Translations under genes and position numbers: made by a program
Part shown: positions 1-64,000 of the stretch, piece after piece
How the letters are laid out: the number at the start of each line of letters is the position of its first letter
Numbering within the stretch: the stretch's first letter is position 1
Virus record (IMG/VR): IMGVR_UViG_3300032288_004022
Coordinates: 1-64,000 of that record
Length of the DNA stretch: 64,000 bases
DNA from: a virus
Reading direction: 5' to 3' (one strand)
The notes under the pieces: generated by a model
What the model saw: the letters and a program-made list of their open reading frames with translations, nothing else
Told to the model about the DNA's origin: nothing
The model's database searches: none

Positions 1-1
1 G

Positions 2-460
2 AGCTACACTGAATCAGGAGTCACACTAACCGGTGCCACAGGCAGCACCATAATGTCCAAGTTCTTGATAGTGGTTCGAGGCACAGCAGGTGCCGCACGC
101 AGTGATTGGCAGAGTGTGCTGGGCGGAACTGGCAGCTCTACTTCAGTGCAATCCGCTGCCAGTTTTACCTATACACAAACTGGAACAGTAGGCATATCAA
201 CCACTACCACCACTATTGATGCTTATGCCATGGGCGTGCCTGTTTGTTTCTTGTTTTTTGGCAGTGGCACCGGATCTGATATCAATCCTGACACCGACAT
301 GACCATGACCGGTGCCACCACATTGCTTGGCCCTTCAGCCAAGACATGTATGAAAGTGTTGTGTTTTGATCAAAGCACCACGTCATTGAGCGTGACTGCC
401 AGCACTGCTGATTTGGGTAGCACCAACACTTCAAGTTTTTGGTTCCAACAGTTTTATTAA
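2..460 (+). CDS. Virion structural protein, C-terminal part (left end cut off)
   Basis: The frame is open from base 2, so this is the 3' end of a larger gene; the ATG at 53 is probably internal. The visible 152 residues are rich in Ser, Thr, Gly and Ala and poor in charged residues, with two related segments (GVTLTGATGS near the start and DMTMTGATTLL in the middle) that look like repeated beta-strands. This is typical of phage fibre or capsid-decoration proteins. A fibre-assembly chaperone gene begins two bases after its stop, which supports a fibre role. No catalytic motif is seen. The function is inferred from composition and context only. Confidence 0.6.
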   Translation, partial: SYTESGVTLTGATGSTIMSKFLIVVRGTAGAARSDWQSVLGGTGSSTSVQSAASFTYTQTGTVGISTTTTTIDAYAMGVPVCFLFFGSGTGSDINPDTDMTMTGATTLLGPSAKTCMKVLCFDQSTTSLSVTASTADLGSTNTSSFWFQQFY

Positions 461-461
461 A

Positions 462-914
462 ATGTACGCAAGAATATATTCAGATCGAATAGCATGGCCC
501 TACACCTTGGACAATCTAAGGCAAGATGAGTCCAGCACCAGCTTCCCCGCACGTATCATGCCCGAGCTGCTGGCTGAATTTGGTGTAGTATCGGTCGCTG
601 TTGACCCTGAGCCATTCACCGACCATGAAAATGATGCTGTGCGCAATGATCCTGTACAGGAAAATGGAGCATGGGTGCAGCATTGGCACCTGGTGCCACT
701 GGACGCAGAAAGATCCGCACAAAAACTGGCACAACAACAAGCTGTGATACGAGCCGAACGAGACCGTCTTGTAGCACAAACAGATTGGACACAAGGCAAA
801 GATATACCCGACTCAGTGAGTCAGTTGTGGGCTCCTTATCGACAGGATCTAAGAGATGTGCCTCAACAGGCTGGGTTTCCGTGGACGATATCTTGGCCCT
901 TACCGCCGGCATAA
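462..914 (+). CDS. Tail fibre assembly chaperone-like protein
   Basis: A 150-residue protein whose second half matches the pattern of phage tail assembly chaperones of the APC type: a long helix rich in Arg, Gln and Glu (residues about 80-105), then a DWTQ segment, then WAPYRQDLRDVPQQ and GFPWTISWP at the C-terminus. In the family, RDxLLxxTDWTQ and YRQALRDxPxQ are the hallmark stretches. Such proteins help fold or attach fibre subunits. It starts two bases after the stop of an upstream fibre-like gene and is followed by another fibre gene, as usual for this family. The N-terminal 70 residues are not recognised. Confidence 0.75.
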   Translation: MYARIYSDRIAWPYTLDNLRQDESSTSFPARIMPELLAEFGVVSVAVDPEPFTDHENDAVRNDPVQENGAWVQHWHLVPLDAERSAQKLAQQQAVIRAERDRLVAQTDWTQGKDIPDSVSQLWAPYRQDLRDVPQQAGFPWTISWPLPPA

Positions 915-948
915 AACTGAGTAAATACGAAACAAGCAATTTGATATC

Positions 949-2376
949 ATGCCAATAACACAACTCCAGCCGTTTAACCTAGACACCACATCCGCTTACA
1001 CAATGAGTCAACTCACCGTGACCGGAAATATCACCAGTGGTAACATAAATCTTTCAGGTAACTTGGTTGACACCGGAGCATTGACCATTATTAGCGGCAG
1101 CAATGGTAACATTACTTTGGCTCCAAATGGTACAGGTATTGTATCGGTGTCAGCGGCATTGAGTGCCAGTGGTAACATAAATCTTTCAGGCACTGGTGCT
1201 CGCATCATTAGCGACTTTAGCAATGCGACTGTCGCTAGTCGTACAATGTTTCAAACATCTACAGCAAATTCATTCACCGCTGTAATGTCAATGCCAAGTG
1301 GTACTGGTGTTAGTTCTGGCTTTACTGCCTTCGGCGGCAGCGATCCAGGTAACGCTGGTCTTATCCAAATAGCTATGATTTCGGCCAGCGAGGCAAGATT
1401 ATCATCAGCTATTACAGGAACAGGAACCTATGCAAACTTGACTTTTTTCACTGGTGGCAGTGAGCGGATGAAGATTGATACCAACGGTAACGTTACTGCA
1501 AACGTACTATTGTCAGTGGCTGGCAACGTCACTGGTGGTAACTTACTCACAGGTGGTTTAATATCGGCTACCGGCAGAATCTTTGCTGCTAGTGGTGCTG
1601 CTGGCACACCTGGCATTACATTTTCAGCTGACACCGCACAAGACACTGGATTTTACTGGATCAGTGACGGCAACATTGGTGTATCTACTAACGGTACTCT
1701 TCGTGCAACTTTTTTGACCACTGGGTTAAGTGTAGTTGGTAACGTCACAGGTGGCAACATTATCACAGCAGGTTTGATCTCGGCAACTGCCAACGTACAA
1801 GCTGGTAACCTTAGAACTGCTGGGTTGATCTCGGCAACTGGTGCAATAACAGGTGCGGCAATCACTGGCTCTAGTTTGACTGTATCAACTGGCAACGTCA
1901 GTGCAGGAAATATTGTAAACACCAACGCCAACGGTGTAGGCAATATTGGTAATGCAACTGTTTACTTTAACACAGTATTTGGCAAAGCCACCACAGCACA
2001 GTACGCTGACTTGGCAGAAATGTATTCGGCGGACGCAGCGTACATGCCAGGCACGGTGTTGGATTTTGGGGGTAACCAAGAAGTCACACTGAGCGCCGCG
2101 GTGTCAAGCAACCGAGTAGCCGGAGTAGTTTCTACCAATCCAGCACACCTAATGAACTCGGTGCTGACCGGGGAATACCCAGTGGCAGTGGCCTTGACTG
2201 GGCGTGTGCCCACTTCGGTCACAGGCACAGTGTCAAAAGGTGACATGATGGTGTCTGGCGGCAACGGTGTAGCTGTGGCCTGTGCTAGACCCGAAATAGG
2301 AACTGTGATTGGCAAAGCTCTGGAAAACTTCAGTGGTGAATCTGGTGTGATTGAAATAGTTGTTGGTAGACTCTAA
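949..2376 (+). CDS. Tail fibre protein with GN(I/V)-repeat shaft and peptidase-G2-like tip
   Basis: 475 residues. Residues about 15-330 are built from short Gly/Asn/Thr/Ser repeats such as GNVTGGNLLTGGLISATG and GNLRTAGLISATG, likely a fibrous beta-structured shaft. From about residue 345 the C-terminus changes to a globular domain (QYADLAEMYSAD, AGVVSTNPAHLMNS, ALTGRVP, KGDMMVS, IGKALEN). This pattern is common at the end of aquatic-phage fibres and resembles the peptidase G2 intramolecular-chaperone domains that trim themselves after trimer assembly; whether this one cleaves is not known. The 25-bp direct repeat in the gene arises from the shaft repeats. Convergent with the Nudix gene; the two stops overlap by four bases. 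Confidence 0.75.
   Translation: MPITQLQPFNLDTTSAYTMSQLTVTGNITSGNINLSGNLVDTGALTIISGSNGNITLAPNGTGIVSVSAALSASGNINLSGTGARIISDFSNATVASRTMFQTSTANSFTAVMSMPSGTGVSSGFTAFGGSDPGNAGLIQIAMISASEARLSSAITGTGTYANLTFFTGGSERMKIDTNGNVTANVLLSVAGNVTGGNLLTGGLISATGRIFAASGAAGTPGITFSADTAQDTGFYWISDGNIGVSTNGTLRATFLTTGLSVVGNVTGGNIITAGLISATANVQAGNLRTAGLISATGAITGAAITGSSLTVSTGNVSAGNIVNTNANGVGNIGNATVYFNTVFGKATTAQYADLAEMYSADAAYMPGTVLDFGGNQEVTLSAAVSSNRVAGVVSTNPAHLMNSVLTGEYPVAVALTGRVPTSVTGTVSKGDMMVSGGNGVAVACARPEIGTVIGKALENFSGESGVIEIVVGRL
1034..1190 (+). repeat. 25-bp direct repeat pair inside the fibre gene
   Basis: An identical 25-base stretch occurs at 1034-1058 and 1166-1190, encoding the same SGNINLSG peptide in the fibre shaft. 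Perfect nucleotide identity, not just protein similarity, suggests recent duplication or gene conversion within the repeat array and would allow slippage or recombination that changes shaft length. Confidence 0.8.
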
Positions 2377-2813
2377 GTCAACTGACTGAATTCTTGCTCC
2401 AACAGCGAAATTTTTTCTTGCACTGCATCTAAATTCACAGTGTTCCACAATCCAGGATGCATGGGCTTGGGCCATGTACCTGCATCAATCCAGGCATAGC
2501 CAATGTGCTCATGATTGAGTCTGGGTGTAAATTCTGAATCCACGACACACACCCAGGTATGATATTCAAATGCCGAGTCAGCAGAAGTAAATTTTTCCAG
2601 CGGTATCAATCTTAGATAGGTTGGAAAAAAACCCAGTTCTTCTATGCATTCACGCTCCATACCACCCAACAAGGTTTCGCCAGTTTCAAGTTTGCCACCG
2701 GGAAGTCCCCATGCACCCGGATGCTTGGTATCGTTGCGCAAGAGATAAAGATAACGTCCGGTGTCTCTACTGCGGAACCAAACTCCCACGGCTTTCAAAG
2801 CACCAGACTCCAT
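2373..2813 (-). CDS. Nudix hydrolase
   Basis: 146 residues starting MESGALKAVG. The Nudix box is complete: G40 and E46 in GKLETGE, then R54-E55 and E58-E59 in RECIEELGF, which coordinate metal for hydrolysis of nucleoside-diphosphate derivatives. The surroundings are also typical (HPGAWGLPGG before the box). The substrate cannot be told; phage Nudix enzymes act on oxidised nucleotides, ADP-ribose, NAD or capped RNA. The frame stays open to 2963, but that extension lies entirely within the gp15 gene and has no Nudix features, so the ATG at 2811-2813 is chosen. It overlaps the end of gp15 by 19 bases and is co-transcribed with it. Confidence 0.88.
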   Translation of the reverse strand: MESGALKAVGVWFRSRDTGRYLYLLRNDTKHPGAWGLPGGKLETGETLLGGMERECIEELGFFPTYLRLIPLEKFTSADSAFEYHTWVCVVDSEFTPRLNHEHIGYAWIDAGTWPKPMHPGLWNTVNLDAVQEKISLLEQEFSQLT

Positions 2814-4204
2814 GTTCCGCCGACATATACACCTTGGTAACTCTTGATCCAGTCTGTGCCGGTCCACTCGTATTGAACGCCAGTGGTTATGTTTGTGACG
2901 TATTGTGTGGTAGCAGCCTGAGACACACTGTTGAACACGATTCTCCAGTAGGTACCAGTCCACTCAATCACATCGTTTGCTGATGCAATCAAGGGCTGGC
3001 CCACAGCACTCAGCCAGGCCTCGGGAGGGTAGGTGTTGATTGCGTTGCCTGTGGGCTCAGTCAGCAAATATCTTTGTCCCACAGCCGGCGCCGGCAAGCC
3101 ATAGTTGGGACCACTGATCAAGGGATCAATAATGGCTGTGATGGGAGCCAAGGTATTTTGCGGTGCCGTGTCTTGGTCAATGTCATAAATCAACAGTCGA
3201 TCATCGTTGGGATTGATCACTATGGTGCCCACAATAACACTGCCATCTTCTTGATCCAGTCTGATTTGACTGATACCCGGACGTAGTACACCATAAGCAC
3301 TGATCACAGCTGGCCATAACAGGCTACTGCCAGCCACAATCTGTGTTGGAGTCAAATCATCATTGGCGCCGTTGGGCACAATGGTGCGTCCCTGCAGGCA
3401 CTGTATTTGATTGCCAATCACAACCAGTTCGTAGTTCCACGGAGTCACCACAACTCTGGTGCCCAACAACAAATCATTGTCTGCTATAGCGTTGTCGAGA
3501 TCACCCTGGGCATCATACATTGATGCAATAACACGTTCAACCACGCCCAATTTCTTAACTTTGGCTGGGCTACTCAACCAAACTGGCAAACTGAACTTGA
3601 TGGTGGCCATGTCAATGGGATTGTCAGTACCAATGGGCACAGTTCTGCTGGTCCAAGTCACGCTTTCTAAATCCACAACACTGAGACTGGTCCAGTCAAT
3701 AAAGTTATCAGTGCTTTGAACTTCAAGACTGGGGTTGAACAAGGTCAACAACTGCTCCAACAACTGCATTTTTTGATTGGTGTTTGACGTCCAAATGTCT
3801 AAAGTGATTCCCAACTTGTAGGGCACGGGCATCAGGCGTTCAATAGTAAATGCATTGCCTTGTGTGGTATCATAGCTGTCGGTTTCTGAGTCGTAAGTGC
3901 GTTGACGAACATTGAGTTTGCTGACATGATAGGGTTCTTGAATTCTACCACGATCATAGTCCAGGCTTGACACATAAAATGTCATCAGTGGTGAAGCTGG
4001 CATTGAGTTGCGGCTGTTCTCTTGAATGATAACTTGAGCATTGCGACTGGCATCACCGTAGCGAACCGGCACACGAATCAGGGCGGCATTGTTGACACCG
4101 TCGGTTTCGTTGCCATACTCAATTTGAAAGTTGCTGATGATCCTGGTAAACTGTAGCAGGAAACGTCGGATTTGGGCATCATAAAAAAATTGGGACATAC
4201 TCAT
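2795..4204 (-). CDS. 15: Tail completion and sheath stabiliser protein (T4 gp15-like)
   Basis: 469 residues; T4 gp15 has 272. The first 250 residues follow the gp15 pattern: FFYDAQIRRFLLQFTRI at the start, then IRVPVRYGD, a segment like PLMTFYVSSLDYDR, and a middle part (LGITLDIWTSNTNQ, QLLEQLLTLFNP) that fits the family. In T4, gp15 forms a hexameric ring closing the tail tube and sheath and joining tail to head. The extra 200 C-terminal residues carry repeated Trp-containing elements (EWTGTYWRIVF, EWTGTDWIKS), probably surface-exposed additions. The start overlaps the stop of the upstream homing endonuclease by four bases. gp14 lies upstream on the same strand. Confidence 0.82.
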   Translation of the reverse strand: MSMSQFFYDAQIRRFLLQFTRIISNFQIEYGNETDGVNNAALIRVPVRYGDASRNAQVIIQENSRNSMPASPLMTFYVSSLDYDRGRIQEPYHVSKLNVRQRTYDSETDSYDTTQGNAFTIERLMPVPYKLGITLDIWTSNTNQKMQLLEQLLTLFNPSLEVQSTDNFIDWTSLSVVDLESVTWTSRTVPIGTDNPIDMATIKFSLPVWLSSPAKVKKLGVVERVIASMYDAQGDLDNAIADNDLLLGTRVVVTPWNYELVVIGNQIQCLQGRTIVPNGANDDLTPTQIVAGSSLLWPAVISAYGVLRPGISQIRLDQEDGSVIVGTIVINPNDDRLLIYDIDQDTAPQNTLAPITAIIDPLISGPNYGLPAPAVGQRYLLTEPTGNAINTYPPEAWLSAVGQPLIASANDVIEWTGTYWRIVFNSVSQAATTQYVTNITTGVQYEWTGTDWIKSYQGVYVGGTWSLVL

Positions 4205-4761
4205 AGTTTTTTCTCTGTATAAACTCTTTTGCCTTCAATGATTGTCCATGTTTTACCGCGTGTACCATTCAAGATATTCATTCGATCACTTTGTGCTTTT
4301 CTTTGCTCTTCGCTATAGTGCCAAAGTCCTTTGGTGCCTTTTCTTGGGTGTGCTTTCCCCTTCATAGCACCTCCGTCACTGCGGGTCCAAGTATCAGTAC
4401 CATTAGCACGACGTCTAGCATGAGCTTGGCGCTGTGATTCTTTCATTTTTTCTTTGGATTCTTTGCTATGAATTTTATTATTTCCTGCTTCTCTAAGATT
4501 ATAAACTTCCGTAGTTTTTCTATATTCGTCTAGCCAATACTGTTCTTTTGAGTTTAGCTCTTCAAGAGTAGAAGCACAATCAATTATTTCCCAAACAAAA
4601 TTTTCTACCCCATACAATCTCATGCTGTTGTATAGATGATTGTTTTGACCATTCCTAGTTCTAGCACAATGATCATACCAGCGCATTTTGGGATTTTTCT
4701 GTATGGTCTGACCTATGTACATTTTGTTATTAATAATGTTAGTGATTCTGTATATATGCAT
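4201..4761 (-). CDS. GIY-YIG homing endonuclease
   Basis: 186 residues. The N-terminus has the GIY-YIG core (IYRITNIINNKMYIGQT, residues 3-19), an Arg in MRWYDH about ten residues on, and E72 in the LNSKEQYWLDEY segment, the usual catalytic Glu. The second half has NUMOD3-type DNA-binding motifs (HSKESKEKMKESQRQ; GKAHPRKGTKG). Such free-standing enzymes cut phage genomes lacking the gene and spread by repair. It sits exactly between gp14 and gp15, both of which look intact, so it is intercistronic and not in an intron. Its lysine-rich, more A/T-rich coding differs from its neighbours, consistent with later arrival. A TAAATA box lies five bases upstream of the ATG. Confidence 0.88.
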   Translation of the reverse strand: MHIYRITNIINNKMYIGQTIQKNPKMRWYDHCARTRNGQNNHLYNSMRLYGVENFVWEIIDCASTLEELNSKEQYWLDEYRKTTEVYNLREAGNNKIHSKESKEKMKESQRQAHARRRANGTDTWTRSDGGAMKGKAHPRKGTKGLWHYSEEQRKAQSDRMNILNGTRGKTWTIIEGKRVYTEKKL

Positions 4762-4766
4762 ACGTT

Positions 4767-4772
4767 TATTTA
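4767..4772 (-). promoter_or_regulatory. Late-type promoter box before the GIY-YIG gene
   Basis: On the minus strand the box reads ATAAATA, five bases before the ATG at 4761. It resembles the T4 late element TATAAATA. Because the start site would fall at or within a few bases of the ATG, the transcript is predicted to be leaderless. The homing gene may have arrived with this box or captured one driving gp15. Confidence 0.55.
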
Positions 4773-4802
4773 TGGCTCACCATAAAAAAATTGCTGCATT
4801 GC

Positions 4803-6176
4803 TTAACTCGATTTCTGACCCGGTTGTGTATCAGGATATGGTTTGGCGTCCTTGTTTCCGCTTTGGTCTCCGTTGTCGGCTCTTGGTCGCAGTATTTGGC
4901 TGAGACTCTGACGACTTGGAATATTGCCCATGTCCGTTGTGGGTACAGTGTATGTATTGTTCACAAAGCCCGAGCGTAAAGTATCGTTGCCCACGCCGTT
5001 GTTGAGATTGGTACGTACTTTGTCTTCGATCTTGATCCAGCGTTTGCCATCATATCGGAACAAGCGATTGGGGAAATAATCCAATCTCAAGGCGTAGTCT
5101 CCTGCCACAGCGCCCAACGGGAATGTGACACCGGCACTGACCGGCAATCCGTTTGGTGGCACACCGTCTCCGGTCAAGTAACCCACGGTGTAACCGTCGG
5201 CTTTGGGGGTAACGTTCATACCGCCCTGTGTTCCGTCCACGGTATCTCCGCTTTGAATCGTGAGTGACTCTGGATTAGCAGGCTGGCCGTTGTCCAAAGT
5301 GGCCACAACATACAAAGGCTTGACATCGTAACCAGATGCAGGTACTTCTACATCGGCTTGTGTGAGTATGGCATCGTTGATCTGGTTGTCTTTGGGACGA
5401 GTACTGAACAAATCGCTCTGTGTTGGGGGTGTGTACACTCGCCAGTAGTCGGTGTTGGTGATGTCTGTGCCTGCTGGAACGTTTTGCAGAGCCTGATAAT
5501 ACACATCGCCATAATTTGTGACCCAGCCTGTGGGATAAAAATTGCCATTGTCCCAGATATTTTCTGATGCAACCGGTTTCTTGAGTATGTCTTTGAACTC
5601 TTGGTTGTTGGTCATTGGCGTGGCTTTCACACGCCAAGTGTGTGGCAACCAAGTTTGGCTCATGCCTTCTGTGGCATAGTCAGCGTCTTGCACCACATAG
5701 TATCTGGGCAAAGGCTGCGGAATCGCCTGATTCAGCGGATAGTAATCTTTTAAATTAGGCACTTCAAGAACATCACCGTTCATGATCTTGCGACCCAGAT
5801 TATCAATCATGTCATTGAAGTGGAACGTGATAAACAGTGTATCGTTGTTTAAAAACAATCCAAATTGGGTGAGATCAAAGTCAACATCTTGGTGAGTGTA
5901 AACACCTCGTAACACATAGATATCTTGGTCATAAATTCTGTCGCGGTTTTCCAGCAACAGCAAGTCTTGAATATTCAAAGGATTCAAGGTATCATATATG
6001 GGTTGAGTTGCGTCATAGTTACCTGACAGTGTAGAATCCTCGCCACCAGTTTGCGGGCCCATATACTTGTGCAGGAAAATATCCATACCTCCAACGGTGT
6101 ACATTTCAGAGATAGTGCGATCCAGAAACTGGTAATCGCGGGTTCTATTGGGGCGGTAAAGTGACAGGCGTGGCAT
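4803..6176 (-). CDS. 14: Neck protein (T4 gp14-like)
   Basis: 457 residues against 256 in T4. Residues about 15-210 match the gp14 family of T4-like phages: RTISEMYTVGGMDIFLHKYMGP, PLNIQDLLLLENRDRIYD, VLRGVYTHQD, FGLFLNNDT, NGDVLEVPNLKDYYPL, RYYVVQDADYATEGMS, LPHTWRVKATPM and EFKDIL. gp14 with gp13 forms the collar sealing the filled head and binding the tail. The second half is not in T4 and contains a RLDYFPNRLFRYDGKRWIKIE segment resembling the YDG-x-x-W modules of phage fibres, followed by a disordered Asp/Lys/Gln-rich tail. A late-type box lies seven bases upstream. Confidence 0.8.
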   Translation of the reverse strand: MPRLSLYRPNRTRDYQFLDRTISEMYTVGGMDIFLHKYMGPQTGGEDSTLSGNYDATQPIYDTLNPLNIQDLLLLENRDRIYDQDIYVLRGVYTHQDVDFDLTQFGLFLNNDTLFITFHFNDMIDNLGRKIMNGDVLEVPNLKDYYPLNQAIPQPLPRYYVVQDADYATEGMSQTWLPHTWRVKATPMTNNQEFKDILKKPVASENIWDNGNFYPTGWVTNYGDVYYQALQNVPAGTDITNTDYWRVYTPPTQSDLFSTRPKDNQINDAILTQADVEVPASGYDVKPLYVVATLDNGQPANPESLTIQSGDTVDGTQGGMNVTPKADGYTVGYLTGDGVPPNGLPVSAGVTFPLGAVAGDYALRLDYFPNRLFRYDGKRWIKIEDKVRTNLNNGVGNDTLRSGFVNNTYTVPTTDMGNIPSRQSLSQILRPRADNGDQSGNKDAKPYPDTQPGQKSS

Positions 6177-6183
6177 AGTGTAC

Positions 6184-6189
6184 TATTTA
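6184..6189 (-). promoter_or_regulatory. Late-type promoter box for gp14
   Basis: TAAATA on the minus strand (CATAAATAG), seven bases before the gp14 ATG at 6176. No Shine-Dalgarno sequence lies between. The position fits a leaderless late transcript. Confidence 0.6.
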
Positions 6190-6251
6190 TGGGCAGTTTG
6201 CCCAAACACTTGAACCCTGCGGTTGTTTGAAAATTACTACTTTTTACTGAC

Positions 6252-6280
6252 TTGACCAAAAACACAAGATTTGTTATAAT
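6252..6280 (+). promoter_or_regulatory. Sigma-70-like early promoter
   Basis: TTGACC (6252-6257), a 17-base spacer, TATAAT (6275-6280). It is one of five near-identical modules in the window (TTGACCAA at the -35, consensus-type -10, then AAGGAGCC before the ATG). It drives the gene at 6300, divergent from the gp14 late box. Confidence 0.85.
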
Positions 6281-6299
6281 TACAGTCAAAGGAGCCCAA

Positions 6300-7433
6300 A
6301 TGAAAACCCTTGCACTCAAACCCTTGAATCCCCGCAGTCCCGATACCAAGTACGTGGGCGAAGAGCCCCTGTGGCGCGATCAACCCACCGAACATCGATT
6401 CACTGTCTTGAGTCGTGCTTTTAATTGGTACAATTACTTTTACGGCAAAAAAGATGCCAAGGACATGATTGCTTCGTATCTGGAGCGTCATGAACGTGCC
6501 CGAGACGCAAAAAAGATCCGTGCCCTGGGCGACAGCCAAATTCGCTTGACCACAGGTTGGCTATGCCGCATGAGTGACATGGGGTTGCAACTGAACGAAC
6601 ACGAGCAAATCAAACTGGACAACATGATTTCCGAACTGTTGGCCATCAAAGATGAGCCCAAACAAGAAGTTGTGGCAGATGAGCCCAGTGTTCCCAAAAC
6701 AACAATTCAGGATCGCTTGCGTGACAAAGTGTCTGAGTGCCTGGGCGAGCTGGACGGACAGTTTGACGAGTTCGTTGCAGCAGGTGCAAAACTGTCAGCA
6801 GACTACAAACCCGTGAGCCTCATGCGAAGCATGAATATTGCACCGCAAATGGTGTCCATGATCCGGGACACATGGACTCGCAAGCTCGGTGAGTTTGAAG
6901 AAGTTGTGGCAGGCAAAGACGCTGATCTCGTCAAAGCCTATGATTACATGACCAAAACACAGCTCAAAAACTGTGTGAAGTTCTGTGAACTTGTGATCTC
7001 AGACTGCGGTAGCTATGTGCAGATCAAGAAGGTGGAACGCAAGCCTCGTAAAGTCAAGGCAGTGCCCCCGGAAAAACGAGCATCCAAGTTCAAGATCTGT
7101 GCAGAGTTTGCTGAACTCAAACTCAAGAGTTTGCTGGCTGCACAGTTGGTGGACAAAAGCGAAGCCTGGCTGTATGACACCAAAAAGCGCAAACTGATTC
7201 ATGTTGTAGCCGACGAGTACGCCAAGGTGTTTACCATCAAGAACAACAGTGTGATTGGGTTTAGCACTGTGGAAACACTGCAAAAAACAGTTCGAAAACC
7301 TGCAGAAGTTGTACGGGCCATGCAAGCCGCAGGCAAGCCAGCGGCACGTAAGATCTACAAAGAGCTTACTACCACAGAAACTCCGTGGAACGCTCGCGGT
7401 ACTGAGAACTTGATCATACTCAAAGCCTGGTAA
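6300..7433 (+). CDS. Conserved phage protein of unknown function, early promoter
   Basis: 377 residues. The ATG at 6300 is chosen over the earlier one at 6252 because 6252 lies in the -35 element and AAAGGAG (6288-6294) sits just upstream of 6300. The protein is highly charged, mostly helical and Lys-rich with no membrane segment. Visible features are a basic linker near residues 245-265 (KKVERKPRKVKAVPPEKRASK) between two globular parts, and a C-terminal half with alternating charged strands (WLYDTKKRKLIHVVADEYAKVFTIKNN). I do not recognise the family. A strong early promoter and basic character are compatible with a nucleic-acid-binding or host-takeover role, but this is inference only. Confidence 0.6.
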   Translation: MKTLALKPLNPRSPDTKYVGEEPLWRDQPTEHRFTVLSRAFNWYNYFYGKKDAKDMIASYLERHERARDAKKIRALGDSQIRLTTGWLCRMSDMGLQLNEHEQIKLDNMISELLAIKDEPKQEVVADEPSVPKTTIQDRLRDKVSECLGELDGQFDEFVAAGAKLSADYKPVSLMRSMNIAPQMVSMIRDTWTRKLGEFEEVVAGKDADLVKAYDYMTKTQLKNCVKFCELVISDCGSYVQIKKVERKPRKVKAVPPEKRASKFKICAEFAELKLKSLLAAQLVDKSEAWLYDTKKRKLIHVVADEYAKVFTIKNNSVIGFSTVETLQKTVRKPAEVVRAMQAAGKPAARKIYKELTTTETPWNARGTENLIILKAW

Positions 7434-7436
7434 ATA
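7431..7436 (+). promoter_or_regulatory. Late-type promoter box for gp13
   Basis: TAAATA overlapping the stop codon of the upstream gene (TAA at 7431-7433) and 20 bases before the gp13 ATG. The predicted start site, about six bases downstream, falls inside the 5' arm of the hairpin at 7439-7455. Confidence 0.65.
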
Positions 7437-7438
7437 AG

Positions 7439-7455
7439 GGGGAACGGAGTTCCCC
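7439..7455 (+). promoter_or_regulatory. Hairpin holding the gp13 ribosome site
   Basis: GGGGAAC (7439-7445) pairs perfectly with GTTCCCC (7449-7455) around a three-base loop. The GGAG ribosome site (7446-7449) is in the loop and first base pair, seven bases before the ATG. Read-through RNA would fold and hide it. RNA started at the late box would lack most of the 5' arm, leaving the site open. Confidence 0.6.
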
Positions 7456-7456
7456 A

Positions 7457-8221
7457 ATGGCTGAACAAAACCTGCTACCTGAGTTAAAGCAAAACCTTAT
7501 TGAGTATTGCAAATTAACCATGGGTGATCAAATCATTGATCTTGAATTAGACCCTGCACACTACGAAGCGGCATATCAACGCACAATTGGTACCTATCGC
7601 CAACGTGCGCAAAATGCCTATGAAGAAGCATACATCTTCATGGAACTGATCAAGGATGTGAACATCTACACCCTGCCACAAGAAGTATACAGTGTTAGAC
7701 AGATATTCCGCAGAACGTTTGGCGATTCAACAGGTCCGTTTGCATCAAACTTTGATCCGTTTGCTCAGGCGTCGATCAACGTTTATCTCATGAACTTCAA
7801 CGTGGCCGGCGGCTTGGCCACATATGATTTCTACAGTCAGTATGTTGAACTGGCTGGTCGCATGTTCGGTGCGTACATGAACTACACCTGGAACCCTGTG
7901 ACAAAGAAACTGCAACTGATTCGTGATCCCAAAGGCACAGGCGAAAACGTCCTGCTTTGGGTATATCAAACCAAACCTGAAATTCAACTGCTGAGTGACT
8001 ACCAAATTCAACAGTGGATCCGGGACTACATGGTTGGTGCCTGCAAAATGATCATTGGCGAAGCTCGTGAAAAGTTCTCAACCATTGCTGGTCCACAAGG
8101 CGGCGGCCAACTAAACGGTGCTCAAATGAAGACCGAAGGACAAGCCATTATGGATGCCAAAATTGAAGAACTCAAGATGTACGTGGATGCTTCGCAACCA
8201 CTGACTTGGGTAATTGGCTAA
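7457..8221 (+). CDS. 13: Neck protein (T4 gp13-like)
   Basis: 254 residues; T4 gp13 has 309. Family features are the N-terminal helix LKQNLIEYCKLTMGDQIIDLEL, the YQRTIGTYRQRAQNAYEEAY stretch, and above all the C-terminal block EKFSTIAGPQGGGQLNGAQMKTEGQAIMDAKIEELKMYV, well conserved among T4-like gp13 proteins. It forms part of the head-to-tail collar with gp14. The gp14 gene lies nearby but on the opposite strand, an order not found in T4. Translation may be controlled by the hairpin just upstream. Confidence 0.8.
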   Translation: MAEQNLLPELKQNLIEYCKLTMGDQIIDLELDPAHYEAAYQRTIGTYRQRAQNAYEEAYIFMELIKDVNIYTLPQEVYSVRQIFRRTFGDSTGPFASNFDPFAQASINVYLMNFNVAGGLATYDFYSQYVELAGRMFGAYMNYTWNPVTKKLQLIRDPKGTGENVLLWVYQTKPEIQLLSDYQIQQWIRDYMVGACKMIIGEAREKFSTIAGPQGGGQLNGAQMKTEGQAIMDAKIEELKMYVDASQPLTWVIG

Positions 8222-8250
8222 TTGACATTGATTGCCAGTCTTGCTATAAT
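8222..8250 (+). promoter_or_regulatory. Sigma-70-like promoter, leaderless
   Basis: TTGACA (8222-8227), 17-base spacer, TATAAT (8245-8250). It begins one base after the gp13 stop. Only five bases separate the -10 from the ATG at 8256, so transcription should start at or near the start codon. Confidence 0.8.
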
Positions 8251-8255
8251 ATAGC

Positions 8256-8777
8256 ATGGACTTGATGATTGACATGGAGGGCCTTGCTACCGGCCCCGAA
8301 ACTTGCATTCTTACTATAGCTGCCCAGGGCTTTGATCCCTTTGGTGACGGTTACTATCCCGACAAGTTTTACTATGCCCGCGTTGATCTTGACAGTCAAC
8401 CCAATCGCAAAATTGAACAAGGCACCATAGAGTGGTGGGCCACTCAAAAAGAAGCACAGGTAGAAGCATTTGCCGAAGACGGTCGTATACCCTTGGACCA
8501 AGCACTAGACGAACTGGGCCGCTTGATTTGGCACTCCCGGCGTATCTGGGCTCAAGGCCCCACTTATGACATGACCATCTTGGAGCATGCCTACAAAAGC
8601 TACAATAAGCCTTTGCCCTGGCAGTATTATGCAGTGCGAGATTCAAGAACGGTGTTTAGCCTATGGCCTGAACAACCCATTCCCGCCACCAGTCATCATG
8701 CGTTGGAAGACTGTCGCAGACAAATTGGCATGCTACAAAATACACTTAAATATCTCAAAGTTAAGGAACTCAAATGA
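8256..8777 (+). CDS. dexA: DEDD-type 3'-5' exonuclease (T4 DexA-like)
   Basis: 173 residues with the DnaQ-like DEDDh active site: D6 and E8 in MIDMEG, D105 in GPTYDMTILE, and H147 with D152 in the SHHALEDC motif. TIEWWATQ (residues 57-64) is shared with T4 DexA and the Rv2179c-like 3'-5' exoribonuclease group. In T4, DexA (227 residues) degrades single-stranded DNA and helps recycle host DNA. It is followed by dNMP kinase with a four-base overlap, fitting a nucleotide-scavenging pair. An RNA substrate cannot be excluded. The mRNA is predicted to be leaderless. Confidence 0.82.
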   Translation: MDLMIDMEGLATGPETCILTIAAQGFDPFGDGYYPDKFYYARVDLDSQPNRKIEQGTIEWWATQKEAQVEAFAEDGRIPLDQALDELGRLIWHSRRIWAQGPTYDMTILEHAYKSYNKPLPWQYYAVRDSRTVFSLWPEQPIPATSHHALEDCRRQIGMLQNTLKYLKVKELK

Positions 8778-9430
8778 TCATTGGCATCTGTGGTTTTATT
8801 GGAGCCGGCAAAGATACTGTAGCCGACTATCTTGTGAATTTGCATCATTTTCGCAAGGAAAGTTTTGCCAACAGCCTTAAAGATGCAGTAGCACAGGTGT
8901 TTGGTTGGGACAGAACCATGCTTGAAGGACGTACCAAACAAGCCCGCGAATGGCGCGAAAAACGTGATGAGTGGTGGAGCAATCGTTTGGGCAAAAACAT
9001 TACTCCGCGTTGGGTACTACAATATTGGGGCACAGAAGTATGCCGCAGAGGATTCCATGATGATATTTGGATTGCCAGCTTGGAAAACAAACTGCGCAAC
9101 AGCCAAGATCATGTGGTAATTTCAGATTGTAGATTTCCCAACGAAATTCGTGCTATCAAAAGTGCCGGCGGAAGAGTGATAAGAGTTGTGCGTGGGCCCG
9201 AGCCAGACTGGTATCAAGACGCTGTAAATGTAAATGCAGGCCGGGGAAACATGCAGTGGTTGCTGAGCACAGAGCGCCTAAAAACTCTGGGAATTCATGC
9301 CAGCGAAACCAGTTGGGTAGGCACCGACTTTGATGCAGTCCTAGACAACAACGACACCTTGGACAATTTGTATCAACAAGTCAAAATCCTGGTTACAAGT
9401 CCGGTTCAAGATCGCCGCGACGCCAAGTAA
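8774..9430 (+). CDS. 1: Deoxynucleoside monophosphate kinase (T4 gp1-like)
   Basis: 218 residues. The P-loop is GFIGAGKDT (residues 7-15). Further family features are the lid-like Arg-rich WREKRDEWWSNRLGKN, RWVLQYWGTEVCR, and VVISDCRFPNEIRAIKSAGGRVIRVVRG, which fits the substrate-binding segment of T4 dNMP kinase and related AAA-18-type kinases. It phosphorylates dNMPs, in T4 including hydroxymethyl-dCMP, to dNDPs for phage DNA synthesis. The ATG overlaps the exonuclease stop by four bases. The 3' end overlaps the convergent zinc-binding gene by 38 bases. Confidence 0.88.
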   Translation: MIIGICGFIGAGKDTVADYLVNLHHFRKESFANSLKDAVAQVFGWDRTMLEGRTKQAREWREKRDEWWSNRLGKNITPRWVLQYWGTEVCRRGFHDDIWIASLENKLRNSQDHVVISDCRFPNEIRAIKSAGGRVIRVVRGPEPDWYQDAVNVNAGRGNMQWLLSTERLKTLGIHASETSWVGTDFDAVLDNNDTLDNLYQQVKILVTSPVQDRRDAK

Positions 9431-9794
9431 TGTCACCGCGTTTTACTTCAACGCTACAGTTCAAACACACAGTTCTCAAATTACGTTGACTGCTGTTGGT
9501 CAAATCACCATCAATGTGAAACACAAATAACTGAGTGGTATAACGAGCCTTGAACCCGCATTTGTCACATGCGGGTTTTTTCTTGTACCCATCCAATTGC
9601 CATCGAGGCACAGGCGCCTTGTGTTTCCTCCCCCGTCGCTGACAAGCAGTACACATTGATCTGTAGTACACACGGTCATATTTGTGATAAGCCACAGCCC
9701 GGGGTTGTGTCCCGCACACTTTACAAAACGGTCTCATACGGTATTTAGCACACGGACCTACATATAGGTTGTTCAAACCAGGCGTTTTTGGCAT
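9393..9794 (-). CDS. Zinc-binding HNH-like protein
   Basis: 133 residues with four CxxC pairs: CKVCG (24-28), CTAC (48-51), CDKCGF (75-80) and a late CLNC (114-117). The last two, with a VFHIDGDLTNSSQRNLRTVCLNC stretch, have the layout of an HNH nuclease (His-Asn around a zinc ribbon, with SQRNLRTVC as the usual N-L-x-x-L/V-C element). Similar proteins are common in T4-like phages of water. Enzymatic activity is inferred; it could be a DNA-binding zinc protein only. It is a lone minus-strand gene between plus-strand units and overlaps the kinase gene at its 3' end. Confidence 0.7.
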   Translation of the reverse strand: MPKTPGLNNLYVGPCAKYRMRPFCKVCGTQPRAVAYHKYDRVYYRSMCTACQRRGRKHKAPVPRWQLDGYKKKPACDKCGFKARYTTQLFVFHIDGDLTNSSQRNLRTVCLNCSVEVKRGDITWRRGDLEPDL

Positions 9795-9801
9795 TCGTCA
9801 A

Positions 9802-9807
9802 TAAATA
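9802..9807 (+). promoter_or_regulatory. Late-type promoter box for the tail sheath
   Basis: CAATAAATATT, with TAAATA at 9802-9807, 24 bases before the sheath ATG. A clear ribosome site AAGGAA lies between. This is one of the late boxes that leaves room for a normal leader. Confidence 0.65.
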
Positions 9808-9831
9808 TTAGAACTTGAAAAGGAATCCATT

Positions 9832-12800
9832 ATGGCTCTAACATCACCTGGCGTAGAAGTAACAGTAATTGACGAAAGTCAATACGTACCTTCAGCTGTC
9901 AACACAGTACCTTACTTTTTGGTTGCCACGGCACAAAACAAAGTATCCAGTGACGGTATCACTGTGGCAGCAGGTACTCTGGCTGCCAATGCAAACAAAA
10001 CTTATTTGATTACCAGTCAGCGCGACTTGGCTGCTACTTTTGGTGTGCCATTCTTCTATAACACCACAACTGGTACTCCTATCAATGGATATGAACTCAA
10101 CGAATACGGTTTGCTGGCAGCGTACAGCGCTCTTGGTGTTACTAACCGCTGCTATGTACAGCGTGCAGACATTGATTTGACTGCGCTCACAGCTAGTTTG
10201 ACACGCCCCCTGGGAACACCTCCCAACGGCTCTTATTGGGTGGATTCAGGACTGTCAACCTGGGGTCTTTTTGAGTGGAATGCAACCACTGCAAGTTTTG
10301 AACTGCAAACTCCAATTGTGATTACTGATGCAACTGATGTGGTCAATGCTGACGATACTGATCAAATTGCTGGTTGTACACCATTGGAAACCATTGGTAG
10401 CATTGGTGATTATGCTGTGACCATTGTGAACGAACATGCTTTTGTGTACTACAAAAAGTACGACAATACTTGGAACCAAGTTGGCAGCGATGGTTGGAAA
10501 ACTTCATGGCCATCAGTGTCTGGTACCAATGCTGTAGTTGGTGCAGGATTGACCGTTGGTGCAAACATGATCATCAATGGCACAACTGTAACAGTGGGTG
10601 CTACAAACACCGTGGCAGGATTTGCTACTGCAATTAACAATGCTACCATCACTGGGGTCACAGCCAGAGCAGTAAACAATCGCTTGTACATTTATGCTAA
10701 CAGTACCGCAGGCACAGACGGCTCTACATTGAACAGCGACGGTTTTATTGAAATTGTTGCTGGTCCTAACTTGGGCACTGCACTGTTGACTACACTGGGT
10801 ATTTCTGCAAGTCAATATCCTGCACCACAGTATTTCCCGGGGTACAGCTATCAACAACCCAAGTGGATTTCTGGTGCCAATATTGACCCATTGAATGCTA
10901 GACCCACAGGTTCTATATGGCAAAACATGAGTACTGCCAACAATGGTTTGAACATTTCAGTCAAAAAATACAGTGCTGCATTGGGAGCATGGGTCACACA
11001 AACTTGCCCAGCTTATGTGGGCGATTCAACTGCAATTTACGGTCTTGACCCCACCGGCGGCGGCAAGAATATTCCTGTAGGCACGCTGTATGTTTCATAC
11101 ACTTCGTTCAACTGGGAAACCACCATCAGCACAGCAGCCTTTACTATTTTTGAACGATATGCATTTGGCCCAACTGTAATTGCCGGTACAACCACTCCAA
11201 CAGGAAATGCATTTGGGGTAGGCGACGAGTTTACCATGAACTCTACACAACCTGGCACTGCCAGCAACATCTTTGCCACAGTGACCATAGGTGGAACTGG
11301 ATCAGTGGCCGACTTTATTACTGCTGTATCGGCAGCTGGAAATCCTTATGTCACCGCCAGCGTAAACAGCGCCGGTAACATTGTGTTCACACACAGCGCA
11401 GGCGGCAGTATATTCCTTGAGGATCTAACTGGAGACGCAGTGGCCACAGCTGGTTTTGCTATTGGTGCACCAGATCAAGTTGGTCATGCTCAAACTGGTG
11501 ACTCGTTAAGACTCAGTAACTTTGTGTCAACACCACTGTTTACCTACACAGCCAGCAACACTGCACCTGATTCAGATCCTGCAGACGGTCGTTTGTGGTA
11601 TTACAGTGCGGTCGATCAGGCTGATATCATGATTCAAGATGATGGAAATTGGAAAGGTTATCAAAACGTTGTCAGCGATGTGCGCGGCTACGATTTGACC
11701 TTGACCAATGCGACCGGCCCAATTATTTCGGCCACAGCGCCCACCACACAAACTGATTTGGCAGAATCACCACTGCAATTTGGTGACTTGTGGATTGACA
11801 CAAGTGATTTAGAAAATTATCCCAAGCTGTATCGCTGGCAACCACTTGGCAACTTGGATCAGTGGGTTGAAATTGATACTTCAGATCAAACCACTCAAAA
11901 CGGTATCTTGTTTGCTGATGCTCGTTGGGCCACAAACGGCACAACCGACCCAGTCGCTGATCCCTTGCCAAGCATTGTGAGTTTGTTAACCAGCAATTAT
12001 CTTGACCCTGACGCCCCCAACCCAGCCCTGTACCCACAAGGCACACTGCTGTTTAACACACGTCGTTCAGGATACAATGTGAAGTCTTTCCAAACCAATT
12101 ACTTCACAAGTTCTGCTACAGACTACAGCATTGACACTTGGTCGTCTGGTTTAACATACGCAGTCAACGACTTTGTTACCTATGATTTTGGTATCTATGT
12201 GTGTGTACAGGCCACCACAGCCGGTATAGCACCAACCAATACTGCTTATTGGGATCTAATCAATCTCAATACATGGCTCAGCGCCAGCGGCAATAGAGCC
12301 AACGGAGCAATGTGGTCAGGCCGCCTGGCCCAACGTCAAATCATTGTGCAGGCACTGAAGTCAGGACTTGACACCAGTGTGACAGCACGCGAAGAGCAGA
12401 CACAATACAACATTATTGCTACACCTGCTTATCCAGAGTTGACACCAAACATGATTGCACTCAGCAACGAGCGCAACAACACATTGTTTGTTGTGGGCGA
12501 TACACCAATGCGTTTGGGACCAGATGGTACCAGCCTGGTGGCGTTTGCCACAAACAACAATGGATTGGGCCAACCCAACGAAGATGGCAACATCCTGACC
12601 AGCAATTATTGCGGCGTGTTCTATCCAAGTTGCACCACAACAGATCTAAGCGGCAACACAGTTGTACAACCCCCAAGCCACATGATGGTTCGCACAATCC
12701 TGCGCAGCGATGCTGCAAGCTATCCATGGTTGGCACCAGCTGGTACACGTCGTGGTGTTGTGGACAACGCAACAGCAATTGGTTATATTGATGCAGCCAC

Positions 12801-13263
12801 AGGCGAATTCAATCAGATTGGTGTGAGCCAAGCTGTGCGTGACATTCTGTATGAGCGCAATATCAACCCAATTACGTTTATTCCTGGAATTGGTATCACC
12901 AACTTCGGTAACAAGACTAGTACCACAACAACCTCGGCCCTGGATCGCATCAACGTGGCACGACTGGTTGCGTTCTTGCGTGGTCGCCTGGAAGAAATTG
13001 GCAAACAATATCTGTTTGAACCCAATGATACAATTACACGTAATCAGATCACCAATAGTGTAAACAGTTTGATGATTGACTTGGTGGCCAAGCGAGCCTT
13101 GTACGATTACCTAGTTGTTTGTGACTTGAGCAACAACACTCCTGCACGTATTGACCGCAATGAATTGTGGGTAGACATTGCAATTGAACCAGTGAAAGCA
13201 GTGGAATTCATCTACATTCCGTTGCGTATCAAGAATACTGGAGCTATTGCTGCCGGACAATAA
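9832..13263 (+). CDS. 18: Tail sheath protein (T4 gp18-like), enlarged
   Basis: 1143 residues; T4 gp18 has 659. The N-terminus (LTSPGVEVTVIDES, then ITSQRDLAATFGVPFF and NEYGLLAAYSALGV) and the C-terminus (RINVARLVAFLRGRLEEIGKQYLFEPND, NSLMIDLVAKRALYDYLVVCD, WVDIAIEPVKAVEFIYIPLRI) are the conserved sheath domains that form the contractile lattice. Between them lie hundreds of extra residues with fibre-like and Ig-like character, including Trp-rich pieces such as GSYWVDSG, WGLFEWN, GRLWYYSA and GDLWIDTSD. These are probably domains decorating the outer surface of the sheath. A ribosome site AAGGAA precedes the ATG. A hairpin and the tail tube gene follow. Confidence 0.88.
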   Translation: MALTSPGVEVTVIDESQYVPSAVNTVPYFLVATAQNKVSSDGITVAAGTLAANANKTYLITSQRDLAATFGVPFFYNTTTGTPINGYELNEYGLLAAYSALGVTNRCYVQRADIDLTALTASLTRPLGTPPNGSYWVDSGLSTWGLFEWNATTASFELQTPIVITDATDVVNADDTDQIAGCTPLETIGSIGDYAVTIVNEHAFVYYKKYDNTWNQVGSDGWKTSWPSVSGTNAVVGAGLTVGANMIINGTTVTVGATNTVAGFATAINNATITGVTARAVNNRLYIYANSTAGTDGSTLNSDGFIEIVAGPNLGTALLTTLGISASQYPAPQYFPGYSYQQPKWISGANIDPLNARPTGSIWQNMSTANNGLNISVKKYSAALGAWVTQTCPAYVGDSTAIYGLDPTGGGKNIPVGTLYVSYTSFNWETTISTAAFTIFERYAFGPTVIAGTTTPTGNAFGVGDEFTMNSTQPGTASNIFATVTIGGTGSVADFITAVSAAGNPYVTASVNSAGNIVFTHSAGGSIFLEDLTGDAVATAGFAIGAPDQVGHAQTGDSLRLSNFVSTPLFTYTASNTAPDSDPADGRLWYYSAVDQADIMIQDDGNWKGYQNVVSDVRGYDLTLTNATGPIISATAPTTQTDLAESPLQFGDLWIDTSDLENYPKLYRWQPLGNLDQWVEIDTSDQTTQNGILFADARWATNGTTDPVADPLPSIVSLLTSNYLDPDAPNPALYPQGTLLFNTRRSGYNVKSFQTNYFTSSATDYSIDTWSSGLTYAVNDFVTYDFGIYVCVQATTAGIAPTNTAYWDLINLNTWLSASGNRANGAMWSGRLAQRQIIVQALKSGLDTSVTAREEQTQYNIIATPAYPELTPNMIALSNERNNTLFVVGDTPMRLGPDGTSLVAFATNNNGLGQPNEDGNILTSNYCGVFYPSCTTTDLSGNTVVQPPSHMMVRTILRSDAASYPWLAPAGTRRGVVDNATAIGYIDAATGEFNQIGVSQAVRDILYERNINPITFIPGIGITNFGNKTSTTTTSALDRINVARLVAFLRGRLEEIGKQYLFEPNDTITRNQITNSVNSLMIDLVAKRALYDYLVVCDLSNNTPARIDRNELWVDIAIEPVKAVEFIYIPLRIKNTGAIAAGQ

Positions 13264-13270
13264 CGAACAA

Positions 13271-13292
13271 GGGGGCCGATTTTTCGGTCTCC
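13271..13292 (+). terminator. Hairpin between sheath and tube genes
   Basis: GGGGGCCGA pairs with TCGGTCTCC (two G-U pairs) around a TTTT loop. No T-run follows, so it may be an RNA-processing or stability element, not a terminator. It lies just ahead of the tube's own late box, allowing sheath and tube levels to be set separately. Confidence 0.5.
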
Positions 13293-13300
13293 AGTTCAGG

Positions 13301-13306
13301 TAAATA
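13301..13306 (+). promoter_or_regulatory. Late-type promoter box for the tail tube
   Basis: GTAAATAA with TAAATA at 13301-13306, 21 bases before the ATG at 13328. A TAGGAG ribosome site lies between. Confidence 0.65.
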
Positions 13307-13327
13307 AACATATAGGAGAAAAGACAA

Positions 13328-13978
13328 ATGGCAAGCGCATCACTAAACAGAATGACAGTACCCTTAGCAAGCGATCAATCCGCTAGTGCTCAGGGCCTGT
13401 TGATGCCCAAACTCAAATATAGATTTAGAGTTTTGTTTGAAAATTTTGGAGTAAGTAACACCACAACAGAATTAACCAAACAAGTTGTCAGCGTGGCTAG
13501 ACCAAATCTAACATTTGAAGAAATCGCATTACCAATTTACAACTCAACATTGAAACTGGCTGGACGTCACACATGGGCAGACATTGCTTGCTCAGTTCGT
13601 GATGATGCCTCAGGCAGCGTGATGACTCTAGTTGGCGAACAATTACAGAAGCAATTGGACTTCTTGGAACAAGCCAGTGCCGCAGCTGGTATTGACTACA
13701 AGTTTCTGACCACCATTCAAATTCTTGACGGCGGCAACGGCGCAGACACTCCTACTGTGCTTGAGCAGTGGGAATTGTATGGTTGCTACCTCAAAGGTGC
13801 TGACTATGGTGAATTGAATTATGGCACCAACGAAGGTGTCACAATCAACATGACCATTGCTTATGATAATGCTGCACAAACCAGGACTTCAGTTAACGAG
13901 GGTGGTGTTGGTAGCATTGCCAGCGGACTCGGACGCACAGTTGGTGGCGCAGTAACAGGTGTTGGCACAGGCGCCTAA
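13328..13978 (+). CDS. 19: Tail tube protein (T4 gp19-like)
   Basis: 216 residues; T4 gp19 has 163. Family pattern: a short N-terminus, then PKLKYRFRVLFENFGV, the TKQVVSVARPNLTFEEIALPIYNS stretch, strand pairs around ADIACSVRDD, and WELYGCYLKGADYGELNYGTNEGVTINMTIAYDNA, which is the conserved outer-strand and C-terminal part. The protein stacks as hexameric rings inside the sheath. The extra C-terminus is a Gly/Ser/Thr/Val tail without charge and probably flexible. It follows the sheath gene and has its own late box. Confidence 0.87.
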   Translation: MASASLNRMTVPLASDQSASAQGLLMPKLKYRFRVLFENFGVSNTTTELTKQVVSVARPNLTFEEIALPIYNSTLKLAGRHTWADIACSVRDDASGSVMTLVGEQLQKQLDFLEQASAAAGIDYKFLTTIQILDGGNGADTPTVLEQWELYGCYLKGADYGELNYGTNEGVTINMTIAYDNAAQTRTSVNEGGVGSIASGLGRTVGGAVTGVGTGA

Positions 13979-13988
13979 GGGCTAGGCA

Positions 13989-15122
13989 ATGCCAACATTT
14001 GGTCAGCAATTCTGGCAAGGATTTACTAACGTCAATGCTTTGCGTGACTACACTCACGCAAGCAAAGTCTTTACCCCAAACTCATTTGAACTAAAACCCA
14101 GATACAAGTTTCTCTTTCATGTGAGTTTTACAATCAACAATGAAATTCCAGGGTTGAGTGGGTATCTAGCTGCCAACAATCAAACACAATTGAGCTACGT
14201 GGTCAAGACTGTGGACTTGCCCAAGTTTACCATCAACAACGAAACTCTAAATCAATACAATCGCAAACGTGTGGTTCAAACCAAGATCAACTATGATCCT
14301 GTAGTATTGACATTTCACGATGACGGTGGCGACAATGTGCGTAAAATGTGGTATGCCTACTACAATTACTACTACAAGGATGCCGCACAACAATATCTGC
14401 AACCCAGTCCCACCAACGGCAGTCTTGGTGAAAGTGCCAACAAAGTCACTGGATTTGGTTACAATGCCAAGGACATCTACAGCAATCAACGCATAGGCGA
14501 TGTCAACGACTGGGGCTACATCGGCGAATCCTACAATGATGGCACCAGCAGTGCATCAGGCAAACCTCCGTTTTTCCGAGACATTCAAATCACCGGGTTT
14601 GACCAACACAAGACAGCTACCTATGTGTTGATCAACCCCTTGATCACCAACTGGAGTCATGATCAGTATTCCTATTCAGAAGGCTCGGGCATAATGCAAA
14701 ACACCATGACCATTGCCTACGAAACTGTGAAGTACTATGCAGGTGCAGTGGGTCAACCAAGACCAGATCAAAACGTCAGAGGCTTTGCTGATCCAAGTCA
14801 CTATGATCAAACCCTGAGTCCAATTTCAAGACCTGGCAGTCGTGCCAACTTCATGGGACAAGGTGGCTTGCTGGATGCAGCCGGAGGTATCATAGAAGAT
14901 TTGACCGCTGGTGGGCCAATGGGTCTGATCGGTGCTGCGCAAAAAGCCGGCACAGCCTACAATACTTTCAAGGGCAAAAATTTAAAGAGCATTGCTGTGA
15001 ACGAAGCAGTGTCTCTGGGCAATCAAGTAATCAAAGGTGCCGTGCCTGCGGCCATGCGCCAAGTTCCAGGTCGCGCCAGTGGTATGTATTATCCCACCCC
15101 ACAGAACCCCCCAACTAACTAA
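13989..15122 (+). CDS. Second tail-tube-fold protein (gp19/gp54-like)
   Basis: 377 residues. The region from about 35 to 260 has the tube-protein layout: PRYKFLFHVSFTIN, then YVVKTVDLPKFTINNETLNQYNRKRVVQTKINYDPVVLTFHDD, and late strands VLINPLITNWSHDQYSY and NTMTIAYETVKYY. The KTVDLPKF element parallels VSVARPNL in the tube protein next door. Proteins of this kind in T4-like phages act as tube initiator or baseplate-tube connector (gp54, gp48). The final 110 residues are Gly/Ala-rich and may be disordered or membrane-active. Which T4 gene it replaces is uncertain. Ten bases separate it from the tube gene. Confidence 0.6.
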   Translation: MPTFGQQFWQGFTNVNALRDYTHASKVFTPNSFELKPRYKFLFHVSFTINNEIPGLSGYLAANNQTQLSYVVKTVDLPKFTINNETLNQYNRKRVVQTKINYDPVVLTFHDDGGDNVRKMWYAYYNYYYKDAAQQYLQPSPTNGSLGESANKVTGFGYNAKDIYSNQRIGDVNDWGYIGESYNDGTSSASGKPPFFRDIQITGFDQHKTATYVLINPLITNWSHDQYSYSEGSGIMQNTMTIAYETVKYYAGAVGQPRPDQNVRGFADPSHYDQTLSPISRPGSRANFMGQGGLLDAAGGIIEDLTAGGPMGLIGAAQKAGTAYNTFKGKNLKSIAVNEAVSLGNQVIKGAVPAAMRQVPGRASGMYYPTPQNPPTN

Positions 15123-15128
15123 TTGATT

Positions 15129-15491
15129 ATGAGCAGTATAAATTACACCAACTACAACATTGATCAAACAGTTCGGGTTTTTGACACGTTCTATGACTAC
15201 GACGTTGACATTCCTGTGGGCGACTATGACGTAGTCAACAGCTATTTCAAGTCAGTGATGACCACAAAACAAGCCGCTGACAACTTCACGGTGAGCCTGT
15301 TCAAGGTTGCGCAAGACACAAAAATACCACCCTTGGAATTGCTCAAAGTGTTTCAAGCCAGTGGTGAACAACTGGACTTGAACATCAACATGGCCTATTA
15401 TCTCAACAGCATTAGAAGCCGCGCTACACTGTTGGGCGTGGGCATTCCTGTTGTGCCAAACTTTTATCCGGCTAGAAACGTTGTGCAATAA
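15129..15491 (+). CDS. Conserved T4-like virion protein, unknown role
   Basis: 120 residues. The ATG at 15129 is preferred to an in-frame TTG at 15123, which lies directly after the previous stop. The sequence begins with a Tyr/Asp-rich strand region (VFDTFYDYDVDIPVGDYD) followed by helices (FTVSLFKVAQDTKIPPLELLKVFQ) and ends with AYYLNSIRSRATLLGVGIPVVPNFYPARNVV. The closing part is a strongly conserved-looking signature I associate with small structural genes next to head-completion genes in aquatic T4-like phages, but the function is unknown to me. It overlaps the gp4 start by one base (TAATG), so the two are translationally coupled. Confidence 0.65.
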   Translation: MSSINYTNYNIDQTVRVFDTFYDYDVDIPVGDYDVVNSYFKSVMTTKQAADNFTVSLFKVAQDTKIPPLELLKVFQASGEQLDLNINMAYYLNSIRSRATLLGVGIPVVPNFYPARNVVQ

Positions 15492-15922
15492 TGGCCAAGT
15501 GGGCACAGGGCACATACACCGTGGTCAATCGCGCCAAGTATGTGGGCAAGGGAGACCCAAGATATCGGTCGGGCTGGGAGTTCAGTTTCATGAAGTTCTG
15601 CGACAGCAACGACAATGTGTTGCAGTGGGCCAGTGAAGCTGTACAGATACCCTACAGACATCCATTAACTGGCAAGCAAACAATATACGTGCCAGATTTT
15701 TTGATAACTTATCGCACCAGAAACAACCAGGTGCGAGCTGAATTGATCGAAATCAAACCCAAAAAACAAAGTGTAGTGGAAAGCAAAATGAGCAGTCGAG
15801 ACCGTGCTGTGGTTGCTATCAATTACGCCAAGTGGGACGCAGCAACCCGGTGGTGCAAACGCCAAGGCCTGATGTTCAGAGTAATCACCGAACAAGACAT
15901 GTTTCACAACGGTCGAGCATGA
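15491..15922 (+). CDS. 4: Head completion nuclease (T4 gp4-like)
   Basis: 143 residues; T4 gp4 has 150. The opening KWAQGTYTVVNRAKYVGKGDPRYRSGWEFSFMKFCDSN is very characteristic of gp4. A PD-(D/E)xK nuclease core is visible: E30 in the GWEF segment, P68-D69 in YVPDF, and E87-x-K89 in IEIKPKKQ. gp4 (also called gp50/65) joins gp13, gp14 and gp2 in finishing the packaged head and may trim DNA. It is coupled to the preceding gene by one base and is followed by the small terminase. Confidence 0.86.
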   Translation: MAKWAQGTYTVVNRAKYVGKGDPRYRSGWEFSFMKFCDSNDNVLQWASEAVQIPYRHPLTGKQTIYVPDFLITYRTRNNQVRAELIEIKPKKQSVVESKMSSRDRAVVAINYAKWDAATRWCKRQGLMFRVITEQDMFHNGRA

Positions 15923-15927
15923 GCCAC

Positions 15928-15933
15928 TAAATA
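15928..15933 (+). promoter_or_regulatory. Late-type promoter box for the small terminase
   Basis: CTAAATA with TAAATA at 15928-15933 and only four bases (TGGC) before the ATG at 15938. No ribosome site fits between, so a late transcript would be leaderless. Confidence 0.6.
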
Positions 15934-15937
15934 TGGC

Positions 15938-16444
15938 ATGACCAAAAAATTAGAAGAGCTTTTCGATCTTCCCATCACTGCTGAACAAGTAGATTCCAGC
16001 ATACCCGCGCTACCCACCAACAGACAAACCCTGCAAGCCATTGACGAGGCCATTGACAAAGTTGATGGCGCATTGCCTGCTGTGCGTGGTCTTGAAGCGT
16101 CAGACACAGAAATGGACGAATTAAGCGATCTAGCAAAAAACAGTTACCGAGATCTCATGGACCTGGGCATGCAAGTCGACAGCAGATTTGCCAGTGAAAT
16201 TTTTAGTGTGGCCAGTAATATGTTGGGCCATGCCATCACAGCTAAAACAGCCAAACTGGACAAGAAACTCAAAATGATCGATCTGCAAATGAAGAAAATG
16301 CGCCTGGATCAACAACAACAAGCACTAGATGCCAAGGATCCCGATGCCGCAATAGCAGCAGAGACAGCACACGGAGTGGTGTTGAGTCGCAATGACTTGC
16401 TGGAACGCATTATTGGTAAAAGCCAAAACACGCAAAAAGAATAA
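15938..16444 (+). CDS. 16: Terminase small subunit (T4 gp16-like)
   Basis: 168 residues; T4 gp16 has 164. Layout: a short acidic N-terminus, then a helix pair (SYRDLMDLGMQVDSRFASEIFSVASNMLGHAITAKTAKLDKKLKMIDLQMKKMRLDQQQ, residues about 67-125) expected for the central oligomerisation helices, and a short C-terminal tail. VASNMLGHAITAKTAKL matches the family's central helix. The subunit forms rings that regulate the gp17 packaging ATPase. In T4 genes 16 and 17 are adjacent; here the large subunit lies about 12 kb away at 28397. The stop TAA is part of the next late box. Confidence 0.72.
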   Translation: MTKKLEELFDLPITAEQVDSSIPALPTNRQTLQAIDEAIDKVDGALPAVRGLEASDTEMDELSDLAKNSYRDLMDLGMQVDSRFASEIFSVASNMLGHAITAKTAKLDKKLKMIDLQMKKMRLDQQQQALDAKDPDAAIAAETAHGVVLSRNDLLERIIGKSQNTQKE

Positions 16445-16447
16445 ATA
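16442..16447 (+). promoter_or_regulatory. Late-type promoter box
   Basis: ATAAATAG with TAAATA at 16442-16447, overlapping the small terminase stop and 18 bases before the ATG at 16466. An ACAGGA ribosome-like site lies between. Confidence 0.6.
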
Positions 16448-16465
16448 GTTAACAGGATATCAAAC

Positions 16466-17071
16466 ATGAAACCATTTGCAAAATACCTAGCCGAAAGCGA
16501 ACGTACATACAACTATCGTATCAAAGTAGTTGGCGATGTGCCTGAGGGCTTTTTCAAGGAACTCAAGGAAAAGTGTGCGCAATTTGACGTTGTCAAAATG
16601 AGTGACCCCAAGAGCACCCCGGTGCGCAAAGTGATCCCGGACTTCCCAGCATTTCCCAATCAGCCCATGAAGATTGTGGATGTGGAATTCAAGTATCCGG
16701 CCATTGAGCCACAAATCAAACAACTGGCACAGTTGTTGAAACTGGATCCAAATCGCATTGTGATGATGGCCACACCATATGAAGAAAGTCTTGATATTGA
16801 AAACAACAAGATTGAAGATGAGAACAAAGACTTGTTGGACTCACCTTATCCTGCGCCAGACGCTCAACAAAAAGCCTTGAGCAAAGACTATGCTACCGGT
16901 CCTTATGATCATGCTGTGCTGAAGAACGCATATCGTACCAATTTCACCATTGCAGGAGAGAAAACACCTCCTGCCAAGACCACAAACGAATTGCCACAGG
17001 GCGACACAAGCCCCATGACCAACGTCAAGCGTCCACCCAAGCCAGCTACTGGCCGTAACCCAAGAGGATAA
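16466..17071 (+). CDS. Putative internal head protein with capsid-targeting-like N-terminus
   Basis: 201 residues starting MKPFAKYLAES. This closely resembles the capsid-targeting sequence of T4 internal proteins (MKTYQEFIAEA), which directs proteins into the prohead and is then cut by protease gp21 after an L/I-x-E site; LAE would fit. Residues about 15-115 form a compact alpha/beta region (YRIKVVGDVPEGFFKELKEKC; MKIVDVEFKYPAIEPQIKQLAQLL). The last 80 residues are Pro/Lys/Asn-rich and disordered. The protein family is unknown to me. It sits between the small terminase and a huge putative head protein, fitting a packaged virion component. Confidence 0.6.
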   Translation: MKPFAKYLAESERTYNYRIKVVGDVPEGFFKELKEKCAQFDVVKMSDPKSTPVRKVIPDFPAFPNQPMKIVDVEFKYPAIEPQIKQLAQLLKLDPNRIVMMATPYEESLDIENNKIEDENKDLLDSPYPAPDAQQKALSKDYATGPYDHAVLKNAYRTNFTIAGEKTPPAKTTNELPQGDTSPMTNVKRPPKPATGRNPRG

Positions 17072-17076
17072 TTCAA

Positions 17077-20000
17077 ATGACATTTTTTTACGACTTAAAC
17101 AAAAAGCTGGACAGTATTCGCGAGAAGCCAGAGACCACACACAAGCAGTTGAATGAGCGTGACGAAGGCAAGCCAGGCAAGAACTTTGCCAAGATTGCCA
17201 ATGATGCAGGCGAGCGTTATGGCAGCAAGGCCGCCGGCGAACGTGTGGCTGGTGCAGTACGCAACAAACTCAAGGCTCAAGGCAAGTTAGAAGAAGGCGA
17301 CATGGACGAATCAGCATTCCAAGCTGCTATTGGCAAAAAGAAATACGGCGCTGACGGTATGAAAGCGTTGCAAAAGGCCGGACGTGAAGGTGCCAGCAAG
17401 GCAACCATGGCTCGTATTCGTGACAAGCATGATCAGTATGACGAAGGCATTGAAGATCGAATTGGCGATCTAGATATGACCAACCCAGTTAATCAACCAG
17501 CATATCAACGCAAAGCCGCTGCTCAAGGCGGAAACAAAGTCAGCAAACCACCAATTATTGGAAACAGACGCGAAGGTTATCCTCGAATGTCAGGTGGCGG
17601 GGAAGTAGCCCCAATGCCAAAGAGCAGGGAAGGTTATCCTCGATTCTCTGGCGGCGGTGGCTACACTGGCAAAGGAGTCAAAGAAGAAGATTCTGCCGTA
17701 ATGACTCCTAAGCAAAAATCATTCGCTAAACTTGCACCTCCTGTAGACAAGATCACTTTTGCTGACAAAATTGCCGGCGCCAAAAAAGAAGTTGACGAAA
17801 TGCTGGGCGACGTTGCTGCTGAAGCAATGAAGTCAGCGCTGAAAGGCGGTCAGAAGAAGCTTGACAAAAACGACAACGGCCGACTAGACGCCAATGATTT
17901 TGCTATGTTGCGTGCTGGCAAAAAGCACTCAGTGAAAGAAGACGACAGCAGCATCAGAGACGATTTGGCGCATGAAATTCAAATGATTTTGGATAGTGCA
18001 TTAGGTGGTCTAGACCAAACAGATCATATCATTGATGAGTTGGGAGACATACAACAAGCTGTTGAACAGTCAGGCGATTCAGTAGCTATGCAAGCCCTTC
18101 AGATCATGAGTAGTGGAATTGATGAAGGCGCGAAAAAACAAATCAGGCTTGCTCGCAAAGCATTGAGTCTGCTCAAGGGCAAGCAAGAAACCGACGAAGG
18201 TTGGGACGACATGCTCAAAGCTGGTGAGGAGCGTAGACACTCAGGCATGAAGCCTGGTGAAAAAACTCAAGGCCACAAAGGCGAAATTGAAAGAACAGCC
18301 ACTGGCATCCGTCACACACGTCGTTACGATCCCAAGACAGGCGAAACTGATGCTGGAGATGATGTTCCAGCTCAGGGCGAAAAGCGCGGCCGTGGACGAC
18401 CAAAAGGCAGCAAAGCAGCCATTGGCGCCAAAGGCCCCAGCGGTAAGAGCAAGTTAATGACTCGCGAAAGCAGTCAACAAGAGTTGGATGAAGCCATTGC
18501 CAGGCTAGAAGCTGCTGGCTACACTGTTGAGAAAGCACCCCCAGGTGCCAAGGCAGAACGCATGGTAAAACACATCAAGGCAGGATATGCTGATGATGGC
18601 AAAATTACAGATCGTGAAAGAGGCATTGCCTATGCCACTGCTTGGAAAGCCAAGAAAGCCGGCAAGGTTGAAGAAGAAAGCGACGAACAGCGTGACGAAA
18701 AAGCTGAAAAAGCTGGACGCCGTGTAGCCAAAGACATCGAGTACGATGAAAAAGTCAAAGACAAAATCCATGGCAAAAAGCGTGGCAGCGAAGATGACAC
18801 AGCTGAAAAAGCCGGCAAGAAAGTCACCAAAGACATCGAGTACGACGAAAAGAAAAAGAAAGTCAAAGAACAAGGCGGCGCAGAAACCCCCACGGCGTCA
18901 AGTGGCTTCAGCTTTGGCAAAGGCATTTATGACTCAATGAATCGTGAACTAGAAAGCATGATTGCTGAGAGCATGAACATTAGCATGAACATGAACACAG
19001 ATGCCAATGGTGGCCCGAGCCGGAGCCTGACAGTTACAGCCACCGATGACGATGCATTGAAACTGGGCGCATTGTTGAAAAACGCAGGCCTAGGCGGACA
19101 TGACATGGGCGGTGCTGCAGAAGTAGAAGTACACGGTGCAGAAGACATTGCTGATCGAATTCGTCAAGCCTTGGGCAGCGAGCATGGCTCAGAAGAAGTG
19201 TGCGCAGATTGCGGACATGCTGACTGTGAATGCGATCATGAAGAGATGAGCGAAGCCTACGGCGACACAGCCGTGGATGAAAACAACCCTGACTTCCCTT
19301 CCAATACCGAGTACAACACCGATGCATTGCAATATGCAGGCGGCCTAAACAAGCCCAAGACTGATGTTGCTGGTGACGGTCAAACAACCATCCCCAACAC
19401 AGCAGTACACACTCAATCTGAGGACGACTTGCGTCGCTTGCGCGAGATGGCTGGTGTGAATCGCAGCAACAGACTTGACGAAGGTCTCATTAATAAACTT
19501 AAAGATTTTCTGGTGCCAAAACTAATGAAGTTGTTGGGTCCAGACGCAGAAAGTGTTGCTAATGCAGTTAGACAAGCCACCGGTGGCGATCTTACTCCCA
19601 GCAAAGAAAATGCCATGAAGGTAGTACAAGCCCTGGGGATCAACAAAGCAGCCGGCCAAGATCAATCACAAATGGCCGAAGGCATTGCTGGTAACTGGCA
19701 AGGTAAACTGATTCAATCCTTGTACACATTGGGTCTACTTGGTTCAGCAGGTGCTGCAATGTCCCTGGGTGGCACAGTAGGCGGCAATTTTGCGGGTGTT
19801 ATAGGCATATTGCTGTTGATGTTTGCTAACACATTCTTTGGCGAAGCACCTGGACAAGTTGGAGCTATGGGTAAGTTTGGTAACAAAGGAACCAGTGCCC
19901 CACAAGGCTTAGACATTCACGGCATGCCTGTTAGAAACATGAACGTGGACGAAAGCGATGATCTTGCTCGCATGATGGAAATGGCCGGCGTCAAGAAAAA

Positions 20001-20184
20001 AGCTGTTGATGAAGAAAAAACTGACGAAGGCAACAAGTTAACTGGCGGCCTAGCTGATGACGATATCAAAGTTGGTGAAAAGATTCCAGGTACCAATGTT
20101 ATTAAGAAAAAAGACATTGACGAAGGCATTCTTGCTTCTACTGCCAATCTCTGGAAAGAATACAAAGGCCAATACGGAGTTTAA
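17077..20184 (+). CDS. Giant putative internal head or ejection protein
   Basis: 1035 residues, very rich in Lys, Glu, Asp, Gly and Ala and largely disordered. Visible features: seven DEG tripeptides at intervals, three as I/LDEG (possible gp21-type cleavage sites); an internal duplication (GRRVAKDIEYDEK and GKKVTKDIEYDEK); a Cys cluster (CADCGHADCEC); two copies of a short motif, LRRLREMAGV and LARMMEMAGV, also seen in other genes here; a region at about 875-925 with two hydrophobic helices (LIQSLYTLGLLGSAGAAMSLGG and GVIGILLLMFANTFF); and a GRGRPKGSK AT-hook-like element. I do not recognise a named family. Disorder, DNA-binding elements and hydrophobic helices suit a protein packed in the head and injected with DNA, but this is inference. 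Confidence 0.5.
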   Translation: MTFFYDLNKKLDSIREKPETTHKQLNERDEGKPGKNFAKIANDAGERYGSKAAGERVAGAVRNKLKAQGKLEEGDMDESAFQAAIGKKKYGADGMKALQKAGREGASKATMARIRDKHDQYDEGIEDRIGDLDMTNPVNQPAYQRKAAAQGGNKVSKPPIIGNRREGYPRMSGGGEVAPMPKSREGYPRFSGGGGYTGKGVKEEDSAVMTPKQKSFAKLAPPVDKITFADKIAGAKKEVDEMLGDVAAEAMKSALKGGQKKLDKNDNGRLDANDFAMLRAGKKHSVKEDDSSIRDDLAHEIQMILDSALGGLDQTDHIIDELGDIQQAVEQSGDSVAMQALQIMSSGIDEGAKKQIRLARKALSLLKGKQETDEGWDDMLKAGEERRHSGMKPGEKTQGHKGEIERTATGIRHTRRYDPKTGETDAGDDVPAQGEKRGRGRPKGSKAAIGAKGPSGKSKLMTRESSQQELDEAIARLEAAGYTVEKAPPGAKAERMVKHIKAGYADDGKITDRERGIAYATAWKAKKAGKVEEESDEQRDEKAEKAGRRVAKDIEYDEKVKDKIHGKKRGSEDDTAEKAGKKVTKDIEYDEKKKKVKEQGGAETPTASSGFSFGKGIYDSMNRELESMIAESMNISMNMNTDANGGPSRSLTVTATDDDALKLGALLKNAGLGGHDMGGAAEVEVHGAEDIADRIRQALGSEHGSEEVCADCGHADCECDHEEMSEAYGDTAVDENNPDFPSNTEYNTDALQYAGGLNKPKTDVAGDGQTTIPNTAVHTQSEDDLRRLREMAGVNRSNRLDEGLINKLKDFLVPKLMKLLGPDAESVANAVRQATGGDLTPSKENAMKVVQALGINKAAGQDQSQMAEGIAGNWQGKLIQSLYTLGLLGSAGAAMSLGGTVGGNFAGVIGILLLMFANTFFGEAPGQVGAMGKFGNKGTSAPQGLDIHGMPVRNMNVDESDDLARMMEMAGVKKKAVDEEKTDEGNKLTGGLADDDIKVGEKIPGTNVIKKKDIDEGILASTANLWKEYKGQYGV

Positions 20185-20185
20185 T

Positions 20186-20356
20186 ATGAGCTATCAACCT
20201 TACAATACTCCACTAACAACACCACCTGTGCAAAATCCGCACAGCCCTGCCACCAACGGATACAAACAGCAACCTGTTGATATCCCTGGGGTACTACATC
20301 AATCACGCCAACTGTATCAACCTGTGGTGAGTGAAACGCCCAAGGAGAGCAAGTAA
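20186..20356 (+). CDS. Small Pro/Gln-rich protein, unknown
   Basis: A 56-residue gene between the giant protein and the next small structural gene, starting with ATG one base after the preceding stop (TAATATG). It is made almost wholly of Pro, Gln, Asn, Tyr and Ser (YQPYNTPLTTPPVQNP), so it is disordered. It overlaps the next start by one base (TAATG). Tight packing on both sides and continuous frame support a real gene. Function unknown; possibly a virion or scaffold peptide. Confidence 0.55.
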   Translation: MSYQPYNTPLTTPPVQNPHSPATNGYKQQPVDIPGVLHQSRQLYQPVVSETPKESK

Positions 20357-20685
20357 TGCCTGCCGTTCAAGTTGTAAATTCCACAGGCAACGTTGCATGG
20401 ACCACAGACAAAGTGGAAATTGCAACCACAGCCGCCACAGTTACATTTCAAGTTAGTTTGACACAAACTCAATACATACAGGCCAATGGTGTTCCTGTAA
20501 ATACCAGTATGCCAACTGGCAACTTGTATGCCAACGCTATTGTAGTACCAGGTAACACTGTACAACAGTACTATGTTGGTGCAGGAAACTACTTGAATAT
20601 CGTGTCTGGATCTGGATTTAGTGCCACGGCTCTGGGCACAGCAAGTTCAGCCACTGCTGGCGTCTACGGTTCGACTTCAAGCTGA
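20356..20685 (+). CDS. Small virion-like protein, unknown
   Basis: 109 residues. All-beta composition rich in Thr, Val, Ala, Gly and Ser with few charges: VNSTGNVAWTTDKVEIATTAATVTFQV and IVVPGNTVQQYYVGAGNYLNIVSGSGFSATALG. It looks like a small decoration or head-fibre protein of the kind often found in T4-like phages. It is coupled to the preceding gene by one base and to the next MRAHEF gene by a one-base gap. No family recognised. Confidence 0.55.
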   Translation: MPAVQVVNSTGNVAWTTDKVEIATTAATVTFQVSLTQTQYIQANGVPVNTSMPTGNLYANAIVVPGNTVQQYYVGAGNYLNIVSGSGFSATALGTASSATAGVYGSTSS

Positions 20686-20686
20686 T

Positions 20687-21067
20687 ATGCGAGCACACGA
20701 ATTCATTGCTGAAGGCAGCCGACCCGGTCGCCGCGCTGAAGCCAGCCACGAATTTGATGTTGCTCACCCTGGTTTGGTTGGTCCTCCAGCTGCTGGTGAC
20801 ACTTATTGGGGACGGTACTATGATTTTTATCGCGTGTCCAGCTTGGCAGGCATGGACCTTGAGCAACTTGAAAGCGCCGACGACATCAGCTTCTTTGGCA
20901 ACCTACCGGTGTTTAGTGCATACACCGAATACGATCGTCGCAAACTCATTGCCATAATGAAAAAGCTGGGCATGAAACCGCAAGAGCATGTCAAGCCTGG
21001 CAGTCACGAGCCAGATTATGTAAACAAAGCAAGCCCACTGCCGGCATTCAAAGGTTACAAAAAGTAA
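20687..21067 (+). CDS. Small protein with MRAxEF capsid-targeting-like N-terminus (1)
   Basis: 126 residues from the ATG at 20687, directly after the previous stop. An upstream in-frame ATG at 20621 would overlap the preceding gene and is not needed. The N-terminus MRAHEFIAEGS parallels the T4 internal-protein targeting sequence, with IAE as a possible protease site. It shares with the genes at 21942 and 22334 a C-terminal ending of the type HVxKASPxxAFxGYK (here EPDYVNKASPLPAFKGYKK). The middle resembles neither closely (YYDFYRVSSLAGMD). It is one of a family of small paralogues probably packaged in the head. Confidence 0.6.
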   Translation: MRAHEFIAEGSRPGRRAEASHEFDVAHPGLVGPPAAGDTYWGRYYDFYRVSSLAGMDLEQLESADDISFFGNLPVFSAYTEYDRRKLIAIMKKLGMKPQEHVKPGSHEPDYVNKASPLPAFKGYKK

Positions 21068-21069
21068 TC

Positions 21070-21945
21070 ATGTGTGTAATACTTGCCAAATACTTTGACG
21101 GTATTGGCTGGGCCGGTGCCAAAAATCGAGACCGGAACTACACACCAGCCCTGGACTTCATTGAAGATACTGCCCACGGTGTGGATCGCATGATGATGCA
21201 TGATCAAGTCACTGGTTATCGAGAAGGCATCAACAGTCGCGGCATCAGTATACTGAACACCAGCCTGGACGTGGGCGATGACGAAAGCGAAGTTGAAGCC
21301 GGAACTGCTAACACCAGTCCTGATGGCAAAATCATTGCCGAAGCATTGAGTCACGGCTCGATTCAAGATGCTGTCAAAGTCTTGATCAAACACAAACTGG
21401 GCGGCTGTACCATGGTATTTGATCAGGACGATCTTTACTTGATCGAAGCCAGCGACTGGGACGGCACCCGGCCCTTCAAGTACGTGGTCAAACAGATACC
21501 AAAAAACAAAATGATTGCCAGAACCAACCATGGCATGTGGTTGCAGGATGCAGGCTATCAACGTGATCCCTCAAACAAAAGTCACACACTCAGCAGAATC
21601 AGCAGCGAATCCAGATTGGCCTTGGCCGAAGCTGTGGTAAAAACTGCGCAAAAACCCGAAGATTTGGTAGACGGCATGTGTCAAGTCTACATCAACGATC
21701 CTCAGCTAAATATAATGAGAACCAGTACAGAGCGTAAAAAAATGCGCACCACCAGTCAGCAACTGTGTGTGCCCCAAGAACGAACACTGTACTGTAGACC
21801 GGTCAGCAGCCATTTAGAGTTTGATTTCTGGAACTTGAACAAGCCAGAAAACAATGTTTGGGTAGAGATACTGAGCAATCGAGCACTGTGGCAAAACACC
21901 CGGGGAAATCCCCCGTTTGGTCACATGAATATGAGGGATGTATGA
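21070..21945 (+). CDS. Ntn-hydrolase (choloylglycine hydrolase / penicillin V acylase-like)
   Basis: 291 residues starting Met-Cys. In N-terminal nucleophile hydrolases of this group, Met is removed and Cys2 attacks an amide bond. Supporting residues are in the usual order: C2, R20 and D21 in KNRDRNY, a GINSRGISILNTSL strand with N63, and N153 in ARTNHG. The family cleaves linear amides (bile salts, penicillin V, acyl-homoserine lactones) or transfers acyl groups (C45 peptidases). The substrate here is unknown. It is embedded among genes for putative head proteins with capsid-targeting-like starts, three bases after one and overlapping the next by four (ATGA), so a virion-linked or lysis-related role is possible. 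Confidence 0.72.
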   Translation: MCVILAKYFDGIGWAGAKNRDRNYTPALDFIEDTAHGVDRMMMHDQVTGYREGINSRGISILNTSLDVGDDESEVEAGTANTSPDGKIIAEALSHGSIQDAVKVLIKHKLGGCTMVFDQDDLYLIEASDWDGTRPFKYVVKQIPKNKMIARTNHGMWLQDAGYQRDPSNKSHTLSRISSESRLALAEAVVKTAQKPEDLVDGMCQVYINDPQLNIMRTSTERKKMRTTSQQLCVPQERTLYCRPVSSHLEFDFWNLNKPENNVWVEILSNRALWQNTRGNPPFGHMNMRDV

Positions 21946-22337
21946 GAGCACGTGAGTTTGTGATGGAAGTCAAGTATGGTGCAGCCGAGGATGTTCCTGC
22001 GGATGCCAAGAAGCTGCCTAAATCTCACGCCAGCGCCATCAAGGGAGCCATCAGCATGCCCGATATCAGCCAAACCAAACAAGGCGGCAGTCCCTATACC
22101 CAATGGCGCTTTGGTATTGCCATGGCCGGTGCACCTGACTACCCCACACCAGCTGCCGGAGCATTTGCCGGTGACCCGCTGTTGGCAACCTACAGCGATG
22201 CTGATTTAAAAATTATCAACAGCGCAGCAAAATCAGTAGGCGCCGGCGAAGTTAAAAAATTAACTGACAACCGCAGTACCGAGGCTGAACATGTACACAA
22301 AGCAAGTCCAGTGAAAGCATTTGGAGGATACAAGTGA
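21942..22337 (+). CDS. Small protein with MRAxEF capsid-targeting-like N-terminus (2)
   Basis: 131 residues from the ATG overlapping the Ntn-hydrolase stop. Starts MRAREFVMEVK. The middle, YTQWRFGIAMAGAPD, parallels YRSYRFGVAMARARS in the next gene, and the end EHVHKASPVKAFGGYK parallels the gene at 20687. So these three are paralogues that share head and tail segments. No catalytic motif. Inferred to be an internal head protein; function otherwise unknown. Confidence 0.62.
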   Translation: MRAREFVMEVKYGAAEDVPADAKKLPKSHASAIKGAISMPDISQTKQGGSPYTQWRFGIAMAGAPDYPTPAAGAFAGDPLLATYSDADLKIINSAAKSVGAGEVKKLTDNRSTEAEHVHKASPVKAFGGYK

Positions 22338-22714
22338 GAGCCCGAGAATTTATTACTGAACAAAGAGAGCTGCCGCCTGAGTCTCGAGATCCCATGCGTG
22401 ATACTTATATCCTGCCAGGTCTGAGTTCATCTGACCCTTATCGCAGCTATAGATTTGGCGTGGCCATGGCCCGAGCCCGAAGTGAATATCGCAAGGACAA
22501 TGTTAACCCGCATATATTGCCTTGGTCAGCAGAAACTGCATTTGGTGAACATGCAATTGTTGCTGGTTTTAATCATGGGGTGGCTGACATTATTGATGCG
22601 GCCCTGGAAATGACCGACACCCCGGGTGGCAAACAGGCGGTATCCAGTTTGCCCAGTGCAGAACCTGATTTTGTTGAGACACAAAGCCCGCTAAATAGTT
22701 TCAAAGGATATTAA
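22334..22714 (+). CDS. Small protein with MRAxEF capsid-targeting-like N-terminus (3)
   Basis: 126 residues, GTG start overlapping the previous stop (GTGA). Begins MRAREFITEQ, with ITE as a fitting prohead-protease site. The RFGVAMA segment and the ending EPDFVETQSPLNSFKGY are shared with the two paralogues upstream. One base separates it from the next MRAxE gene, so the set is a translationally coupled cluster. Function unknown. Confidence 0.62.
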   Translation: MRAREFITEQRELPPESRDPMRDTYILPGLSSSDPYRSYRFGVAMARARSEYRKDNVNPHILPWSAETAFGEHAIVAGFNHGVADIIDAALEMTDTPGGKQAVSSLPSAEPDFVETQSPLNSFKGY

Positions 22715-22715
22715 A

Positions 22716-23078
22716 ATGAGAGCCTCCGAAATACTACGCAAACTTGCTGATGTGATTGATGCAAAGTCTGCCCCCGCGCCCACACAACAATCCAGTCAAG
22801 AACCAGCCGCTGGAGGAGATGAGTTGATTCCCACTCCGTATGGTACATTTCTACCACCACTACAAGGCAAGTTTGAATTGCTGAAAAAGGCAGTTGGTGT
22901 AGATAACGTGTACGATGAAAACGTAGGCAACGTGTCTGACGATCCTGAAGCATCAAATCACAAAGTCACACCTATGAGCCCTGAAGAGTCTGAAGCATTG
23001 GCTCGCATGAAAAAAGCCGCGGGCGTGAATGCATTAATCACTAGCGAACTCAGCGACGACGAACCGTTTGACGGTTAA
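22716..23078 (+). CDS. Small putative head protein, MRASEI start
   Basis: 120 residues. It begins MRASEILRKLADVI, a variant of the MRAxEF start without an L/I-x-E site. The middle is Pro/Gln-rich, followed by TPYGTFLPPLQGKFELLKKAVGV. Near the end, ALARMKKAAGVNAL repeats a motif found twice in the giant protein at 17077 and once at 29997, again in an acidic setting. These shared short motifs suggest binding to a common head partner. No family recognised. Confidence 0.58.
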   Translation: MRASEILRKLADVIDAKSAPAPTQQSSQEPAAGGDELIPTPYGTFLPPLQGKFELLKKAVGVDNVYDENVGNVSDDPEASNHKVTPMSPEESEALARMKKAAGVNALITSELSDDEPFDG

Positions 23079-23088
23079 GGAGTCTGCG

Positions 23089-26000
23089 ATGAGTTTTATC
23101 CAGAATCTTTTTACCAGTAGAGACAACAACGCCCAAGGCAATACCTTTGTGGGCCAACAGGATCGTATCTGGTGGAATCCGGATACCAATGCGTTTTATT
23201 ACAGTGACGGCAACACCGCTGGTGGTATTTTAATCACAGGTGGCTCATCAGGCAATGGCACTGTGGGTGGAACAAACACACAGGTTCAGTTCAACAATGC
23301 CGGCAATTTTGCTGGCGACCCAAACTTTACATTCAATTCAGCAAACTCCACACTGAGCATCACCAATATTGTTACCACCAACCCCATTGTGGGCGGTGCT
23401 GGCGGCTCAAACACACAAGTGTTGTTCAACGATGGTGGCAATATTGCTGGTAATGCTCAGTTCACATTCAACAAGGCTTCAAACACACTAACACTAACAG
23501 GATCGGCTCAGCTGGGCAATATATATCCTGTGGCCAACAACACAGCAAACATTGGCAGTGCCACCCAGCGTTTTTATGACTTGTGGCTGGGTTCCGGCAA
23601 CATCAACCTAATTGATGACACACTCAACATCAATCAAGAGATCAATGCAGTCAACGGCAATCTTGTGATCTCTGGGGGCAACGGGCTGGTGTTTGGCCAG
23701 TTTGCCATGTACGGCAACACCATCAAAACAATCAACCCCGCGGCCAACATCAACCTTGGTGTTCCTGGGGACACTGGCTATGTGGACATTGAACGGCCAA
23801 TAGCCATTAACTCCACTGGAGGCGGAGCACCTGCGTTTGTGGTTGAACAAAATGGCACGGTGGAAATTTTCAACGCCAATGCCGCTGCCAATACTTCTGG
23901 TGCCTTGAACATAGTGGGGTCACTTGATCGATCTTATCAAAACGTAACCAATTCGGGTGGTATGATACATATTACCGGTCCTGACAATTCAGCAGCCCGC
24001 ATCACAGTGGATGCCTATGGCACTCAGGGTGGTGTTGGCTCACCAGCTGTGTTGGTGTTTAGATCAGCCAGAGGCAACTCCAATACTCCCACTGCCACAC
24101 AGGCCAACGATACCTTGGCCCGTATATCCGCAGTAGGCTGGGGCAATACACCTGGATTTGGAGCTGGTGCTGGCCTGGCAGCCACAGCCGTAGAATTTGT
24201 AGCGTTAGAAACATTTACACCCACAGCACAAGGCACCAAGATCACATTCAACACAGCCAACATAGGAGCCAATGTTCGCAGTGTCAGTGCCACCATACAG
24301 GCCAATGGCGTCAGCTTTCTTAACAATTCCATAGCCAACTCAGGCATAACCTTCCGCGATGGCACATTCCAAAACACAGCTTATTTGTCAACCAATGTGG
24401 TCAACAGTCTCACAGCCGGCGCAGGCATTGGCCTAAGTGCTTCAACTGGTAACATTACCATACAAAACACCGGTGTACTTGGGGTAAACGGAACCACAAA
24501 TCAAATCAACGTGGGCAACGTGGGCAACGTGCTCACACTGAGTTTGCCGCAGAATTTGAATACCACAGCCAACGTGCAATTGTATTCGTTGACAGTACAA
24601 GACCTTATAGTATTGGGCAATATATCCAACGTTATTCCTTCGGTTGTGGGCGGCAACATCATATATGTGGCCAACACAGCCACCAATATTTCAAGTCTCA
24701 ACAACAGTGGTCTGGTCACAGGTAACATTGGTAACTCGGCCTATGCCGGCATCTTGTACAACAGCACCAGCAACACCTGGGTCATGGACATTGGTAATTC
24801 AGTAGGTATCACCAGCGACACTATCTACACTGGCAATGTTTTTGCCAACGGCAACATACACTTGGGCAACACTGCTGCAGGCGGATACGATTTCCCCAAT
24901 GCACTATTGCAAGGCGATACCAACATAGATGGCTATGGCCAAATGGTGCTGAAAAATCACTCACAAACTGCCAACTCCAGTGCAGACATTGTGGCAGTGG
25001 CCAACAACGGTGATGACAGCAGTTACTACATTGACATGGGCATCAACTCCAACGTATACGCCAATGCCGACTATGCTGTAACAGGATTCAACGATGGTTA
25101 TTTGTATGTGAATGGCGGCAATCTTGTAATCGGTACACAAACTGCTGCCAAAGTCATCAACTTCTTCACCGGAGGCACAGATGACATAAACAACATTCGT
25201 GGTACCATAAACGACACAGGCTTGAGCATGGTAGGCAACGTCACTGCCAACAACATGATCAGTGTAAACGCCACCATAGGCGGCATTGTGAGTGCTATAG
25301 GTAATATCACAGGTGGCAATTTAAATATTCCTGCTGGCATAATCAGTGCCAGCGGCAACCTTACCGCTCTCAATGTCAATACCACTATTGTGAGTGCCAC
25401 AGGCAACATTGTTGGTGGCAATATCAGAACCGCAGGCAGTGTAACTGCCACTGGTAACATCACAGGTGGTAATCTAGTAACCACAGGATTTGCCAATGTT
25501 GGCAATATCACCACTGCCAACATCACAGCTGGTAACATTACATCAGGTATTATTTCTACCACAGGCAACATCAGTGGTCCCAACATCACAGCAACCATAT
25601 TGAGTGTGAGTGCAGCCCTGAACGTGACCGGCAACATCAATGGCGGTAACTTGTTGACAGCAGGTTTGATTTCAACCACCGGAAATGTTACTGCTAATTA
25701 TTTCTTTGGCAACGGATCGCAGCTGACTGGTATTACTACTGCCAGAATTGCCAATGGCACAAGCGAAGTCAACTTGCCTATATCCTCGGGCAATGCCAAC
25801 ATTACCATTGGCGGAACTTCAAACGTAGCTGTGTTCTCAACCACAGGCGAATACATTACGGGTTTACTCAGTGCCACAGGCAATATCACCGGCAACTACT
25901 TTATAGGCAATGGATCAGCACTAACTGGAATTAATGCCTTTGGCAATATATTTGCCAACGGTACAGCAGTGTTGGCCACTACTGGATCATCCGCGCTCAC

Positions 26001-26796
26001 AGTGACTCCAGGCAACAATCAAGTGATCACTGGCAACAACACCAGCAAGACCTTGACCATTGCCGTGAATGATAATCCTTTGTTTGGTAATGTCAGTGTC
26101 ACTGGAAACATCACAGTCAACGGTAACATTCTTACTGCCAATACCACTTATTTGGCCAACGTAGGCAACATCTTGTTCTCAAACATAGCACCATTACCTA
26201 CTGCACAACCGGGTGTGATGGAGTATGATGGTCGCGTGTTATATTTTACTCCACAAGATCAAGAACGCGGTGTAGTTCCCAATCAACAATGGTATGTGCT
26301 CAACACAGATCGCGGACTGACCTATGCATCAACCACGCCACAGAGCTTGTTTGGGGTGGGCGCTCATGTCAGTAACAGCACTAGATATTGGTTCCGTATC
26401 AAAGCCACTGTGAGTCGTGCCACAGGCACAAACAACACAGCCTTTACCTTGGGCTGGCGCGGCACAGCAACACCTGGCACAATAACTTATCTAGTAGACA
26501 GTAGCATTGGTACAGTATCCACCGTCAAAGCCGCTTCTCAGTATGAAGCTGAACTGGTGGCAAACTTTACCAATCAAATAGCCGTGACCGCCACCAGTAA
26601 CCCACCTGACAGTACCACAGTGGTCATAACTGGCATAATTGACGTAGGGGCCGCCGGCGTTGGTTATCTTGATCCCTACATTTCCTGGACCGGTGCTGCC
26701 GCACCTGGATCAGTAACAGTTGAGTCCCTTAGCAGTTTCCAGATCTACCCCATAGGAGTAACAGGTGCCAACACCAGTGTAGGAAACTGGGCATAA
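23089..26796 (+). CDS. Very long tail fibre with GN(I/V)T repeats
   Basis: 1235 residues from the ATG at 23089, which has an AAGGAG ribosome site; the in-frame codon at 23068 lies inside the previous gene. The start (FIQNLFTSRDNNAQGNTFVGQQDRIWWNPDTNAFYYSDG) is a typical fibre attachment region. Then come many dozens of GNI/GNV/TGGN repeats (GNITGGNLVTTGFANVGNITTANITAGN), two near-identical NYFxGNGSxLTGI elements, and a C-terminal globular domain from about 1080 (VMEYDGRVLYFTPQDQERG; RYWFRIKATVSRATGTNNTAFTLGW). The domain end probably binds the host. Repeat content shared with the fibre at 949 suggests recombination between the two. Confidence 0.78.
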   Translation: MSFIQNLFTSRDNNAQGNTFVGQQDRIWWNPDTNAFYYSDGNTAGGILITGGSSGNGTVGGTNTQVQFNNAGNFAGDPNFTFNSANSTLSITNIVTTNPIVGGAGGSNTQVLFNDGGNIAGNAQFTFNKASNTLTLTGSAQLGNIYPVANNTANIGSATQRFYDLWLGSGNINLIDDTLNINQEINAVNGNLVISGGNGLVFGQFAMYGNTIKTINPAANINLGVPGDTGYVDIERPIAINSTGGGAPAFVVEQNGTVEIFNANAAANTSGALNIVGSLDRSYQNVTNSGGMIHITGPDNSAARITVDAYGTQGGVGSPAVLVFRSARGNSNTPTATQANDTLARISAVGWGNTPGFGAGAGLAATAVEFVALETFTPTAQGTKITFNTANIGANVRSVSATIQANGVSFLNNSIANSGITFRDGTFQNTAYLSTNVVNSLTAGAGIGLSASTGNITIQNTGVLGVNGTTNQINVGNVGNVLTLSLPQNLNTTANVQLYSLTVQDLIVLGNISNVIPSVVGGNIIYVANTATNISSLNNSGLVTGNIGNSAYAGILYNSTSNTWVMDIGNSVGITSDTIYTGNVFANGNIHLGNTAAGGYDFPNALLQGDTNIDGYGQMVLKNHSQTANSSADIVAVANNGDDSSYYIDMGINSNVYANADYAVTGFNDGYLYVNGGNLVIGTQTAAKVINFFTGGTDDINNIRGTINDTGLSMVGNVTANNMISVNATIGGIVSAIGNITGGNLNIPAGIISASGNLTALNVNTTIVSATGNIVGGNIRTAGSVTATGNITGGNLVTTGFANVGNITTANITAGNITSGIISTTGNISGPNITATILSVSAALNVTGNINGGNLLTAGLISTTGNVTANYFFGNGSQLTGITTARIANGTSEVNLPISSGNANITIGGTSNVAVFSTTGEYITGLLSATGNITGNYFIGNGSALTGINAFGNIFANGTAVLATTGSSALTVTPGNNQVITGNNTSKTLTIAVNDNPLFGNVSVTGNITVNGNILTANTTYLANVGNILFSNIAPLPTAQPGVMEYDGRVLYFTPQDQERGVVPNQQWYVLNTDRGLTYASTTPQSLFGVGAHVSNSTRYWFRIKATVSRATGTNNTAFTLGWRGTATPGTITYLVDSSIGTVSTVKAASQYEAELVANFTNQIAVTATSNPPDSTTVVITGIIDVGAAGVGYLDPYISWTGAAAPGSVTVESLSSFQIYPIGVTGANTSVGNWA

Positions 26797-26816
26797 TAAT
26801 TTTACAGAAAAACAAA

Positions 26817-27251
26817 ATGAAACAACTACTCATAATTTTACTATTCACACCGTTACTGGCCTGGGCACAAAAAACACCGCAAGGGGCAACCTATGACGCA
26901 CAGATTGTTCGCATCAATGACGGCGACACTGTGGTCATAGCAGCACCGTTTTTACCTGCTCCGCTCAAGCCAGAACTGGCCGTTAGAATCTTTGGCGTGG
27001 ACACACCTGAAAAAGGACACAGAGCACAGTGCCCTCAAGAGGACGCTAGAGGCCGAGCCGCCACCGAGTTCACTAAGGGTGCAATTGCAGCCAGCCAAAA
27101 ACGACAGGTCACGCTTTATGCCTGGGACAAGTTCGGTGGTCGTGTCTTGGGTGATATCATTCTAGACGGACGTAGTTTGCGTCAAGGACTCATTGCCAAT
27201 GGATTTGCACGCGAATACTATGGCGACGCCAAAACATCCTGGTGTAATTAA
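26817..27251 (+). CDS. Exported thermonuclease-like nuclease
   Basis: 144 residues. A signal peptide is clear: MKQLLIILLFTPLLAWA, with cleavage expected before Q18. The mature part has the staphylococcal nuclease (SNase/TNase) pattern: D35 and D37 in INDGDTV (metal), R57 in VRIFGVDTPE with D62, T63 and E65, and R109 in GGRVLGD. All catalytic residues are present. C72 and C143 could form a disulphide outside the cytoplasm. The enzyme would degrade nucleic acid in the periplasm or after release, perhaps helping nutrient scavenging, exclusion of other phages or cleanup of host DNA after lysis. It follows the long fibre gene by 20 bases. Confidence 0.87.
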   Translation: MKQLLIILLFTPLLAWAQKTPQGATYDAQIVRINDGDTVVIAAPFLPAPLKPELAVRIFGVDTPEKGHRAQCPQEDARGRAATEFTKGAIAASQKRQVTLYAWDKFGGRVLGDIILDGRSLRQGLIANGFAREYYGDAKTSWCN

Positions 27252-27259
27252 AACACCCG

Positions 27260-27265
27260 TAAATA
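27260..27265 (+). promoter_or_regulatory. Late-type promoter box with dyad, radical SAM gene
   Basis: GTAAATAC inside the 14-base dyad CCCGTAAATACGGG (27256-27269); TAAATA is 27260-27265, four bases before the ATG at 27270. A leaderless late transcript is predicted. The dyad could also be an operator. Confidence 0.55.
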
Positions 27266-27269
27266 CGGG

Positions 27270-28400
27270 ATGACGAATTTTTACTGTGCGGCCCCATGGC
27301 GTGGGCTGCATATCAATCCACAAGGCAATGTCAAAACATGTTGTGCTGGCAACCCCGACATGCTGGGAAATCTCAATTCAAACGACATTGAAGAAATATT
27401 GAATTGTGACGCCATGAAGGAAATACGCCACAGCATAGCACAAGGCGTGGCACCCAAATATTGCTCAAACTGTGTAAAAGCCGAACGTTTTGGCGCTGAC
27501 TCAGAACGTGCCTGGCACAATAGTGTGAACCCCAACTTTGATTATACCACCGCAGGAGATCAGTATCATTATCCCGTGATCTTTGATGTACGATGGAACA
27601 CCACTTGTAATCTCAGTTGTAATTACTGTGGGCCCAGTTGTTCCAGTAAATGGGCCAGTATCAAAAATCTACAGTTCCGATCAGGTACAAAACCTTACTA
27701 CGAACAAGTGTGTGACTTTCTTGATCAACACCGTGAACACATACACGAAGTTGCCATGGTGGGCGGCGAGCCATTGCTGTTACCCGAAAACGAACGATTG
27801 TTGGACGTCATACCTGAATCTGCTGTTGTTACTTTGATCACAAACATGTCAGTAGATTTACAAAAAAATCGTGTATTTCAAAAACTTGCCCGTCGCCGCA
27901 ATGTAGGCTGGTCAATGAGTTTTGATAATATCGGCGATAGATTTGAATATGTGCGTCACGGTGCTGATTGGCAGTTGTTACAGGACAACTTGCAGACAGT
28001 TAAATATCTCATGCAAAACAACGGACATTGGGGAGGTATACACGCAGTGTACAACATTTACAGTGCCACACGTGTCTGTGAGTTTAGGCAGTTTGCTCAT
28101 GATACTGGCACCACAGTGTTGTGGCAAAATTTATTTCAGCCTAATTATCTTGACCCGTTTTTGCTTGGTACCCAAGTGGCCAAACTAGCCAGTGATGAAA
28201 TTAATCAATTTTATGAAATGGGTATTGCTACACCCATGGAGCGGCAATTTTTTGATCATGCATTAGAAAAATACAAACAAGTAAAAGACAATAATTGGGC
28301 ATCAATACAATTTCAAAAACACATACAAGATAACGAAACAATATTCCATCCCAGCAAGGCCGGGGAGTTTGCACGTTTGTGGCCGGAGTTGGCAGCATGA
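27270..28400 (+). CDS. Radical SAM protein with N-terminal twitch-type Cys region
   Basis: 376 residues. The radical SAM cluster motif is CNLSCNYC (C113, C117, C120), and VGGEPLLL fits the usual GGEP SAM-binding segment. Before the core, a SPASM/twitch-like Cys pattern appears (C6, C24-C25, C65 and C68, with LGNL and KEIR between). This arrangement is that of N-terminal-twitch radical SAM proteins found in aquatic phages and bacteria; auxiliary [Fe-S] binding is expected. The substrate is unknown. A second enzyme of the type is at 61820, and a SAM synthetase at 35948. The gene overlaps the large terminase by four bases (ATGA). Confidence 0.8.
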   Translation: MTNFYCAAPWRGLHINPQGNVKTCCAGNPDMLGNLNSNDIEEILNCDAMKEIRHSIAQGVAPKYCSNCVKAERFGADSERAWHNSVNPNFDYTTAGDQYHYPVIFDVRWNTTCNLSCNYCGPSCSSKWASIKNLQFRSGTKPYYEQVCDFLDQHREHIHEVAMVGGEPLLLPENERLLDVIPESAVVTLITNMSVDLQKNRVFQKLARRRNVGWSMSFDNIGDRFEYVRHGADWQLLQDNLQTVKYLMQNNGHWGGIHAVYNIYSATRVCEFRQFAHDTGTTVLWQNLFQPNYLDPFLLGTQVAKLASDEINQFYEMGIATPMERQFFDHALEKYKQVKDNNWASIQFQKHIQDNETIFHPSKAGEFARLWPELAA

Positions 28401-29986
28401 TTGGATCCAAAGGAACACTAGACACTGTGCTGGTCAAGGCACCGCACCGTAAGGAAACCTTCACTGAACAAGAACTAGAAGAATTTGCCCGTTGCGCTGA
28501 TCCTGTCAACGGTCCTATGTACTTCTTGGACAATTTTTTCTACATTCAGCATCCCACACGTGGCAAGATGCTGTACCATCCTTTTGAATATCAAAAACGC
28601 CTGATTGAAAATTACCACAACAATCGGTTTAGTATTTCTTTGATGCCACGACAAACAGGCAAGTCAACTTCGGCAGCCGGTTACCTGTTGTGGTATGCCA
28701 TGTTTGTTCCAGACTCAACAATTCTTATTGCTGCACACAAGTATCTTGGCGCACAAGAAATCATGCAGCGCATTCGCTATGCGTATGAGTTGTGTCCCAA
28801 TCATATCAGAGCCGGTGCCACCAGCTACAACAAAGGCAGTTTGGAATTTGACAACGGATCACGTATTGTATCGCAGACCACAACTGAAAACACTGGTCGT
28901 GGTATGAGTATTACCTTGTTGTATCTGGACGAATTTGCGTTTGTACGGCCCACGATTGCCAAAGAGTTCTGGACTTCTATTACACCCACACTGAGCACTG
29001 GTGGTAAGGCAATTATTACCAGTACTCCAAACAGTGATGAGGATCAATTTGCCTATATCTGGAAGGGCGCCAACAAGATTGAAGATGAATATGGGAACCT
29101 TAGACCCAACGGACTTGGCATCAATGGGTTCAAGGCATTCCGTGCATTTTGGCGAGAACATCCCGAACGCGATGAACAGTGGGCTGATGAGCAACGAGCA
29201 CAGCTTGGTGATGAACGTTTTCGCAGAGAAATGGACTGCGAGTTTGTTATCAATGATGAAACCTTGATCTCACCAATAAAATTACTGGAGCTTGAAGGCA
29301 TAGAGCCTATGCGCAAAACTGGGCAAGTTCGCTGGTACAAAGCAATTGACCCAGAAAAAATGTATATTGTTGCTCTAGATCCCAGCCTGGGCACCGGTGG
29401 CGATCCCTCGGCTCTACAAGTGTTTGAAGCTGAAACCACACAGCAGGTAGCTGAGTGGCGCCACAACAGAACCGACATTCCCACGCAGGTAAAAATACTA
29501 GCCGACGTGGTCAAAGAAATACACTCAGTTATCAAAGACAACAAGCGCATTTACTATTCTGTTGAAAACAATACCCTGGGCGAAGCAGCATTGATTTCCA
29601 TTGCAGAGTACGGCGAGGAAAATATTCCAGGATATTTTCTCAGCGACAACTCGGTGGTGGGCACAACTGGGCGCAGATTTCGCAAGGGATTCAACACCAC
29701 AAACAAAGCCAAATTAACCGCTTGCAACAAGTTCAAAATTTTAGTGGAATCGGGCCGCATGAAAATCCACTCAAAACCCTTGCTCAGCGAACTCAAAACT
29801 TTTGTGGCCAACGGAGCCAGTTACGCTGCAAAGATTGGGGAAACTGATGACTTGGTCATGGCCAGCTTGTTGGTAACTAGAATGCTGATTTTGTTGCAAA
29901 GTTATCACACTGAACTAGATGTGCACCTCAAAGATCACTCGGACAACATCATTGAGCCTCTTCCGTTCATTTCAATAATGCGCTAA
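28397..29986 (+). CDS. 17: Terminase large subunit (T4 gp17-like)
   Basis: 529 residues; T4 gp17 has 610. The ATG at 28397 overlaps the previous stop and is preferred to an in-frame codon at 28379. The ATPase domain has an adenine-binding FEYQKRL, a Walker A of the gp17 type (MPRQTGKST, 83-91), Walker B LLYLDEF (D178, E179) and a coupling motif ITSTPN. The C-terminal RNase H-like nuclease has IVALDPSLGTGGDPS (metal Asp), YYSVENNTLGE and GETDDLVMA. It pumps DNA into proheads and cuts concatemers. Small subunit is 12 kb upstream. Confidence 0.93.
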   Translation: MIGSKGTLDTVLVKAPHRKETFTEQELEEFARCADPVNGPMYFLDNFFYIQHPTRGKMLYHPFEYQKRLIENYHNNRFSISLMPRQTGKSTSAAGYLLWYAMFVPDSTILIAAHKYLGAQEIMQRIRYAYELCPNHIRAGATSYNKGSLEFDNGSRIVSQTTTENTGRGMSITLLYLDEFAFVRPTIAKEFWTSITPTLSTGGKAIITSTPNSDEDQFAYIWKGANKIEDEYGNLRPNGLGINGFKAFRAFWREHPERDEQWADEQRAQLGDERFRREMDCEFVINDETLISPIKLLELEGIEPMRKTGQVRWYKAIDPEKMYIVALDPSLGTGGDPSALQVFEAETTQQVAEWRHNRTDIPTQVKILADVVKEIHSVIKDNKRIYYSVENNTLGEAALISIAEYGEENIPGYFLSDNSVVGTTGRRFRKGFNTTNKAKLTACNKFKILVESGRMKIHSKPLLSELKTFVANGASYAAKIGETDDLVMASLLVTRMLILLQSYHTELDVHLKDHSDNIIEPLPFISIMR

Positions 29987-29989
29987 ATA
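29984..29989 (+). promoter_or_regulatory. Late-type promoter box
   Basis: CTAAATAT with TAAATA at 29984-29989, overlapping the terminase stop and seven bases before the ATG at 29997. Leaderless late transcription is predicted. Confidence 0.6.
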
Positions 29990-29996
29990 TACTACC

Positions 29997-31898
29997 ATGG
30001 CTACAATCAATTCTTTATCCCAACAACTGCTTGACATGTTGGTTACACGCAATTTTCATCCTGAAATGCTGGATCGCACCGGAAAACCTGCAGATGTAGA
30101 AGATGCAAAAACTTTCACATTCGACTATGTTTCCAACACAGGCAAAAACTACGGAACCATGGTCATTGTGCTGGCCCCCGACGACGAACTAAAAATCATG
30201 TACGGCGACAATCTTGGACGTACCATGGAAGGCGATGACAAAGACGAGTTTTTTGATTTTATACAACACATAAATCACAAAGCCACACAAAACCGCTGGA
30301 CACACAGCACAGCAGATATCAGTCAACTCAAATACACCATGCAAGGCATGGCAGCCATACAAGAAGGCCTGTTTGAAGGCTACTACGGTACTCGCAAAGT
30401 CAGCTATGCTGGCGAACCCACTCAAGCACGACTGCGCATAGTTCATAGCCAGCCCCTGGGCGAAAATGACGCACGTTATCGTCACATTGATCGGATGTTT
30501 ATCGAAACTGCCGAGGGTGAGTGTTTCAAATTGGGATTCAAAAGTTTATCAGGCGCTCGGGCCATGCTGGAACATGTGCGCCAAGGCGGCAAGCCCTACG
30601 ACATTCGCGGCTGTCACATCACAGAAACAGTAAATGAAATTGCTGTACTCAGTCGCTTCAACCGTGCCAGCGCCAGCCGTATTCTAGAAGGCGTCACGCA
30701 GCAATTGGTAACCGAAGCACAACAATACTACCAAAGCCTGCGCGAGAATCTCAAGTACCTAGCCACAGCTCGTGGGTATACCAAATACTTTGAGTCTTGG
30801 CATCCAGCCACAATCACAGAACAAGAAGGTGTTGTAGACAACATCAAAACTCTGTTTATCGAGCAGAGTATCGACAGTCGCATTGAAGCGGCACTACCAC
30901 TGCTGGCCAAGATACAGCAAAAAGGACAAGAAATGAAAGAAGTAGAAATTTTTGAAAACTGGATCAACAACCTCAGTGAAGGCACCTGGTCATTACCCGA
31001 AACTCCTGAACAGTTAGACAAACTAAAAACACTCATGACCAAGGAGTTGATTGTTGGGCCCGACGCTACCAATGCCACCGAACAACTTTATGACCTAATT
31101 GGCGACGATGAGCTGTTTGATCGACTGCAAGAACTGGCTTCTCGTGATCCCAGAGCCAATGCCTGGAACGACACAGAAGTCATGGCCCGCATCAAGGAAC
31201 TGGGCATCGAAATGCCAGAGCCCACAGCACCTGGTAACCCAGCTGAACCCGAAACCGGTGCAACAGCACCTGTGGCAGCCCAGGTTCCTCCCAACCCTGC
31301 TCCACAACAGCCGGTGGCAGAAGAAATCAATGCCATGCGTCGAGCCGCAGGCCTGCCTGTGGTCGAAGGCCGTATGCTAGATGAAAGTGGCGAAGCACTT
31401 GAGCATGTTTTGGATCGGTTCAAACACGAAGTTAGAAATTTTGAACAATCCGGCGAGCTAGACGACAATCTGTATGATGCCTTGTTTGATTATTATTCCA
31501 GCACAGGTGAAATGCCCTATGGTGTAGCAAAAGCCCGCACAGGCGACCCACACAATTGGATTAGTGACCGATTGGGACAAAAACTTGGTGTCACAGAAAA
31601 TCTTATTGCTCCCATGGCCATGCCAGTAACTACCGAAAGTGGCTCATGCAACATGACCATGGAAGGCGAGTATTGCCCCGAACACGGGCTTGCTGAATGT
31701 GGTTACATGGAAACAGCAGGTGACATGGGCTCTGGAGACATAGCACCAGTCATGGGAGAAGAAAAGCAAGAAGCGTTTGTTAACAAACATCATGATGACC
31801 CAATGAACTACAATGCCGCAATCACTGGCAGTTACTACGAATCCCGGGAAGGCGATGCCACTTTGGCAAGAATAAAATCACTAGCTCTGCTCAGATAA
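29997..31898 (+). CDS. Putative head protein, conserved near terminase
   Basis: 633 residues. An alpha/beta region of about 250 residues (LLDMLVTRNFHPEMLDRTGKP, DELKIMYGDNLG, VSYAGEPTQARLRIVHSQPLGENDARYRHIDRMFIETAEG) is followed by helical, acidic and finally disordered regions. At about residue 443, EINAMRRAAGLPVVEGRML repeats the short motif seen in the giant protein and at 22716; the C-terminus ends in a similar LARIKSLALL. EGEYCPEHGLAECG (near residue 552) looks like a Cys/His metal site. I know proteins of this layout only as uncharacterised proteins of aquatic T4-like phages. Shared motifs with other putative head proteins suggest a virion role. Confidence 0.5.
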   Translation: MATINSLSQQLLDMLVTRNFHPEMLDRTGKPADVEDAKTFTFDYVSNTGKNYGTMVIVLAPDDELKIMYGDNLGRTMEGDDKDEFFDFIQHINHKATQNRWTHSTADISQLKYTMQGMAAIQEGLFEGYYGTRKVSYAGEPTQARLRIVHSQPLGENDARYRHIDRMFIETAEGECFKLGFKSLSGARAMLEHVRQGGKPYDIRGCHITETVNEIAVLSRFNRASASRILEGVTQQLVTEAQQYYQSLRENLKYLATARGYTKYFESWHPATITEQEGVVDNIKTLFIEQSIDSRIEAALPLLAKIQQKGQEMKEVEIFENWINNLSEGTWSLPETPEQLDKLKTLMTKELIVGPDATNATEQLYDLIGDDELFDRLQELASRDPRANAWNDTEVMARIKELGIEMPEPTAPGNPAEPETGATAPVAAQVPPNPAPQQPVAEEINAMRRAAGLPVVEGRMLDESGEALEHVLDRFKHEVRNFEQSGELDDNLYDALFDYYSSTGEMPYGVAKARTGDPHNWISDRLGQKLGVTENLIAPMAMPVTTESGSCNMTMEGEYCPEHGLAECGYMETAGDMGSGDIAPVMGEEKQEAFVNKHHDDPMNYNAAITGSYYESREGDATLARIKSLALLR

Positions 31899-31903
31899 TA
31901 TCC

Positions 31904-32473
31904 TTGAAGGCACAACAAATACTAGAAACAGTTTGGGAAGTGGACAACTTCTTCCCAGACTTCCAACATGTAAAAAGTCTATATAGAACCAGCCACACTC
32001 CTTGGCACAGTGAGTACCCCAATAGGCTGCTTACTCCCTACAGCAATACCCCCGATCTGCAAACTCAACTGGACAAATTTCTGCCAGATATACAAAACAT
32101 TGTTGGGCAAGAGTTGACAACACAAGTGGCGTATGCCAGTTTGGATCTGTCGGGCAGTCGTATCATGATGCATCGATTACATCCAGATATAAGATGTTTT
32201 GTGCAGGTGTGCATGAGCGACGCCGAGTGTGTTGAACTGGCAACACATTTTTGTATTGATGACGAGTTCAACGCCAACCACAATCAAGATTACGAAGCCA
32301 TTGAAAAATTTAAATCTGGAAAACTGCAGGCAGTGAATTACCGGCCAAACACAGCCTATATTTTGCTGAATCACCCAAGAATATTCATGGGCACCAGAAA
32401 CACAGTGCCACCAAACATGGCAAGAGAAACTGTGAATTTACATTTTGGCTTGCCATTGAAAACAAATACTTGA
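31904..32473 (+). CDS. 2OG-Fe(II) oxygenase-like protein, active site degenerate
   Basis: 189 residues with TTG start, five bases after the previous stop; no ATG or GTG fits better at this position. Compared with the neighbour at 32438, the fold is recognisable: LDLSGSRIMMHRLHPDIRCFVQVCMS aligns with LDLPDFHCPRHVDAELLLITYQVYL, and YRPNTAYILLNHPR...ETVNLHFGLP with FEPNTGYINLNTDR...SSICFQW. In that alignment the iron-ligand HxD becomes HRL, and the distal His becomes Met. An HPD occurs three residues later and might replace it. So activity is doubtful. The two genes face each other, with 3' ends overlapping by 36 bases. Confidence 0.55.
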   Translation: MKAQQILETVWEVDNFFPDFQHVKSLYRTSHTPWHSEYPNRLLTPYSNTPDLQTQLDKFLPDIQNIVGQELTTQVAYASLDLSGSRIMMHRLHPDIRCFVQVCMSDAECVELATHFCIDDEFNANHNQDYEAIEKFKSGKLQAVNYRPNTAYILLNHPRIFMGTRNTVPPNMARETVNLHFGLPLKTNT

Positions 32474-32965
32474 TCTCCCCCCACCTGAACGAGGCAGAGC
32501 AAAGTGTATTTTTCTGTCTGTGTTCAAATTGATGTATCCGGTATTGGGCTCAAACGGAACAACAACATGTGGATACACGTGAGTAAAGGTAGTTCCAGGA
32601 ACCGTATCCCCGTGTCGCCAAAGATACACTTGATATGTGATCAATAACAATTCAGCATCAACATGCCTGGGACAATGAAAATCCGGTAAATCCAGCCACA
32701 CTTTTGTATCCACAGTTGTTAAGGGCTGACCAACTATTTTCTCTATAGACTCAGTCAAATTATTGTGAAGATTTTGAATTGCACCGTGTGATTTGCTTTC
32801 CGAAGACAACTCCAGACGGTACTCCAAACAATCCTGTGGCCGGGACCATATTTCATTGTGTGCTAGGTGCAATTGACTCAGCCAATCCAATGTTGATTGA
32901 TCGAAGCAGTTGGACACTGTCCAGAGATTGGGAGCTACGGGCTCACAGATTGAATGATCGTGCAT
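32438..32965 (-). CDS. 2OG-Fe(II) oxygenase-like protein
   Basis: 175 residues. The jelly-roll iron site is visible: HVD in CPRHVDAEL (HxD), His in RKIHFALP, and Arg in GGRSSICFQW about ten residues on, the residue that binds 2-oxoglutarate. LITYQVYL between is the usual strand. Similar short dioxygenase-like proteins are common in T4-like phages of water, with unknown substrates, possibly modified bases or proteins. A TAAATA box lies five bases before its ATG, so this minus-strand gene has its own late control. It is a paralogue of the convergent gene at 31904, which has lost key residues. Confidence 0.65.
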   Translation of the reverse strand: MHDHSICEPVAPNLWTVSNCFDQSTLDWLSQLHLAHNEIWSRPQDCLEYRLELSSESKSHGAIQNLHNNLTESIEKIVGQPLTTVDTKVWLDLPDFHCPRHVDAELLLITYQVYLWRHGDTVPGTTFTHVYPHVVVPFEPNTGYINLNTDRKIHFALPRSGGGRSSICFQWQAKM

Positions 32966-32970
32966 GCCAA

Positions 32971-32976
32971 TATTTA
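32971..32976 (-). promoter_or_regulatory. Late-type promoter box
   Basis: TTAAATATT on the minus strand, five bases before the ATG at 32965. Leaderless late transcript predicted. Confidence 0.55.
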
Positions 32977-33006
32977 ACAGTATGGCAAAAAAATTTTAAA
33001 TTTTGC

Positions 33007-33035
33007 TTGTGTTGCTAAATAGACTAGTATACAAT
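33007..33035 (+). promoter_or_regulatory. Sigma-70-like promoter for gp32
   Basis: TTGTGT (33007-33012), a 17-base spacer, TACAAT (33030-33035), about 80 bases before the gp32 ATG. It overlaps a TAAATA box at 33016-33021. The long A/T-rich leader (33036-33116) ends with AAGGAG and would suit autoregulation by gp32 binding its own mRNA, as in T4. Confidence 0.55.
33016..33021 (+). promoter_or_regulatory. Late-type promoter box for gp32
   Basis: CTAAATAG with TAAATA at 33016-33021, 95 bases before the gp32 ATG and inside the spacer of a sigma-70-like promoter. Two overlapping promoter types would give expression both early and late. Confidence 0.5.
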
Positions 33036-33116
33036 ACAACTTGTATGCACAGGCAACAAACATCTAAATTTTTAGATAGGCATATAACATAGGCAACTTT
33101 TTAAGGAGAATATACT

Positions 33117-34106
33117 ATGGCATCTTTAGCAGAAATTCGAGCACGACTACAGGCAGCAGAATCAAAAGGTGGGCAATCCACCGAACGCGGCGATAATTCA
33201 ATTTATCCGCACTGGAACATGGAAGAAGGCCAATCGGCTACACTGCGCTTCCTCCCTGATGGTAACTCTAAAAACACTTTCTTTTGGCAAGAACGAGCAA
33301 TGATTCGTTTGCCTTTCAACGGTATCAAAGGAGAGATGGAATCCAAACAAGTTATGGTACAAGTACCTTGCGTGGAAATGTGGGGTGAGGCATGTCCCAT
33401 TCTAGCAGAAGTACGCACTTGGTTCAAGGACAAGAGCCTTGAAGAAATGGGTCGTAAGTACTGGAAGAAACGCAGTTACATTTTCCAAGGCTTTGTTCGC
33501 GAAAACCCCTTGAGCGATGACAAAACACCCGACAATCCAATCCGTCGCTTTATCATTGGTCCTCAGATCTTTACCACCATCAAAGGTGCCTTGATGGATC
33601 CTGAACTGGAAGAATTGCCAACTGACTACCTGCGTGGTCTAGACTTCCGTATCAGCAAAGGTGCCAAAGGCGGTTTTGCTGACTACAATGGAAGCAAATG
33701 GGCACGTAAAGAGTCCGCATTGACCGAAGCAGAACAAGCCGCAGTTGATGCACATGGTTTGTTTGATTTGAGCACATTTTTGCCCAAAAAACCCACAGAT
33801 GTTGAGTTGAAAGTTATCAAAGAGATGTTTGAAGCAAGTGTTGATGGCCAGCCATACGACACAGAGCGTTGGGGTCAATACTTCCGTCCTGCTGGCGTAC
33901 AAGCACCTGCCGGTGCTACTTCGGCACCAGCCGCAGATGAAAATATTTCCGCTCCAGCAGCAAAACCAGCACTCAAAGTAACTGCACCTGCAAGTGATTT
34001 TGATGATGAAGAAGTGCCAGCTGCTTCGGCACCAGTTGCGGCCGCAAAGCCAGCACAAAAGGCTGAAGATATCTTGGCAATGATTCGCGCTAGACAACAA
34101 AAATAA
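33117..34106 (+). CDS. 32: Single-stranded DNA-binding protein (T4 gp32-like)
   Basis: 329 residues; T4 gp32 has 301. A short N-terminal cooperativity region (MASLAEIRARLQ) is followed by the OB-fold core (YPHWNMEEGQSATLRFLPDG, KKRSYIFQGFVRENP, RRFIIGPQIFTTIKGAL, DFRISKGAKGGFADYNGSKW) and an Ala/Pro-rich acidic linker; the end is basic, unlike T4's acidic tail. The T4 zinc site (His plus CPVC) is only half present: PCVEMWGEACPIL keeps two Cys and loses the third Cys and the His. It protects ssDNA and organises replication and recombination with UvsX and UvsY, whose genes follow. Confidence 0.9.
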   Translation: MASLAEIRARLQAAESKGGQSTERGDNSIYPHWNMEEGQSATLRFLPDGNSKNTFFWQERAMIRLPFNGIKGEMESKQVMVQVPCVEMWGEACPILAEVRTWFKDKSLEEMGRKYWKKRSYIFQGFVRENPLSDDKTPDNPIRRFIIGPQIFTTIKGALMDPELEELPTDYLRGLDFRISKGAKGGFADYNGSKWARKESALTEAEQAAVDAHGLFDLSTFLPKKPTDVELKVIKEMFEASVDGQPYDTERWGQYFRPAGVQAPAGATSAPAADENISAPAAKPALKVTAPASDFDDEEVPAASAPVAAAKPAQKAEDILAMIRARQQK

Positions 34107-34115
34107 TCTAGTGTT

Positions 34116-34155
34116 ACGCACAGTGGGTCGAGCTCACTGTGCGTTCATATCTTTT
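34116..34155 (+). terminator. Rho-independent-type terminator after gp32
   Basis: A perfect 10-bp inverted repeat, ACGCACAGTG (34116-34125) and CACTGTGCGT (34135-34144), with a nine-base loop, followed by a T-rich stretch ending in CTTTT. It isolates the gp32 transcript from uvsX. Confidence 0.8.
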
Positions 34156-34172
34156 CTATACATAGGTGATCT

Positions 34173-35228
34173 GTGGGCAAACCATTCGACGTAAGCAAAT
34201 TTCGTAAAGAAATTACAAAAAGTATTGATGGCCTTTCAATAGGCTTTAACGATCCAACTGACTGGATCAGCACTGGCAATTATGCCTTGAACTATTTGAT
34301 CAGCGGCGACTTTAATCGTGGCATTCCTTTGGGCAAGGTCACTGTGTTTGCTGGTGACTCGGGCGCCGGCAAAAGCTACATCTGTAGTGGCAACATCATC
34401 AAACATGCACAAGAGCAAGGCATCTTTGTGGTGCTGATTGATTCAGAAAACGCATTAGACGAAGACTGGCTCAAGGCCTTGGGGGTGGACACCAGTGATG
34501 GCAAACTGCTCAAACTCAGTATGGCCATGATCGATGACGTAGCCAAGACTATCTCAACATTCATGAGTGACTACAAAGGCCTAGCTGATGGCGAGCGCCC
34601 CAAGGTGTTGTTTGTTATTGACTCACTGGGCATGTTGCTGACCCCAACTGATATCAACCAGTTTGATTCGGGCGACCTCAAAGGTGATCTGGGTCGCAAG
34701 CCCAAGGCGCTGACTGCACTGGTTCGTAACTGTGTCAACATGTTTGGTAGCTACAATGTGGGCTTGGTGTGCACCAACCACACATACGCAAGTCAAGACA
34801 TGTTTGACCCCGATGACAAGATTTCAGGCGGGCAGGGCTTCATTTATGCCAGCTCAATTGTGGTGGCCATGAAGAAGCTCAAACTCAAAGAAGACGAAGA
34901 CGGCAACAAGATTTCCGATGTCATGGGCATTCGTGCTGCCTGCAAGGTCATGAAAACACGCTATGCCAAACCCTTTGAAGGTGTGCAGGTCAAGATTCCT
35001 TACGAAACAGGCATGAGTCCTTATTCGGGTCTTGTAGACTTGATTGAGAAAAAAGGCATGCTCAAACGCGAAGGCAACAGCCTGGTGTTTACCACAAGCG
35101 ATGGTGAGATCATCAAGAAGTTCCGCAAAGCCTGGGAAAAGAACGATGACAACTGCCTTGACACTGTAATGAAAGACTTTGCAAATCACAAAGACGAGGT
35201 AACTACAGTCGAGGAGGAAACCGAATGA
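34173..35228 (+). CDS. uvsX: RecA-like recombinase UvsX
   Basis: 351 residues, GTG start 28 bases after the terminator; T4 UvsX has 391. Walker A GDSGAGKS is at 61-68, followed by VLIDSENALDEDWLKALG (catalytic Glu region), VLFVIDSLGMLLTP as Walker B, and VCTNHTYASQDMFDPDDKISGGQG as the DNA-binding loop and glutamine switch. It forms filaments on ssDNA for strand exchange and recombination-dependent replication. It overlaps the small acidic gene by four bases (ATGA), then UvsY follows, so mediator and recombinase are co-expressed. The C-terminus is acidic. Confidence 0.93.
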   Translation: MGKPFDVSKFRKEITKSIDGLSIGFNDPTDWISTGNYALNYLISGDFNRGIPLGKVTVFAGDSGAGKSYICSGNIIKHAQEQGIFVVLIDSENALDEDWLKALGVDTSDGKLLKLSMAMIDDVAKTISTFMSDYKGLADGERPKVLFVIDSLGMLLTPTDINQFDSGDLKGDLGRKPKALTALVRNCVNMFGSYNVGLVCTNHTYASQDMFDPDDKISGGQGFIYASSIVVAMKKLKLKEDEDGNKISDVMGIRAACKVMKTRYAKPFEGVQVKIPYETGMSPYSGLVDLIEKKGMLKREGNSLVFTTSDGEIIKKFRKAWEKNDDNCLDTVMKDFANHKDEVTTVEEETE

Positions 35229-35488
35229 GTGAAACTATCGCAGCAGAAATTTGGGGCGAGCTCAAGCGTTACATAAACACTGTGGATCGCAATGAGGCTG
35301 CTGAAACTGTGGTTCAAATTTTAATGGACAACGACTCGGATGTTGACGATATTCGTGATGCCTTCAAGGGCGATTCGGATATCAAACGTGCATTGACTGC
35401 ATACCTTGACAACGACAAGGACTATGCGGAAGAGGACGACGAAGAAGACGAAGACGAAGAGTACGAAGACGAAGACTGGGAAAACTAA
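35225..35488 (+). CDS. Small acidic protein between uvsX and uvsY
   Basis: 87 residues. Residues 1-60 look helical (WGELKRYINTVDRNEAAETVVQILMDNDSDVDDIRDAF); the last 25 are almost all Asp and Glu with a final Trp-Glu-Asn. It overlaps uvsX by four bases and uvsY by one (TAATG), so all three are translationally coupled. An acidic tail of this type resembles the C-tail of T4 gp32 and could recruit recombination proteins or mimic DNA. No family recognised; role inferred from neighbours. Confidence 0.6.
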   Translation: MSETIAAEIWGELKRYINTVDRNEAAETVVQILMDNDSDVDDIRDAFKGDSDIKRALTAYLDNDKDYAEEDDEEDEDEEYEDEDWEN

Positions 35489-35940
35489 TGTGGTATAGTC
35501 GCGTGGTCGCTGACCTCGGCAATATTCCAGATTTTATAGCACACTACGAGCGCGAGCTTGAGGACGCTAAAAAAGAATGTAAAATTAGCGGCTTAATTGA
35601 GCGCCATTTGAAAGAGTTGCCCGGCGCAACCGAGCAACGATTTTATCAGTTGCAGGAAATTGAAGCAGTGTTGAATTACCTCAATATTCAATTGCGTAAA
35701 ATTCGCCGCCGCCATTTTCAAAAATATCTTGAAGCATATGCACGAGCTCTTACTAGTCGTGATGCTGAAAAATATGTTGACGGTGAAGACGAAGTTGTTG
35801 ACTTTGAAACAATCATCAACGAAGTGGCTCTGTTGCGCAATCGTTGGTTGGGCATTATGAAAGGCCTTGAAGCCAAGCAGTGGCAAATGGGGCACATTGT
35901 TCGACTGCGCACAGCCGGCATGGAAGATATTACAGTTTAA
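35488..35940 (+). CDS. uvsY: Recombination mediator UvsY-like protein
   Basis: 150 residues; T4 UvsY has 137. Similar layout: helical, with basic residues in a central helix (LNIQLRKIRRRHFQKYLEAYARAL) followed by a helix before a conserved C-terminal segment (RNRWLGIMKGLEAKQWQMGHIVRLRTAG). In T4-like UvsY, this last segment carries the hexamer interface. It loads UvsX on gp32-covered ssDNA. Direct sequence similarity to T4 is weak by eye; position after uvsX strengthens the call. Eight bases separate it from the SAM synthetase gene. Confidence 0.7.
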   Translation: MWYSRVVADLGNIPDFIAHYERELEDAKKECKISGLIERHLKELPGATEQRFYQLQEIEAVLNYLNIQLRKIRRRHFQKYLEAYARALTSRDAEKYVDGEDEVVDFETIINEVALLRNRWLGIMKGLEAKQWQMGHIVRLRTAGMEDITV

Positions 35941-35947
35941 GGAAAAT

Positions 35948-37048
35948 ATGAGTTATTTGTTTACAAGTGAGTCGGTGAGTGAAGGACATCCCGACAAAGT
36001 GGCTGATGCCATCAGTGATGCTGTTCTTGATATCATCATGGAAAAGCAAGATCCTGCACTGCGTTGTGCATGCGAAACCTTGGTTACCACCAATCGTGTT
36101 GTGATTGCTGGTGAATACAAAGGTGTTTTGCATGACCAAGAAGTTGAAAGTGCTGTGCGCAGAACCATTAAAAATATTGGCTATCAACAATCAGGATTTG
36201 ATTGGAGCACAGTAGAGATAACCAATTTATTGCACGGACAATCAGCAGACATTGCCTTGGGCACAGACACATTTGGTGCCGGCGATCAGGGCTTGATGTT
36301 TGGTTATGCCTGCGATGAAACTGAAAATCACATGCCCAGTGCAATTTACTGGAGTCATAGAATTGTAGAGACTCTGACTCGAGTGCGGAAAAGCATGGCG
36401 CTGCCTTGGCTGGGGCCCGATGCCAAAAGCCAAGTAACATTTGAGTATGATGACAAAAATCGCCCAGTTCGAATTGCCAAAGTGGTTTGTAGCACACAGC
36501 ATCACGAAGACACTGACATTGAAAGGGTTAGACAGTCAGTTGAATCTGTGATTCGCGGCATATTGCCTGAAAAATATGTTGATAATCGCACTGAGTTTTT
36601 TATCAATCCCACTGGTCGCTTTGTTATTGGCGGCCCTGATGGCGATACTGGGTTGACTGGTCGCAAGATCATTGTTGACACCTATGGTGGATACAGCCCC
36701 CACGGCGGTGGCGCATTCTCGGGCAAAGATCCCACCAAGGTGGACAGATCGGCTGCTTATATGATGCGTTATATCGCCAAGAATATTGTGGCTTCGGGTC
36801 AAGCGCCCCGGGCGACCTGTCAAATCAGTTACGCCATTGGTATGAAGGATCCCATGAGTTTCTATGTTGAAACACCAGATCAAGACTTGAGTCGCCGACT
36901 CACGTTGAAAATTCAAGACCTGATTGACTTGACACCCATGGGCATTATTCGACATTTTGATCTATTCCGACCCATCTACAGTTCTACAACTAACTATGGA
37001 CATTTTGGTAAAGCAGATTTGCCCTGGGAAAAGATAGACCTGTTCTGA
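35948..37048 (+). CDS. metK: S-adenosylmethionine synthetase
   Basis: 366 residues; bacterial MetK has about 384. The ATG at 35948 has an AAGGA ribosome site; a start at 35867 would lie inside uvsY. Three domains are intact with hallmark sequences: TSESVSEGHPDK (methionine and ATP), GAGDQGLMFGYA, DAKSQVTFEYDD, STQHHED, FFINPTGRFVIGGPDGDTGLTGRKIIVDTYGG and GGGAFSGKDPTKVDRSAAYMMRYIAKN. It makes SAM from methionine and ATP. The C-terminus is shortened by about 15 residues. A metabolic gene in a replication operon, it may feed SAM to radical SAM enzymes and methyltransferases in the window. Confidence 0.95.
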   Translation: MSYLFTSESVSEGHPDKVADAISDAVLDIIMEKQDPALRCACETLVTTNRVVIAGEYKGVLHDQEVESAVRRTIKNIGYQQSGFDWSTVEITNLLHGQSADIALGTDTFGAGDQGLMFGYACDETENHMPSAIYWSHRIVETLTRVRKSMALPWLGPDAKSQVTFEYDDKNRPVRIAKVVCSTQHHEDTDIERVRQSVESVIRGILPEKYVDNRTEFFINPTGRFVIGGPDGDTGLTGRKIIVDTYGGYSPHGGGAFSGKDPTKVDRSAAYMMRYIAKNIVASGQAPRATCQISYAIGMKDPMSFYVETPDQDLSRRLTLKIQDLIDLTPMGIIRHFDLFRPIYSSTTNYGHFGKADLPWEKIDLF

Positions 37049-37056
37049 ACCGCTTG

Positions 37057-37062
37057 TAAATA
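37057..37062 (+). promoter_or_regulatory. Late-type promoter box with imperfect dyad
   Basis: GTAAATAC centred in CTTGTAAATACAGG, with TAAATA at 37057-37062, five bases before the ATG at 37068. The same box and partial dyad as at 27260. Starts the glycan island. Confidence 0.55.
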
Positions 37063-37067
37063 CAGGT

Positions 37068-37826
37068 ATGAAAATCGTACTTGTTACAGGTGGATTTGAT
37101 CCACTACACTCTGGACACATCTCTTATCTCAATCATGCGGATCATTTAGGTGATCACTTGATCGTGGGTCTAAATTCAGATGAGTGGCTCTCACGTAAAA
37201 AAGGTCGTCCGTTCATGACTTGGCGTGAACGCATGGTTGTTCTAGACAACTTACACATGGTCGGCGAGGTAATTGAGTTTGACGACAGAGATGGCACAGC
37301 CTGTGATGCCATACGCCGAGTTCGGGAAAAGTACCCCAACGATGAAATCATCTTTGCCAACGGAGGTGATCGTACAGCAAACAACATTCCAGAAATGGTG
37401 TTCAATGATGTGGAATTTGTGTTTGGTGTAGGTGGCGAAGATAAGAAAAACAGTAGTAGCTGGATTCTTGAAGATTGGAAAAAGCCCAAGACCGAACGTA
37501 GTTGGGGTTACTACCGTGTGTTACACGAAGTGGGTGCCAACACCAAACTCAAAGAGCTCACAGTACAGCCTAAGACTTGTTTGAGCATGCAACGACATGA
37601 TCAACGTGCAGAGTTTTGGTTTGTGGCCGAAGGCACAGCCACAGTATACACCTTGGACCAAGCCAGCACAGACATCGATGTCAAATGTCAGCTGGAAATG
37701 CATCAACATACTTTTATTAGTTGCAAGGAGTGGCACCAACTGTGTAACGAAACTGATCAGCCCTTGAAACTGATCGAAATTCAGTACGGTGAAAACTGTG
37801 TTGAGGAAGATATAGAACGCCGATGA
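37068..37826 (+). CDS. Cytidylyltransferase-like / sugar-phosphate cupin fusion
   Basis: 252 residues in two parts. Residues 1-125 are a nucleotidyltransferase of the cytidylyltransferase superfamily: GGFDPLHSGH with H14-x-x-H17, and GLNSDEWLSRKKGRPFMTWRERM, as in RfaE/TagD-like enzymes. From about 155 the sequence is a cupin resembling the C-terminal part of type II mannose-6-phosphate isomerase/GDP-mannose pyrophosphorylase: RSWGYYRVLHE, LSMQRHDQRAEFWFVAEGTA, and IEIQYGENCVEEDIERR. The fusion may combine sugar activation with isomerisation or binding. It overlaps the next glycosyltransferase by four bases. The usual family members have one or the other domain. Confidence 0.78.
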   Translation: MKIVLVTGGFDPLHSGHISYLNHADHLGDHLIVGLNSDEWLSRKKGRPFMTWRERMVVLDNLHMVGEVIEFDDRDGTACDAIRRVREKYPNDEIIFANGGDRTANNIPEMVFNDVEFVFGVGGEDKKNSSSWILEDWKKPKTERSWGYYRVLHEVGANTKLKELTVQPKTCLSMQRHDQRAEFWFVAEGTATVYTLDQASTDIDVKCQLEMHQHTFISCKEWHQLCNETDQPLKLIEIQYGENCVEEDIERR

Positions 37827-38509
37827 AAGCCATACCAGTTTATATTGGCTACGATCCTCGTGAGGCCATTGCCTATCATACCTGTGTCAACAGCATCATA
37901 AGAAACGCCAGTCAGCCAGTGGCCATCATACCTGTGGCCTTGAATTTGTTTGGCGACTACAGCGAAACTCACACCGATGGCAGCAACCACTTTATCTACA
38001 CTAGATTTCTAGTTCCCTATCTTCAAGAATACACAGGTCATGCCATATTCATTGACGGCGACATGATTGTGCGTGGTGATATTGCAGAACTTTGGAACTT
38101 GCGCGACTTATACAAGGATGTTCAAGTGGTCAAACATGACTACAAAACTCGAATGCCTGTGAAATATCTTGGTTCAAGGAACGAAGACTACCCTAGGAAA
38201 AATTGGAGCAGTGTGATATTATGGAACTGCAACAGTTACCCTAATCGAAAACTCACTCCAGAATTTGTTCAACGAGCCACAGGTGCTGAACTTCATCGCT
38301 TCTCGTGGCTGGATGATGATCGCATAGGCGAGTTACCACCTGAATGGAATTGGTTGCCCGATGAATACGGGTCAAACCCCGCGGCCAAGCTCTTGCACTA
38401 TACCTTGGGCACTCCATGCTTTCATGAGTTCGCCGACACCCCCATGGCGGATGAGTGGCACCGTGAGCGCATGCTTACTGAGTATTGTTTGCAACACAAC
38501 TCTCAATGA
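37823..38509 (+). CDS. GT-A glycosyltransferase
   Basis: 228 residues. GT-A fold features: VYIGYDPREAIAYHTCVNSI at the start, a metal-binding IDGDM (D78-x-D80), RFLVPYL before it, and a C-terminal HYTLGTPCFHEF, as in family-8-like glycosyltransferases. No signal or membrane segment, so it is cytoplasmic. It would transfer a sugar from a nucleotide donor to an unknown acceptor, perhaps a surface glycan or virion protein. It overlaps neighbours on both sides by four bases. Confidence 0.78.
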   Translation: MKAIPVYIGYDPREAIAYHTCVNSIIRNASQPVAIIPVALNLFGDYSETHTDGSNHFIYTRFLVPYLQEYTGHAIFIDGDMIVRGDIAELWNLRDLYKDVQVVKHDYKTRMPVKYLGSRNEDYPRKNWSSVILWNCNSYPNRKLTPEFVQRATGAELHRFSWLDDDRIGELPPEWNWLPDEYGSNPAAKLLHYTLGTPCFHEFADTPMADEWHRERMLTEYCLQHNSQ

Positions 38510-39300
38510 CCGACTGGATTTTTCTCAGTAAAAATTCCGAGGACGAATATATCAACATGTTTGCCCGTGGCTGCGGTGCAGAACCAGTTGCAGATTTTGA
38601 TTATAATTCAACCAATCAGCCCATAGTTCTACGAGGCATACTCAAACACAAAATAATGAAACAGTGTTGGGTTGATTGTAGAGATTTCTATTACATTGAT
38701 TCAGGGTATTTTGGTAACAATCCCAATCCGTTGAATCCCCAAGGATGGAAAGTGTGGCATAGAATTGTAAAAAACAATCTACAACATGGAGATATTGTTT
38801 TGCGTCCTGATGATAGGTGGAAACGGTTCAACATTGATCTACAGAAAAAACGCACAGGCTCAAAAATCATTGTGGCTGCACCTGATGAAAAACCCTGCAA
38901 GTTCTACGGCATAGATCAACAACAGTGGGTCACTGATACTGTAAACACCATTAAAAAATACACAGATCGTCCCGTGGTGGTCAGACAACGATCACCCAAC
39001 AGAATAGATCGAATACAAAGTGATCCACTCAGCAAAGTGTTGCTGGATGATACACATGCCTTGGTCACTTTCAACAGCGTGGCCGCTGTTGAAAGTATAT
39101 TACTGGGTGTGCCGGCATTTGCACTATCGCCCAGCCATGCTGCTGCACCGGTGGCCAATCAGGACCTAAGTCTAATAGAAACTCCGTATTGGCCAGATCA
39201 AGATAAATTATATGCATGGGCTTGTCATTTGGCCTATGGACAGTTTCATGTTTCGGAACTACAAAATGGCACTGCTTATAGGATATTAAATGCTGGTTAA
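38506..39300 (+). CDS. Glycosyltransferase-like paralogue 1 of 5
   Basis: 264 residues from the ATG overlapping the previous stop. Common pattern of the five paralogues: a variable N-terminal half, then [TS][DN]RP-V/I-V-x-R (here YTDRPVVVRQRSP), then a CHALVTFNS-like segment (HALVTFNSVAAVESILLGVPAFAL), then W or pocket motif and an ending like AYGQFHVSELQNGTAYRIL. The layout (HP near the middle, then Ser/Asn followed by VES/IDSVLxGxP) resembles GT-B capsule synthesis enzymes such as KpsS/KpsC-like. Here HP is replaced by RSP, so the catalytic status may differ. Substrate unknown. Confidence 0.6.
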   Translation: MTDWIFLSKNSEDEYINMFARGCGAEPVADFDYNSTNQPIVLRGILKHKIMKQCWVDCRDFYYIDSGYFGNNPNPLNPQGWKVWHRIVKNNLQHGDIVLRPDDRWKRFNIDLQKKRTGSKIIVAAPDEKPCKFYGIDQQQWVTDTVNTIKKYTDRPVVVRQRSPNRIDRIQSDPLSKVLLDDTHALVTFNSVAAVESILLGVPAFALSPSHAAAPVANQDLSLIETPYWPDQDKLYAWACHLAYGQFHVSELQNGTAYRILNAG

Positions 39301-40231
39301 AGTCTTTTTGGAAACCGCTGGAAATTTTGAAGAACGAGAAATTCTCACCAAGTTCTACAACGGCATTGTCAACGCTGCCAATAACAATACACAAGCCGCA
39401 CTGGGTCTGTATAATTCATACAGCCCATGCGACGTAGGAGTTATACTGGGTAGTTGGAAACCTCGAGATAAAAATCATCACAATGTACGCAACGATATTG
39501 TGGAAAATGTCTCAACGTTTATTGTGATTGAAACTCCGTTGCTTGGCAGAGTGGTCAATCAACAAAACACTCAACATAGAATTGGTATCAACGGGTTTCT
39601 GAATCAAAGCGGAATATTCAATCACGGCAATCACAATGACAGCAGAGTAAAAAAACTTGGAATCGAGTGGAACGGATGGAAGCATGATCCCAACGGACAT
39701 ATTCTTCTCATGTTACAGTTGCCTGGTGATGCAAGTCTACGCGGAATCAACTTGTATGAATGGGTTGATTATGCAATTAAAAAAATTAGATCAGTGACCG
39801 ATCGCCCCATTGTGATTAGAACTCATCCGGCACATGGTATTAAAAATTCAGACGAATTTCATAATCTTGTGTCGTCGGTCGCGCTGTCAAGTCTTAAATC
39901 TAATATATCTTTTAGCATAGGCAGACACAAATCGTTTGAGGATGATGTGTTGGGGGCGTATTGTTCAGTGGCCTACTCCAGCGGCAGTAGTATCGACAGT
40001 GTATTGCATGGCATACCCACAGTGGCTGTTGATCCGGGAAATTTTGCATGGGACATATCAACCAACTATCTTGATGAAATTGAAACTGTCAAACTGGCCA
40101 CACAAGATGAAATCAATCAGTGGTTAAACAATTTGAGCTACAGTCAATGGTCTCCTGAGGAAATGTACAACGGAACAGCATGGAAGCATCTAGCATCAAT
40201 GATAAGACGAATTGCCAATAATAAAAAATGA
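39290..40231 (+). CDS. Glycosyltransferase-like paralogue 2 of 5
   Basis: 313 residues; overlaps the previous gene by 11 bases and the next by four. Family motifs: VTDRPIVIRTHPAHG in the middle, CSVAYSSGSSIDSVLHGIPTVAVDPGN, and LSYSQWSPEEMYNGTAWKHL at the end. This copy has the HP and Ser-Gly-x-x-x-D segment expected in GT-B capsular transferases. The N-terminus (VKVFLETAGNFEEREILTKFYNGI) resembles that of the next paralogue. Cytoplasmic. Likely makes part of a surface glycan or modifies phage DNA or proteins; inferred. Confidence 0.62.
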   Translation: MLVKVFLETAGNFEEREILTKFYNGIVNAANNNTQAALGLYNSYSPCDVGVILGSWKPRDKNHHNVRNDIVENVSTFIVIETPLLGRVVNQQNTQHRIGINGFLNQSGIFNHGNHNDSRVKKLGIEWNGWKHDPNGHILLMLQLPGDASLRGINLYEWVDYAIKKIRSVTDRPIVIRTHPAHGIKNSDEFHNLVSSVALSSLKSNISFSIGRHKSFEDDVLGAYCSVAYSSGSSIDSVLHGIPTVAVDPGNFAWDISTNYLDEIETVKLATQDEINQWLNNLSYSQWSPEEMYNGTAWKHLASMIRRIANNKK

Positions 40232-41139
40232 AAGTGGCAGTTTATCATCGCAGTGTGCCCAATGCAAAAAATCAGGAAAAGATCGATGTGTTACGATATT
40301 TTGCACAAGGAGTTCAATGCACTGGAGACCAACTGATTGATGTGCAAGATTACAGTTATCAGGCATCGCAGGTGGGAGTCATACAGGGTTGGATTGGACC
40401 TGCAAAAGTCACCAGTCAACATCAGCAATTGAGAAACACTGTTATAAACAACCAGATACAATTCAACAAGTATGTGGTGGCTATTGACAGTAATTTGTTC
40501 TTGTATGCCACACCCGGAAACCCTGACCACTATCTTCGATACAGTTTCAATGGTGTATTCCCTAACACCGGCATCTACTGTGACACCACAGTGGATCCTG
40601 TAAGATGGCAAAAAATCAGTGCAACATTAAATATCAGATTAAAAGATTATAGAACACAAGGCAATCATATCTTGTTGTGTCTTCAACGCAATGGTGGGTG
40701 GAGCATGGGAAATTATGACGTGATTGCTTGGTCACACAATACCATTGCTGAACTTAGAAAGCACACCAACAGGCCCATTGTGATCCGTGCGCATCCAGGA
40801 GACAAAGCAGCCAGAGTGTATGTGAACAGTATCACAGGGCCCGGTGTAACAATCAGTGGAAATGCCAATCTTGCAGATGATTTAAAAAATTGTTGGGCAG
40901 TGGTCAATCACAATTCCAGCCCAGTAGTGGGCGCAGCCATTGAAGGTTACCCAATTTTTGTGACTGACACTGCTCGTAGTCAATGCAGAGAGATTGCCAA
41001 TACTGATTTATCCATGATTGAAAATCCACAGTTGCCGGATAGACAATCTTGGATCAATCGAATTTCGATGTTTCATTGGAATTTTGAAGAACTAAAATCT
41101 GGCCAGTGTTGGCAACACATGCGAAGATATATAATGTGA
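40228..41139 (+). CDS. Glycosyltransferase-like paralogue 3 of 5
   Basis: 303 residues; overlaps the previous gene by four bases and the next by one. Motifs: HTNRPIVIRAHPGDKA, CWAVVNHNSSPVVGAAIEGYPIFVTD and MFHWNFEELKSGQCWQHM. Similar N-terminal pattern to paralogue 2 (VAVYHRSVPNAKNQEKIDVLRYFAQGV). A tandem duplication origin is plausible. Function as for its relatives: GT-B-like, substrate unknown. Confidence 0.62.
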   Translation: MKVAVYHRSVPNAKNQEKIDVLRYFAQGVQCTGDQLIDVQDYSYQASQVGVIQGWIGPAKVTSQHQQLRNTVINNQIQFNKYVVAIDSNLFLYATPGNPDHYLRYSFNGVFPNTGIYCDTTVDPVRWQKISATLNIRLKDYRTQGNHILLCLQRNGGWSMGNYDVIAWSHNTIAELRKHTNRPIVIRAHPGDKAARVYVNSITGPGVTISGNANLADDLKNCWAVVNHNSSPVVGAAIEGYPIFVTDTARSQCREIANTDLSMIENPQLPDRQSWINRISMFHWNFEELKSGQCWQHMRRYIM

Positions 41140-41960
41140 TGCAACAACTACAAGTACTCACAGAAGAATTCAAAGACCATCCATGGATCCCAGGATGGAT
41201 TGAGGCTGGGTACGATATTAAATTTGTTACCAATCACACTGATGTTGTTGACTCTATTCCAGTGGTGTGCGGATCTGATTTATCTCACAACTATGTGTGT
41301 CGCTGGTTGAATATGAAACAACCAGCAGTGTACATTGGCCGAGGATACGTGGGCAATCACACTTCAAAAAAGCGGCGGCTTTGGAGAGCCAGTGTGAATG
41401 GGTGGGCAAATACAAAATTAATGCCGGTTCCGCACAGTAGATGGAACACAATGATGTTGTCCAGACATCCATGGAAAGTCAAACAAGTTCAAAAAGTATT
41501 GATTGCCCCAAGCAAGATGGTCAGCAACGTTTGGAGTCAAGTGGGAGCACGTACCTGGGCTGAGAATATGTTGGACAAATTTCCTGGAGCCGAAGTCAAA
41601 ATTAGATACAAAGCCAGCACTCCTTGGGAACGATGGGCCACATTGTGGGAAGATTTAGACTGGTGCGACTTAGTGGTAACACAGAGTTCGGCAATAACTT
41701 GCGAAGCACTTTGGTACGGTAAAAAAGTCATCAGCATAGAACCTTGCCCCACTTGGGCCGCTGAACACACCACGTTAGAAGATTGGCAAAATCCGCACGA
41801 ACCTGAACTAAGAGATGCCTGGCACGAACACCTGGCCTGGAGCCAATTTACTGTGGATGAATGGACGTCGGGCGAAGCATTGAGTTTGATCGAACAGTAC
41901 ATGGGACCTGTACTGGATTATGATGCCCAACACCAGTACAATTTACCAATTTTGTATTAG
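41139..41960 (+). CDS. Glycosyltransferase-like paralogue 4 of 5 (diverged)
   Basis: 273 residues from the ATG overlapping the previous stop (TGATG); the earlier in-frame codon at 41106 lies in the previous gene. This is the most diverged copy: the [TS]DRP motif is replaced by FPGAEVKIRYKAS, but the later parts remain (CDLVVTQSSAITCEALWYGKKVISIEP, HLAWSQFTVDEWTSGEALSLI). Trp is frequent. Convergent with the rfbD-like gene, stops overlapping by four bases. Function unknown. Confidence 0.55.
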   Translation: MQQLQVLTEEFKDHPWIPGWIEAGYDIKFVTNHTDVVDSIPVVCGSDLSHNYVCRWLNMKQPAVYIGRGYVGNHTSKKRRLWRASVNGWANTKLMPVPHSRWNTMMLSRHPWKVKQVQKVLIAPSKMVSNVWSQVGARTWAENMLDKFPGAEVKIRYKASTPWERWATLWEDLDWCDLVVTQSSAITCEALWYGKKVISIEPCPTWAAEHTTLEDWQNPHEPELRDAWHEHLAWSQFTVDEWTSGEALSLIEQYMGPVLDYDAQHQYNLPILY

Positions 41961-42751
41961 TAATTTTTAAGTTCAAGCAACATGGTATCGTAATCGGGGA
42001 TACCAAAGTCAATTTCTTTGCGAGTGTCAACCAGCACTTTGTTCACTGCCTTGGGACCTTGTGTCTGCACAATGTGTTTGCCCAGTGCATACACATCATT
42101 GATCTTGCACAGCAAATCAAATTTGTTGATTTGATTGTGATTACTGACCAGATGATACACTCCGGCAACAGTGGGATCGTTGATGTACTGATTGACACAC
42201 TTGGCCAACTGCAACGTGGTGATGCCATTCCACCAGGCATTTGACCAACCGGGCAGTTCAGAATCCGGGTTGGTCAACACCCAATTAAGCAATCCAGTAC
42301 CGTTCTTTAGTTCGGGACCAATTATGCTCATTCTAAAGGTAATGTCTTTGGCATTGTTGACTTCACCAAAACTCTTGCTACGTCCATAAGCATTGGTTTC
42401 TGTGTGGTAGTCGCTTTCGACGTAGTTGCCACGAGCACCGTCAAACACACAATCAGTTGACAGATGTATCAGGCGTGTGTTGGTATTTTTTAACCGATGA
42501 GCACAATACTGTGGCCACCAGGCATTGACAACAGCGGCTCGATCGGGCCGATCCGTGCAATCTTTTACCAACAAACCAACCGCATTGACTAAAAAATCTG
42601 CGTCTAGTGAATCAAAAAAACTGTCAACTGATTGCTGTTCAATATCAAGCTGTGTTCTATCCACCATGGTCACAGCATGTCCGCAACGTTGAAGATAATC
42701 CGCGATCATGTGCCCAGCCATGCCGCGACTGCCAACCACAGTTACTTTCAT
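41957..42751 (-). CDS. NAD(P)-dependent sugar reductase (dTDP-4-dehydrorhamnose reductase-like)
   Basis: 264 residues from the ATG at 42751, overlapping the upstream stop by four bases; a longer frame to 42844 lies inside the upstream gene. Rossmann motif GSRGMAGH (7-14). VNAVGLL, LIHLSTDCVFDG and YGRSKSFGE give the Ser/Thr-Tyr-x-x-x-Lys triad of RmlD-like short-chain reductases, and WWNGITTLQLAKCV follows. It would reduce a 4-keto-sugar nucleotide produced by the dehydratase next door. So the two make an activated deoxysugar in sequence. Confidence 0.82.
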   Translation of the reverse strand: MKVTVVGSRGMAGHMIADYLQRCGHAVTMVDRTQLDIEQQSVDSFFDSLDADFLVNAVGLLVKDCTDRPDRAAVVNAWWPQYCAHRLKNTNTRLIHLSTDCVFDGARGNYVESDYHTETNAYGRSKSFGEVNNAKDITFRMSIIGPELKNGTGLLNWVLTNPDSELPGWSNAWWNGITTLQLAKCVNQYINDPTVAGVYHLVSNHNQINKFDLLCKINDVYALGKHIVQTQGPKAVNKVLVDTRKEIDFGIPDYDTMLLELKNY

Positions 42752-43728
42752 ATGAAATTGCCTTTCTTCAACATTTCTTTGATTTCTTTCTTGTTCATAA
42801 TTTTGGTCTTTGACGAAAATTCCTTGTGTGGGAAAGATTTGCAATCTTGATAACGCACCGCTAGAGCTTGATTGTAATTGCTGGGCAGTGTCAAAAAGTA
42901 GTTGTCATCGTAGCAGTAGGACAATTTAGATTCATGATGCGAGATCAACATTTCATCTAGCTTTTCGCCAGGCCGCATGCCAGTTTCTTTGATTTCAACT
43001 TGTCCATAAACATCCATCAGCACTTGGGCTAGATCCTTGATGTAACAAGCAGGCATGTTCATCACAAATGTTTCCCCACCAATGCTGTCAATGCTGGCCT
43101 TGAACAACAACTGTATGGCTTCTTCTAGGGTCAAGAAGAATCTGGTCATGTCATGGTCAGTCAACGTGATAGGGCCGCCTGATTTGATTTGTTCAATAAA
43201 AAACGGAATAACTGACCCACTTGATCCCATGACATTGCCGCCTCGAATGCACACAAATTTGGTGTAGTCAGTTAGGTCGTTGGCTTGTACAATGATCTTT
43301 TCACCCACAGCCTTGGTCATGCCGTACAAGTTGATTGGCTCCACGGCCTTGTCGCTGGACACGTCAATGACCTTGCGCACACGATTTTCAATGGCAGCAT
43401 TCACAATGTTTGTTGTGCCGTCAATGTTGGTTTTGATAGTTTCTTGCACATTCTCTTCGCACACAGGCACATGCTTGAGAGCTGCCAGGTGAAAAATGTA
43501 ATCCACGTTTCGAGTTGCCAATTTGACAGCATCATAGTCTCTGACATCACCAATGACAAATTTAAGTCTAGGGTCGTTGAACCGTCGCTTCATTAGTACC
43601 TGTTGCAACTCACCTCGACTGAAGCATATAATTTCTTTCACATTGTATTTTTTCAACAACATGGTGATCAAGGTTTGTCCCCATGATCCAGTTGCACCGC
43701 TGACAAAAATTCTTGTTCCGTTAAACAT
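42748..43728 (-). CDS. UDP-GlcNAc 4,6-dehydratase-like enzyme (PseB/CapD type)
   Basis: 326 residues. NAD-binding GATGSWGQ (11-18), then FHLAALKHVPVCEENVQETIKTN, and SSDKAVEPINLYGMTKAVGEK, in which Asp126-Lys127 and Tyr135-x-x-x-Lys139 are the dehydratase active site in place of Ser-Tyr-Lys. RGGNVMGSSGSVIPFF and DMTRFF are also typical of PseB, which converts UDP-GlcNAc to 4-keto-6-deoxy sugars, first step to pseudaminic acid or fucosamine. Partner reductase follows with four-base overlap. A cytoplasmic enzyme for a host-like surface sugar. Confidence 0.9.
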   Translation of the reverse strand: MFNGTRIFVSGATGSWGQTLITMLLKKYNVKEIICFSRGELQQVLMKRRFNDPRLKFVIGDVRDYDAVKLATRNVDYIFHLAALKHVPVCEENVQETIKTNIDGTTNIVNAAIENRVRKVIDVSSDKAVEPINLYGMTKAVGEKIIVQANDLTDYTKFVCIRGGNVMGSSGSVIPFFIEQIKSGGPITLTDHDMTRFFLTLEEAIQLLFKASIDSIGGETFVMNMPACYIKDLAQVLMDVYGQVEIKETGMRPGEKLDEMLISHHESKLSYCYDDNYFLTLPSNYNQALAVRYQDCKSFPHKEFSSKTKIMNKKEIKEMLKKGNFI

Positions 43729-43729
43729 T

Positions 43730-44281
43730 TTAACCCTTTAGCAAGTTGATTATTTCTTGATCTGAATACAGTTTTACAGTGGCAATGAATTCTGAAAACT
43801 CTGCATATGATGTGTTGGCATAGGATTCGTCAGGATAAATTTTGTTGGCCGGCATGCGTATCAGAGTAAATCCAAAATTGTTGTTCATTGGATAGAGTTC
43901 AAAATTCTGCTCTTTGAGCATGTAATATAGAATTTTGTAAGAGTCAGAACAAAATTTAGGCGAAGTGTGTTTCAACGATGGCGGCACCATGTCGTGCATC
44001 AAGATCCAGTCTGTGGCGCGATCAACTGAATTATTGAAATCTCGCAACACATATTCGTAGTCATGACAAGCGTCAATGAATATGATATTGAATTTTGTGT
44101 CAGGAGTCAAACTGGCAAAGTACTCGTCGGTGGTGCCGTTGAACATGGCAGCACCATTGATATCCACTGACACCTTGGACTTGGCATTGATTTTGTCAAA
44201 GTTGATGTTGTCTCTTACCCCTAGTTCCAGGTAAGAACATTCGTGTATGTTTTTTAAATTGTTGATTATTTCACTGCTCAT
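43730..44281 (-). CDS. Class I methyltransferase-like protein
   Basis: 183 residues. A methyltransferase-24-type core: YLELGVRD (17-24) as SAM-binding motif I, then VSVDINGAA, and IIFIDACHDYEYVLRDFNNSVD as motif IV and V with the usual D-A-C-H-D-Y. WILMHDMVPP follows as a metal-like strand in this family. It could methylate a sugar hydroxyl in the glycan made by its neighbours. One base separates it from the dehydratase gene. Confidence 0.72.
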   Translation of the reverse strand: MSSEIINNLKNIHECSYLELGVRDNINFDKINAKSKVSVDINGAAMFNGTTDEYFASLTPDTKFNIIFIDACHDYEYVLRDFNNSVDRATDWILMHDMVPPSLKHTSPKFCSDSYKILYYMLKEQNFELYPMNNNFGFTLIRMPANKIYPDESYANTSYAEFSEFIATVKLYSDQEIINLLKG

Positions 44282-44296
44282 GATATTCCTTTGATG

Positions 44297-44926
44297 TTAC
44301 TCGGTCACTAGATATTGTGTGTATTTTTTTACCTTGGTTGTTAACAGCACACTTTTGTCCCATGGCAAAAACTCCGCGGGCACCGATGGTCCCAGGTCGT
44401 ATTGATATTGTTCTTCTTCTAATGTTCTTTTTATTTGGCCTGTTTGTGCAACGTCGCCCCACTTGTTGACAAAATGCCCCCGTGCAAGACTGTAATTCCA
44501 CCCCGAACCGCTCTTGGCATAGGGAATTTCGTGCGAAATATACACGCCCAGGTCAGCTTCTTTGAGTCTAATGTAAAAGTCATCGTCTTCAAATCCGCCG
44601 CCCACAAAACGTTCGTCAAACATGCCTATGTTTCTCAACAGTTGTTTTTTAAATCCAAAAAATGCCAAACGATAAAATGCCACCATGGCGTACCCTTGAT
44701 CCAACAGCTCAAGCAATCGTGTCACATCAGCGTTGCTGGGCATGACTTTGTCCGACATCAAAATCACTGTTTCGGTATCAGCCGACGCAACACATGAGTT
44801 TACCAATTTGGAAAAACTGGGATATCCAGTGCCATCAAAATATTGAACTGGTTCTGGAGCAATGCTTTTTTGAATTGGTTCAAACAAGTGAGGGCGGTTT
44901 GATATCACAAAACTGCTATGATTCAT
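44297..44926 (-). CDS. GT-A glycosyltransferase with GFEDDDF motif
   Basis: 209 residues. Key motif: FVGGGFEDDDFYIRLKEADL (about 107-126), close to the FGxEDxD motif of galactosyltransferase-type GT-A enzymes (families 2, 7 or 31), giving metal-binding acids and catalytic base. VASADTETVILMSDKVMP is the usual donor-binding strand with a Ser-Asp in place of DxD. It overlaps the upstream GT25 gene by 11 bases. Cytoplasmic; substrate unknown. Confidence 0.75.
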   Translation of the reverse strand: MNHSSFVISNRPHLFEPIQKSIAPEPVQYFDGTGYPSFSKLVNSCVASADTETVILMSDKVMPSNADVTRLLELLDQGYAMVAFYRLAFFGFKKQLLRNIGMFDERFVGGGFEDDDFYIRLKEADLGVYISHEIPYAKSGSGWNYSLARGHFVNKWGDVAQTGQIKRTLEEEQYQYDLGPSVPAEFLPWDKSVLLTTKVKKYTQYLVTE

Positions 44927-45605
44927 TGAGCCGGTCCCAGTAACTTGTTCTTGTTAGACTTTTCTTTATGCCTTTACCAACCAATGCTGTGCCCATGATA
45001 TAGTTGTGTATTTCAATTGTGACATGATACTGATTGATGGCATTGTCAGCTGGCAAATAGGTATTGGCATACGTTGCCACCAGTTTTCGGGCTGCGTGTG
45101 GTTTCAACGCATAGCCACAACAGCCGGGCATGCTGGAATTCCTATATGGCATGGCCTTTGGTTCTCCAGTGGGGTCAGTAAGATAATCCAAGTAACGATC
45201 ACTTTTCTTGGGATGACCCAGCGCCACCACCAGCACATCTTGCCAGTCAACTGGTATGTAGGGCCTAGATAGAACAATGTCGTCCTCCCAGATAATAATA
45301 GGTTCGTCAAGCTCGGCGCATTTTTGCCACAGTCTATAGTGACTCAAAAAACATCCTTTGATGCCGGGTGCTGAAATTTTGCCATGCTCCTGTACAGGGT
45401 CATCACTTTTGACAGCATCTGGGCCTTTGATTCCAAAAGGATGTACTGTGCGGCCCGATTCAGCCATGATGCCAACTGCATCGTTGCCGTAGGTGCCTTC
45501 AAACAATTCAGCTGTCATACCAAATTCTTCAAGACGTTGCTTTAGGTTGGTGGCTGTGGTCAATGATGCTTCAATTTTTGAAAGACAAATGATATAACTT
45601 TTCAT
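44916..45605 (-). CDS. Glycosyltransferase family 25-like (LPS type)
   Basis: 229 residues. GT25 pattern: SYIICLSKI at the start, GIKGCFLSHYRLWQKCAELDEPIIIWEDDIVL in the middle, with EDD for metal, and MPGCCGYALKPHAARKLV near the C-terminus. These enzymes in bacteria add galactose or glucose to lipooligosaccharide; here the acceptor is unknown. Overlaps both neighbours on the same strand by 4-11 bases. Confidence 0.85.
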   Translation of the reverse strand: MKSYIICLSKIEASLTTATNLKQRLEEFGMTAELFEGTYGNDAVGIMAESGRTVHPFGIKGPDAVKSDDPVQEHGKISAPGIKGCFLSHYRLWQKCAELDEPIIIWEDDIVLSRPYIPVDWQDVLVVALGHPKKSDRYLDYLTDPTGEPKAMPYRNSSMPGCCGYALKPHAARKLVATYANTYLPADNAINQYHVTIEIHNYIMGTALVGKGIKKSLTRTSYWDRLNES

Positions 45606-46402
45606 TGCCAGTATGCCTCTGTTCGTGATACCAATAAGTCCTTGGCCGGGCTTCGACCAGCTTGTTTGCGTTTGCCTTTGAGATGGTCTAGATAAGCACC
45701 CCAGTCGCTGTTGATCAAGGGATGCCCTTCGCCAGTTACCAGACCCCGGCTCCAGTCTAGCTCATTCAACACACACTGTTTTCTCACAGCATCAAACACA
45801 AACGAATCGTGCCACTCTTCTAACGTGAATATTCCGTTCTCGGCATCATCATACCAGCGTTGAAACTTTTGTAAAAAGGTTTTTGTGTTGGTGTTGTTGA
45901 GATTCATAGCATACAGGCCACATTCTGAGTACTTGCCCTGACGTCCCAGATAACACAAGTCTCGGCCCGGGGGACACAAACGATCTAGATCTGGCAACGT
46001 TATCGCACTGTGGCACACAGTGTCTGCGTCCATCCATATCAACCAGTCGGTGCTGATAGATCTAGCACAGTGAAATATACTGTAAACCTTGTGCGCGAAT
46101 CTCACAGCATTCCATTTGAATCCTTTGCCGGCATCGCGTCGGCGTGATCTCACAGGATCGGTACTGACATCTCCATTGGCACGGGGCACATCTTTCCACA
46201 CAGATTTGAATGTTGTGAGCGCATCTACAACAGTGATATCATGTACTATGAGATTGCTAGCGGATTCTGCAACAGCACAATCTTCTGCATATACCACAAG
46301 GGCAACTTCAGCAGGCCAGTTTTTCAAAAAGGTTTGAATCATGCGCTGGCCGTATTGTTTATAGCCAGATTCGTTAAACGTGGTACATACAGTGTATTTC
46401 AT
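45602..46402 (-). CDS. Glycosyltransferase-like protein with MDADT
   Basis: 266 residues. GT-A-like: CTTFNESGYKQYGQRMIQTFLKNWP at the start, DWLIWMDADTVCHSAI in the middle as the DxD motif, and AGKGFKWNAVRFAHKVYSIF before it. The conserved HDSFVFDAVR and late GHPLINSDWGAYLDHLKGKRK complete a pattern I know as a common protein of aquatic phages. Starts the minus-strand operon; divergent from paralogue 5 with only 11 bases between the two starts. The gap is part of an inverted repeat (GTATTT and AAATAC). Confidence 0.72.
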   Translation of the reverse strand: MKYTVCTTFNESGYKQYGQRMIQTFLKNWPAEVALVVYAEDCAVAESASNLIVHDITVVDALTTFKSVWKDVPRANGDVSTDPVRSRRRDAGKGFKWNAVRFAHKVYSIFHCARSISTDWLIWMDADTVCHSAITLPDLDRLCPPGRDLCYLGRQGKYSECGLYAMNLNNTNTKTFLQKFQRWYDDAENGIFTLEEWHDSFVFDAVRKQCVLNELDWSRGLVTGEGHPLINSDWGAYLDHLKGKRKQAGRSPAKDLLVSRTEAYWQ

Positions 46403-46413
46403 GAAAAATACTT

Positions 46414-47271
46414 ATGATAGAAAACATAGCCTATTTTCCTTTGCAGTGTGCCAAGAACTCCCAACCTGTGATGAGTGCAGTGCTGGGGTGTTTGCAGTCA
46501 CGCGGCATTCAAACACAAGCAAATTCTTGGACCGCAGATGCAGCCATAATCTGGAGTGTGCTTTGGAACGGGCGCATGGCTGCTAATCAGCAGGTATACC
46601 AGCACTATCGTGCTCAAGGTCTCCCAGTGATTGTGATTGAAATAGGCACACTACATCGCGGCGTCACCTGGAAAGTGGCAGTAAACAACATCACAGCAGA
46701 TGGCTATTATGGGCATCAGGATCAGCTGGACTGGGATCGTCCCAGCAAACTAAAAGTCAATCTGGTCACACAGTCAGTTTCCCGACCCAATATTGTGGTT
46801 GCATTGCAACACACTCGCAGTTTACAGCTACAAGGTATAGACATCAATAACTGGTTGATTGATACTGTGCAACACATAAGAACCCACAGTGACCGTCCCA
46901 TTACCGTGCGACCGCACCCACGTTGTAAATTTGCACCGCCCAGTTTGCCCAAAGACGTTGTAATTGAAAACCCCAAACCGCTGGCACAAACCTACGACAG
47001 TTTTGACCTGCACTACGACTGCCATGCTGTGGTGAATTTTAACTCGGGGCCCGGGACCCAAGCAGCCCTGGCTGGAGTACGTCCCTTGGTAGATGCCAGC
47101 AGTTTGGCAGCACCTGTGGGCATTGATTTTGCACAAATTGAACGCCCGTATCAAAAAGACCGCGAATCATGGCTGGTGCAAATTTGCCACACAGAATACA
47201 CTGTGGAGGAACTGGCACAAGGCACCTGGTTAGATAGAATAGCCCCGGCTTTGGCCAGCATGGCCAATTAA
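46414..47271 (+). CDS. Glycosyltransferase-like paralogue 5 of 5
   Basis: 285 residues. Family motifs as in the cluster at 38.5-42 kb: HSDRPITVRPHPRCKFAPP, CHAVVNFNSGPGTQAALAGVRPLVDA, then IERPYQKDRESWLVQICHTEYTVEELAQGTWLDRI. It is separated from the other four by the minus-strand island. Its start is 11 bases from the divergent neighbour, and a degenerate AAAATAC box lies before the ATG. N-terminus (NSQPVMSAVLGCLQSRGIQTQANSWTADAAIIWSVLWNG) is a Rossmann-like part with no signal peptide. GT-B-like; substrate unknown. Confidence 0.62.
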   Translation: MIENIAYFPLQCAKNSQPVMSAVLGCLQSRGIQTQANSWTADAAIIWSVLWNGRMAANQQVYQHYRAQGLPVIVIEIGTLHRGVTWKVAVNNITADGYYGHQDQLDWDRPSKLKVNLVTQSVSRPNIVVALQHTRSLQLQGIDINNWLIDTVQHIRTHSDRPITVRPHPRCKFAPPSLPKDVVIENPKPLAQTYDSFDLHYDCHAVVNFNSGPGTQAALAGVRPLVDASSLAAPVGIDFAQIERPYQKDRESWLVQICHTEYTVEELAQGTWLDRIAPALASMAN

Positions 47272-47307
47272 TCACACTTGTGGCCCAGAGCCAGGTATAT
47301 AATTGTT

Positions 47308-47946
47308 ATGAACGCATGGCTTGATCATTATCGTAGAATCTACTATCCCTTGCTGAACATTCAGTTTACTCAAGCTCAAGGCATCCTGGCCGACGGCATC
47401 TACAACAGAGCTGTGGGCTTTGATGTTATTTTTAGACTGCTGTTGAGCCACAAGCAAACTGATTTCAGCATTGTAGAAACTGGTACGTTGAGAACACCGG
47501 GCAACTGGATGGACGGGCAAAGTGCTAGGCTGTTTACAGAATTTGTTGATGTATACAATGGACGAGTTCGCAGTGTGGACATAGACTCCACAGCCTGTGA
47601 AGCCGCTAGAAACAGTATTGCAAGCTTGAACTTTTCGGTTGATCTAAGCGACAGTGTGGCCTGGTTGGCAGCTCAAAAGGACCTGGACACAGTTGACTTG
47701 TTTTATCTTGACAGCTACGATGTGGATTGGAACGATGACACAGCATCGGCTCAGCATCATTTGGAAGAGTTCAAGATTATTGAACCATATCTGCGTACCG
47801 GGACAGTGGTAGCAATAGATGACAATTCTCGCTGGATCAACAACTCTCGACGAACTGGCAAAGGTCGAGCCATTGTGGAATATCTTGAGCTGACTCGAAA
47901 CAAACTGCCCATCTACGACGAATATCAAATTATTTTTCAGTTCTAA
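47308..47946 (+). CDS. Class I methyltransferase-like protein (methyltransferase-24 type)
   Basis: 212 residues from the ATG at 47308; a TATAAT hexamer lies five bases before it, without a good -35. VETGTLRTPGNW is the altered motif I; VRSVDIDSTACEAARNSI is the acidic ribose-binding strand; DLFYLDSYDVDW is motif IV, and VVAIDDNSRW follows. Similar to the gene at 43730 but only distantly. It may modify a sugar or lipid in the island. It overlaps the next gene by one base (TAATG). Confidence 0.7.
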   Translation: MNAWLDHYRRIYYPLLNIQFTQAQGILADGIYNRAVGFDVIFRLLLSHKQTDFSIVETGTLRTPGNWMDGQSARLFTEFVDVYNGRVRSVDIDSTACEAARNSIASLNFSVDLSDSVAWLAAQKDLDTVDLFYLDSYDVDWNDDTASAQHHLEEFKIIEPYLRTGTVVAIDDNSRWINNSRRTGKGRAIVEYLELTRNKLPIYDEYQIIFQF

Positions 47947-48671
47947 TGGCAAAGAAATTGGTCAAGCATATCGACTGTGCATGTGTGATTCACGGAAAAG
48001 CCTACGATTGGCAGTACGTGGAACGACTGTACAACATGTTGAGCCGAAATCTTGGCGCAGAAGTTCGCATGCATGTGTACACCGAACATGATAGAAGTGT
48101 GCCACCGCACATGGTCAAACACATACTTGATGATTGGGGTATAAGTGGTCCCAAACAAGGTTGGTGGTACAAGATGCAGTTGTTCAACTCTCAACACTTT
48201 GATGGCAATTTGTTGTACTTTGACTTGGACGTGGTGATTGCCAATCACCTGGACTGGGTACTTGGCCACCCCACTGACCTCTTTTGGACCATACGCGATT
48301 TCAAGTACCTACAGCGTCGTGACTCAGTGTCAATAAACTCCAGCATGATGTGGTTCAACGTTGAAAAATTCAACTGGATATGGCAGCAGTTTGGTCAGCA
48401 AGATCTCAATACTGTTGTAAAAACTTACCCAGGTGACCAAGACTACTTGAATGCAGTGCTGAATGTGAATCAACGGCGATTTTTTGATGATGGGTTTTTT
48501 GAAAGTTTTCGTTGGCAGTGCTTGGATGGCGGGTTTGACTTTGCACGCCGGAAACACCGCTGCCCGGGCACAGGAGTCAAAATTGAACCTGGCACCAGTG
48601 TAGTGGTGTTCCACGGCCGTCCCAAGCCAGCTGAAGTACATGATCCCATCATACAAAAACTCTGGCAATAA
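47946..48671 (+). CDS. GT-A glycosyltransferase-like protein
   Basis: 241 residues. Pattern: HIDCACVIHGKAYDWQYVERLYNML, GWWYKMQLFNSQHFDGNLLYFDLDVVI (DLD as the metal site), INSSMMWFNVEKF and YPGDQDYLNAVL, which fit glycosyltransferases of the family 8 / nucleotide-diphospho-sugar transferase group. Near the end, VFHGRPKPAEV is also frequent in this group. Last gene of the glycan island on the plus strand; followed by an early promoter. Confidence 0.75.
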   Translation: MAKKLVKHIDCACVIHGKAYDWQYVERLYNMLSRNLGAEVRMHVYTEHDRSVPPHMVKHILDDWGISGPKQGWWYKMQLFNSQHFDGNLLYFDLDVVIANHLDWVLGHPTDLFWTIRDFKYLQRRDSVSINSSMMWFNVEKFNWIWQQFGQQDLNTVVKTYPGDQDYLNAVLNVNQRRFFDDGFFESFRWQCLDGGFDFARRKHRCPGTGVKIEPGTSVVVFHGRPKPAEVHDPIIQKLWQ

Positions 48672-48691
48672 AACTAGTACTTTGCTGCTAC

Positions 48692-48720
48692 TTGACCAAA
48701 AATAAGCCTTTTGCTATAAT
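48692..48720 (+). promoter_or_regulatory. Sigma-70-like early promoter
   Basis: TTGACC (48692-48697), 17-base spacer ending TGC, TATAAT (48715-48720), an extended -10. Followed by AAGGAGCC before the ATG at 48746. Member of the five-copy module. Confidence 0.87.
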
Positions 48721-48745
48721 TGGGACTTAACAACAAGGAGCCCCG

Positions 48746-48955
48746 ATGGGATATCGCGTTTTGGATACTGTGGACAACATGCGTCAAAAATACGGTGCCC
48801 GTGCTGGGCTTGAAGGCCCGTTCAATTTCTCAGGCCGAGTGTTGTATTATGACAACAAAGAAGGTGCATACTACGATCCCACTACAGATTTCTACGTCAG
48901 CCGCGAAGAAATGGACGCGATCAACGCTGATTTCTACAAAATCCTCAAAAAGTAA
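48746..48955 (+). CDS. Small early protein, unknown (1)
   Basis: 69 residues, with strong promoter and ribosome site. Compact and mixed in charge: YRVLDTVDNMRQKYGARAG, then SGRVLYYDNKEGAYYDPTTDFYVSREEMDAINADFYKILKK. Tyr and Asp are frequent. No family recognised. Small proteins made early in T4-like infection often alter host enzymes; that role is possible here but not shown. Confidence 0.7.
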   Translation: MGYRVLDTVDNMRQKYGARAGLEGPFNFSGRVLYYDNKEGAYYDPTTDFYVSREEMDAINADFYKILKK

Positions 48956-48978
48956 TACTTTTTAGTACTACTTTTTGG

Positions 48979-49007
48979 TTGACCAATATTTCCCGATCTG
49001 CTATACT
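48979..49007 (+). promoter_or_regulatory. Sigma-70-like early promoter
   Basis: TTGACC (48979-48984), 17-base spacer, TATACT (49002-49007) preceded by TGC. AAAGGAGCC ribosome site before the ATG at 49037. Member of the five-copy module. Confidence 0.85.
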
Positions 49008-49036
49008 GTAGTCATAGTGAGCAAAAAGGAGCCGAA

Positions 49037-49261
49037 ATGATTCGCAGTGAGTACGAAGCACGAATTCCCGCAACTGAGATCTACAGCTACAGTGGTGTGA
49101 TCACTGTGGAAGACAGCGGCGGCGAGTTGGTGCGTTTCACAATCCAACGCGAAACTGCATGCGATCGTCGCTGGGATGTGGTCAGTGACGCCATGATCCC
49201 CCGCGCAATGGCTGCTGGTCTCTTGGTCGATAAGCCCCTGTTGAGCCAAGAATTGGCTTGA
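49037..49261 (+). CDS. Small early protein, unknown (2)
   Basis: 74 residues with its own early promoter and AAAGGAG site. Beta-rich first half (ATEIYSYSGVITVEDSGGELVRFTIQRET) then helix (VVSDAMIPRAMAAGLLVDKPLLSQELA). The stop lies within the next promoter's -35 region, so genes are packed to the base. Function unknown. Confidence 0.68.
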   Translation: MIRSEYEARIPATEIYSYSGVITVEDSGGELVRFTIQRETACDRRWDVVSDAMIPRAMAAGLLVDKPLLSQELA

Positions 49262-49286
49262 CCAAAAATTCCCATTTTGCTATAAT
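49258..49286 (+). promoter_or_regulatory. Sigma-70-like early promoter
   Basis: TTGACC (49258-49263, overlapping the previous stop), 17-base spacer ending TGC, TATAAT (49281-49286). ACAAGGAGCC before the ATG at 49317. Member of the five-copy module. Confidence 0.87.
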
Positions 49287-49316
49287 AGAAGCATAGACAG
49301 TAACAAGGAGCCAGAA

Positions 49317-49493
49317 ATGAACTTTGAACAAGCCATTGAAATCGTCCAAGAATACAAACAAGATTGGGCCTTGCCCGGATTGCTGGAGACCCTGCAGCAG
49401 ATGCAGGATTGCTACGACGATCTCAGCGGCCAGGAAGCCCGTGCATATCGTGTGGTTTTTCGTGAAATGGGCCGACTGTTTGCCCCGGCCTAA
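49317..49493 (+). CDS. Small early protein, unknown (3)
   Basis: 58 residues, ATG after AAGGAGCCAGAA and an early promoter. Entirely helical by look: FEQAIEIVQEYKQDWALPGLLETLQQMQDCY and SGQEARAYRVVFREMGRLF. One Cys. The strong upstream module, plus exact fit before the next promoter, is the main evidence that it is real. Function unknown. Confidence 0.68.
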   Translation: MNFEQAIEIVQEYKQDWALPGLLETLQQMQDCYDDLSGQEARAYRVVFREMGRLFAPA

Positions 49494-49497
49494 ACGG

Positions 49498-49526
49498 TTG
49501 ACCAATAAATCCCCTTCTGCTATAAT
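49498..49526 (+). promoter_or_regulatory. Sigma-70-like early promoter
   Basis: TTGACC (49498-49503), 17-base spacer ending TGC, TATAAT (49521-49526). AAAGGAGCC before the ATG at 49557. Member of the five-copy module. Confidence 0.87.
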
Positions 49527-49556
49527 ATGTTTTTAACGCACAAAAAGGAGCCAACT

Positions 49557-50579
49557 ATGAGTGCAATTCGTGTTTTGCGTGGTGTGTATCGCAATCAGCC
49601 TGTGCAAGATGTTTCGTTTACTCTTGTCAAAGGGTTTCAGACTGGTGCCAAAGGCGGGTTTGTTACGGTAAAAAATGAGGGACAGTTCCCCGGTTTTGCA
49701 CCCACCATCCGTATTACCATTGACAACATCGCTGACATCGAGTATACTAACGGCATGACACAAGACAATACCGTACATTTTGAGAAGCCCGCCCCTGTTG
49801 CGGAGTCCGATGAAGAAGCAATGACTCGTATCCGCGAGCGTTTTGAAATCCTGACTGAAATGACCAAGGCCACTGTGAGCGGCGACATCCGTGCCATGAT
49901 TGTGTCGGGGCCCCCTGGCGTTGGCAAGAGCTTTGGCGTTGAAACCGAAATTGAAAAGGCTTGCCTTTTTGACAAACTGGCCGGCAAGCGACTGCGTGCC
50001 GAAGTTGTCAAAGGCTCGGCTACCCCGATTGGCTTGTTCCAAACCCTGTACAAATACTCGGATGAGAATTGTGTTATTGTGTTTGACGACTGTGATAGCA
50101 TTTTGCTGGACGACGTGGCTCTTAACTTACTGAAGGGTGCTCTTGACTCCGGCAAAAAGCGTACCATTTCGTGGTTGAGTGAGAGCAGTGCTCTGCGCCG
50201 CGAAGGTATCCCGGATCGTTTTGAATTCAAAGGCTCGGTGATCTTTATCACCAACTTGAAGTTTGACAAAATGAAATCGCAGAAATTGCGTGATCACTTG
50301 GACGCACTGCAATCGCGCTGTCATTATCTGGACCTGACCTTGGACACCATGCGTGACAAACTGTTGCGCATCAAGCAGATTGCCAAGGACGGTGTGCTGT
50401 TTGCAGACTATGACTTTGAAGAAGCTGTGCAAGACGACATCATTGACTTCATGCATGTCAACAAGGATCGACTGCGTGAAGTGAGCCTGCGCATGGCGCT
50501 GAAGATTGCAGACTTGCGTAAGCTGTCTGTGCTGAACTGGAAGCGCCTGGCAGAAACCACTTGCATGAAGACTGCCTAA
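49557..50579 (+). CDS. AAA+ ATPase, early
   Basis: 340 residues. The ATG at 49557 follows AAAGGAGCC; an in-frame codon at 49527 directly follows the -10 and is unlikely. Walker A GPPGVGKS (118-125), Walker B VIVFDDCDSIL about 55 residues later, sensor-1 SVIFITNL, and an arginine-rich region after DHLDALQSRCHYLDL. N-terminal 100 residues are a beta-rich unknown domain. Such single-AAA proteins occur in aquatic T4-like phages; role may be clamp-loader-like, remodelling or helicase loading. Strong early promoter suggests need at once after infection. Confidence 0.78.
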   Translation: MSAIRVLRGVYRNQPVQDVSFTLVKGFQTGAKGGFVTVKNEGQFPGFAPTIRITIDNIADIEYTNGMTQDNTVHFEKPAPVAESDEEAMTRIRERFEILTEMTKATVSGDIRAMIVSGPPGVGKSFGVETEIEKACLFDKLAGKRLRAEVVKGSATPIGLFQTLYKYSDENCVIVFDDCDSILLDDVALNLLKGALDSGKKRTISWLSESSALRREGIPDRFEFKGSVIFITNLKFDKMKSQKLRDHLDALQSRCHYLDLTLDTMRDKLLRIKQIAKDGVLFADYDFEEAVQDDIIDFMHVNKDRLREVSLRMALKIADLRKLSVLNWKRLAETTCMKTA

Positions 50580-50595
50580 ACACGATAGAGTTATA

Positions 50596-50625
50596 CTGGG
50601 CATTGGTTGGCTCCGGCCCAGTTTT
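50596..50625 (+). terminator. First of two tandem terminator hairpins
   Basis: CTGGGC (50596-50601) pairs with GCCCAG (50616-50621) around a 14-base loop, extended by A-T to seven pairs, and is followed by TTTT. Lies directly after the AAA+ gene. Confidence 0.65.
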
Positions 50626-50658
50626 AACAGGTACCCCTAAAAAGGTACCTGTTTTTTT
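50626..50658 (+). terminator. Strong intrinsic terminator
   Basis: Perfect 10-bp inverted repeat AACAGGTACC (50626-50635) and GGTACCTGTT (50644-50653) with an eight-base A-rich loop, followed by a run of T (50652-50658). The same T-run supplies the first bases of the next promoter's -35. Confidence 0.9.
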
Positions 50659-50685
50659 GACTTTGTCCAGCAATAAGTATATAAT
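50657..50685 (+). promoter_or_regulatory. Sigma-70-like promoter, leaderless, fused to terminator
   Basis: TTGACT (50657-50662), 17-base spacer, TATAAT (50680-50685), then six bases to the ATG at 50692. The -35 shares bases with the preceding terminator's T-run. Confidence 0.8.
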
Positions 50686-50691
50686 AATAAC

Positions 50692-51231
50692 ATGTCTGAA
50701 CAAATACTAGGAAAATCTGTAACCGTGATTGCCCCAACCAATCTTTACAAGTGGGCAAGAGTCTGGGGAAGAATCCAAAAAGGATATTATCAAGATACTG
50801 TTTATCTTCGTAGAGAAAAACAGATAGAAGATTTTGTGATCCTTAATCAGTTTGCAAATCTCTACATCGAAAAAGACACTGACATTTTAGAAAATTTAAC
50901 CTCGGTAGCACAGCCCAACCAAGCCGATTTGATCATAATCACCGATCAAAAGTTCAGCAGATTGCCATGTCCTGCATTAATTGACAAGATTGAATCCTTG
51001 CTTGATCAGTGCCCGAGAATGTTTGTTTGCCTGAACAGGCACTACATCAACATTGACAGTAGTTTTGTTGATCCAACAGTTGATGATCATTACCCATTGG
51101 CAATTACTCAATGGCTTGTTAAAAATCTACCCACAGCTAGAGTATTAGATTTAAGCTTGGATTATTTAGACTGTGGCGATTGGTTCACTTGGGTAGTGCC
51201 TGACAGAATGTATTTTATAGAACGCACATGA
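50692..51231 (+). CDS. Unknown protein (promoter-proximal, before uvsW)
   Basis: 179 residues; predicted leaderless. Alpha/beta layout: KSVTVIAPTNLYKWARVWGRIQKGYY, DLIIITDQKFSRLPCPALIDKIESLLDQCPRMFVCLNRHYINI and HYPLAITQWLVKNLPTARVLDLSLDYLDCGDWFTWVVPDRMYF. The centre (strand, then DIxxLL) is Rossmann-like but lacks a binding motif. I do not recognise it. Overlaps the next gene by four bases. Confidence 0.55.
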   Translation: MSEQILGKSVTVIAPTNLYKWARVWGRIQKGYYQDTVYLRREKQIEDFVILNQFANLYIEKDTDILENLTSVAQPNQADLIIITDQKFSRLPCPALIDKIESLLDQCPRMFVCLNRHYINIDSSFVDPTVDDHYPLAITQWLVKNLPTARVLDLSLDYLDCGDWFTWVVPDRMYFIERT

Positions 51232-51911
51232 GATTGGTTGAACAAATATATTCGTCGGAGCACAAAGAAAATTTTCAAACACGATATATCAAGTATCGTG
51301 CTGGAAGATTAAAGCATCAGTATTGGTTATGGAATCGAAAAAGATCCAACAAAGTAATTGATCAATATGATGCTAAAATTTTAAAAAATTGCAAACCGGG
51401 AACCATTGCATTTTTTGCAAGCGCCGGATACTACCTCAAAGAAATTTGGCCGCATATAGACTCGTTAGAAACACACCCAGTAGTCAAAGAGTTTTGTCCC
51501 AATGTAATCTTGATCAAATCAAGGCAAAAACTTTTACTAGATACGCCAAACAAATATGATAATTTTGCTGTGGTAAACAATCGCGGTGATCATTGGGTCA
51601 ATATTGATGGTCTTACACAGCATCTGTTGGCTTATACACAGATTCTCAATCCTGGTGCCAGAGTATTTTACAGTTTTAGAGACACACAAATACAATACAA
51701 TAGATTAAAAGTAGACAGTGTTGAATACTTTATGTCTTGGGCCAAGAGTCTTGACAAGATTGGATTAACTCTGGCCCGGTCTGACATTGCTTTTAAAAAG
51801 AAAGTCAAGGACGGGGCCGGGAATTATGATGCCTTCGAAAATCCCGATACTGTCAACGGCAATTTGAAATTCTGGTTTGTGTATAAGGGACAGCCGTGGA
51901 ACATCCAGTAA
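51228..51911 (+). CDS. Unknown protein, possibly methyltransferase-like
   Basis: 227 residues. Basic N-terminus (FQTRYIKYRAGRLKHQYWLWNRKR), then GTIAFFASAGYYLKEIWPHID as a possible motif-I strand-loop (A-S-A-G-Y), VILIKSRQKLLLD, and LLAYTQILNPGARVFYSFRDTQIQYN with the form of a methyltransferase strand 5 and GARVF. The GxGxG motif is missing, so this is a weak suggestion. It lies in a three-gene set (50692-52414) with overlaps on both sides. Confidence 0.45.
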   Translation: MRLVEQIYSSEHKENFQTRYIKYRAGRLKHQYWLWNRKRSNKVIDQYDAKILKNCKPGTIAFFASAGYYLKEIWPHIDSLETHPVVKEFCPNVILIKSRQKLLLDTPNKYDNFAVVNNRGDHWVNIDGLTQHLLAYTQILNPGARVFYSFRDTQIQYNRLKVDSVEYFMSWAKSLDKIGLTLARSDIAFKKKVKDGAGNYDAFENPDTVNGNLKFWFVYKGQPWNIQ

Positions 51912-52414
51912 TAGTTTGTTTTGTTGGTGGCACTGCTGGTGATATAGTTACCCAAATTTTAGATCCAGCCGAATTATGTTTGTCCAGACAAAAATTAAAA
52001 AAACCTCATTTGTTTGTGAATGACCAAGACAAAGATTTGTTTCTTAACACAGCAAAATGGAACAGTGTCCCTAGTCATGATTTTGATTATCACCGAACAC
52101 ACAATCACAATGTGCTGGGCATAGTATGCCGATACATGCCTGACGCTGTATGGGCGGCAACAAGATTCAAAAAACTACACAGGCCTCATGTGTGGAAAGA
52201 AATGACTGTATTTTGCGGAGCAGACACAGTGGAAGCGTATGCTCAAGCAATCTTGGATTTTGGTAACATGCTTGCAGACTACACCAGTAATGTGTTATAT
52301 TTAGATGATGTCATCAACGGCAACGCAGTGCATCGCATTCAAGAATTGGGATATCAAACTCCAGGTCAAGATTGCTACGACGAATGGATCAACAAAATCA
52401 AAAATCTTTGTTAA
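51896..52414 (+). CDS. Unknown protein before uvsW
   Basis: 172 residues, start inside the end of the previous gene (16-base overlap). N-terminal HPVIVCFVGGTAGDIVTQILDP looks like a nucleotide-binding strand-loop-helix but without Lys; this GGTAGD form is seen in sulfotransferase-like or GT-like proteins of phages, not decisive. The C-terminal part is helical with Trp (AILDFGNMLADYTSNVLYLDDVI; CYDEWINKIKNL). Function unknown. Confidence 0.5.
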   Translation: MEHPVIVCFVGGTAGDIVTQILDPAELCLSRQKLKKPHLFVNDQDKDLFLNTAKWNSVPSHDFDYHRTHNHNVLGIVCRYMPDAVWAATRFKKLHRPHVWKEMTVFCGADTVEAYAQAILDFGNMLADYTSNVLYLDDVINGNAVHRIQELGYQTPGQDCYDEWINKIKNLC

Positions 52415-52432
52415 AGTTACAAGAAGCAACTC

Positions 52433-53902
52433 ATGAAAACGTGTACCATAATATTAAAAGATGAAGTAAATATCCGACTGGAAGGACTAGATCTAGATGC
52501 TCGCAAGGCCTTGGTCACGGCTTTTAAATATGATGTACCTTATGCTAGATATCTTCCGGCAGTGAGACTGGGACGCTGGGACGGAAAGGTCTCGTACTTC
52601 CAACTTGGTGGTAGCAGTTATACAAACTTGCTGCCCGAGATTGTTCCCATACTTGAGAAGTTCAATTACGACATTGAACTGGATGATCAAAGAGATTACT
52701 CCACCACATTTGAGTTTGAACAGGTGCGTGAAGACTCATTTGCACATGTGAAATGGCCCAAAGGACATCCTGCCGCTGGTGAACCCATCATGATGCGCGA
52801 CTATCAAGTTGAGATTGTCAACAACTTCTTGGCCAATCCGCAATGCCTGCAGGAAGTGGCCACAGGTGCAGGTAAAACCATAATGACAGCGGCCTTGAGC
52901 AATGCTGTTGCGCCGTATGGACGCTCAATCGTTATTGTGCCCAACAAGAGTCTTGTGACACAGACAGAAAAAGACTACATCAACATGGAGCAGGATGTGG
53001 GTGTGTTCTTTGGCGACAGAAAAGAGTGGGGTCGTACACATACTATTTGTACTTGGCAGAGTTTGAATGTGCTGTTGAAGAATACCAAGGCCGGGGTTGG
53101 TGATTGTACCATTGACGAGTTCCTAGAAGGGGTGGTGTGCGTTATTGTAGACGAAGTACACATGGCCAAGGCAGATGCGCTGAAAACCTTGTTGACTGGG
53201 GTGATGTCTAGAGTGCCAATTCGCTGGGGTTTGACTGGAACCATACCCAAAGAGAAGTTTGAAAGCCAGGCCCTGTTGGTGGGCCTAGGTCCTGTGATTG
53301 GGCGCCTTAGCGCCAACGAATTGCAACAACAAGGTGTTTTGGCCAACTGTCACGTGAATATTGTGCAGTTGGTGGATCACGTGGAGTACAAAGAGTACCA
53401 ATCAGAACTCAAATACTTGCTGGAAGAGTCGGGCCGATTGGATACCATGGCTGACCTCATACGCCGAGTAAATGAAACAGGTAATACTTTGGTGCTCGTG
53501 GACCGAGTGGCCGCAGGACACGCATTAGTAGAACGCCTGGGTGATCGCGCTGTGTTTGTATCGGGCGCAACCAAAGCAAAAGACAGACAAGATGAATATG
53601 ATGAAGTTGCAGACAGCACTGACAAGATTATTGTGGCTACCTATGGTGTTGCCGCTGTGGGTATTAATATCCCTAGGATTTTTAATCTGGTTCTTATTGA
53701 GCCCGGAAAAAGTTTTGTCCGTGTTATCCAGAGCATTGGCCGCGGCATAAGAAAAGCAGAAGACAAAGATCATGTTCAAATTTGGGACATTACTAGCACC
53801 TGTAAGTTTGCCAAACGACATCTGACCAAACGCAAGCAGTTCTACCGAGAAGCCAACTATCCATTCTCAGCAGAAAAGTTGGAGTGGATGAAAATTGCTT
53901 GA
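52433..53902 (+). CDS. uvsW: Recombination DNA/RNA helicase UvsW
   Basis: 489 residues; T4 UvsW has 587 (as two-reading-frame product with UvsW.1). N-terminal domain with FKYDVPYARYLPAVRLGRWDGKVSYFQ is the small DNA-binding domain. Helicase: MRDYQVEIVNNFL (Q-motif), ATGAGKT (143-149), IVIVPNKSLVTQTEKD, DEVH (about 240), GLTGTIP, then SGATKAKDRQDEY, IIVATYGVAAVGINIP and QSIGRGIRK as motifs IV-VI of SF2. In T4 it unwinds R-loops and branched DNA, moving replication from origins to recombination. Usually late expressed. Confidence 0.93.
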   Translation: MKTCTIILKDEVNIRLEGLDLDARKALVTAFKYDVPYARYLPAVRLGRWDGKVSYFQLGGSSYTNLLPEIVPILEKFNYDIELDDQRDYSTTFEFEQVREDSFAHVKWPKGHPAAGEPIMMRDYQVEIVNNFLANPQCLQEVATGAGKTIMTAALSNAVAPYGRSIVIVPNKSLVTQTEKDYINMEQDVGVFFGDRKEWGRTHTICTWQSLNVLLKNTKAGVGDCTIDEFLEGVVCVIVDEVHMAKADALKTLLTGVMSRVPIRWGLTGTIPKEKFESQALLVGLGPVIGRLSANELQQQGVLANCHVNIVQLVDHVEYKEYQSELKYLLEESGRLDTMADLIRRVNETGNTLVLVDRVAAGHALVERLGDRAVFVSGATKAKDRQDEYDEVADSTDKIIVATYGVAAVGINIPRIFNLVLIEPGKSFVRVIQSIGRGIRKAEDKDHVQIWDITSTCKFAKRHLTKRKQFYREANYPFSAEKLEWMKIA

Positions 53903-53927
53903 CTTTCCAAGATCAAAACTGTAAAAT
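53899..53927 (+). promoter_or_regulatory. Sigma-70-like promoter, leaderless
   Basis: TTGACT (53899-53904, overlapping the uvsW stop), 17-base spacer, TAAAAT (53922-53927), then six bases to the ATG at 53934. Confidence 0.7.
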
Positions 53928-53933
53928 ACAACA

Positions 53934-54434
53934 ATGAGAATACTTACTCTTGACAACGTCTATTATGATTTAAATCAACTGCCCGAAGAAGTTGATGACA
54001 TGCGTTTTGCTATCTTGGACAACAGCAATCCACTGGACCCCGACTATCATTTCATCCCACTGATTTTTCTGGAATCGTTCAATGCTCCGGCCCTGGTACT
54101 GCGCATAGGATCAGACACAATCAAAATGCCCATGGATTGGCAAATCTTGATTGGTGAGCCCGACATTGGTGATCTAGAAGTGCTGCCACTGACTTCAATA
54201 AACGATCGCGGCTTCAAGGTATTTCAATTCAATCCACTCAGCAGCTACAGACCCAGTTTCCCCAGTATTGAAATCTTGGATGTGTACCATGAAGTCAACT
54301 GGTACGCACCCAAACTAAAGAACGGGCAGATGTTGGCAGTGCCGCTCAATGATGATCCCGAACCTGACTGTGTGTACTTTGTGAAAGATGTGAGTCGCAA
54401 TTGTGAAATAGTCAACTACAACAAGGCTTGGTAA
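53934..54434 (+). CDS. Conserved phage protein, unknown
   Basis: 166 residues. All-beta or alpha/beta: MRILTLDNVYYDLNQLPEEVDDMRFAILDNSNPLDPDYHFIPLIFLESFNAPALVLRIGSDTIKMPMDWQILIGEPDIGDLEVLPLTSIN. The alternating hydrophobic strands with PMDWQI and ending in a Val-Tyr-Phe-Val-Lys-Asp repeat are distinct. I know similar proteins only as unknown phage proteins. Leaderless promoter and position before cupin gene (one base apart) suggest a short operon running to 57294. Confidence 0.6.
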   Translation: MRILTLDNVYYDLNQLPEEVDDMRFAILDNSNPLDPDYHFIPLIFLESFNAPALVLRIGSDTIKMPMDWQILIGEPDIGDLEVLPLTSINDRGFKVFQFNPLSSYRPSFPSIEILDVYHEVNWYAPKLKNGQMLAVPLNDDPEPDCVYFVKDVSRNCEIVNYNKAW

Positions 54435-54435
54435 C

Positions 54436-54783
54436 ATGGAAAACCTAATAGTCAACACAAACGACGTTGGCGGAGTCGTGGTCAAGGACAACGACACCTA
54501 CATGCTCAAAGACAACACCACTTTGAAACATCTTGTGCTCAGTAGTACCAAGCTTTATCGTGGGCAGCAGACTCGGGGGCACAGACATCAGGGTCAAGAA
54601 GAAGTGTATTTCTTTGTTCAAGGACACGGACGCATGATTGTGGGCAACGAAGATAGTGAGCCGTTTCAGGTAATGCCAGGAGCAATTGTGCTGATTCCCG
54701 ATGGTGCATTTCACAGAGTGATCAACGACGGTGACATCAACATGATCTTTAACTGTGTGTTTCAAGGCACAAGGAATCACTAA
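54436..54783 (+). CDS. Cupin domain protein
   Basis: 115 residues with a single cupin barrel: RGHRHQGQEEVYFFVQGHGRMIVGNE is cupin motif 1 (G(X)5HXH(X)3,4E(X)6G), with H49, H51 and E55 or E56, and VMPGAIVLIPDGAFHRVIND is motif 2 with its His. It would bind metal. Relatives include sugar epimerases and mannose-6-phosphate isomerases, so a link to nucleotide-sugar metabolism in the glycan island is possible. It overlaps the next start by one base. Confidence 0.82.
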   Translation: MENLIVNTNDVGGVVVKDNDTYMLKDNTTLKHLVLSSTKLYRGQQTRGHRHQGQEEVYFFVQGHGRMIVGNEDSEPFQVMPGAIVLIPDGAFHRVINDGDINMIFNCVFQGTRNH

Positions 54784-55055
54784 TGGGCAGTCTCCGGCCT
54801 GGCGCCACATACATCTATGAGCGAGCAGATGGTGTTGTGTATGCTCGAGAGTCAGGTGCAGACCCCAGCACAAGACAGGTAATTGGAATGGATTACGATC
54901 CAAGAACCCCTGACCGACGTCCTTTGCATGATCACATCTCTGAAGACAAATTGTGGGGAGAAATACGGCGAGCTGCCCGCACCAATCCCACTTTACAGGA
55001 TGCACTGAACCGCGCTATAATGATTTACCAACTGAGTAAAACCAATGATGCCTGA
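54783..55055 (+). CDS. Conserved small T4-like protein, unknown
   Basis: 90 residues. The start GSLRPGATYIYERADGVVYAR is a highly recognisable opening shared by proteins of many aquatic T4-like phages. Middle: VIGMDYDPRTPDRRPLHDHISEDKLWGEIRRAARTNPTLQDALNRAIMIYQLSK, ending helical. Its function is unknown. Overlaps both neighbours (one base upstream, 11 downstream), suggesting coupled translation. Confidence 0.7.
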   Translation: MGSLRPGATYIYERADGVVYARESGADPSTRQVIGMDYDPRTPDRRPLHDHISEDKLWGEIRRAARTNPTLQDALNRAIMIYQLSKTNDA

Positions 55056-55287
55056 AGAACAGGAAGCACACAATGAGTGGAACGATGGCCGCACAAGGTG
55101 GAAATACAAGACCTTGACTTTGCACGAGGGTGAGCTGACTGACCAACTCACCACACATGGAGTGTTTGGATGGGAACTGGCAGCAATGCACCCTGACAAA
55201 AGAAACAATTCTTCTGTAAATTGTTTTATTGTGGTAATGAAACGCCCTTTTTGGTTCGAACAGCCGCCGGAGCCATCCAATGAGTGA
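55045..55287 (+). CDS. Small DUF4177-like protein
   Basis: 80 residues (79 if the second Met is used). TRWKYKTLTLHEGELTDQLTTHGVFGWELAAMHPDKRNNSSVNCFIVVMKRPF has the order of DUF4177-type proteins: WxYKxL, L, GxxGWEL, and a final beta-strand hairpin with V/I-V-M-K-R. The role of such proteins is unknown. Overlaps both neighbours. Confidence 0.6.
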   Translation: MMPEEQEAHNEWNDGRTRWKYKTLTLHEGELTDQLTTHGVFGWELAAMHPDKRNNSSVNCFIVVMKRPFWFEQPPEPSNE

Positions 55288-55726
55288 TCGACTAAGCATT
55301 GCCAATGAAATGCGACAGTTTGACCGCAAGGCAAGATCATTCTATGACGACTTGACTCCAGAAGAGCGCAAAAAGTTTTCAAACTACTTGATGATACGTT
55401 GGGGATCATCTGTGGAAGGATCACGTGAACTACAAGAGTTCTATGTGATTGCCACCAACGAGCGACTGAACAAATACTTCTTTGATGTCAGCCGGCATCC
55501 CAAACTACAATGGCTCATGGCCACTAGTGTGAGTCCTGGTATGGGCACGCCAAGACATCCGTGGATTGCGCCAAAGAAAAAAGAAGCAGGACTCAGCGCC
55601 AAACGCAAGGCCTTGATGGCCATGTATCCCACCTACAAAGATGATGAGATTGATGTCATGGCGCAAATAACAACTCAAAAAGAAATTGACGCATACAACC
55701 GAGCTGCGGGCAACGACAAGAAATGA
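55280..55726 (+). CDS. Clamp-loader small-subunit-like protein (T4 gp62-like, tentative)
   Basis: 148 residues; T4 gp62 has 187. The centre reads KFSNYLMIRWGSSVEGSRELQEFYVIATNERLNKYFFDVSRHPKLQWLMATSVSPGMGTPRHPWIAPKKK. YLMxxx and WLMATSVSPGMGTPRHPW resemble the NYLMAAVPRGKRYGKW stretch of T4 gp62, which bridges the sliding clamp loader gp44. Direct similarity is weak, and the C-terminus (AMYPTYKDDEIDVMAQITTQKEIDAY) is a small helical piece not in T4. gp44 is not in the window. The tentative call rests on pattern and its position near other replication genes. Confidence 0.5.
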   Translation: MSDRLSIANEMRQFDRKARSFYDDLTPEERKKFSNYLMIRWGSSVEGSRELQEFYVIATNERLNKYFFDVSRHPKLQWLMATSVSPGMGTPRHPWIAPKKKEAGLSAKRKALMAMYPTYKDDEIDVMAQITTQKEIDAYNRAAGNDKK

Positions 55727-56397
55727 CATTCACGTGCGAGTTTTGCAAAAAAGAATTTGCTAGAGAAACGTCAATAGCAGTTCACATGTGTGAGCCCAAA
55801 CGCAGACGCTTGGCTCGAGATGAACCCGGAGTGCGCATGGGTTTCCAAGCCTACATTCGATTCTATGAGACCATGCAAGGCAGTGCAAAAAACAAAACAC
55901 ACGATGATTTTTGTGAAAGTTCATACTACCGGGCATTTGTGAAATTTGGAAACTATTGTGTAAACACCAATGTTGTTGCACCTCAACGTTTCATGACCTG
56001 GCTGCTGAAAGCACAAAAGAAAATTGATCACTGGTGCAGTGACAAAGTTTACACAGAATACTTGATTGAATACCTGCGTGTGGAAGCAGTGGACGATGCC
56101 CTGGCCCGTGCAATAGAACACAGCATGCGTTGGGCAGAAGAAACAGGTAACCCTGCACATGACTGGATGCGGTATGGCAACACCAATAGTCTATGTTATG
56201 CTGTCACAGCCGGACGCATAAGTCCCTGGGTGATTTACAATTCAGAATCAGGACAAAAGTTTCTAAGCGAACTCAGCACAGAACAAGTAGCCATGGTATG
56301 GCCCTACATTGATAGTGACGCCTGGCAAAAAAAGTTTGTTAACTACCCAGCAGATCAAGAGTACGTGAAAGATATATTAAACAAGGCAGGATGGTAA
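55723..56397 (+). CDS. Zinc-finger-headed conserved phage protein
   Basis: 224 residues. The N-terminus is a C2H2 finger: C5-x-x-C8 and H17 with C23 (FTCEFCKKEFARETSIAVHMC), followed by basic KRRRLAR. The rest is an alpha-helical domain found in many aquatic T4-like phages (GFQAYIRFYETMQGSAK, FGNYCVNTNVVAPQRFMTWLLK, IEYLRVEAVDDALARAIEHSMRWAEETG, NSLCYAVTAGRISPWVIYNS). The finger suggests nucleic-acid binding; function not known to me. One base gap to the next gene. Confidence 0.68.
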   Translation: MTFTCEFCKKEFARETSIAVHMCEPKRRRLARDEPGVRMGFQAYIRFYETMQGSAKNKTHDDFCESSYYRAFVKFGNYCVNTNVVAPQRFMTWLLKAQKKIDHWCSDKVYTEYLIEYLRVEAVDDALARAIEHSMRWAEETGNPAHDWMRYGNTNSLCYAVTAGRISPWVIYNSESGQKFLSELSTEQVAMVWPYIDSDAWQKKFVNYPADQEYVKDILNKAGW

Positions 56398-56398
56398 C

Positions 56399-56746
56399 AT
56401 GATTAGAAACATCACAGCAGGCCTGGGCATTCACATTTCAGGCAATAATTACAGCACACCTTACGTTGACATGGCTCGACCCAGTGCGGGCATGGTTCGA
56501 TGCAACGGATCAAGTATTGAAGTATACGATGGATCAACCTGGTTAATGCTGAGTTCAAATATTCCACAGATTGAACTAGACGGAGTGACACAGGAAGCTA
56601 TTCAGTGGGTTCGGCGTAAAATGGAAGAAGAAAAACGAATGTTGGAGTTGGCAAAAAAACATCCAAGTGTAGCAGATGCATTGGCAGCGGTGACTCATGC
56701 TGAAGAACAAGTTCGAATTGTGGCGGCATTGGTAGACACAGCATGA
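56399..56746 (+). CDS. Small protein with YDGxxW module, unknown
   Basis: 115 residues. N-terminal half is beta-rich and short: GLGIHISGNNYSTPYVDMARPSAGMVRCNGSSIEVYDGSTWLML. This repeats the YDGxxW element seen in the C-terminal parts of gp14 and gp15 and resembles small fibre or decoration domains. The second half is a coiled coil (IQWVRRKMEEEKRMLELAKKHPSVADALAAVTHAEEQVRIVAALV). May be a virion or assembly protein. Overlaps the mini-polymerase gene by four bases (ATGA). Confidence 0.6.
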   Translation: MIRNITAGLGIHISGNNYSTPYVDMARPSAGMVRCNGSSIEVYDGSTWLMLSSNIPQIELDGVTQEAIQWVRRKMEEEKRMLELAKKHPSVADALAAVTHAEEQVRIVAALVDTA

Positions 56747-57294
56747 GTGCAGACATTGACATTGACTTTGCCAACAGAGAAACTGTGTTGAAATTGATTC
56801 AGCATGTTCCTGCACGACAAAGCAACGGAAGACGTCACAATTCTGGTGTGTATGTCACAGATATTCCTGTAGACCCTGTAAATGGCTGTGCAGCCATAGA
56901 CTATGAATCAGCCGAACAGCGCGGCTACTTCAAACTGGACTTTTTGAACATGAGTGTGTATCAGTTGATTCGTGATCAACAGCACTATGACGAAATGTTA
57001 AACACAACACCTCCATGGTCAAGACTGTGGACAGATGGACCTTGGGCCTCTCAACTGGTACACGTGGGCAATTATACAGACTTGCTACGAATGATGAAAC
57101 CAGATTCGATACCCAGGATGGCTGCTTTTATCTCAATCATTCGCCCGGGCAAAGCACATCTACAAATGAAACCCTGGGCCGAAGTATTTGCCACGGTATG
57201 GGACGGCGATGACTCACAGGGCTACACATTTAAGAAAAGCCACGCAGTTTCCTACGCGGCTCTTGTGGCCTTGCACATGAATCTCACCAACTGA
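56743..57294 (+). CDS. Miniature C-family DNA polymerase (DnaE/PolC alpha)-like protein
   Basis: 183 residues. Segments match the bacterial DNA polymerase III alpha core in the right order. ADIDIDF (3-9) parallels PDFDVDF, which has catalytic D401 and D403 in E. coli; HNSGVYV (32-38) parallels HAGGVVI; GYFKLDFLNM (61-70) parallels GLVKFDFLGL with catalytic D555 (here D66); KPDSIPRMAAFISIIRPG (119-136) parallels QPDCFEDMIALVALFRPG; GYTFKKSHAVSYA (160-172) parallels GYGFNKSHSAAYA. So all three catalytic Asp positions (D4, D6, D66) are kept, while most of the 1160-residue enzyme (PHP, thumb, much of fingers, tau- and clamp-binding parts) is gone. Whether it polymerises DNA is unknown. Last gene of the 53934 operon, after a zinc-finger protein and a clamp-loader-like protein. 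Confidence 0.75.
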   Translation: MSADIDIDFANRETVLKLIQHVPARQSNGRRHNSGVYVTDIPVDPVNGCAAIDYESAEQRGYFKLDFLNMSVYQLIRDQQHYDEMLNTTPPWSRLWTDGPWASQLVHVGNYTDLLRMMKPDSIPRMAAFISIIRPGKAHLQMKPWAEVFATVWDGDDSQGYTFKKSHAVSYAALVALHMNLTN

Positions 57295-57295
57295 T

Positions 57296-57673
57296 TCAGT
57301 CCATTCTTCGCACCAGCGTGATTGATTTGCGTTTGGATTTTTTTCGCACAATGTCCAGCAAACTGCATGCCGGACCGTGCAGGATTTCTAGATCTTTGTT
57401 GACAAAAGTGCGTAAGGTGTAGCGGAACTGTTCCCAGTCATTGCGCAGGAATATGTTGATGGGGATTGAGCGATTGCTCTCCCACCACCATGTGCTGGCC
57501 AGTTCTAAAAACAGAATCTTGGAATTCTGATCCACCACAGTCCCAAAATCGTAGATCGTGGTCACAATGTCATCTCTGTTTTGCACAATGCCCACGTATT
57601 CTGTGTTGGCGTACACACAGAGTGTGATAAAGGGATATTTTTCTGTCAATTTTTCAAATATATTGTTACCCAT
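57296..57673 (-). CDS. Conserved phage protein, unknown
   Basis: 125 residues, minus strand, one base from the convergent mini-polymerase stop. Alpha/beta with a distinct core: FITLCVYANTEYVGIVQNRDDIVTTIYDFGTVVD, then KILFLELASTWWWESNRSIPINIFLRNDWEQFRYTLRTFVNKDLEILHGPACSL, and a basic tail RKKSKRKSITLVRRM. The WWWESNR and IPINIF stretches are striking, and I know the family from aquatic T4-like phages only as unknown. The basic tail suggests nucleic-acid or partner binding. Confidence 0.65.
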   Translation of the reverse strand: MGNNIFEKLTEKYPFITLCVYANTEYVGIVQNRDDIVTTIYDFGTVVDQNSKILFLELASTWWWESNRSIPINIFLRNDWEQFRYTLRTFVNKDLEILHGPACSLLDIVRKKSKRKSITLVRRMD

Positions 57674-57696
57674 GCCGCGTCTATTTTAATTCTTAC

Positions 57697-57702
57697 TAAA
57701 TA
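57697..57702 (+). promoter_or_regulatory. Late-type promoter box before the second GIY-YIG gene
   Basis: ACTAAATATAGG with TAAATA at 57697-57702, 60 bases before the ATG at 57763. Lies in an intergenic spacer of about 90 bases, which holds nothing else but an AAAGGAA ribosome site. Confidence 0.5.
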
Positions 57703-57762
57703 TAGGTGTAGTTCGCGATACTGGAAATATCCAACTACTCTATGATTGAAAGGAATCACAGC

Positions 57763-58281
57763 ATGACTACTTATACCAGAAACAGTCCGCCGGTTGGATA
57801 CTATGTATACGCTTACCTGAGAGAAGATGCCACGCCTTACTACATTGGAAAAGGCACAGGATCACGTGCATGGGCAGATCATAATTTAATCGCTGTTCCA
57901 CCAAACAACAGAATAGTAATAGTTGAACAAAATCTAACAGATCTTGGTGCCCTAGCGATTGAAAGACGACTAATACGCTGGTACGGCAGAAAAAATATTA
58001 AGACAGGAATTTTACGAAATTTCACAGACGGAGGAGATGGATCTGAAGGAAGAATAACGTCGGACACCACAAAACAAAAAATCACTAGTGCAAAATCTGG
58101 CAAGAAACGAACAGATACTGTTTGGAACAAAGGTGTTAAGTATGGCCTCGAAATTAAGCGTAAACTTGATATTTCAGGATTGGCAAAAGGACAGGGGTGG
58201 AACAAGGGAAAATCACTAAGCGAAGAGCATAAAGCAAACCTCAAGAAGGCATGGGAACGACGCAAGGCAACCGCTAAATAA
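57763..58281 (+). CDS. GIY-YIG homing endonuclease
   Basis: 172 residues from the ATG with AAAGGAA upstream; an earlier in-frame ATG at 57742 has no site. Domain order: [26 protein letters not shown] carries the VYAY/YIGKG form of GIY-YIG, then a central Arg and Glu ([13 protein letters not shown], Glu near residue 67), and NUMOD3-type repeats ([44 protein letters not shown]). Free-standing mobile gene like that at 4201, but a different subgroup (the two share little sequence). Its A/T-rich code stands out. Confidence 0.85.
58275..58280 (+). promoter_or_regulatory. Late-type promoter box for the structural gene
   Basis: CTAAATAATAG, TAAATA at 58275-58280, in the end of the homing gene and four bases before the ATG at 58285. 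Leaderless late transcript predicted. Confidence 0.55.
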
Positions 58282-58284
58282 TAG

Positions 58285-59355
58285 ATGTATTCAACTACAG
58301 TATATCTATACCAACAAATTGTCCGGGTGCTCTTGATAGACACCAGCGGCGGTTATTTTACAAAAAGGTACGACCCAGTGTACGCAAAACAACTAACTAT
58401 CAACAAGGGAGTAGACAACGTCATACTCTTTGAATTTATCAATCAAGACCAAAAGCCTGTGAACATTGCAGGTTCAAGTTTTGTTTTTCGTGTGGTAAAT
58501 CAAGCCGGAGACGAACTCTTGATCACCAAGCCCATGGAAATATTGAGTTCGACCCTGGGCAGAGTCAAGGTGGTTCTCAACAACGAAGACACCATCAATA
58601 TCCAAGCACAGCCTGCCAGTTACAGCATACAACGCACAGCCGGCAACTATGTGCAGGCAGCATATACCGATGCCAACTCGCAAGCACGAGCAGATTGTAA
58701 CATTGTGGATTCGGTGTTGCCGCAACATATACCGGCCGCGGAATGCACGGTGCCTGACATGTATGGAAAAAACAATTACTTTGGAGTGGGCCCAACACAA
58801 TGGCCAGATTGGGCATTGACTCCACAGCCACAAAACGCCATTCAAATGACCGAATTCTACTCCAGTTACATGCCCACCAACGGTGCAAGTTTGACCACAG
58901 TCAAGTATGATCTTGTGACCTATACTGGTACTGTAAAAGTACAGGCCGCACAAAACTACGAATCAGTTTGGTATGATGTAACAGAGTCAAGACAGTATCT
59001 CAGTGAGACTGTGAGCGATTATTTCAATGTTGTGGGATTCCATCCCTTGTTACGCCTGGCGTTCAACAACTCCATTGGTTACGGTGCTCAAGCCAATGTT
59101 GTGGTTTCTAACGGAGTGGTGACTTCGATCAACATAACCAATGCTGGTGTGCAATATGTTGCACCACCATTTATCCAAATCTTGGGCAACGGTGCGGGAG
59201 CCCGAGCAACCTGTACAATTGATCCCAACGGTGGTGTGGCATCGGTAACAATCACCAATGGTGGTTCCGGATATTTGCCAATTCAATTTCAAAGCAACAT
59301 ATCTGCCACCGCACTTTTTACCAATGGTTTGGTCCAAAACGTTCAATATCGTTGA
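58285..59355 (+). CDS. Virion protein with BppU-like N-terminal domain
   Basis: 356 residues. Residues about 25-120 have the beta-sandwich pattern of baseplate upper protein N-termini: YAKQLTINKGVDNVILFEFINQDQKPVNIAGSSFVFRVVNQAGDELLITKPMEI and GRVKVVLNNEDTINIQAQPASYSIQR. The middle is Tyr/Thr-rich, and the end has two copies of a VxSINITNAGVQYVAPPFIQI / VASVTITNGGSGYLPIQF element, with GSGY. Probably a baseplate or short-fibre component. Late box four bases upstream. Starts with MYSTTVYLYQQIVRV. Confidence 0.65.
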   Translation: MYSTTVYLYQQIVRVLLIDTSGGYFTKRYDPVYAKQLTINKGVDNVILFEFINQDQKPVNIAGSSFVFRVVNQAGDELLITKPMEILSSTLGRVKVVLNNEDTINIQAQPASYSIQRTAGNYVQAAYTDANSQARADCNIVDSVLPQHIPAAECTVPDMYGKNNYFGVGPTQWPDWALTPQPQNAIQMTEFYSSYMPTNGASLTTVKYDLVTYTGTVKVQAAQNYESVWYDVTESRQYLSETVSDYFNVVGFHPLLRLAFNNSIGYGAQANVVVSNGVVTSINITNAGVQYVAPPFIQILGNGAGARATCTIDPNGGVASVTITNGGSGYLPIQFQSNISATALFTNGLVQNVQYR

Positions 59356-59380
59356 TTTAGTGTAGCTGATCTGTTACACT
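59352..59380 (+). promoter_or_regulatory. Sigma-70-like promoter, leaderless, for primase
   Basis: TTGATT (59352-59357, overlapping the previous stop), 17-base spacer, TACACT (59375-59380), six bases before the ATG at 59387. Confidence 0.65.
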
Positions 59381-59386
59381 AACAAG

Positions 59387-60376
59387 ATGCTTGACATCCT
59401 TGCTTATCTGCCTGCCAAAAGAAAACCCAGCCCTCAAGGCTGGCTGAGTTTCAATGCAGTTTGTTGTCAGCACAATGGACAAAGTCCAGACCGCCGCGGA
59501 CGTGGTGGCATCAAGGTCACAGAATCGGGTTGGAGCTATCACTGCTTCAACTGCTCTTATACTGCCAGTTTCACACTCGGACGAACACTCAGCTTCAAGG
59601 CACGCAGACTTCTTGGGTGGATGGGTGTGCCAGACAATGAGATTGAAATGCTCAATCTTGAAAGCCTACGTCATCGCAACATGCACGGCATCCTGGAAGA
59701 TCGTCAACGTGTTGCCAACATAGTTTCAGGAATTGAGTTTGCGGAGTCAGATGACTTCCCGCCATACACAGAAGTGGTCACACCTGAATTTCCTTTGTAT
59801 TGGAATTATATTCGTCAGCGTCGAGTGCCCGAAGACTTTCCAGTGATGACATCGATCAAAACTGATGGTGCAAATTGGACTAGACCCTATGTGTTGATTC
59901 CGTTTACATATGACAATCAAGTAATAGGCTGGACTGCTAGATTTTTAGATAACAAGATTCCCAAGTATATCAATCACAGTCAACCCGGCTATGTGTTTGG
60001 CACAGATCTGCAACAGCCCGACTGGCGATATGTGATTGTCACAGAAGGCATTTTTGATGCACTCAGCATTGGTGGACTTGCACTGATGCACAACACCATC
60101 AGCGATGGCCAAGCAAAACTAATTCGCAGTCTGGGTCGAGAAGTCATTGTTGTGCCTGATCAGGACCTGCCCGGTACTGAATTGATTGATCGTGCAGTTG
60201 AACTAGGATACAGCGTGAGCATTCCGGCCTGGCCCGATCATGTCAAGGATGTCAACGATGCCGTGATAGAATATGGTCGACTTGGAGCCTTGCTAACTAT
60301 AATGGCAGCACGAGAAACCAGCCGAATTAAAATTGAAATAAGGAAGAAGCAACTTGTTAAAAGAATACGGACTTGA
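59387..60376 (+). CDS. 61: DNA primase (T4 gp61-like)
   Basis: 329 residues; T4 gp61 has 342. An N-terminal zinc finger: C26/C27, H29 and then C53-x-x-C56 in GWSYHCFNCSYTAS. The TOPRIM core has VIVTEGIFDALSI with the catalytic Glu and VVPDQDLPGTELI with the metal DxD-like Asp, and LIPFTYDNQVIGWTARFLDNKIPKYINHSQPG between them fits gp61. It makes RNA primers with the gp41 helicase, whose gene overlaps it by 23 bases. The mRNA is predicted leaderless. Confidence 0.9.
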   Translation: MLDILAYLPAKRKPSPQGWLSFNAVCCQHNGQSPDRRGRGGIKVTESGWSYHCFNCSYTASFTLGRTLSFKARRLLGWMGVPDNEIEMLNLESLRHRNMHGILEDRQRVANIVSGIEFAESDDFPPYTEVVTPEFPLYWNYIRQRRVPEDFPVMTSIKTDGANWTRPYVLIPFTYDNQVIGWTARFLDNKIPKYINHSQPGYVFGTDLQQPDWRYVIVTEGIFDALSIGGLALMHNTISDGQAKLIRSLGREVIVVPDQDLPGTELIDRAVELGYSVSIPAWPDHVKDVNDAVIEYGRLGALLTIMAARETSRIKIEIRKKQLVKRIRT

Positions 60377-61823
60377 TGTCCAACGACTGTTTCTAGAAAT
60401 GATGTTGGAGGACGCACAAAGTTATGTGCGTGTTCAAAACATCTACAACCCGCAGAACTTTGATAGAAGTTTGAGACCTGCCGCTGAGTTTGTCAAAGAA
60501 CACAGCGACAAGTTCAAGACCATGCCGGATCGCGCACAGATTGCGGCTGCCACAGGCATCAAACTACAGTCTGTGCCGGACTTGAACGAGGGGCACTTTG
60601 ACTGGTTCATGAACGAATTTGAAGCATTTACCAAACGTCAAGAACTAGAACGTGCAATTTTGAAATCTGCAGACTTGCTGGAAAAAGGCGACTTTGAACC
60701 AGTTGAAAAACTCATCAAAGATGCAGTGCAAATATCACTCACCAAAGACATGGGCACAGACTACTTTGCTGACCCTGCAGCTCGCATCAACAAGTATTTC
60801 AACTCGGGCGGCCAAGTATCAACGGGCTGGCCGCAACTGGACAGATTGCTGTATGGTGGATTCAGTCGTGGTGAGCTCAACATCTTTGCAGGCGGATCGG
60901 GTTCAGGTAAATCCTTGGTCATGATGAACATTGCACTGAACTGGTTACAACAAGGATTGAGTGGGGTGTACATTACACTGGAACTGTCAGAAGAACTCAC
61001 AAGTTTACGAACAGATGCCATGTTGACCAATATGAGCACCAAGGACATTCGTCGAGACATTGACACAACAGAACTCAAGGTCAAACTTGTGGCCAAGAAG
61101 TCTGGACAGTATCGTGTGAAAGCACTGCCGGCACAAAGCAACATCAATGATATTCGCAGCTACATCAAGGAAGTACAGATTCAAACAGGAATCCGTGTGG
61201 ACTTTATCATGGTGGACTATCTGGACTTGTTGATGCCGGTGAGTGCCAAGGTTTCGCCCAATGACCTGTTTGTGAAAGACAAGTATGTTTCGGAAGAACT
61301 ACGTAACTTGGCCAAAGAGCTAGGGTTGTTGATGGTTACTGCGTCGCAGTTGAACCGTAGTGCAGTGGAAGAAATTGAATTTGACCACAGCCATATTTCA
61401 GGTGGTATCTCCAAGATTAACACAGCAGACAACGTGTTTGGTATTTTTACAAGTCGTGCCATGAAAGAGCGCGGCAAGTATCAGATCCAGTGCATGAAGA
61501 GTCGTAGTTCAACAGGTGTTGGGCAAAAGATTGACCTGGAATACAATATTGAAACCATGCGTATCACAGACGAAGGCGGCGATGAAGGGACAGGTTACCA
61601 GAAGCCACAAAGCAGCATCATGGATTCAATCAAGGCTCGGAGTCAGGTCAAGACTGCCGATACCACAGAAGATAGCACACCTACTCAGTGGGAAAAGCCG
61701 ATTGGTGGAACTCATGCATGGGACAAACCAATGGCCAAACTTGATGACAGCCCAAAAGTAACAGCAGATGTTCAAAGTGCAAAACTAAAACAATTGTTAG
61801 GACAAATTAGATCATCACAATGA
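60354..61823 (+). CDS. 41: Replicative DNA helicase (T4 gp41-like, DnaB family)
   Basis: 489 residues; T4 gp41 has 475. The TTG start at 60354 has AAGGAAG upstream and lies inside the primase end. N-terminal domain (LDVQRLFLEMMLEDAQSYVRVQNIYNPQNFD) is followed by the RecA fold: STGWPQLDRLLYGGFSRGELNIFAGGSGSGKS (Walker A, 180-187), GVYITLELSEELTSLR, IMVDYLDLLMP as Walker B, and LLMVTASQLNRSAVE with the sensor. The C-terminus is a linker with Pro, Ser and Thr of about 80 residues. Hexameric helicase moving 5'-3'. Overlaps radical SAM gene by four bases. Confidence 0.93.
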   Translation: MLKEYGLDVQRLFLEMMLEDAQSYVRVQNIYNPQNFDRSLRPAAEFVKEHSDKFKTMPDRAQIAAATGIKLQSVPDLNEGHFDWFMNEFEAFTKRQELERAILKSADLLEKGDFEPVEKLIKDAVQISLTKDMGTDYFADPAARINKYFNSGGQVSTGWPQLDRLLYGGFSRGELNIFAGGSGSGKSLVMMNIALNWLQQGLSGVYITLELSEELTSLRTDAMLTNMSTKDIRRDIDTTELKVKLVAKKSGQYRVKALPAQSNINDIRSYIKEVQIQTGIRVDFIMVDYLDLLMPVSAKVSPNDLFVKDKYVSEELRNLAKELGLLMVTASQLNRSAVEEIEFDHSHISGGISKINTADNVFGIFTSRAMKERGKYQIQCMKSRSSTGVGQKIDLEYNIETMRITDEGGDEGTGYQKPQSSIMDSIKARSQVKTADTTEDSTPTQWEKPIGGTHAWDKPMAKLDDSPKVTADVQSAKLKQLLGQIRSSQ

Positions 61824-62791
61824 CATGTATTGATATTTTTAAAAATATAAACATTGTTGTTCAACAAAACAAATTAGCACTTTCGCCGTGTTGTATTTCG
61901 CCAGCTCGCCCAACAGAATTTATTGATTTTGCAAACAACAAATATCTTGTTGGGTTACGTGATGAAATGAACCGTGGGCAATTTCCAACAGCATGTAGCA
62001 GTTGTAAAAATGCTGAAGATTCTGGATTGGATAGTAGACGAAAAGGTAGTAATGCGTGGTACACTGCACAGGGTATTAACAACAATACAGTTGAGTTAGT
62101 CCGCATGGATTACTGGACTGGCGATACGTGCAATTTGGCTTGTGTGATATGCGGTCCAGACAACAGTAGTACTTGGAAACAAGAACTCGGTCTTCCTGTT
62201 GAGTTAAAAAAAGTAGTCAGCAATCAGTTTTGGAAAACTCTTGATCTCAGTAAGATAAAATTTATACATTTCAACGGTGGGGAACCGTTGTTGAGCAAAG
62301 AACATGTAAAATTTTTACATGCGGTTGAAAACAAAAATCAAGTACATCTAAATTACAACACCAATGGTACAATACTACCAAGCGAAGAGTTATTAAACTT
62401 ATGGGAACAATTCCGTTTAGTGCAGGTTGATTTTAGTATTGATGACATCGGAGAACGATTTGAATACCAACGATTTCCTGCAAAGTGGAATCAAGTAGCT
62501 TCTAATTTGCAATGGTACATTGATAACGCACCGCATAATTGTATGTTTGCAGTTAACACATCAGTTGGCATTTTAAATCACAGCAATTTGCAATTGTTAA
62601 CAGCATGGCTGCAAACTAACTTTCACACCACTAGGTTTACAGATCCTATAGAGCATAGACAGCAACTAACCATGGGAATATTTGCGTTACAAGATGCAGA
62701 TAAAAGAAAGTCCAGGATAGAAATTATCCTGGACCAGATTGATCAAAGACGTGGCACAAACTGGCGTGCTACATTTCCAGAATTAGTTTAA
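61820..62791 (+). CDS. Second radical SAM protein with N-terminal twitch-type Cys region
   Basis: 323 residues. CNLACVIC (C104, C108, C111) is the radical SAM cluster motif, and NGGEPLL follows. Upstream Cys residues C24-C25, C59 and C62 parallel those of the gene at 27270 and may bind an auxiliary cluster. DIGERFEYQRFPAKWNQVASNLQWYID aligns with DIGDRFEYVRHGADWQLLQDNLQTVKYL of the first enzyme, so the two are paralogues. It is coupled to helicase gp41 by four bases. Sequence is A/T-richer than neighbours. Substrate unknown; a peptide or nucleoside is possible. Confidence 0.78.
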   Translation: MTCIDIFKNINIVVQQNKLALSPCCISPARPTEFIDFANNKYLVGLRDEMNRGQFPTACSSCKNAEDSGLDSRRKGSNAWYTAQGINNNTVELVRMDYWTGDTCNLACVICGPDNSSTWKQELGLPVELKKVVSNQFWKTLDLSKIKFIHFNGGEPLLSKEHVKFLHAVENKNQVHLNYNTNGTILPSEELLNLWEQFRLVQVDFSIDDIGERFEYQRFPAKWNQVASNLQWYIDNAPHNCMFAVNTSVGILNHSNLQLLTAWLQTNFHTTRFTDPIEHRQQLTMGIFALQDADKRKSRIEIILDQIDQRRGTNWRATFPELV

Positions 62792-63705
62792 GCAGCTACA
62801 CCTTTGATCACAACAAAGTTGAACACAGGTGCGTCAGATGCTGTGCCGCTCACAGAAGAAAATGTGATTCTAAAACTTCCATCTGCTACAGCAGTCACAA
62901 ATGTCAGGTACGTGTTGGTACCTGATTTTTGATTCACAATCACAGTGTCAGTGGCAGCAACCAAGGTGTTGGTCACAGTAAAACTGGTGTATGCCGAAGT
63001 ACCAGCAGCAGTGAACAAGGTAATAGCACCTGAACGTTTGCTGAGTGTGACTCCTGTGGTGCGACTGGTACCTTGAGTTACTGTACCACCAGCACCGGCA
63101 GCGTAACCAACAGCAGTTCCTGCATCAGCCAACAACGGACGATTGAGATCATAAATGGTGATTGTGGTGCCACCGTCTACACTGCTGAAACCAAATCTAA
63201 ACGTTCCTGTGACGCCAAAGGTCAGTACATTGCTGCTCAAACCTTGTACGCCGGCAGTGCCCAGGCTCACTGCCGCAGGCAATGTCACGGTGTAGGCAGT
63301 GTTGGTAACAACAAAGTCAACGTATAGCATGCCAGCAGAACCTGTGGCCGGCCAGTTTGAAAAGCTCAAGCTCACATTGGCAGTTGGCGCAATCAACTGA
63401 TACTGTGCAGCACTGTAGTCCACTGTGATCGACCCCGCAGTGGTGGTTTGTTGTAGATATGTGCAACTTACATCATTTAATTTAACGGCGTATATTAAGT
63501 TATCCGCCATGTTGTTGTCCAGTGTGGTACCTGTAAGCGCAGCCTTGAAAACGCCTTTGTTTTCCAAGTCAGTGATTTCCGTAGCAGCAATTTGAAAGTT
63601 GGTTTTGGTGTTTGTAAAATTGTCTCTAAAACCTTGGGTGTTGTTCTGTTGGCCAGCCACGGGATATGTGCCGTCTATGTTGTTGGGGTTGATTTGACTT
63701 GTCAT
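62788..63705 (-). CDS. Virion structural protein, fibre-like
   Basis: 305 residues. Starts TSQINPNNIDGTYPVAGQQNNTQGFRDNFTNTKTNFQIAATEITDLENK, an opening that I know from many aquatic phage structural proteins. The rest is beta-rich with Thr, Gly and Ala: SITVDYSAAQYQLIAPTANVSLSFSNWP, FVVTNTAYTVTLPAAVSLGTAGVQGL, RFGFSSVDGGTTITIYDLNRP, ending in a jelly-roll-like domain. Probably a fibre or head decoration protein. Late box 20 bases before its ATG. Stops of this gene and the radical SAM gene overlap by four bases. Confidence 0.72.
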   Translation of the reverse strand: MTSQINPNNIDGTYPVAGQQNNTQGFRDNFTNTKTNFQIAATEITDLENKGVFKAALTGTTLDNNMADNLIYAVKLNDVSCTYLQQTTTAGSITVDYSAAQYQLIAPTANVSLSFSNWPATGSAGMLYVDFVVTNTAYTVTLPAAVSLGTAGVQGLSSNVLTFGVTGTFRFGFSSVDGGTTITIYDLNRPLLADAGTAVGYAAGAGGTVTQGTSRTTGVTLSKRSGAITLFTAAGTSAYTSFTVTNTLVAATDTVIVNQKSGTNTYLTFVTAVADGSFRITFSSVSGTASDAPVFNFVVIKGVAA

Positions 63706-63725
63706 AGATATTCCTGTATAGTAGA

Positions 63726-63731
63726 TATTTA
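63726..63731 (-). promoter_or_regulatory. Late-type promoter box
   Basis: On the minus strand AATAAATATC, 20 bases before the structural-protein ATG at 63705, with a CAGGAAT ribosome site between. Divergent from the box at 63750, making a two-way late control region. Confidence 0.6.
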
Positions 63732-63749
63732 TTCTAGCCTGTTGTACAC

Positions 63750-63755
63750 TAAATA
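63750..63755 (+). promoter_or_regulatory. Late-type promoter box for the right-end gene
   Basis: ACTAAATAATCC with TAAATA at 63750-63755, 19 bases before the ATG at 63775. AAAGGCC lies between as a weak ribosome site. Confidence 0.55.
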
Positions 63756-63774
63756 ATCCAAAGGCCCAGATCGA

Positions 63775-64000
63775 ATGCAGAAAAAGACCCGAAGTTTACT
63801 TGAAGAACTGGATTCAATGTATGTAGAGCGTGACCGACGCCTGATCATTGAAACCCGAGCTGACAGTGTGATTGCAAGTGCCATAAGACTAATTGAACAG
63901 ATAGAATCTGAATTTGGTCCCGAGCAAGCAGAGAACCTCACAAGAAAATTGCTCAATGCAATACGCACCAAAGATGCCGGTAAATTTTCACGATCTGTTA
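63775..64000 (+). CDS. N-terminal part of an unknown small protein (cut by window end)
   Basis: 75 residues are visible, open to the right end. The sequence is helical and charged: MQKKTRSLLEELDSMYVERDRRLIIETRADSVIASAIRLIEQIESEF, then a short loop GPEQAENLTRKLLNAIRTKDAGKFSRSV. I associate the ending NAIRTKDxxKF with a small unknown protein found in aquatic T4-like phages. It is preceded by a late-type box. Function unknown. Frame and codon use look real throughout. Confidence 0.65.
   Translation, partial: MQKKTRSLLEELDSMYVERDRRLIIETRADSVIASAIRLIEQIESEFGPEQAENLTRKLLNAIRTKDAGKFSRSV

Follow-up and report, generated by a model that had tools for sequence, protein, structure and literature searches.

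Candidate T4-type capsid-targeting N-termini in a structural gene cluster of an uncultured large phage and on unrelated proteins of its relatives

The question raised by this locus is whether small proteins encoded in a T4-like structural cluster carry N-termini that address them to the phage head, as those of the T4 internal proteins do. The window analysed is a stretch of 64,000 bases, positions 1 to 64,000 of the 95,571-base phage record IMGVR_UViG_3300032288_004022, which is itself a fragment; the source is a large bacterial virus that has not been cultured. Packaging in T4 requires no more of the internal protein IPIII than its first 10 residues; within this capsid-targeting N-terminus (CTS), residues 4 and 7 act mainly in targeting and residues 8 and 10 in processing, and the protease gp21 cleaves following L/I-X-E (PMC9026906). 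The T4 proteins Ip1-3 have only the leader in common and are non-homologous, injected anti-restriction factors, all three of them; the same leader has served to recognise internal proteins in T4-like phages (PMC12373910). It is proposed here that four genes of the cluster, designated A to D, quite probably encode N-terminal capsid-targeting propeptides of the T4 type, cut after a glutamate, on proteins that are injected with the DNA.

The initial annotation had described five T4-like starts within 6.6 kb as one family with varied middles. All five N-termini are present in the sequence, and the gene limits have been corrected; all features given below lie on the + strand. Gene A (16466..17071; 201 aa) starts MKPFAKYLAE, then SERTY, and its tag, residues 1-10 (16466..16495), stands in the T4 register with Phe4, Tyr7, Leu8 and Glu10. 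Gene B (20687..21067; 126 aa), whose ATG lies within a longer GTG frame, starts MRAHEFIAE, then GSRPG; gene C (21942..22337; 131 aa) starts MRAREFVME, then VKYG; and gene D (22334..22714; 126 aa), whose GTG start overlaps the stop of C, starts MRAREFITE, then QRELP. In these three genes the MRA-type tag occupies residues 1-9 (20687..20713, 21942..21968 and 22334..22360, respectively). The LAE, IAE and ITE noted in three of the genes are indeed there, at residues 8-10 of A and 7-9 of B and D; gene C has V-M-E at 7-9, with Val at P3 instead of Leu or Ile, as in many of its relatives. Gene E (22716..23078; 120 aa), which starts MRASEILRKLADVIDA, was considered as a tag bearer and rejected: its N-terminal helix is conserved but there is no Glu at 9 or 10, and it belongs to a separate family. 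By comparison with T4, the proposed five-member set is thus retained for A to D, and E is not counted as tagged.

T4 ipII and ipIII start MKTYQEFIAE, then A, and the M-K-P-F4-A-K-Y7-L8-A-E10 of gene A fits all four T4 positions (4, 7, 8 and 10). T4 IPI, IPII and IPIII share with gene A a short N-terminal tag, an aromatic or hydrophobic residue at 4 and 7, Leu or Ile at 8, and Glu10. Invariance read from the A and B/C/D alignments is biased, because many of the rows were fetched by the tag, and it was replaced by body-only tests. For gene A, the first 14 residues were removed from the profile to avoid circularity, and the loci searched had been retrieved without the use of A or its tag, except for eight loci of the MRA scan that also occur in the MK scan. 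F/L4, Y7, L/I8 and E10 were present in 51/51 distinct gene A relatives, in which positions 3, 5, 6 and 9 vary; the starts were tested with a tag-like expression permitting several residues per key position, and none failed. A structure model of gene A predicts a helix spanning residues 4-10 and, after it, an alpha/beta domain with a topology like that of ribosomal protein S6, a predicted fold that gives no indication of function.

Genes B, C and D form one family over their whole length (C-D, blastp E 1e-10 over 142 columns; B-C, E 9e-7), to which the body of gene A is unrelated; the single family with varied middles therefore holds for these three, related throughout, and not for A or for E, which is of a different family. 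A C-terminal element reported for three genes is found in exactly these as SxE...SPxxxFxGY, namely SHEPDYVNKASPLPAFKGYKK in B (21002..21064), STEAEHVHKASPVKAFGGYK in C (22275..22334) and SAEPDFVETQSPLNSFKGY in D (22655..22711), and in the B/C/D alignment SxE and SP are near-invariant. Because B, C and D are paralogous along their full length, shared ends are expected by descent and their resemblance alone proves little; the three cannot be taken as independent occurrences of the tag, as had been supposed. Searches of A-E against Pfam and PHROG gave no match at E 0.01, and thus no homology of the bodies to the T4 IPI, IPII or IPIII families.

The start of the family is nevertheless constrained. 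With a body-only HMM and loci not fetched by the tag, MRAxEF[ILVM]xE was found at the start of 68/68 B/C/D relatives, with residues 4, 8 and 10-12 free and Glu9 invariant. Across 69 distinct D sequences E9 is constant and residue 8 is free (T, R, A, K, N, V and others). Another B/C/D relative (L307) starts MRLFEFSKSL, without Glu. Compared with the T4 criterion of hydrophobic or aromatic residues at 4 and 7, B-D fit in part: their MRA form is one residue shorter, with Phe6 and with Ala3 in place of the aromatic residue 4 of T4. The succession of a constant, a free and a constant position that ends on Glu is the pattern of a candidate protease site.

A comparable site occurs in the major capsid protein. 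T4 gp23 has L-x-E at Glu65, and gp23 of the relatives has a conserved YL[KR]E, then N, immediately ahead of the part that can be aligned to mature T4 gp23; the match is one of motif and neighbourhood, the aligner leaving a gap there. T4 gp24 starts MAKINELLRES, in the same register as the gene A tag, and is cut between E and S. Both gp24 and Alt resemble the tags described here in having a short L/I-x-E site cut by gp21, but differ from A-D in being a shell protein or an enzyme and in not being homologous. Among 15 large relatives, the prohead protease (PF03420) was found in 12 and gp23 (PF07068) in 13, and gp21, a gp22-like gene and gp23 stand in the T4 order, so that these relatives share with T4 the occurrence of all three in the same phages. 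Over 32 tag-bearing contigs the co-occurrence with gp21/gp23 is weak, because most of these are short fragments. A search for a gp21 homologue outside the window had been suggested; relatives, for example L151 and L159, have one, and in the fragmentary 95.6-kb record itself neither gp21 nor gp23 was recognised on reading its ORFs. The PA5oct 'head maturation protease' gp212 was set aside as evidence, its sequence being ClpP-like when read by eye.

Gene A has an orthologue in a cultured phage, PA5oct gp282 (Arenbergviridae), which it matches by phmmer with E below 1e-4. With a diverged homologue of A as query, proteins of the PA5oct group and of Atu_ph07 were retrieved; the Atu_ph07 homologue starts MKTLQDYLTE, then S, the annotated start lying too far downstream. 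Direct tblastn searches of cultured phages with A and D as queries gave no match. PA5oct gp282 lies between the head closure and terminase genes, has a PHROG match to a 'virion structural protein' family and is annotated in its record as a structural protein by ESI-MS/MS. Unlike gene A, it lacks Glu10: it starts MKSFRDYYDAS, with F4 and Y7 kept, so its detection in the virion supports targeting, not cleavage. A further PA5oct protein, gp246, starts MKIKDILVES.

PA5oct gp282 thus also accords with the alternative that the tag targets proteins to the virion and remains uncleaved, always or as a rule, its Glu belonging to a scaffold-binding surface and the proteins staying full length in the head. 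Gene E and its relatives, which keep the hydrophobic spacing 3/6/7 without Glu, point the same way, as does T4, where a CTS with Asp at 10 is blocked in processing and still permits targeting (PMC9026906). An uncleaved tag would, however, leave unaccounted for a Glu that is invariant in both body-only sets (68/68 and 51/51) next to a free residue at 8 or 9, and a P3-P1 pattern that is that of the gp23 cleavage region. The boundary at which tags are exchanged on one body also falls at the Glu, as in MRASEFVTE, then ACWSDYQQQGMKRKGN (L316) versus MRYREILE, then ACWTGYQQQGMKRKGN (L299). The uncleaved form is accordingly held to be unlikely, and a propeptide cut after Glu is preferred.

The gene order bears on where such proteins would go. 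The gene for a head closure (gp4-like) protein (15491..15922; PHROG 218, E 2e-39; Pfam TnsA-like N) places the cluster in the head/neck region. An untagged 1035-aa protein (17077..20184) is the counterpart by position of the PA5oct virion protein gp281, and the terminase large subunit (28379..29986) is ~54% identical to that of the PA5oct-group jumbo T4-like phages. PA5oct has its genes in a matching order, from the head-tail adaptor via sheath, tube and head closure to the place of gene A. As the cluster sits among tail and neck genes, and further tagged genes of two relatives (G001 and G006) lie in different gene clusters, the tag might direct proteins elsewhere than to the head core, for example to the baseplate, the tail, the host membrane or a replication compartment. 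Such a destination is considered decidedly improbable, given that gene A lies near the head-closure and terminase genes and fits the register of T4 head targeting at one position after another, and that the Glu site matches the region of the gp23 prohead protease site; the head core remains the preferred destination.

In the whole genomes G001, G005 and G006, proteins with different bodies, encoded outside this cluster, bear the tag as well. A scan of IMG/VR contigs with the DNA pattern for MRAxEF[IV]xE yielded at least 120 stretches, with 103 start-proximal ORFs among the matches listed, compared with 25 stretches in the whole collection for a permuted control, nearly all of them inside long frames; a T4-style MK-type DNA pattern with 14 fixed bases was also used. 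After removal of the tag and clustering by phmmer and family profile, the MRA-tagged bodies fell into at least 24 clusters without detectable similarity and the MK-tagged bodies into 14, clusters being counted by sequence, so that some may be distant relatives. By family assignment, the tagged bodies include anti-CBASS Acb1 (PF23474; L406), S-adenosylmethionine (SAM) lyase (PF23780; L466), an HD hydrolase (HD_4; L459), GNAT (L309), DUF6267 (L423), DUF6321 (L344) and a ParB-like protein (L298), and in each of these matches the domain begins downstream of the tag. A NUDIX protein has the variant start MRANEFTQ. Acb1 of a cultured phage, Vibrio phage pv27, has a leader-like start. No MRA-tagged cultured phage was found, nor, in open papers, any description of an MRA-type tag.

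This portability bears on simple descent, by which B, C and D spread by duplication with the N-terminus kept as part of the fold, and the likeness of A to T4 is coincidental. The paralogy of B, C and D is what such descent would produce. The tag, however, is far more conserved than the B/C/D bodies, which are mostly 20-35% identical, and it recurs on the dissimilar bodies just described. Furthermore, the structure model of gene D (mean pLDDT 70, no fold match), for which the alignment was built from the fetched loci, gives the tag low confidence, and simple descent is regarded as very improbable. A nucleotide-level signal, that is, a translation start or late promoter element that incidentally encodes a constant peptide, would explain why, among the matches listed, 30/103 tagged genes versus 81/922 others have a late-promoter-like TAAATA 10-13 nt upstream of the ATG (Fisher p 4e-8) and Arg2 is CGA in 81/103, but it is scarcely credible, since constant residues use varied codons (Ala3 GCA/GCT/GCC, Glu GAA/GAG, Phe TTT/TTC), so that the constraint acts on the protein, and residues 4, 8 and 10 vary.

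A T4-like capsid-targeting function predicted from sequence for A-D is well supported by the T4 CTS register, the conserved key residues, the portability of the tag, the presence of gp21/gp22/gp23 in relatives and that of gp282 in PA5oct virions. In the proposed mechanism, the tag would form a short amphipathic start, M-K-x-F-x-x-Y-L-x-E in gene A or M-R-A-x-E-F-[IVL]-x-E in B, C and D, that binds the scaffold core (gp22), whereby the protein would be built into the prohead. A gp21-type prohead protease would then cut after the Glu of the tag and free the body; in the major capsid protein, the expected cut by this protease lies after Y-L-K-E. The freed body would stay in the head with the DNA and enter the next host with it, and B-D would accordingly be expected in virions. 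Many head proteins of phiKZ and SPN3US are likewise cut after Glu by a prohead protease, and many are ejected into the host (PMC9026906); these phages differ in the S/A-x-E motif of phiKZ, in having other propeptides and in belonging to another phage group.

The tag thus probably marks cargo injected with the viral DNA, and a portable tag may have been put on many unrelated proteins, some of known counter-defence families. As with the T4 internal proteins, one tag stands on unrelated, small bodies; the cargo of the relatives differs from that of T4 in being far wider, with Acb1, SAM lyase, GNAT, HD, NUDIX and ParB-like proteins. A counter-defence role is plausible for B, C and D by analogy, because T4 Ip1-3, which have a common leader, are inhibitors of different type IV restriction enzymes (PMC12373910). 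What is new relative to the known T4 CTS is the shorter MRA-type variant and the much wider cargo. The balance of the evidence leans towards a general role of the 9-10 residue tag as an address label: with it, a large group of T4-like/jumbo phages, most of them uncultured, would package and inject unrelated effector families by the dozen, Acb1 and SAM lyase included, so that injected counter-defence proteins could be listed by their tag from sequence alone. If the MRA- and MK-type tags act like the T4 leader, they would provide a simple rule for recognising injected effectors in metagenomes, explain how Acb1 or SAM lyase could be active as soon as infection begins, and add to the packaging signals usable in protein delivery a second one that is shorter.

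The tag is also visible as a genome-wide excess. In three relatives of 320-349 kb with 1169 predicted genes, whose starts were taken from a simple caller of our own, 18 genes have [FY][ILV]xE with its Glu at residue 9 or 10, where the frequency at other positions would predict 2.4; that a 6.6-kb stretch of about nine genes has four starts of this kind is therefore not due to chance. With the looser [FYIL][LIV]xE, an N-terminal peak appears at Glu 9, with 16 genes versus a mean of 3.85 at positions >=20.

In the family formed by genes B, C and D, which begin with the proposed capsid-targeting MRA tag (MRAxEF[ILVM]xE), the most conserved residues of the protein bodies are a C-terminal SxE and then SP (alignment A1). 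The C-terminal elements lie at window positions 21002-21064, 22275-22334 and 22655-22711, and the extreme C-terminus takes one of two forms, FKGYPR-like or KKNKYGV-like. The SxE/SP element is a possible second processing or targeting site. An ORF on the minus strand of another contig (L338:3597-3947) joins an MRA tag to a family C-terminal element, SSEELADTNKGSALKPLKGYKR, through an unrelated, membrane-protein-like middle. Either the chimera is genuine or it arose during assembly.

Leader-like starts are also found on homologues of the anti-CBASS protein Acb1 in cultured T4-like phages. The N-termini of the homologues from Vibrio phage pv27 (L481; MKPKSFREHLNQTSTDFITE|A), Pantoea phage Phynn (L483; MKSFLEVVKPVVE|A) and Pectobacterium phage POP12 (L482; MKSFKDFV) all resemble capsid-targeting leaders, whereas T4 57B begins MMEFKDFSTGLYV, unlike these starts. 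The Acb1 proteins of pv27, Phynn and POP12 may, on this resemblance, be packaged. The homologue of gene A, the window gene with a T4-register MK-type tag, has the conserved start MKTLQDYLTESKK in phage Atu_ph07 (L480:301-387); the annotated start lies 29 codons further downstream. PA5oct gp246 (L150:9230-9544), a virion protein detected by ESI-MS/MS, has a GTG start and a short-tag-like N-terminus, MKIKDILVES. PA5oct gp212 (L150:32050-32721) is annotated as a head maturation protease and appears ClpP-like when its sequence is read by eye.

Among the matches listed (L228-L346), 30 of 103 tagged genes, compared with 81 of 922 others, have a late-promoter-like TAAATA element that starts 10-13 nt 5′ of the ATG. 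Such an element could yield nearly leaderless late mRNAs. Between B and C lies an untagged gene (window 21070-21945), whose product begins Met-Cys and weakly matches NF040521, the C45 autoproteolytic acyltransferase family, below the cut-off; this product may be an Ntn hydrolase that uses Cys for its N-terminal nucleophile.

The phage record carries unusual auxiliary metabolic genes: isocitrate lyase with an adjoining D-amino-acid-dehydrogenase-like enzyme (L001:13602-15982; record 76602-78982) and the IscU Fe-S scaffold (L001:7182-7595; record 70182-70595). Window positions 37823-48671 hold a series of genes resembling glycosyltransferases and sugar-nucleotide epimerases, together with several proteins of ~270-315 aa that look mutually alike by eye, three of which had no match in an NCBIfam search. 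The series suggests that the phage encodes a surface glycan pathway.

What the first reader, a model, noticed from the sequence alone, without database searches (positions are those of the whole stretch)
56743..57294. A 183-residue miniature of bacterial DNA polymerase III alpha with all three catalytic aspartates
Five short blocks match the C-family polymerase core in order: ADIDIDF/PDFDVDF, HNSGVYV/HAGGVVI, GYFKLDFLNM/GLVKFDFLGL, ISIIRPG/LVALFRPG and GYTFKKSHAVSYA/GYGFNKSHSAAYA. E. coli D401, D403 and D555 correspond to D4, D6 and D66. C-family polymerases are about 1160 residues and normally absent from T4-like phages, which use B-family gp43. Here the sequence between blocks has been cut to nearly nothing. 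It could be a minimal polymerase or nucleotidyltransferase, a decoy that competes with host Pol III for clamp, tau or nucleotide, or a primer-related enzyme. It ends an operon with a zinc-finger protein and a clamp-loader-like protein.
Basis: partly seen in the sequence, partly recalled or inferred. Interest (0 to 1): 0.92.

Follow-up and report, generated by a model that had tools for sequence, protein, structure and literature searches.

The report
Half of a split phage polymerase
The gene encodes one half of a stripped-down version of the bacterial replication polymerase that many large phages make as two separate proteins from distant genes; this split enzyme was predicted in print in 2021, and I found no report of a laboratory test.

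Summary
In detail: window 56743-57294 (+) encodes 183 aa that carry the C-family polymerase metal-binding aspartates (D4, D6, D66 = E. coli DnaE D401, D403, D555). It matches phage family phrog_11778 (E 5e-52), and its AlphaFold2 model (pLDDT 93.7) lies over Pol III alpha along its whole length (E. coli 399-776, Z 8.3; Taq Z 9.4). The reading 'complete miniature polymerase' is not supported. The protein begins just before PDFDVDF and lacks the nucleotide-binding GRGS half of the palm. In relatives that half is a second protein of about 172 aa, 14-224 kb away, ending at E. coli residue 393. All 8 named phages examined carry both halves. So this is the C-terminal half of the split minimal Pol III alpha that Iyer et al. 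2021 described for 'group 2.2' jumbo phages. I add residue mapping, complementary models, co-occurrence counts, purifying selection (dN/dS about 0.1) and neighbourhoods: this half beside primase/helicase, the other beside the clamp-loader ATPase. Most likely mechanism: a non-covalent heterodimer that rebuilds a two-metal polymerase site and serves the phage replisome alongside its B-family enzyme. The partner is not in this 95.6-kb record. Activity is inferred, not shown.

The parts
56743..57294 (+). C-terminal half of split minimal DNA polymerase III alpha (183 aa, phrog_11778): second part of palm plus reduced fingers
56752..56769 (+). DIDIDF motif, residues 4-9 (E. coli D401, D403, D405)
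   Evidence: read from sequence
56932..56940 (+). K64-L65-D66 (E. coli K553, D555), third metal ligand
57142..57153 (+). R134-P135-G136-K137 (E. coli R639-P640-G641), fingers
57232..57243 (+). K164-K165-S166-H167 (E. coli N757-K758-S759-H760), fingers
55723..56397 (+). conserved upstream neighbour with N-terminal C2H2-like zinc finger (phrog_11058); possible partner
56399..56746 (+). 115-aa ORF directly upstream, stop overlaps the start of the polymerase half (ATGA); only a chance-level PHROG match (E 0.25), no Pfam match
57296..57673 (-). convergent 125-aa ORF (phrog_11637, unknown function), adjacent in most homologous loci; possible partner
59387..60376 (+). DNA primase (phrog_47), conserved neighbour
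60354..61823 (+). DnaB/gp41-like replicative helicase (phrog_19), conserved neighbour
52433..53902 (+). UvsW-like helicase (phrog_16), upstream end of the conserved block

Best explanation
The gene encodes the C-terminal half ('B') of a split, minimal C-family DNA polymerase. The N-terminal half ('A', about 172 aa) supplies the GxGRGS loop of the palm and is encoded at a distant locus beside the gp44-like clamp-loader ATPase. B supplies the catalytic aspartates, the K553-equivalent lysine and a reduced fingers domain. The halves abut at E. coli residues 393 and 399 without overlap. They most likely associate non-covalently to rebuild one two-metal nucleotidyltransferase site that adds dNTPs to a primer. 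PHP, thumb and clamp-binding domains are absent from both, so the enzyme should be distributive and should depend on partners at the fork (primase/helicase near B, clamp loader near A). It would act as an auxiliary polymerase, for example in primer extension, lagging-strand or gap synthesis, alongside the phage B-family polymerase. Shown here: homology, residue mapping, complementary folds, co-occurrence in relatives, constraint. Inferred: heterodimer formation, catalysis, biological role.
For: B profile and fold. Partner A found with PF07733 in 9 of 11 records (phrog_405 agrees), read; its profile matches E. coli DnaE 320-393 at E 1.4e-4 to 1.9e-4 and its model matches E. coli 278-393 at Z 11.1, 2.2 A, 94 residues. 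B matches E. coli 399-776. Catalytic columns invariant in 54 of 54 B and 66 of 66 A sequences, mapped to E. coli. Co-occurrence: 8 of 8 named phages; 57 of the 60 listed B records are among the 60 listed A rows; of the IMG/VR records I chose, 7 of 7 B-bearing ones of 223 kb or more have A and 7 of 7 A-bearing ones of 299 kb or more have B. G001, whose B is 84% identical to the window's, carries A about 96 kb away. dN/dS 0.07-0.13 in 14 of 15 comparisons. Neighbourhoods. Same proposal in Iyer et al. 2021 (passages).
Against: No A gene in the 95.6-kb record that holds the window; the record is classed linear and may be a fragment, so this does not decide. 4 of 17 A-bearing IMG/VR records (288, 262, 228 and 192 kb) show no B. 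Of 13 B-bearing records, 2 (130 and 74 kb) show no A and 2 more (G012, G013) only an A-like stretch inside a one-chain polymerase. The complex was not modelled and distances between A and B residues were not measured. Foldseek alone gave modest E-values (0.0023 for B, 0.013 for A). Without a thumb or clamp site the pair might not be a processive DNA polymerase.
Confidence: 0.75

Rival explanations
1. The two halves form a nucleotidyltransferase that is not a DNA polymerase for replication: for example a primer synthetase, terminal transferase or RNA-end enzyme with the C-family site.
For: PHP, thumb and clamp-binding parts are absent, and the phages have a separate B-family polymerase (8 of 8 named phages). 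Gene order puts B near the primase (20 of 21 loci with 5.5 kb on both sides).
Against: The fingers motifs (RPG and the K-x-H motif) are kept, which suggests templated synthesis.
Confidence: 0.15
2. B alone is a minimal stand-alone polymerase.
For: All metal ligands are in B, and B gives a confident model on its own.
Against: The GS loop and the first palm helices lie in A, which is kept in 8 of 8 named phages; the boundary of both families lies at the same point of the palm.
Confidence: 0.04
3. B is an inactive decoy or regulator that competes with host Pol III for clamp, tau or nucleotide.
For: Small size; no activity data.
Against: The catalytic residues are invariant in 54 of 54 B and 66 of 66 A sequences; nothing beyond E. 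coli residue 776, where the clamp- and tau-binding parts lie (recalled), is covered; dN/dS about 0.1.
Confidence: 0.05
4. The halves are joined into one chain by a split intein or by trans-splicing, as in cyanobacterial DnaE (recalled).
For: Split replication genes with inteins are known in phages and cyanobacteria (recalled, not from a call).
Against: A ends 1-3 residues after the EFL-type motif in 105 of 105 distinct ORFs, so there is no N-terminal intein half. In B the most upstream ATG lies 1-8 residues before the DxDxD motif in 165 of 188 distinct ORFs and 12-25 in 9; 14 have no ATG upstream of the motif in the open frame. Each half has its own start and stop.
Confidence: 0.01

Closest known systems
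Split minimal DNA polymerase III alpha of group 2.2 jumbo phages (Iyer et al. 2021, PMC7824862; passages read)
   Same: [quoted passage not shown] co-exists with a family B polymerase. Atu_ph07 is named there as group 2.2 and has both halves here.
   Different: This is a new, uncultivated member at 31-44% identity to the 60 listed phage records. The partner gene is not in the available record. Exact split point, residue map, neighbourhood counts and selection are additions here; I saw only passages of the paper, so its figures and supplement may hold some of this.
Bacterial DnaE / Pol III alpha (E. coli, Taq)
   Same: Palm second half and fingers fold (Z 9.4 Taq 3e0d, 8.3 E. coli 2hnh; 6.3 for E. 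coli 5fku), D401/D403/D555, K553, R639, K758, H760 equivalents.
   Different: One chain of 1160 aa there; here no PHP, thumb, clamp-binding or tau-binding part and no GS half.
phrog_11127 (the A half) and phrog_11778 (this half)
   Same: Membership by profile: E 5.2e-52 for this protein; 4.2e-40 for the A protein of L127, 100% identical to that of G001.
   Different: Both families are labelled only 'DNA polymerase' in PHROGs.
One-chain PHP-less DnaE of about 551 aa in some related phages (L435:11427-13079)
   Same: Same palm and finger families in one chain (PF07733 and PF17657), beside gp41 in G013.
   Different: Not split; found in 3 of 24 records searched, two of which led to it; the third (G018) also has A and B.

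Membership tests
Split minimal Pol III alpha, C-terminal half (phrog_11778) | Profile match over full length | tested here: met
   residues 3-181, profile 7-190 of 197, E 5.2e-52
Split minimal Pol III alpha, C-terminal half (phrog_11778) | Metal-binding aspartates in DxDxD and KxD | tested here: met
Split minimal Pol III alpha, C-terminal half (phrog_11778) | Separately encoded N-terminal half in the same genome | tested here: inconclusive
   Not in the 95.6-kb own record; present with B in 8 of 8 named phages and in G001, whose B is 84% identical
Split minimal Pol III alpha, C-terminal half (phrog_11778) | Family B polymerase in the same phage | tested here: inconclusive
   8 of 8 named phages yes; own record, G001 and G002 no match
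Split minimal Pol III alpha, C-terminal half (phrog_11778) | Conserved place between UvsW and primase/helicase (a feature I derived here, not taken from the paper) | tested here: met
   primase and DnaB in 20 of 21, UvsW in 18 of 21 loci with 5.5 kb on both sides
Complete C-family DNA polymerase (DnaE/PolC) | Both halves of the palm, including the GS motif, in one chain | tested here: not met
   alignment starts at E. coli 399-401; GS (G363-S364) lies in A
Complete C-family DNA polymerase (DnaE/PolC) | PHP, thumb and clamp-binding domains | tested here: not met
   183 aa only; most of E. coli 407-506 skipped and nothing beyond 776 aligned
Complete C-family DNA polymerase (DnaE/PolC) | DNA polymerase activity | not testable with these tools
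   needs biochemistry
Intein-split DnaE | Intein halves at the break | tested here: not met
   from gene ends only

The most novel reading that the evidence does not exclude
The split polymerase is a multi-subunit phage counterpart of a primer-extending polymerase: A (recruited with the clamp loader) and B (recruited with the primase/helicase) meet only at the fork, together with the zinc-finger protein phrog_11058 and the convergent phrog_11637 protein in place of thumb and processivity parts. Keeping the active site in two pieces would restrict synthesis to assembled replisomes, and the pair would hand primers to the B-family enzyme.
Probability: 0.15. Interest if true: 0.8.

Novelty: new member of a known kind. 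Interest (0 to 1): 0.45.

Why it matters
A polymerase active site shared between two separately encoded proteins would be unusual, and it would be the smallest C-family polymerase core known to me (about 350 aa in two chains; recalled comparison). Testing it would show which parts of bacterial Pol III are dispensable, would bear on the proposal in Iyer et al. that such forms are ancient, and would help explain why large T4-like phages keep two unrelated polymerases.

Tried and rejected
Stand-alone mini-polymerase: set aside after the partner half was found. Decoy: set aside because of invariant catalytic residues and dN/dS. Decayed gene: same evidence. Intein or trans-splicing: gene ends leave no room. 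A-B fusions: none of the ORFs of 50 aa or more in the loci held matched both profiles. Pol A in the same phages: 0 of 11 records.

Clamp-loader-like neighbour: not found among the operon proteins scanned. The zinc-finger protein has C2H2-like finger matches over about 20-30 residues, apart from one weak CopG-family row (Pfam zf-C2H2 only at E 0.053); the convergent protein has no PDB match at E 1.

Partner hunt by phylogenetic spread: all 58 phrog_11637 records and all 60 listed of 61 phrog_11058 records are among the 60 listed B records. But a control neighbour, phrog_11279, also has 58 records, and the 20 listed are, by eye, all B records too. So the pattern may only mark the clade and does not single out partners.

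A in bacterial genomes was not scanned; B was: 11 loci in the collection, all titled as metagenome-assembled genomes, so it looks phage-specific with some mis-binned contigs.

Streptomyces (Izzy) and Mycobacterium (Onyinye) hits were looked at as possible parallel splits. Izzy has one 3480-bp DnaE gene, Onyinye two DnaE-like genes with a different layout; not taken further.

Sequence-only comparison of B with the single E. coli DnaE sequence was weak (hhalign E 0.0021, probability 13.6%).

Literature: six searches were answered. I read passages of four papers: PMC7824862, PMC11646218, PMC11348598 and PMC13282480; others were seen in listings only. Only PMC7824862 describes the split enzyme in what I saw. 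The 2026 review PMC13282480 has no occurrence of 'DNA polymerase III' or 'split'. I found no experimental test in these searches; most subscription papers and bioRxiv preprints are not in that library.

Full report
OBSERVATION. Window 56743-57294 (+) is an open frame of 183 codons whose ATG overlaps the stop of the ORF before it. The one reverse frame I translated has seven stops. The five blocks are there. The protein belongs to PHROG family 11778, 'DNA polymerase' (E 5.2e-52, residues 3-181), and weakly matches the profile of complete DnaE, phrog_405, in three stretches (4.6e-8). Pfam gives nothing, NCBIfam only sub-threshold DnaE hits, and the single sequence finds no PDB chain.

RELATIVES. 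tblastn in 50,697 phage records finds 79 with a match, 63 covering at least 80% of the protein; 60 are listed. They include the large phages Phosso, PA5oct, Paride, Atu_ph07, GAP32, 121Q, RaK2, SCTP-2 and XacN1 (44-33% identity) and Stenotrophomonas phage CM1 (31%). Several are annotated 'hypothetical' or 'putative membrane protein'. Streptomyces DnaE genes appear among the weaker matches. In IMG/VR 524 of 534 candidate stretches encode relatives; the best 80 were kept. In the collection of 84,980 species genomes 11 loci were found, all titled as metagenome-assembled genomes.

THE OTHER HALF. Searching 11 records (8 named phages, of which the Vibrio phage is a 349-kb partial record, plus the own record and two IMG/VR records) with PF07733 found a second small protein in 9 of 11: all 8 named phages and G001; not in G000 (95.6 kb) or G002 (130 kb) (phrog_405 finds the same nine). 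Read out, these proteins of about 170-200 aa carry G-x-G-R-G-S and end within a few residues of an E-F-L/F motif. That is the DnaE stretch that directly precedes PDFDVDF, where the window protein begins. I call it A and the window protein B. The six A proteins scanned all match PF07733 above its cut-off, covering only about positions 18-95 of 260. In the named phages A and B lie roughly 15 to 224 kb apart (coordinates); in CM1 about 14 kb; in G001, whose B is 84% identical to the window's, about 96 kb.

FIT OF THE HALVES. A profile of 11 A proteins matches E. coli DnaE 320-393 (E 1.4e-4 to 1.9e-4); the B profile reaches only E 0.17. AlphaFold2 models were made from 54 B and 66 A sequences. B: pLDDT 93.7, pTM 0.83. 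A: pLDDT 86.5, pTM 0.63. VIA-align 2 places B residues 1-183 on Taq alpha 460-833 (3e0d, Z 9.4, 3.6 A, 181 aligned) and E. coli alpha 399-776 (2hnh, Z 8.3); the lowest Pol III-type row has Z 5.9 and the best unrelated row 3.4. Foldseek by itself ranks Pol III alpha first with modest E-values (0.0023 at best). A residues 76-172 lie on E. coli alpha 278-393 (4jom, Z 11.1, 2.2 A, 94 aligned); the best unrelated row has Z 2.3 (Foldseek 0.013 at best). The first 70-odd residues of A have no match in that list. So the halves abut at E. coli 393/399 without overlap.

RESIDUES. Against E. coli K-12 DnaE: D4=D401, D6=D403, D8=D405, H32=H511, K64=K553, D66=D555, R134=R639, K165=K758, H167=H760, Y171=Y764; in A, R141=R362, G142=G363, S143=S364. 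The sequence-only hhalign of B against the single E. coli sequence was weak (E 0.0021, probability 13.6%, residues 37-137), that of A better (3.1e-5, 72.9%). D4, D6, D8, K64, D66, R134, P135, K137 and H167 are invariant in all 54 B sequences, and G138, G140, R141, G142, S143 and S144 in all 66 A sequences. Distances in the model could not be measured because I had no coordinates. Most of the stretch E. coli 407-506 is missing; that this is the thumb is recalled.

CO-OCCURRENCE. Of 60 listed B records, 57 are among the 60 listed A rows (of 138); 3 are not (two Erwinia phages of a listed group, and a 109-kb record), and may lie in the unlisted rows. Three A rows are not in the B list: RAS14, which has B, and two entries of Onyinye, which has other DnaE-like genes. 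Of 13 B-bearing IMG/VR records that I chose, mostly for length, 9 have a full A, 2 (G012, G013) only an A-like stretch inside a longer polymerase and 2 none; all 7 of at least 223 kb have A. Of 17 A-bearing records, 13 have B: 7 of 7 of at least 299 kb, 1 of 4 between 209 and 289 kb, 5 of 6 below 200 kb. Records may be fragments, so the misses do not decide. The own record has no A and no detected B-family polymerase. I looked at the rest of it only by the first residues of its ORFs.

CONSTRAINT. Against 15 relatives, dN/dS is 0.07-0.13 in 14; the fifteenth is saturated at synonymous sites, and several others have dS above 1.

NEIGHBOURHOOD. Among 250 B loci, counting those with enough flank: convergent phrog_11637 within 1 kb in 204 of 210, always on the opposite strand; zinc-finger phrog_11058 within 2.5 kb in 129 of 136; primase and DnaB within 5.5 kb in 20 of 21 each; UvsW 18 of 21; gp44 in none. 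Among 131 A loci: gp44-like clamp loader within 2.5 kb in 83 of 87; primase, DnaB and phrog_11637 in none, UvsW in 2 of 121 within 1 kb. The loci are not independent: many are close relatives and some overlap. The gp44 assignment is phrog_168, E 1.2e-77. Whether the zinc-finger and convergent proteins are partners stays open: they occur with B, but so does an ordinary neighbour used as control.

MECHANISM. Best reading: two chains that pair without covalent joining, A giving the loop that holds the triphosphate, B giving the metal ligands and fingers. The roles of these residues are recalled from the DnaE/PolC literature. The gene ends speak against intein or trans-splicing. Lacking thumb, PHP and clamp site, the enzyme should be weakly processive unless held at the fork. 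Co-existence with a B-family polymerase (8 of 8 named phages) suggests an auxiliary role; Iyer et al. suggest one strand or repair. I consider primer extension or gap synthesis likely, on the strength of gene order only.

KNOWN OR NEW. Iyer et al. 2021 (PMC7824862; [quoted passage not shown] The window gene is a new, environmental member of that kind. Six literature searches showed no experimental follow-up.

ODDS. That the protein is one half of a split C-family core I hold at about 0.95; that the pair works as a DNA polymerase at 0.75.

Noticed in passing
L435:11427-13079 (G013), L407 (G012), G018:93794-95413: A one-chain, PHP-less DnaE-like polymerase of about 551 aa; in G013 it directly follows the gp41-like helicase. 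G018 (337 kb) carries it together with split halves A and B, so some phages have two C-family cores.
   Followed up: partly
window 57742-58281: ORF matching homing-endonuclease family phrog_314 (6.4e-7) and two better-scoring families of unknown function, with a weak NUMOD3 match, between the polymerase half and the primase; looks like a mobile insertion.
   Followed up: no
L433 (record positions about 92,650-95,230, outside the window): Nearby ORFs that by eye resemble ClpX, Hsp20 and ClpS; not searched against families.
   Followed up: no
L432:7183-7903 (record about 70,180-70,900, outside the window): Two neighbouring ORFs that by eye resemble iron-sulphur assembly proteins IscU/NifU and IscA; not searched.
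   Followed up: no
public records of GAP32, CBB, Muenster, 7t3 and several Erwinia phages: The homologue of this protein is annotated 'putative membrane protein' (the GAP32 note cites a TMHMM prediction), at odds with the polymerase fold.
   Followed up: partly
NC_042013.1, gene FDI40_gp074 (L087:8067-8561): The annotated start lies inside the homologous match (8001-8537), so the deposited protein lacks the DIDID motif; the open frame reaches further upstream and includes it.
   Followed up: partly
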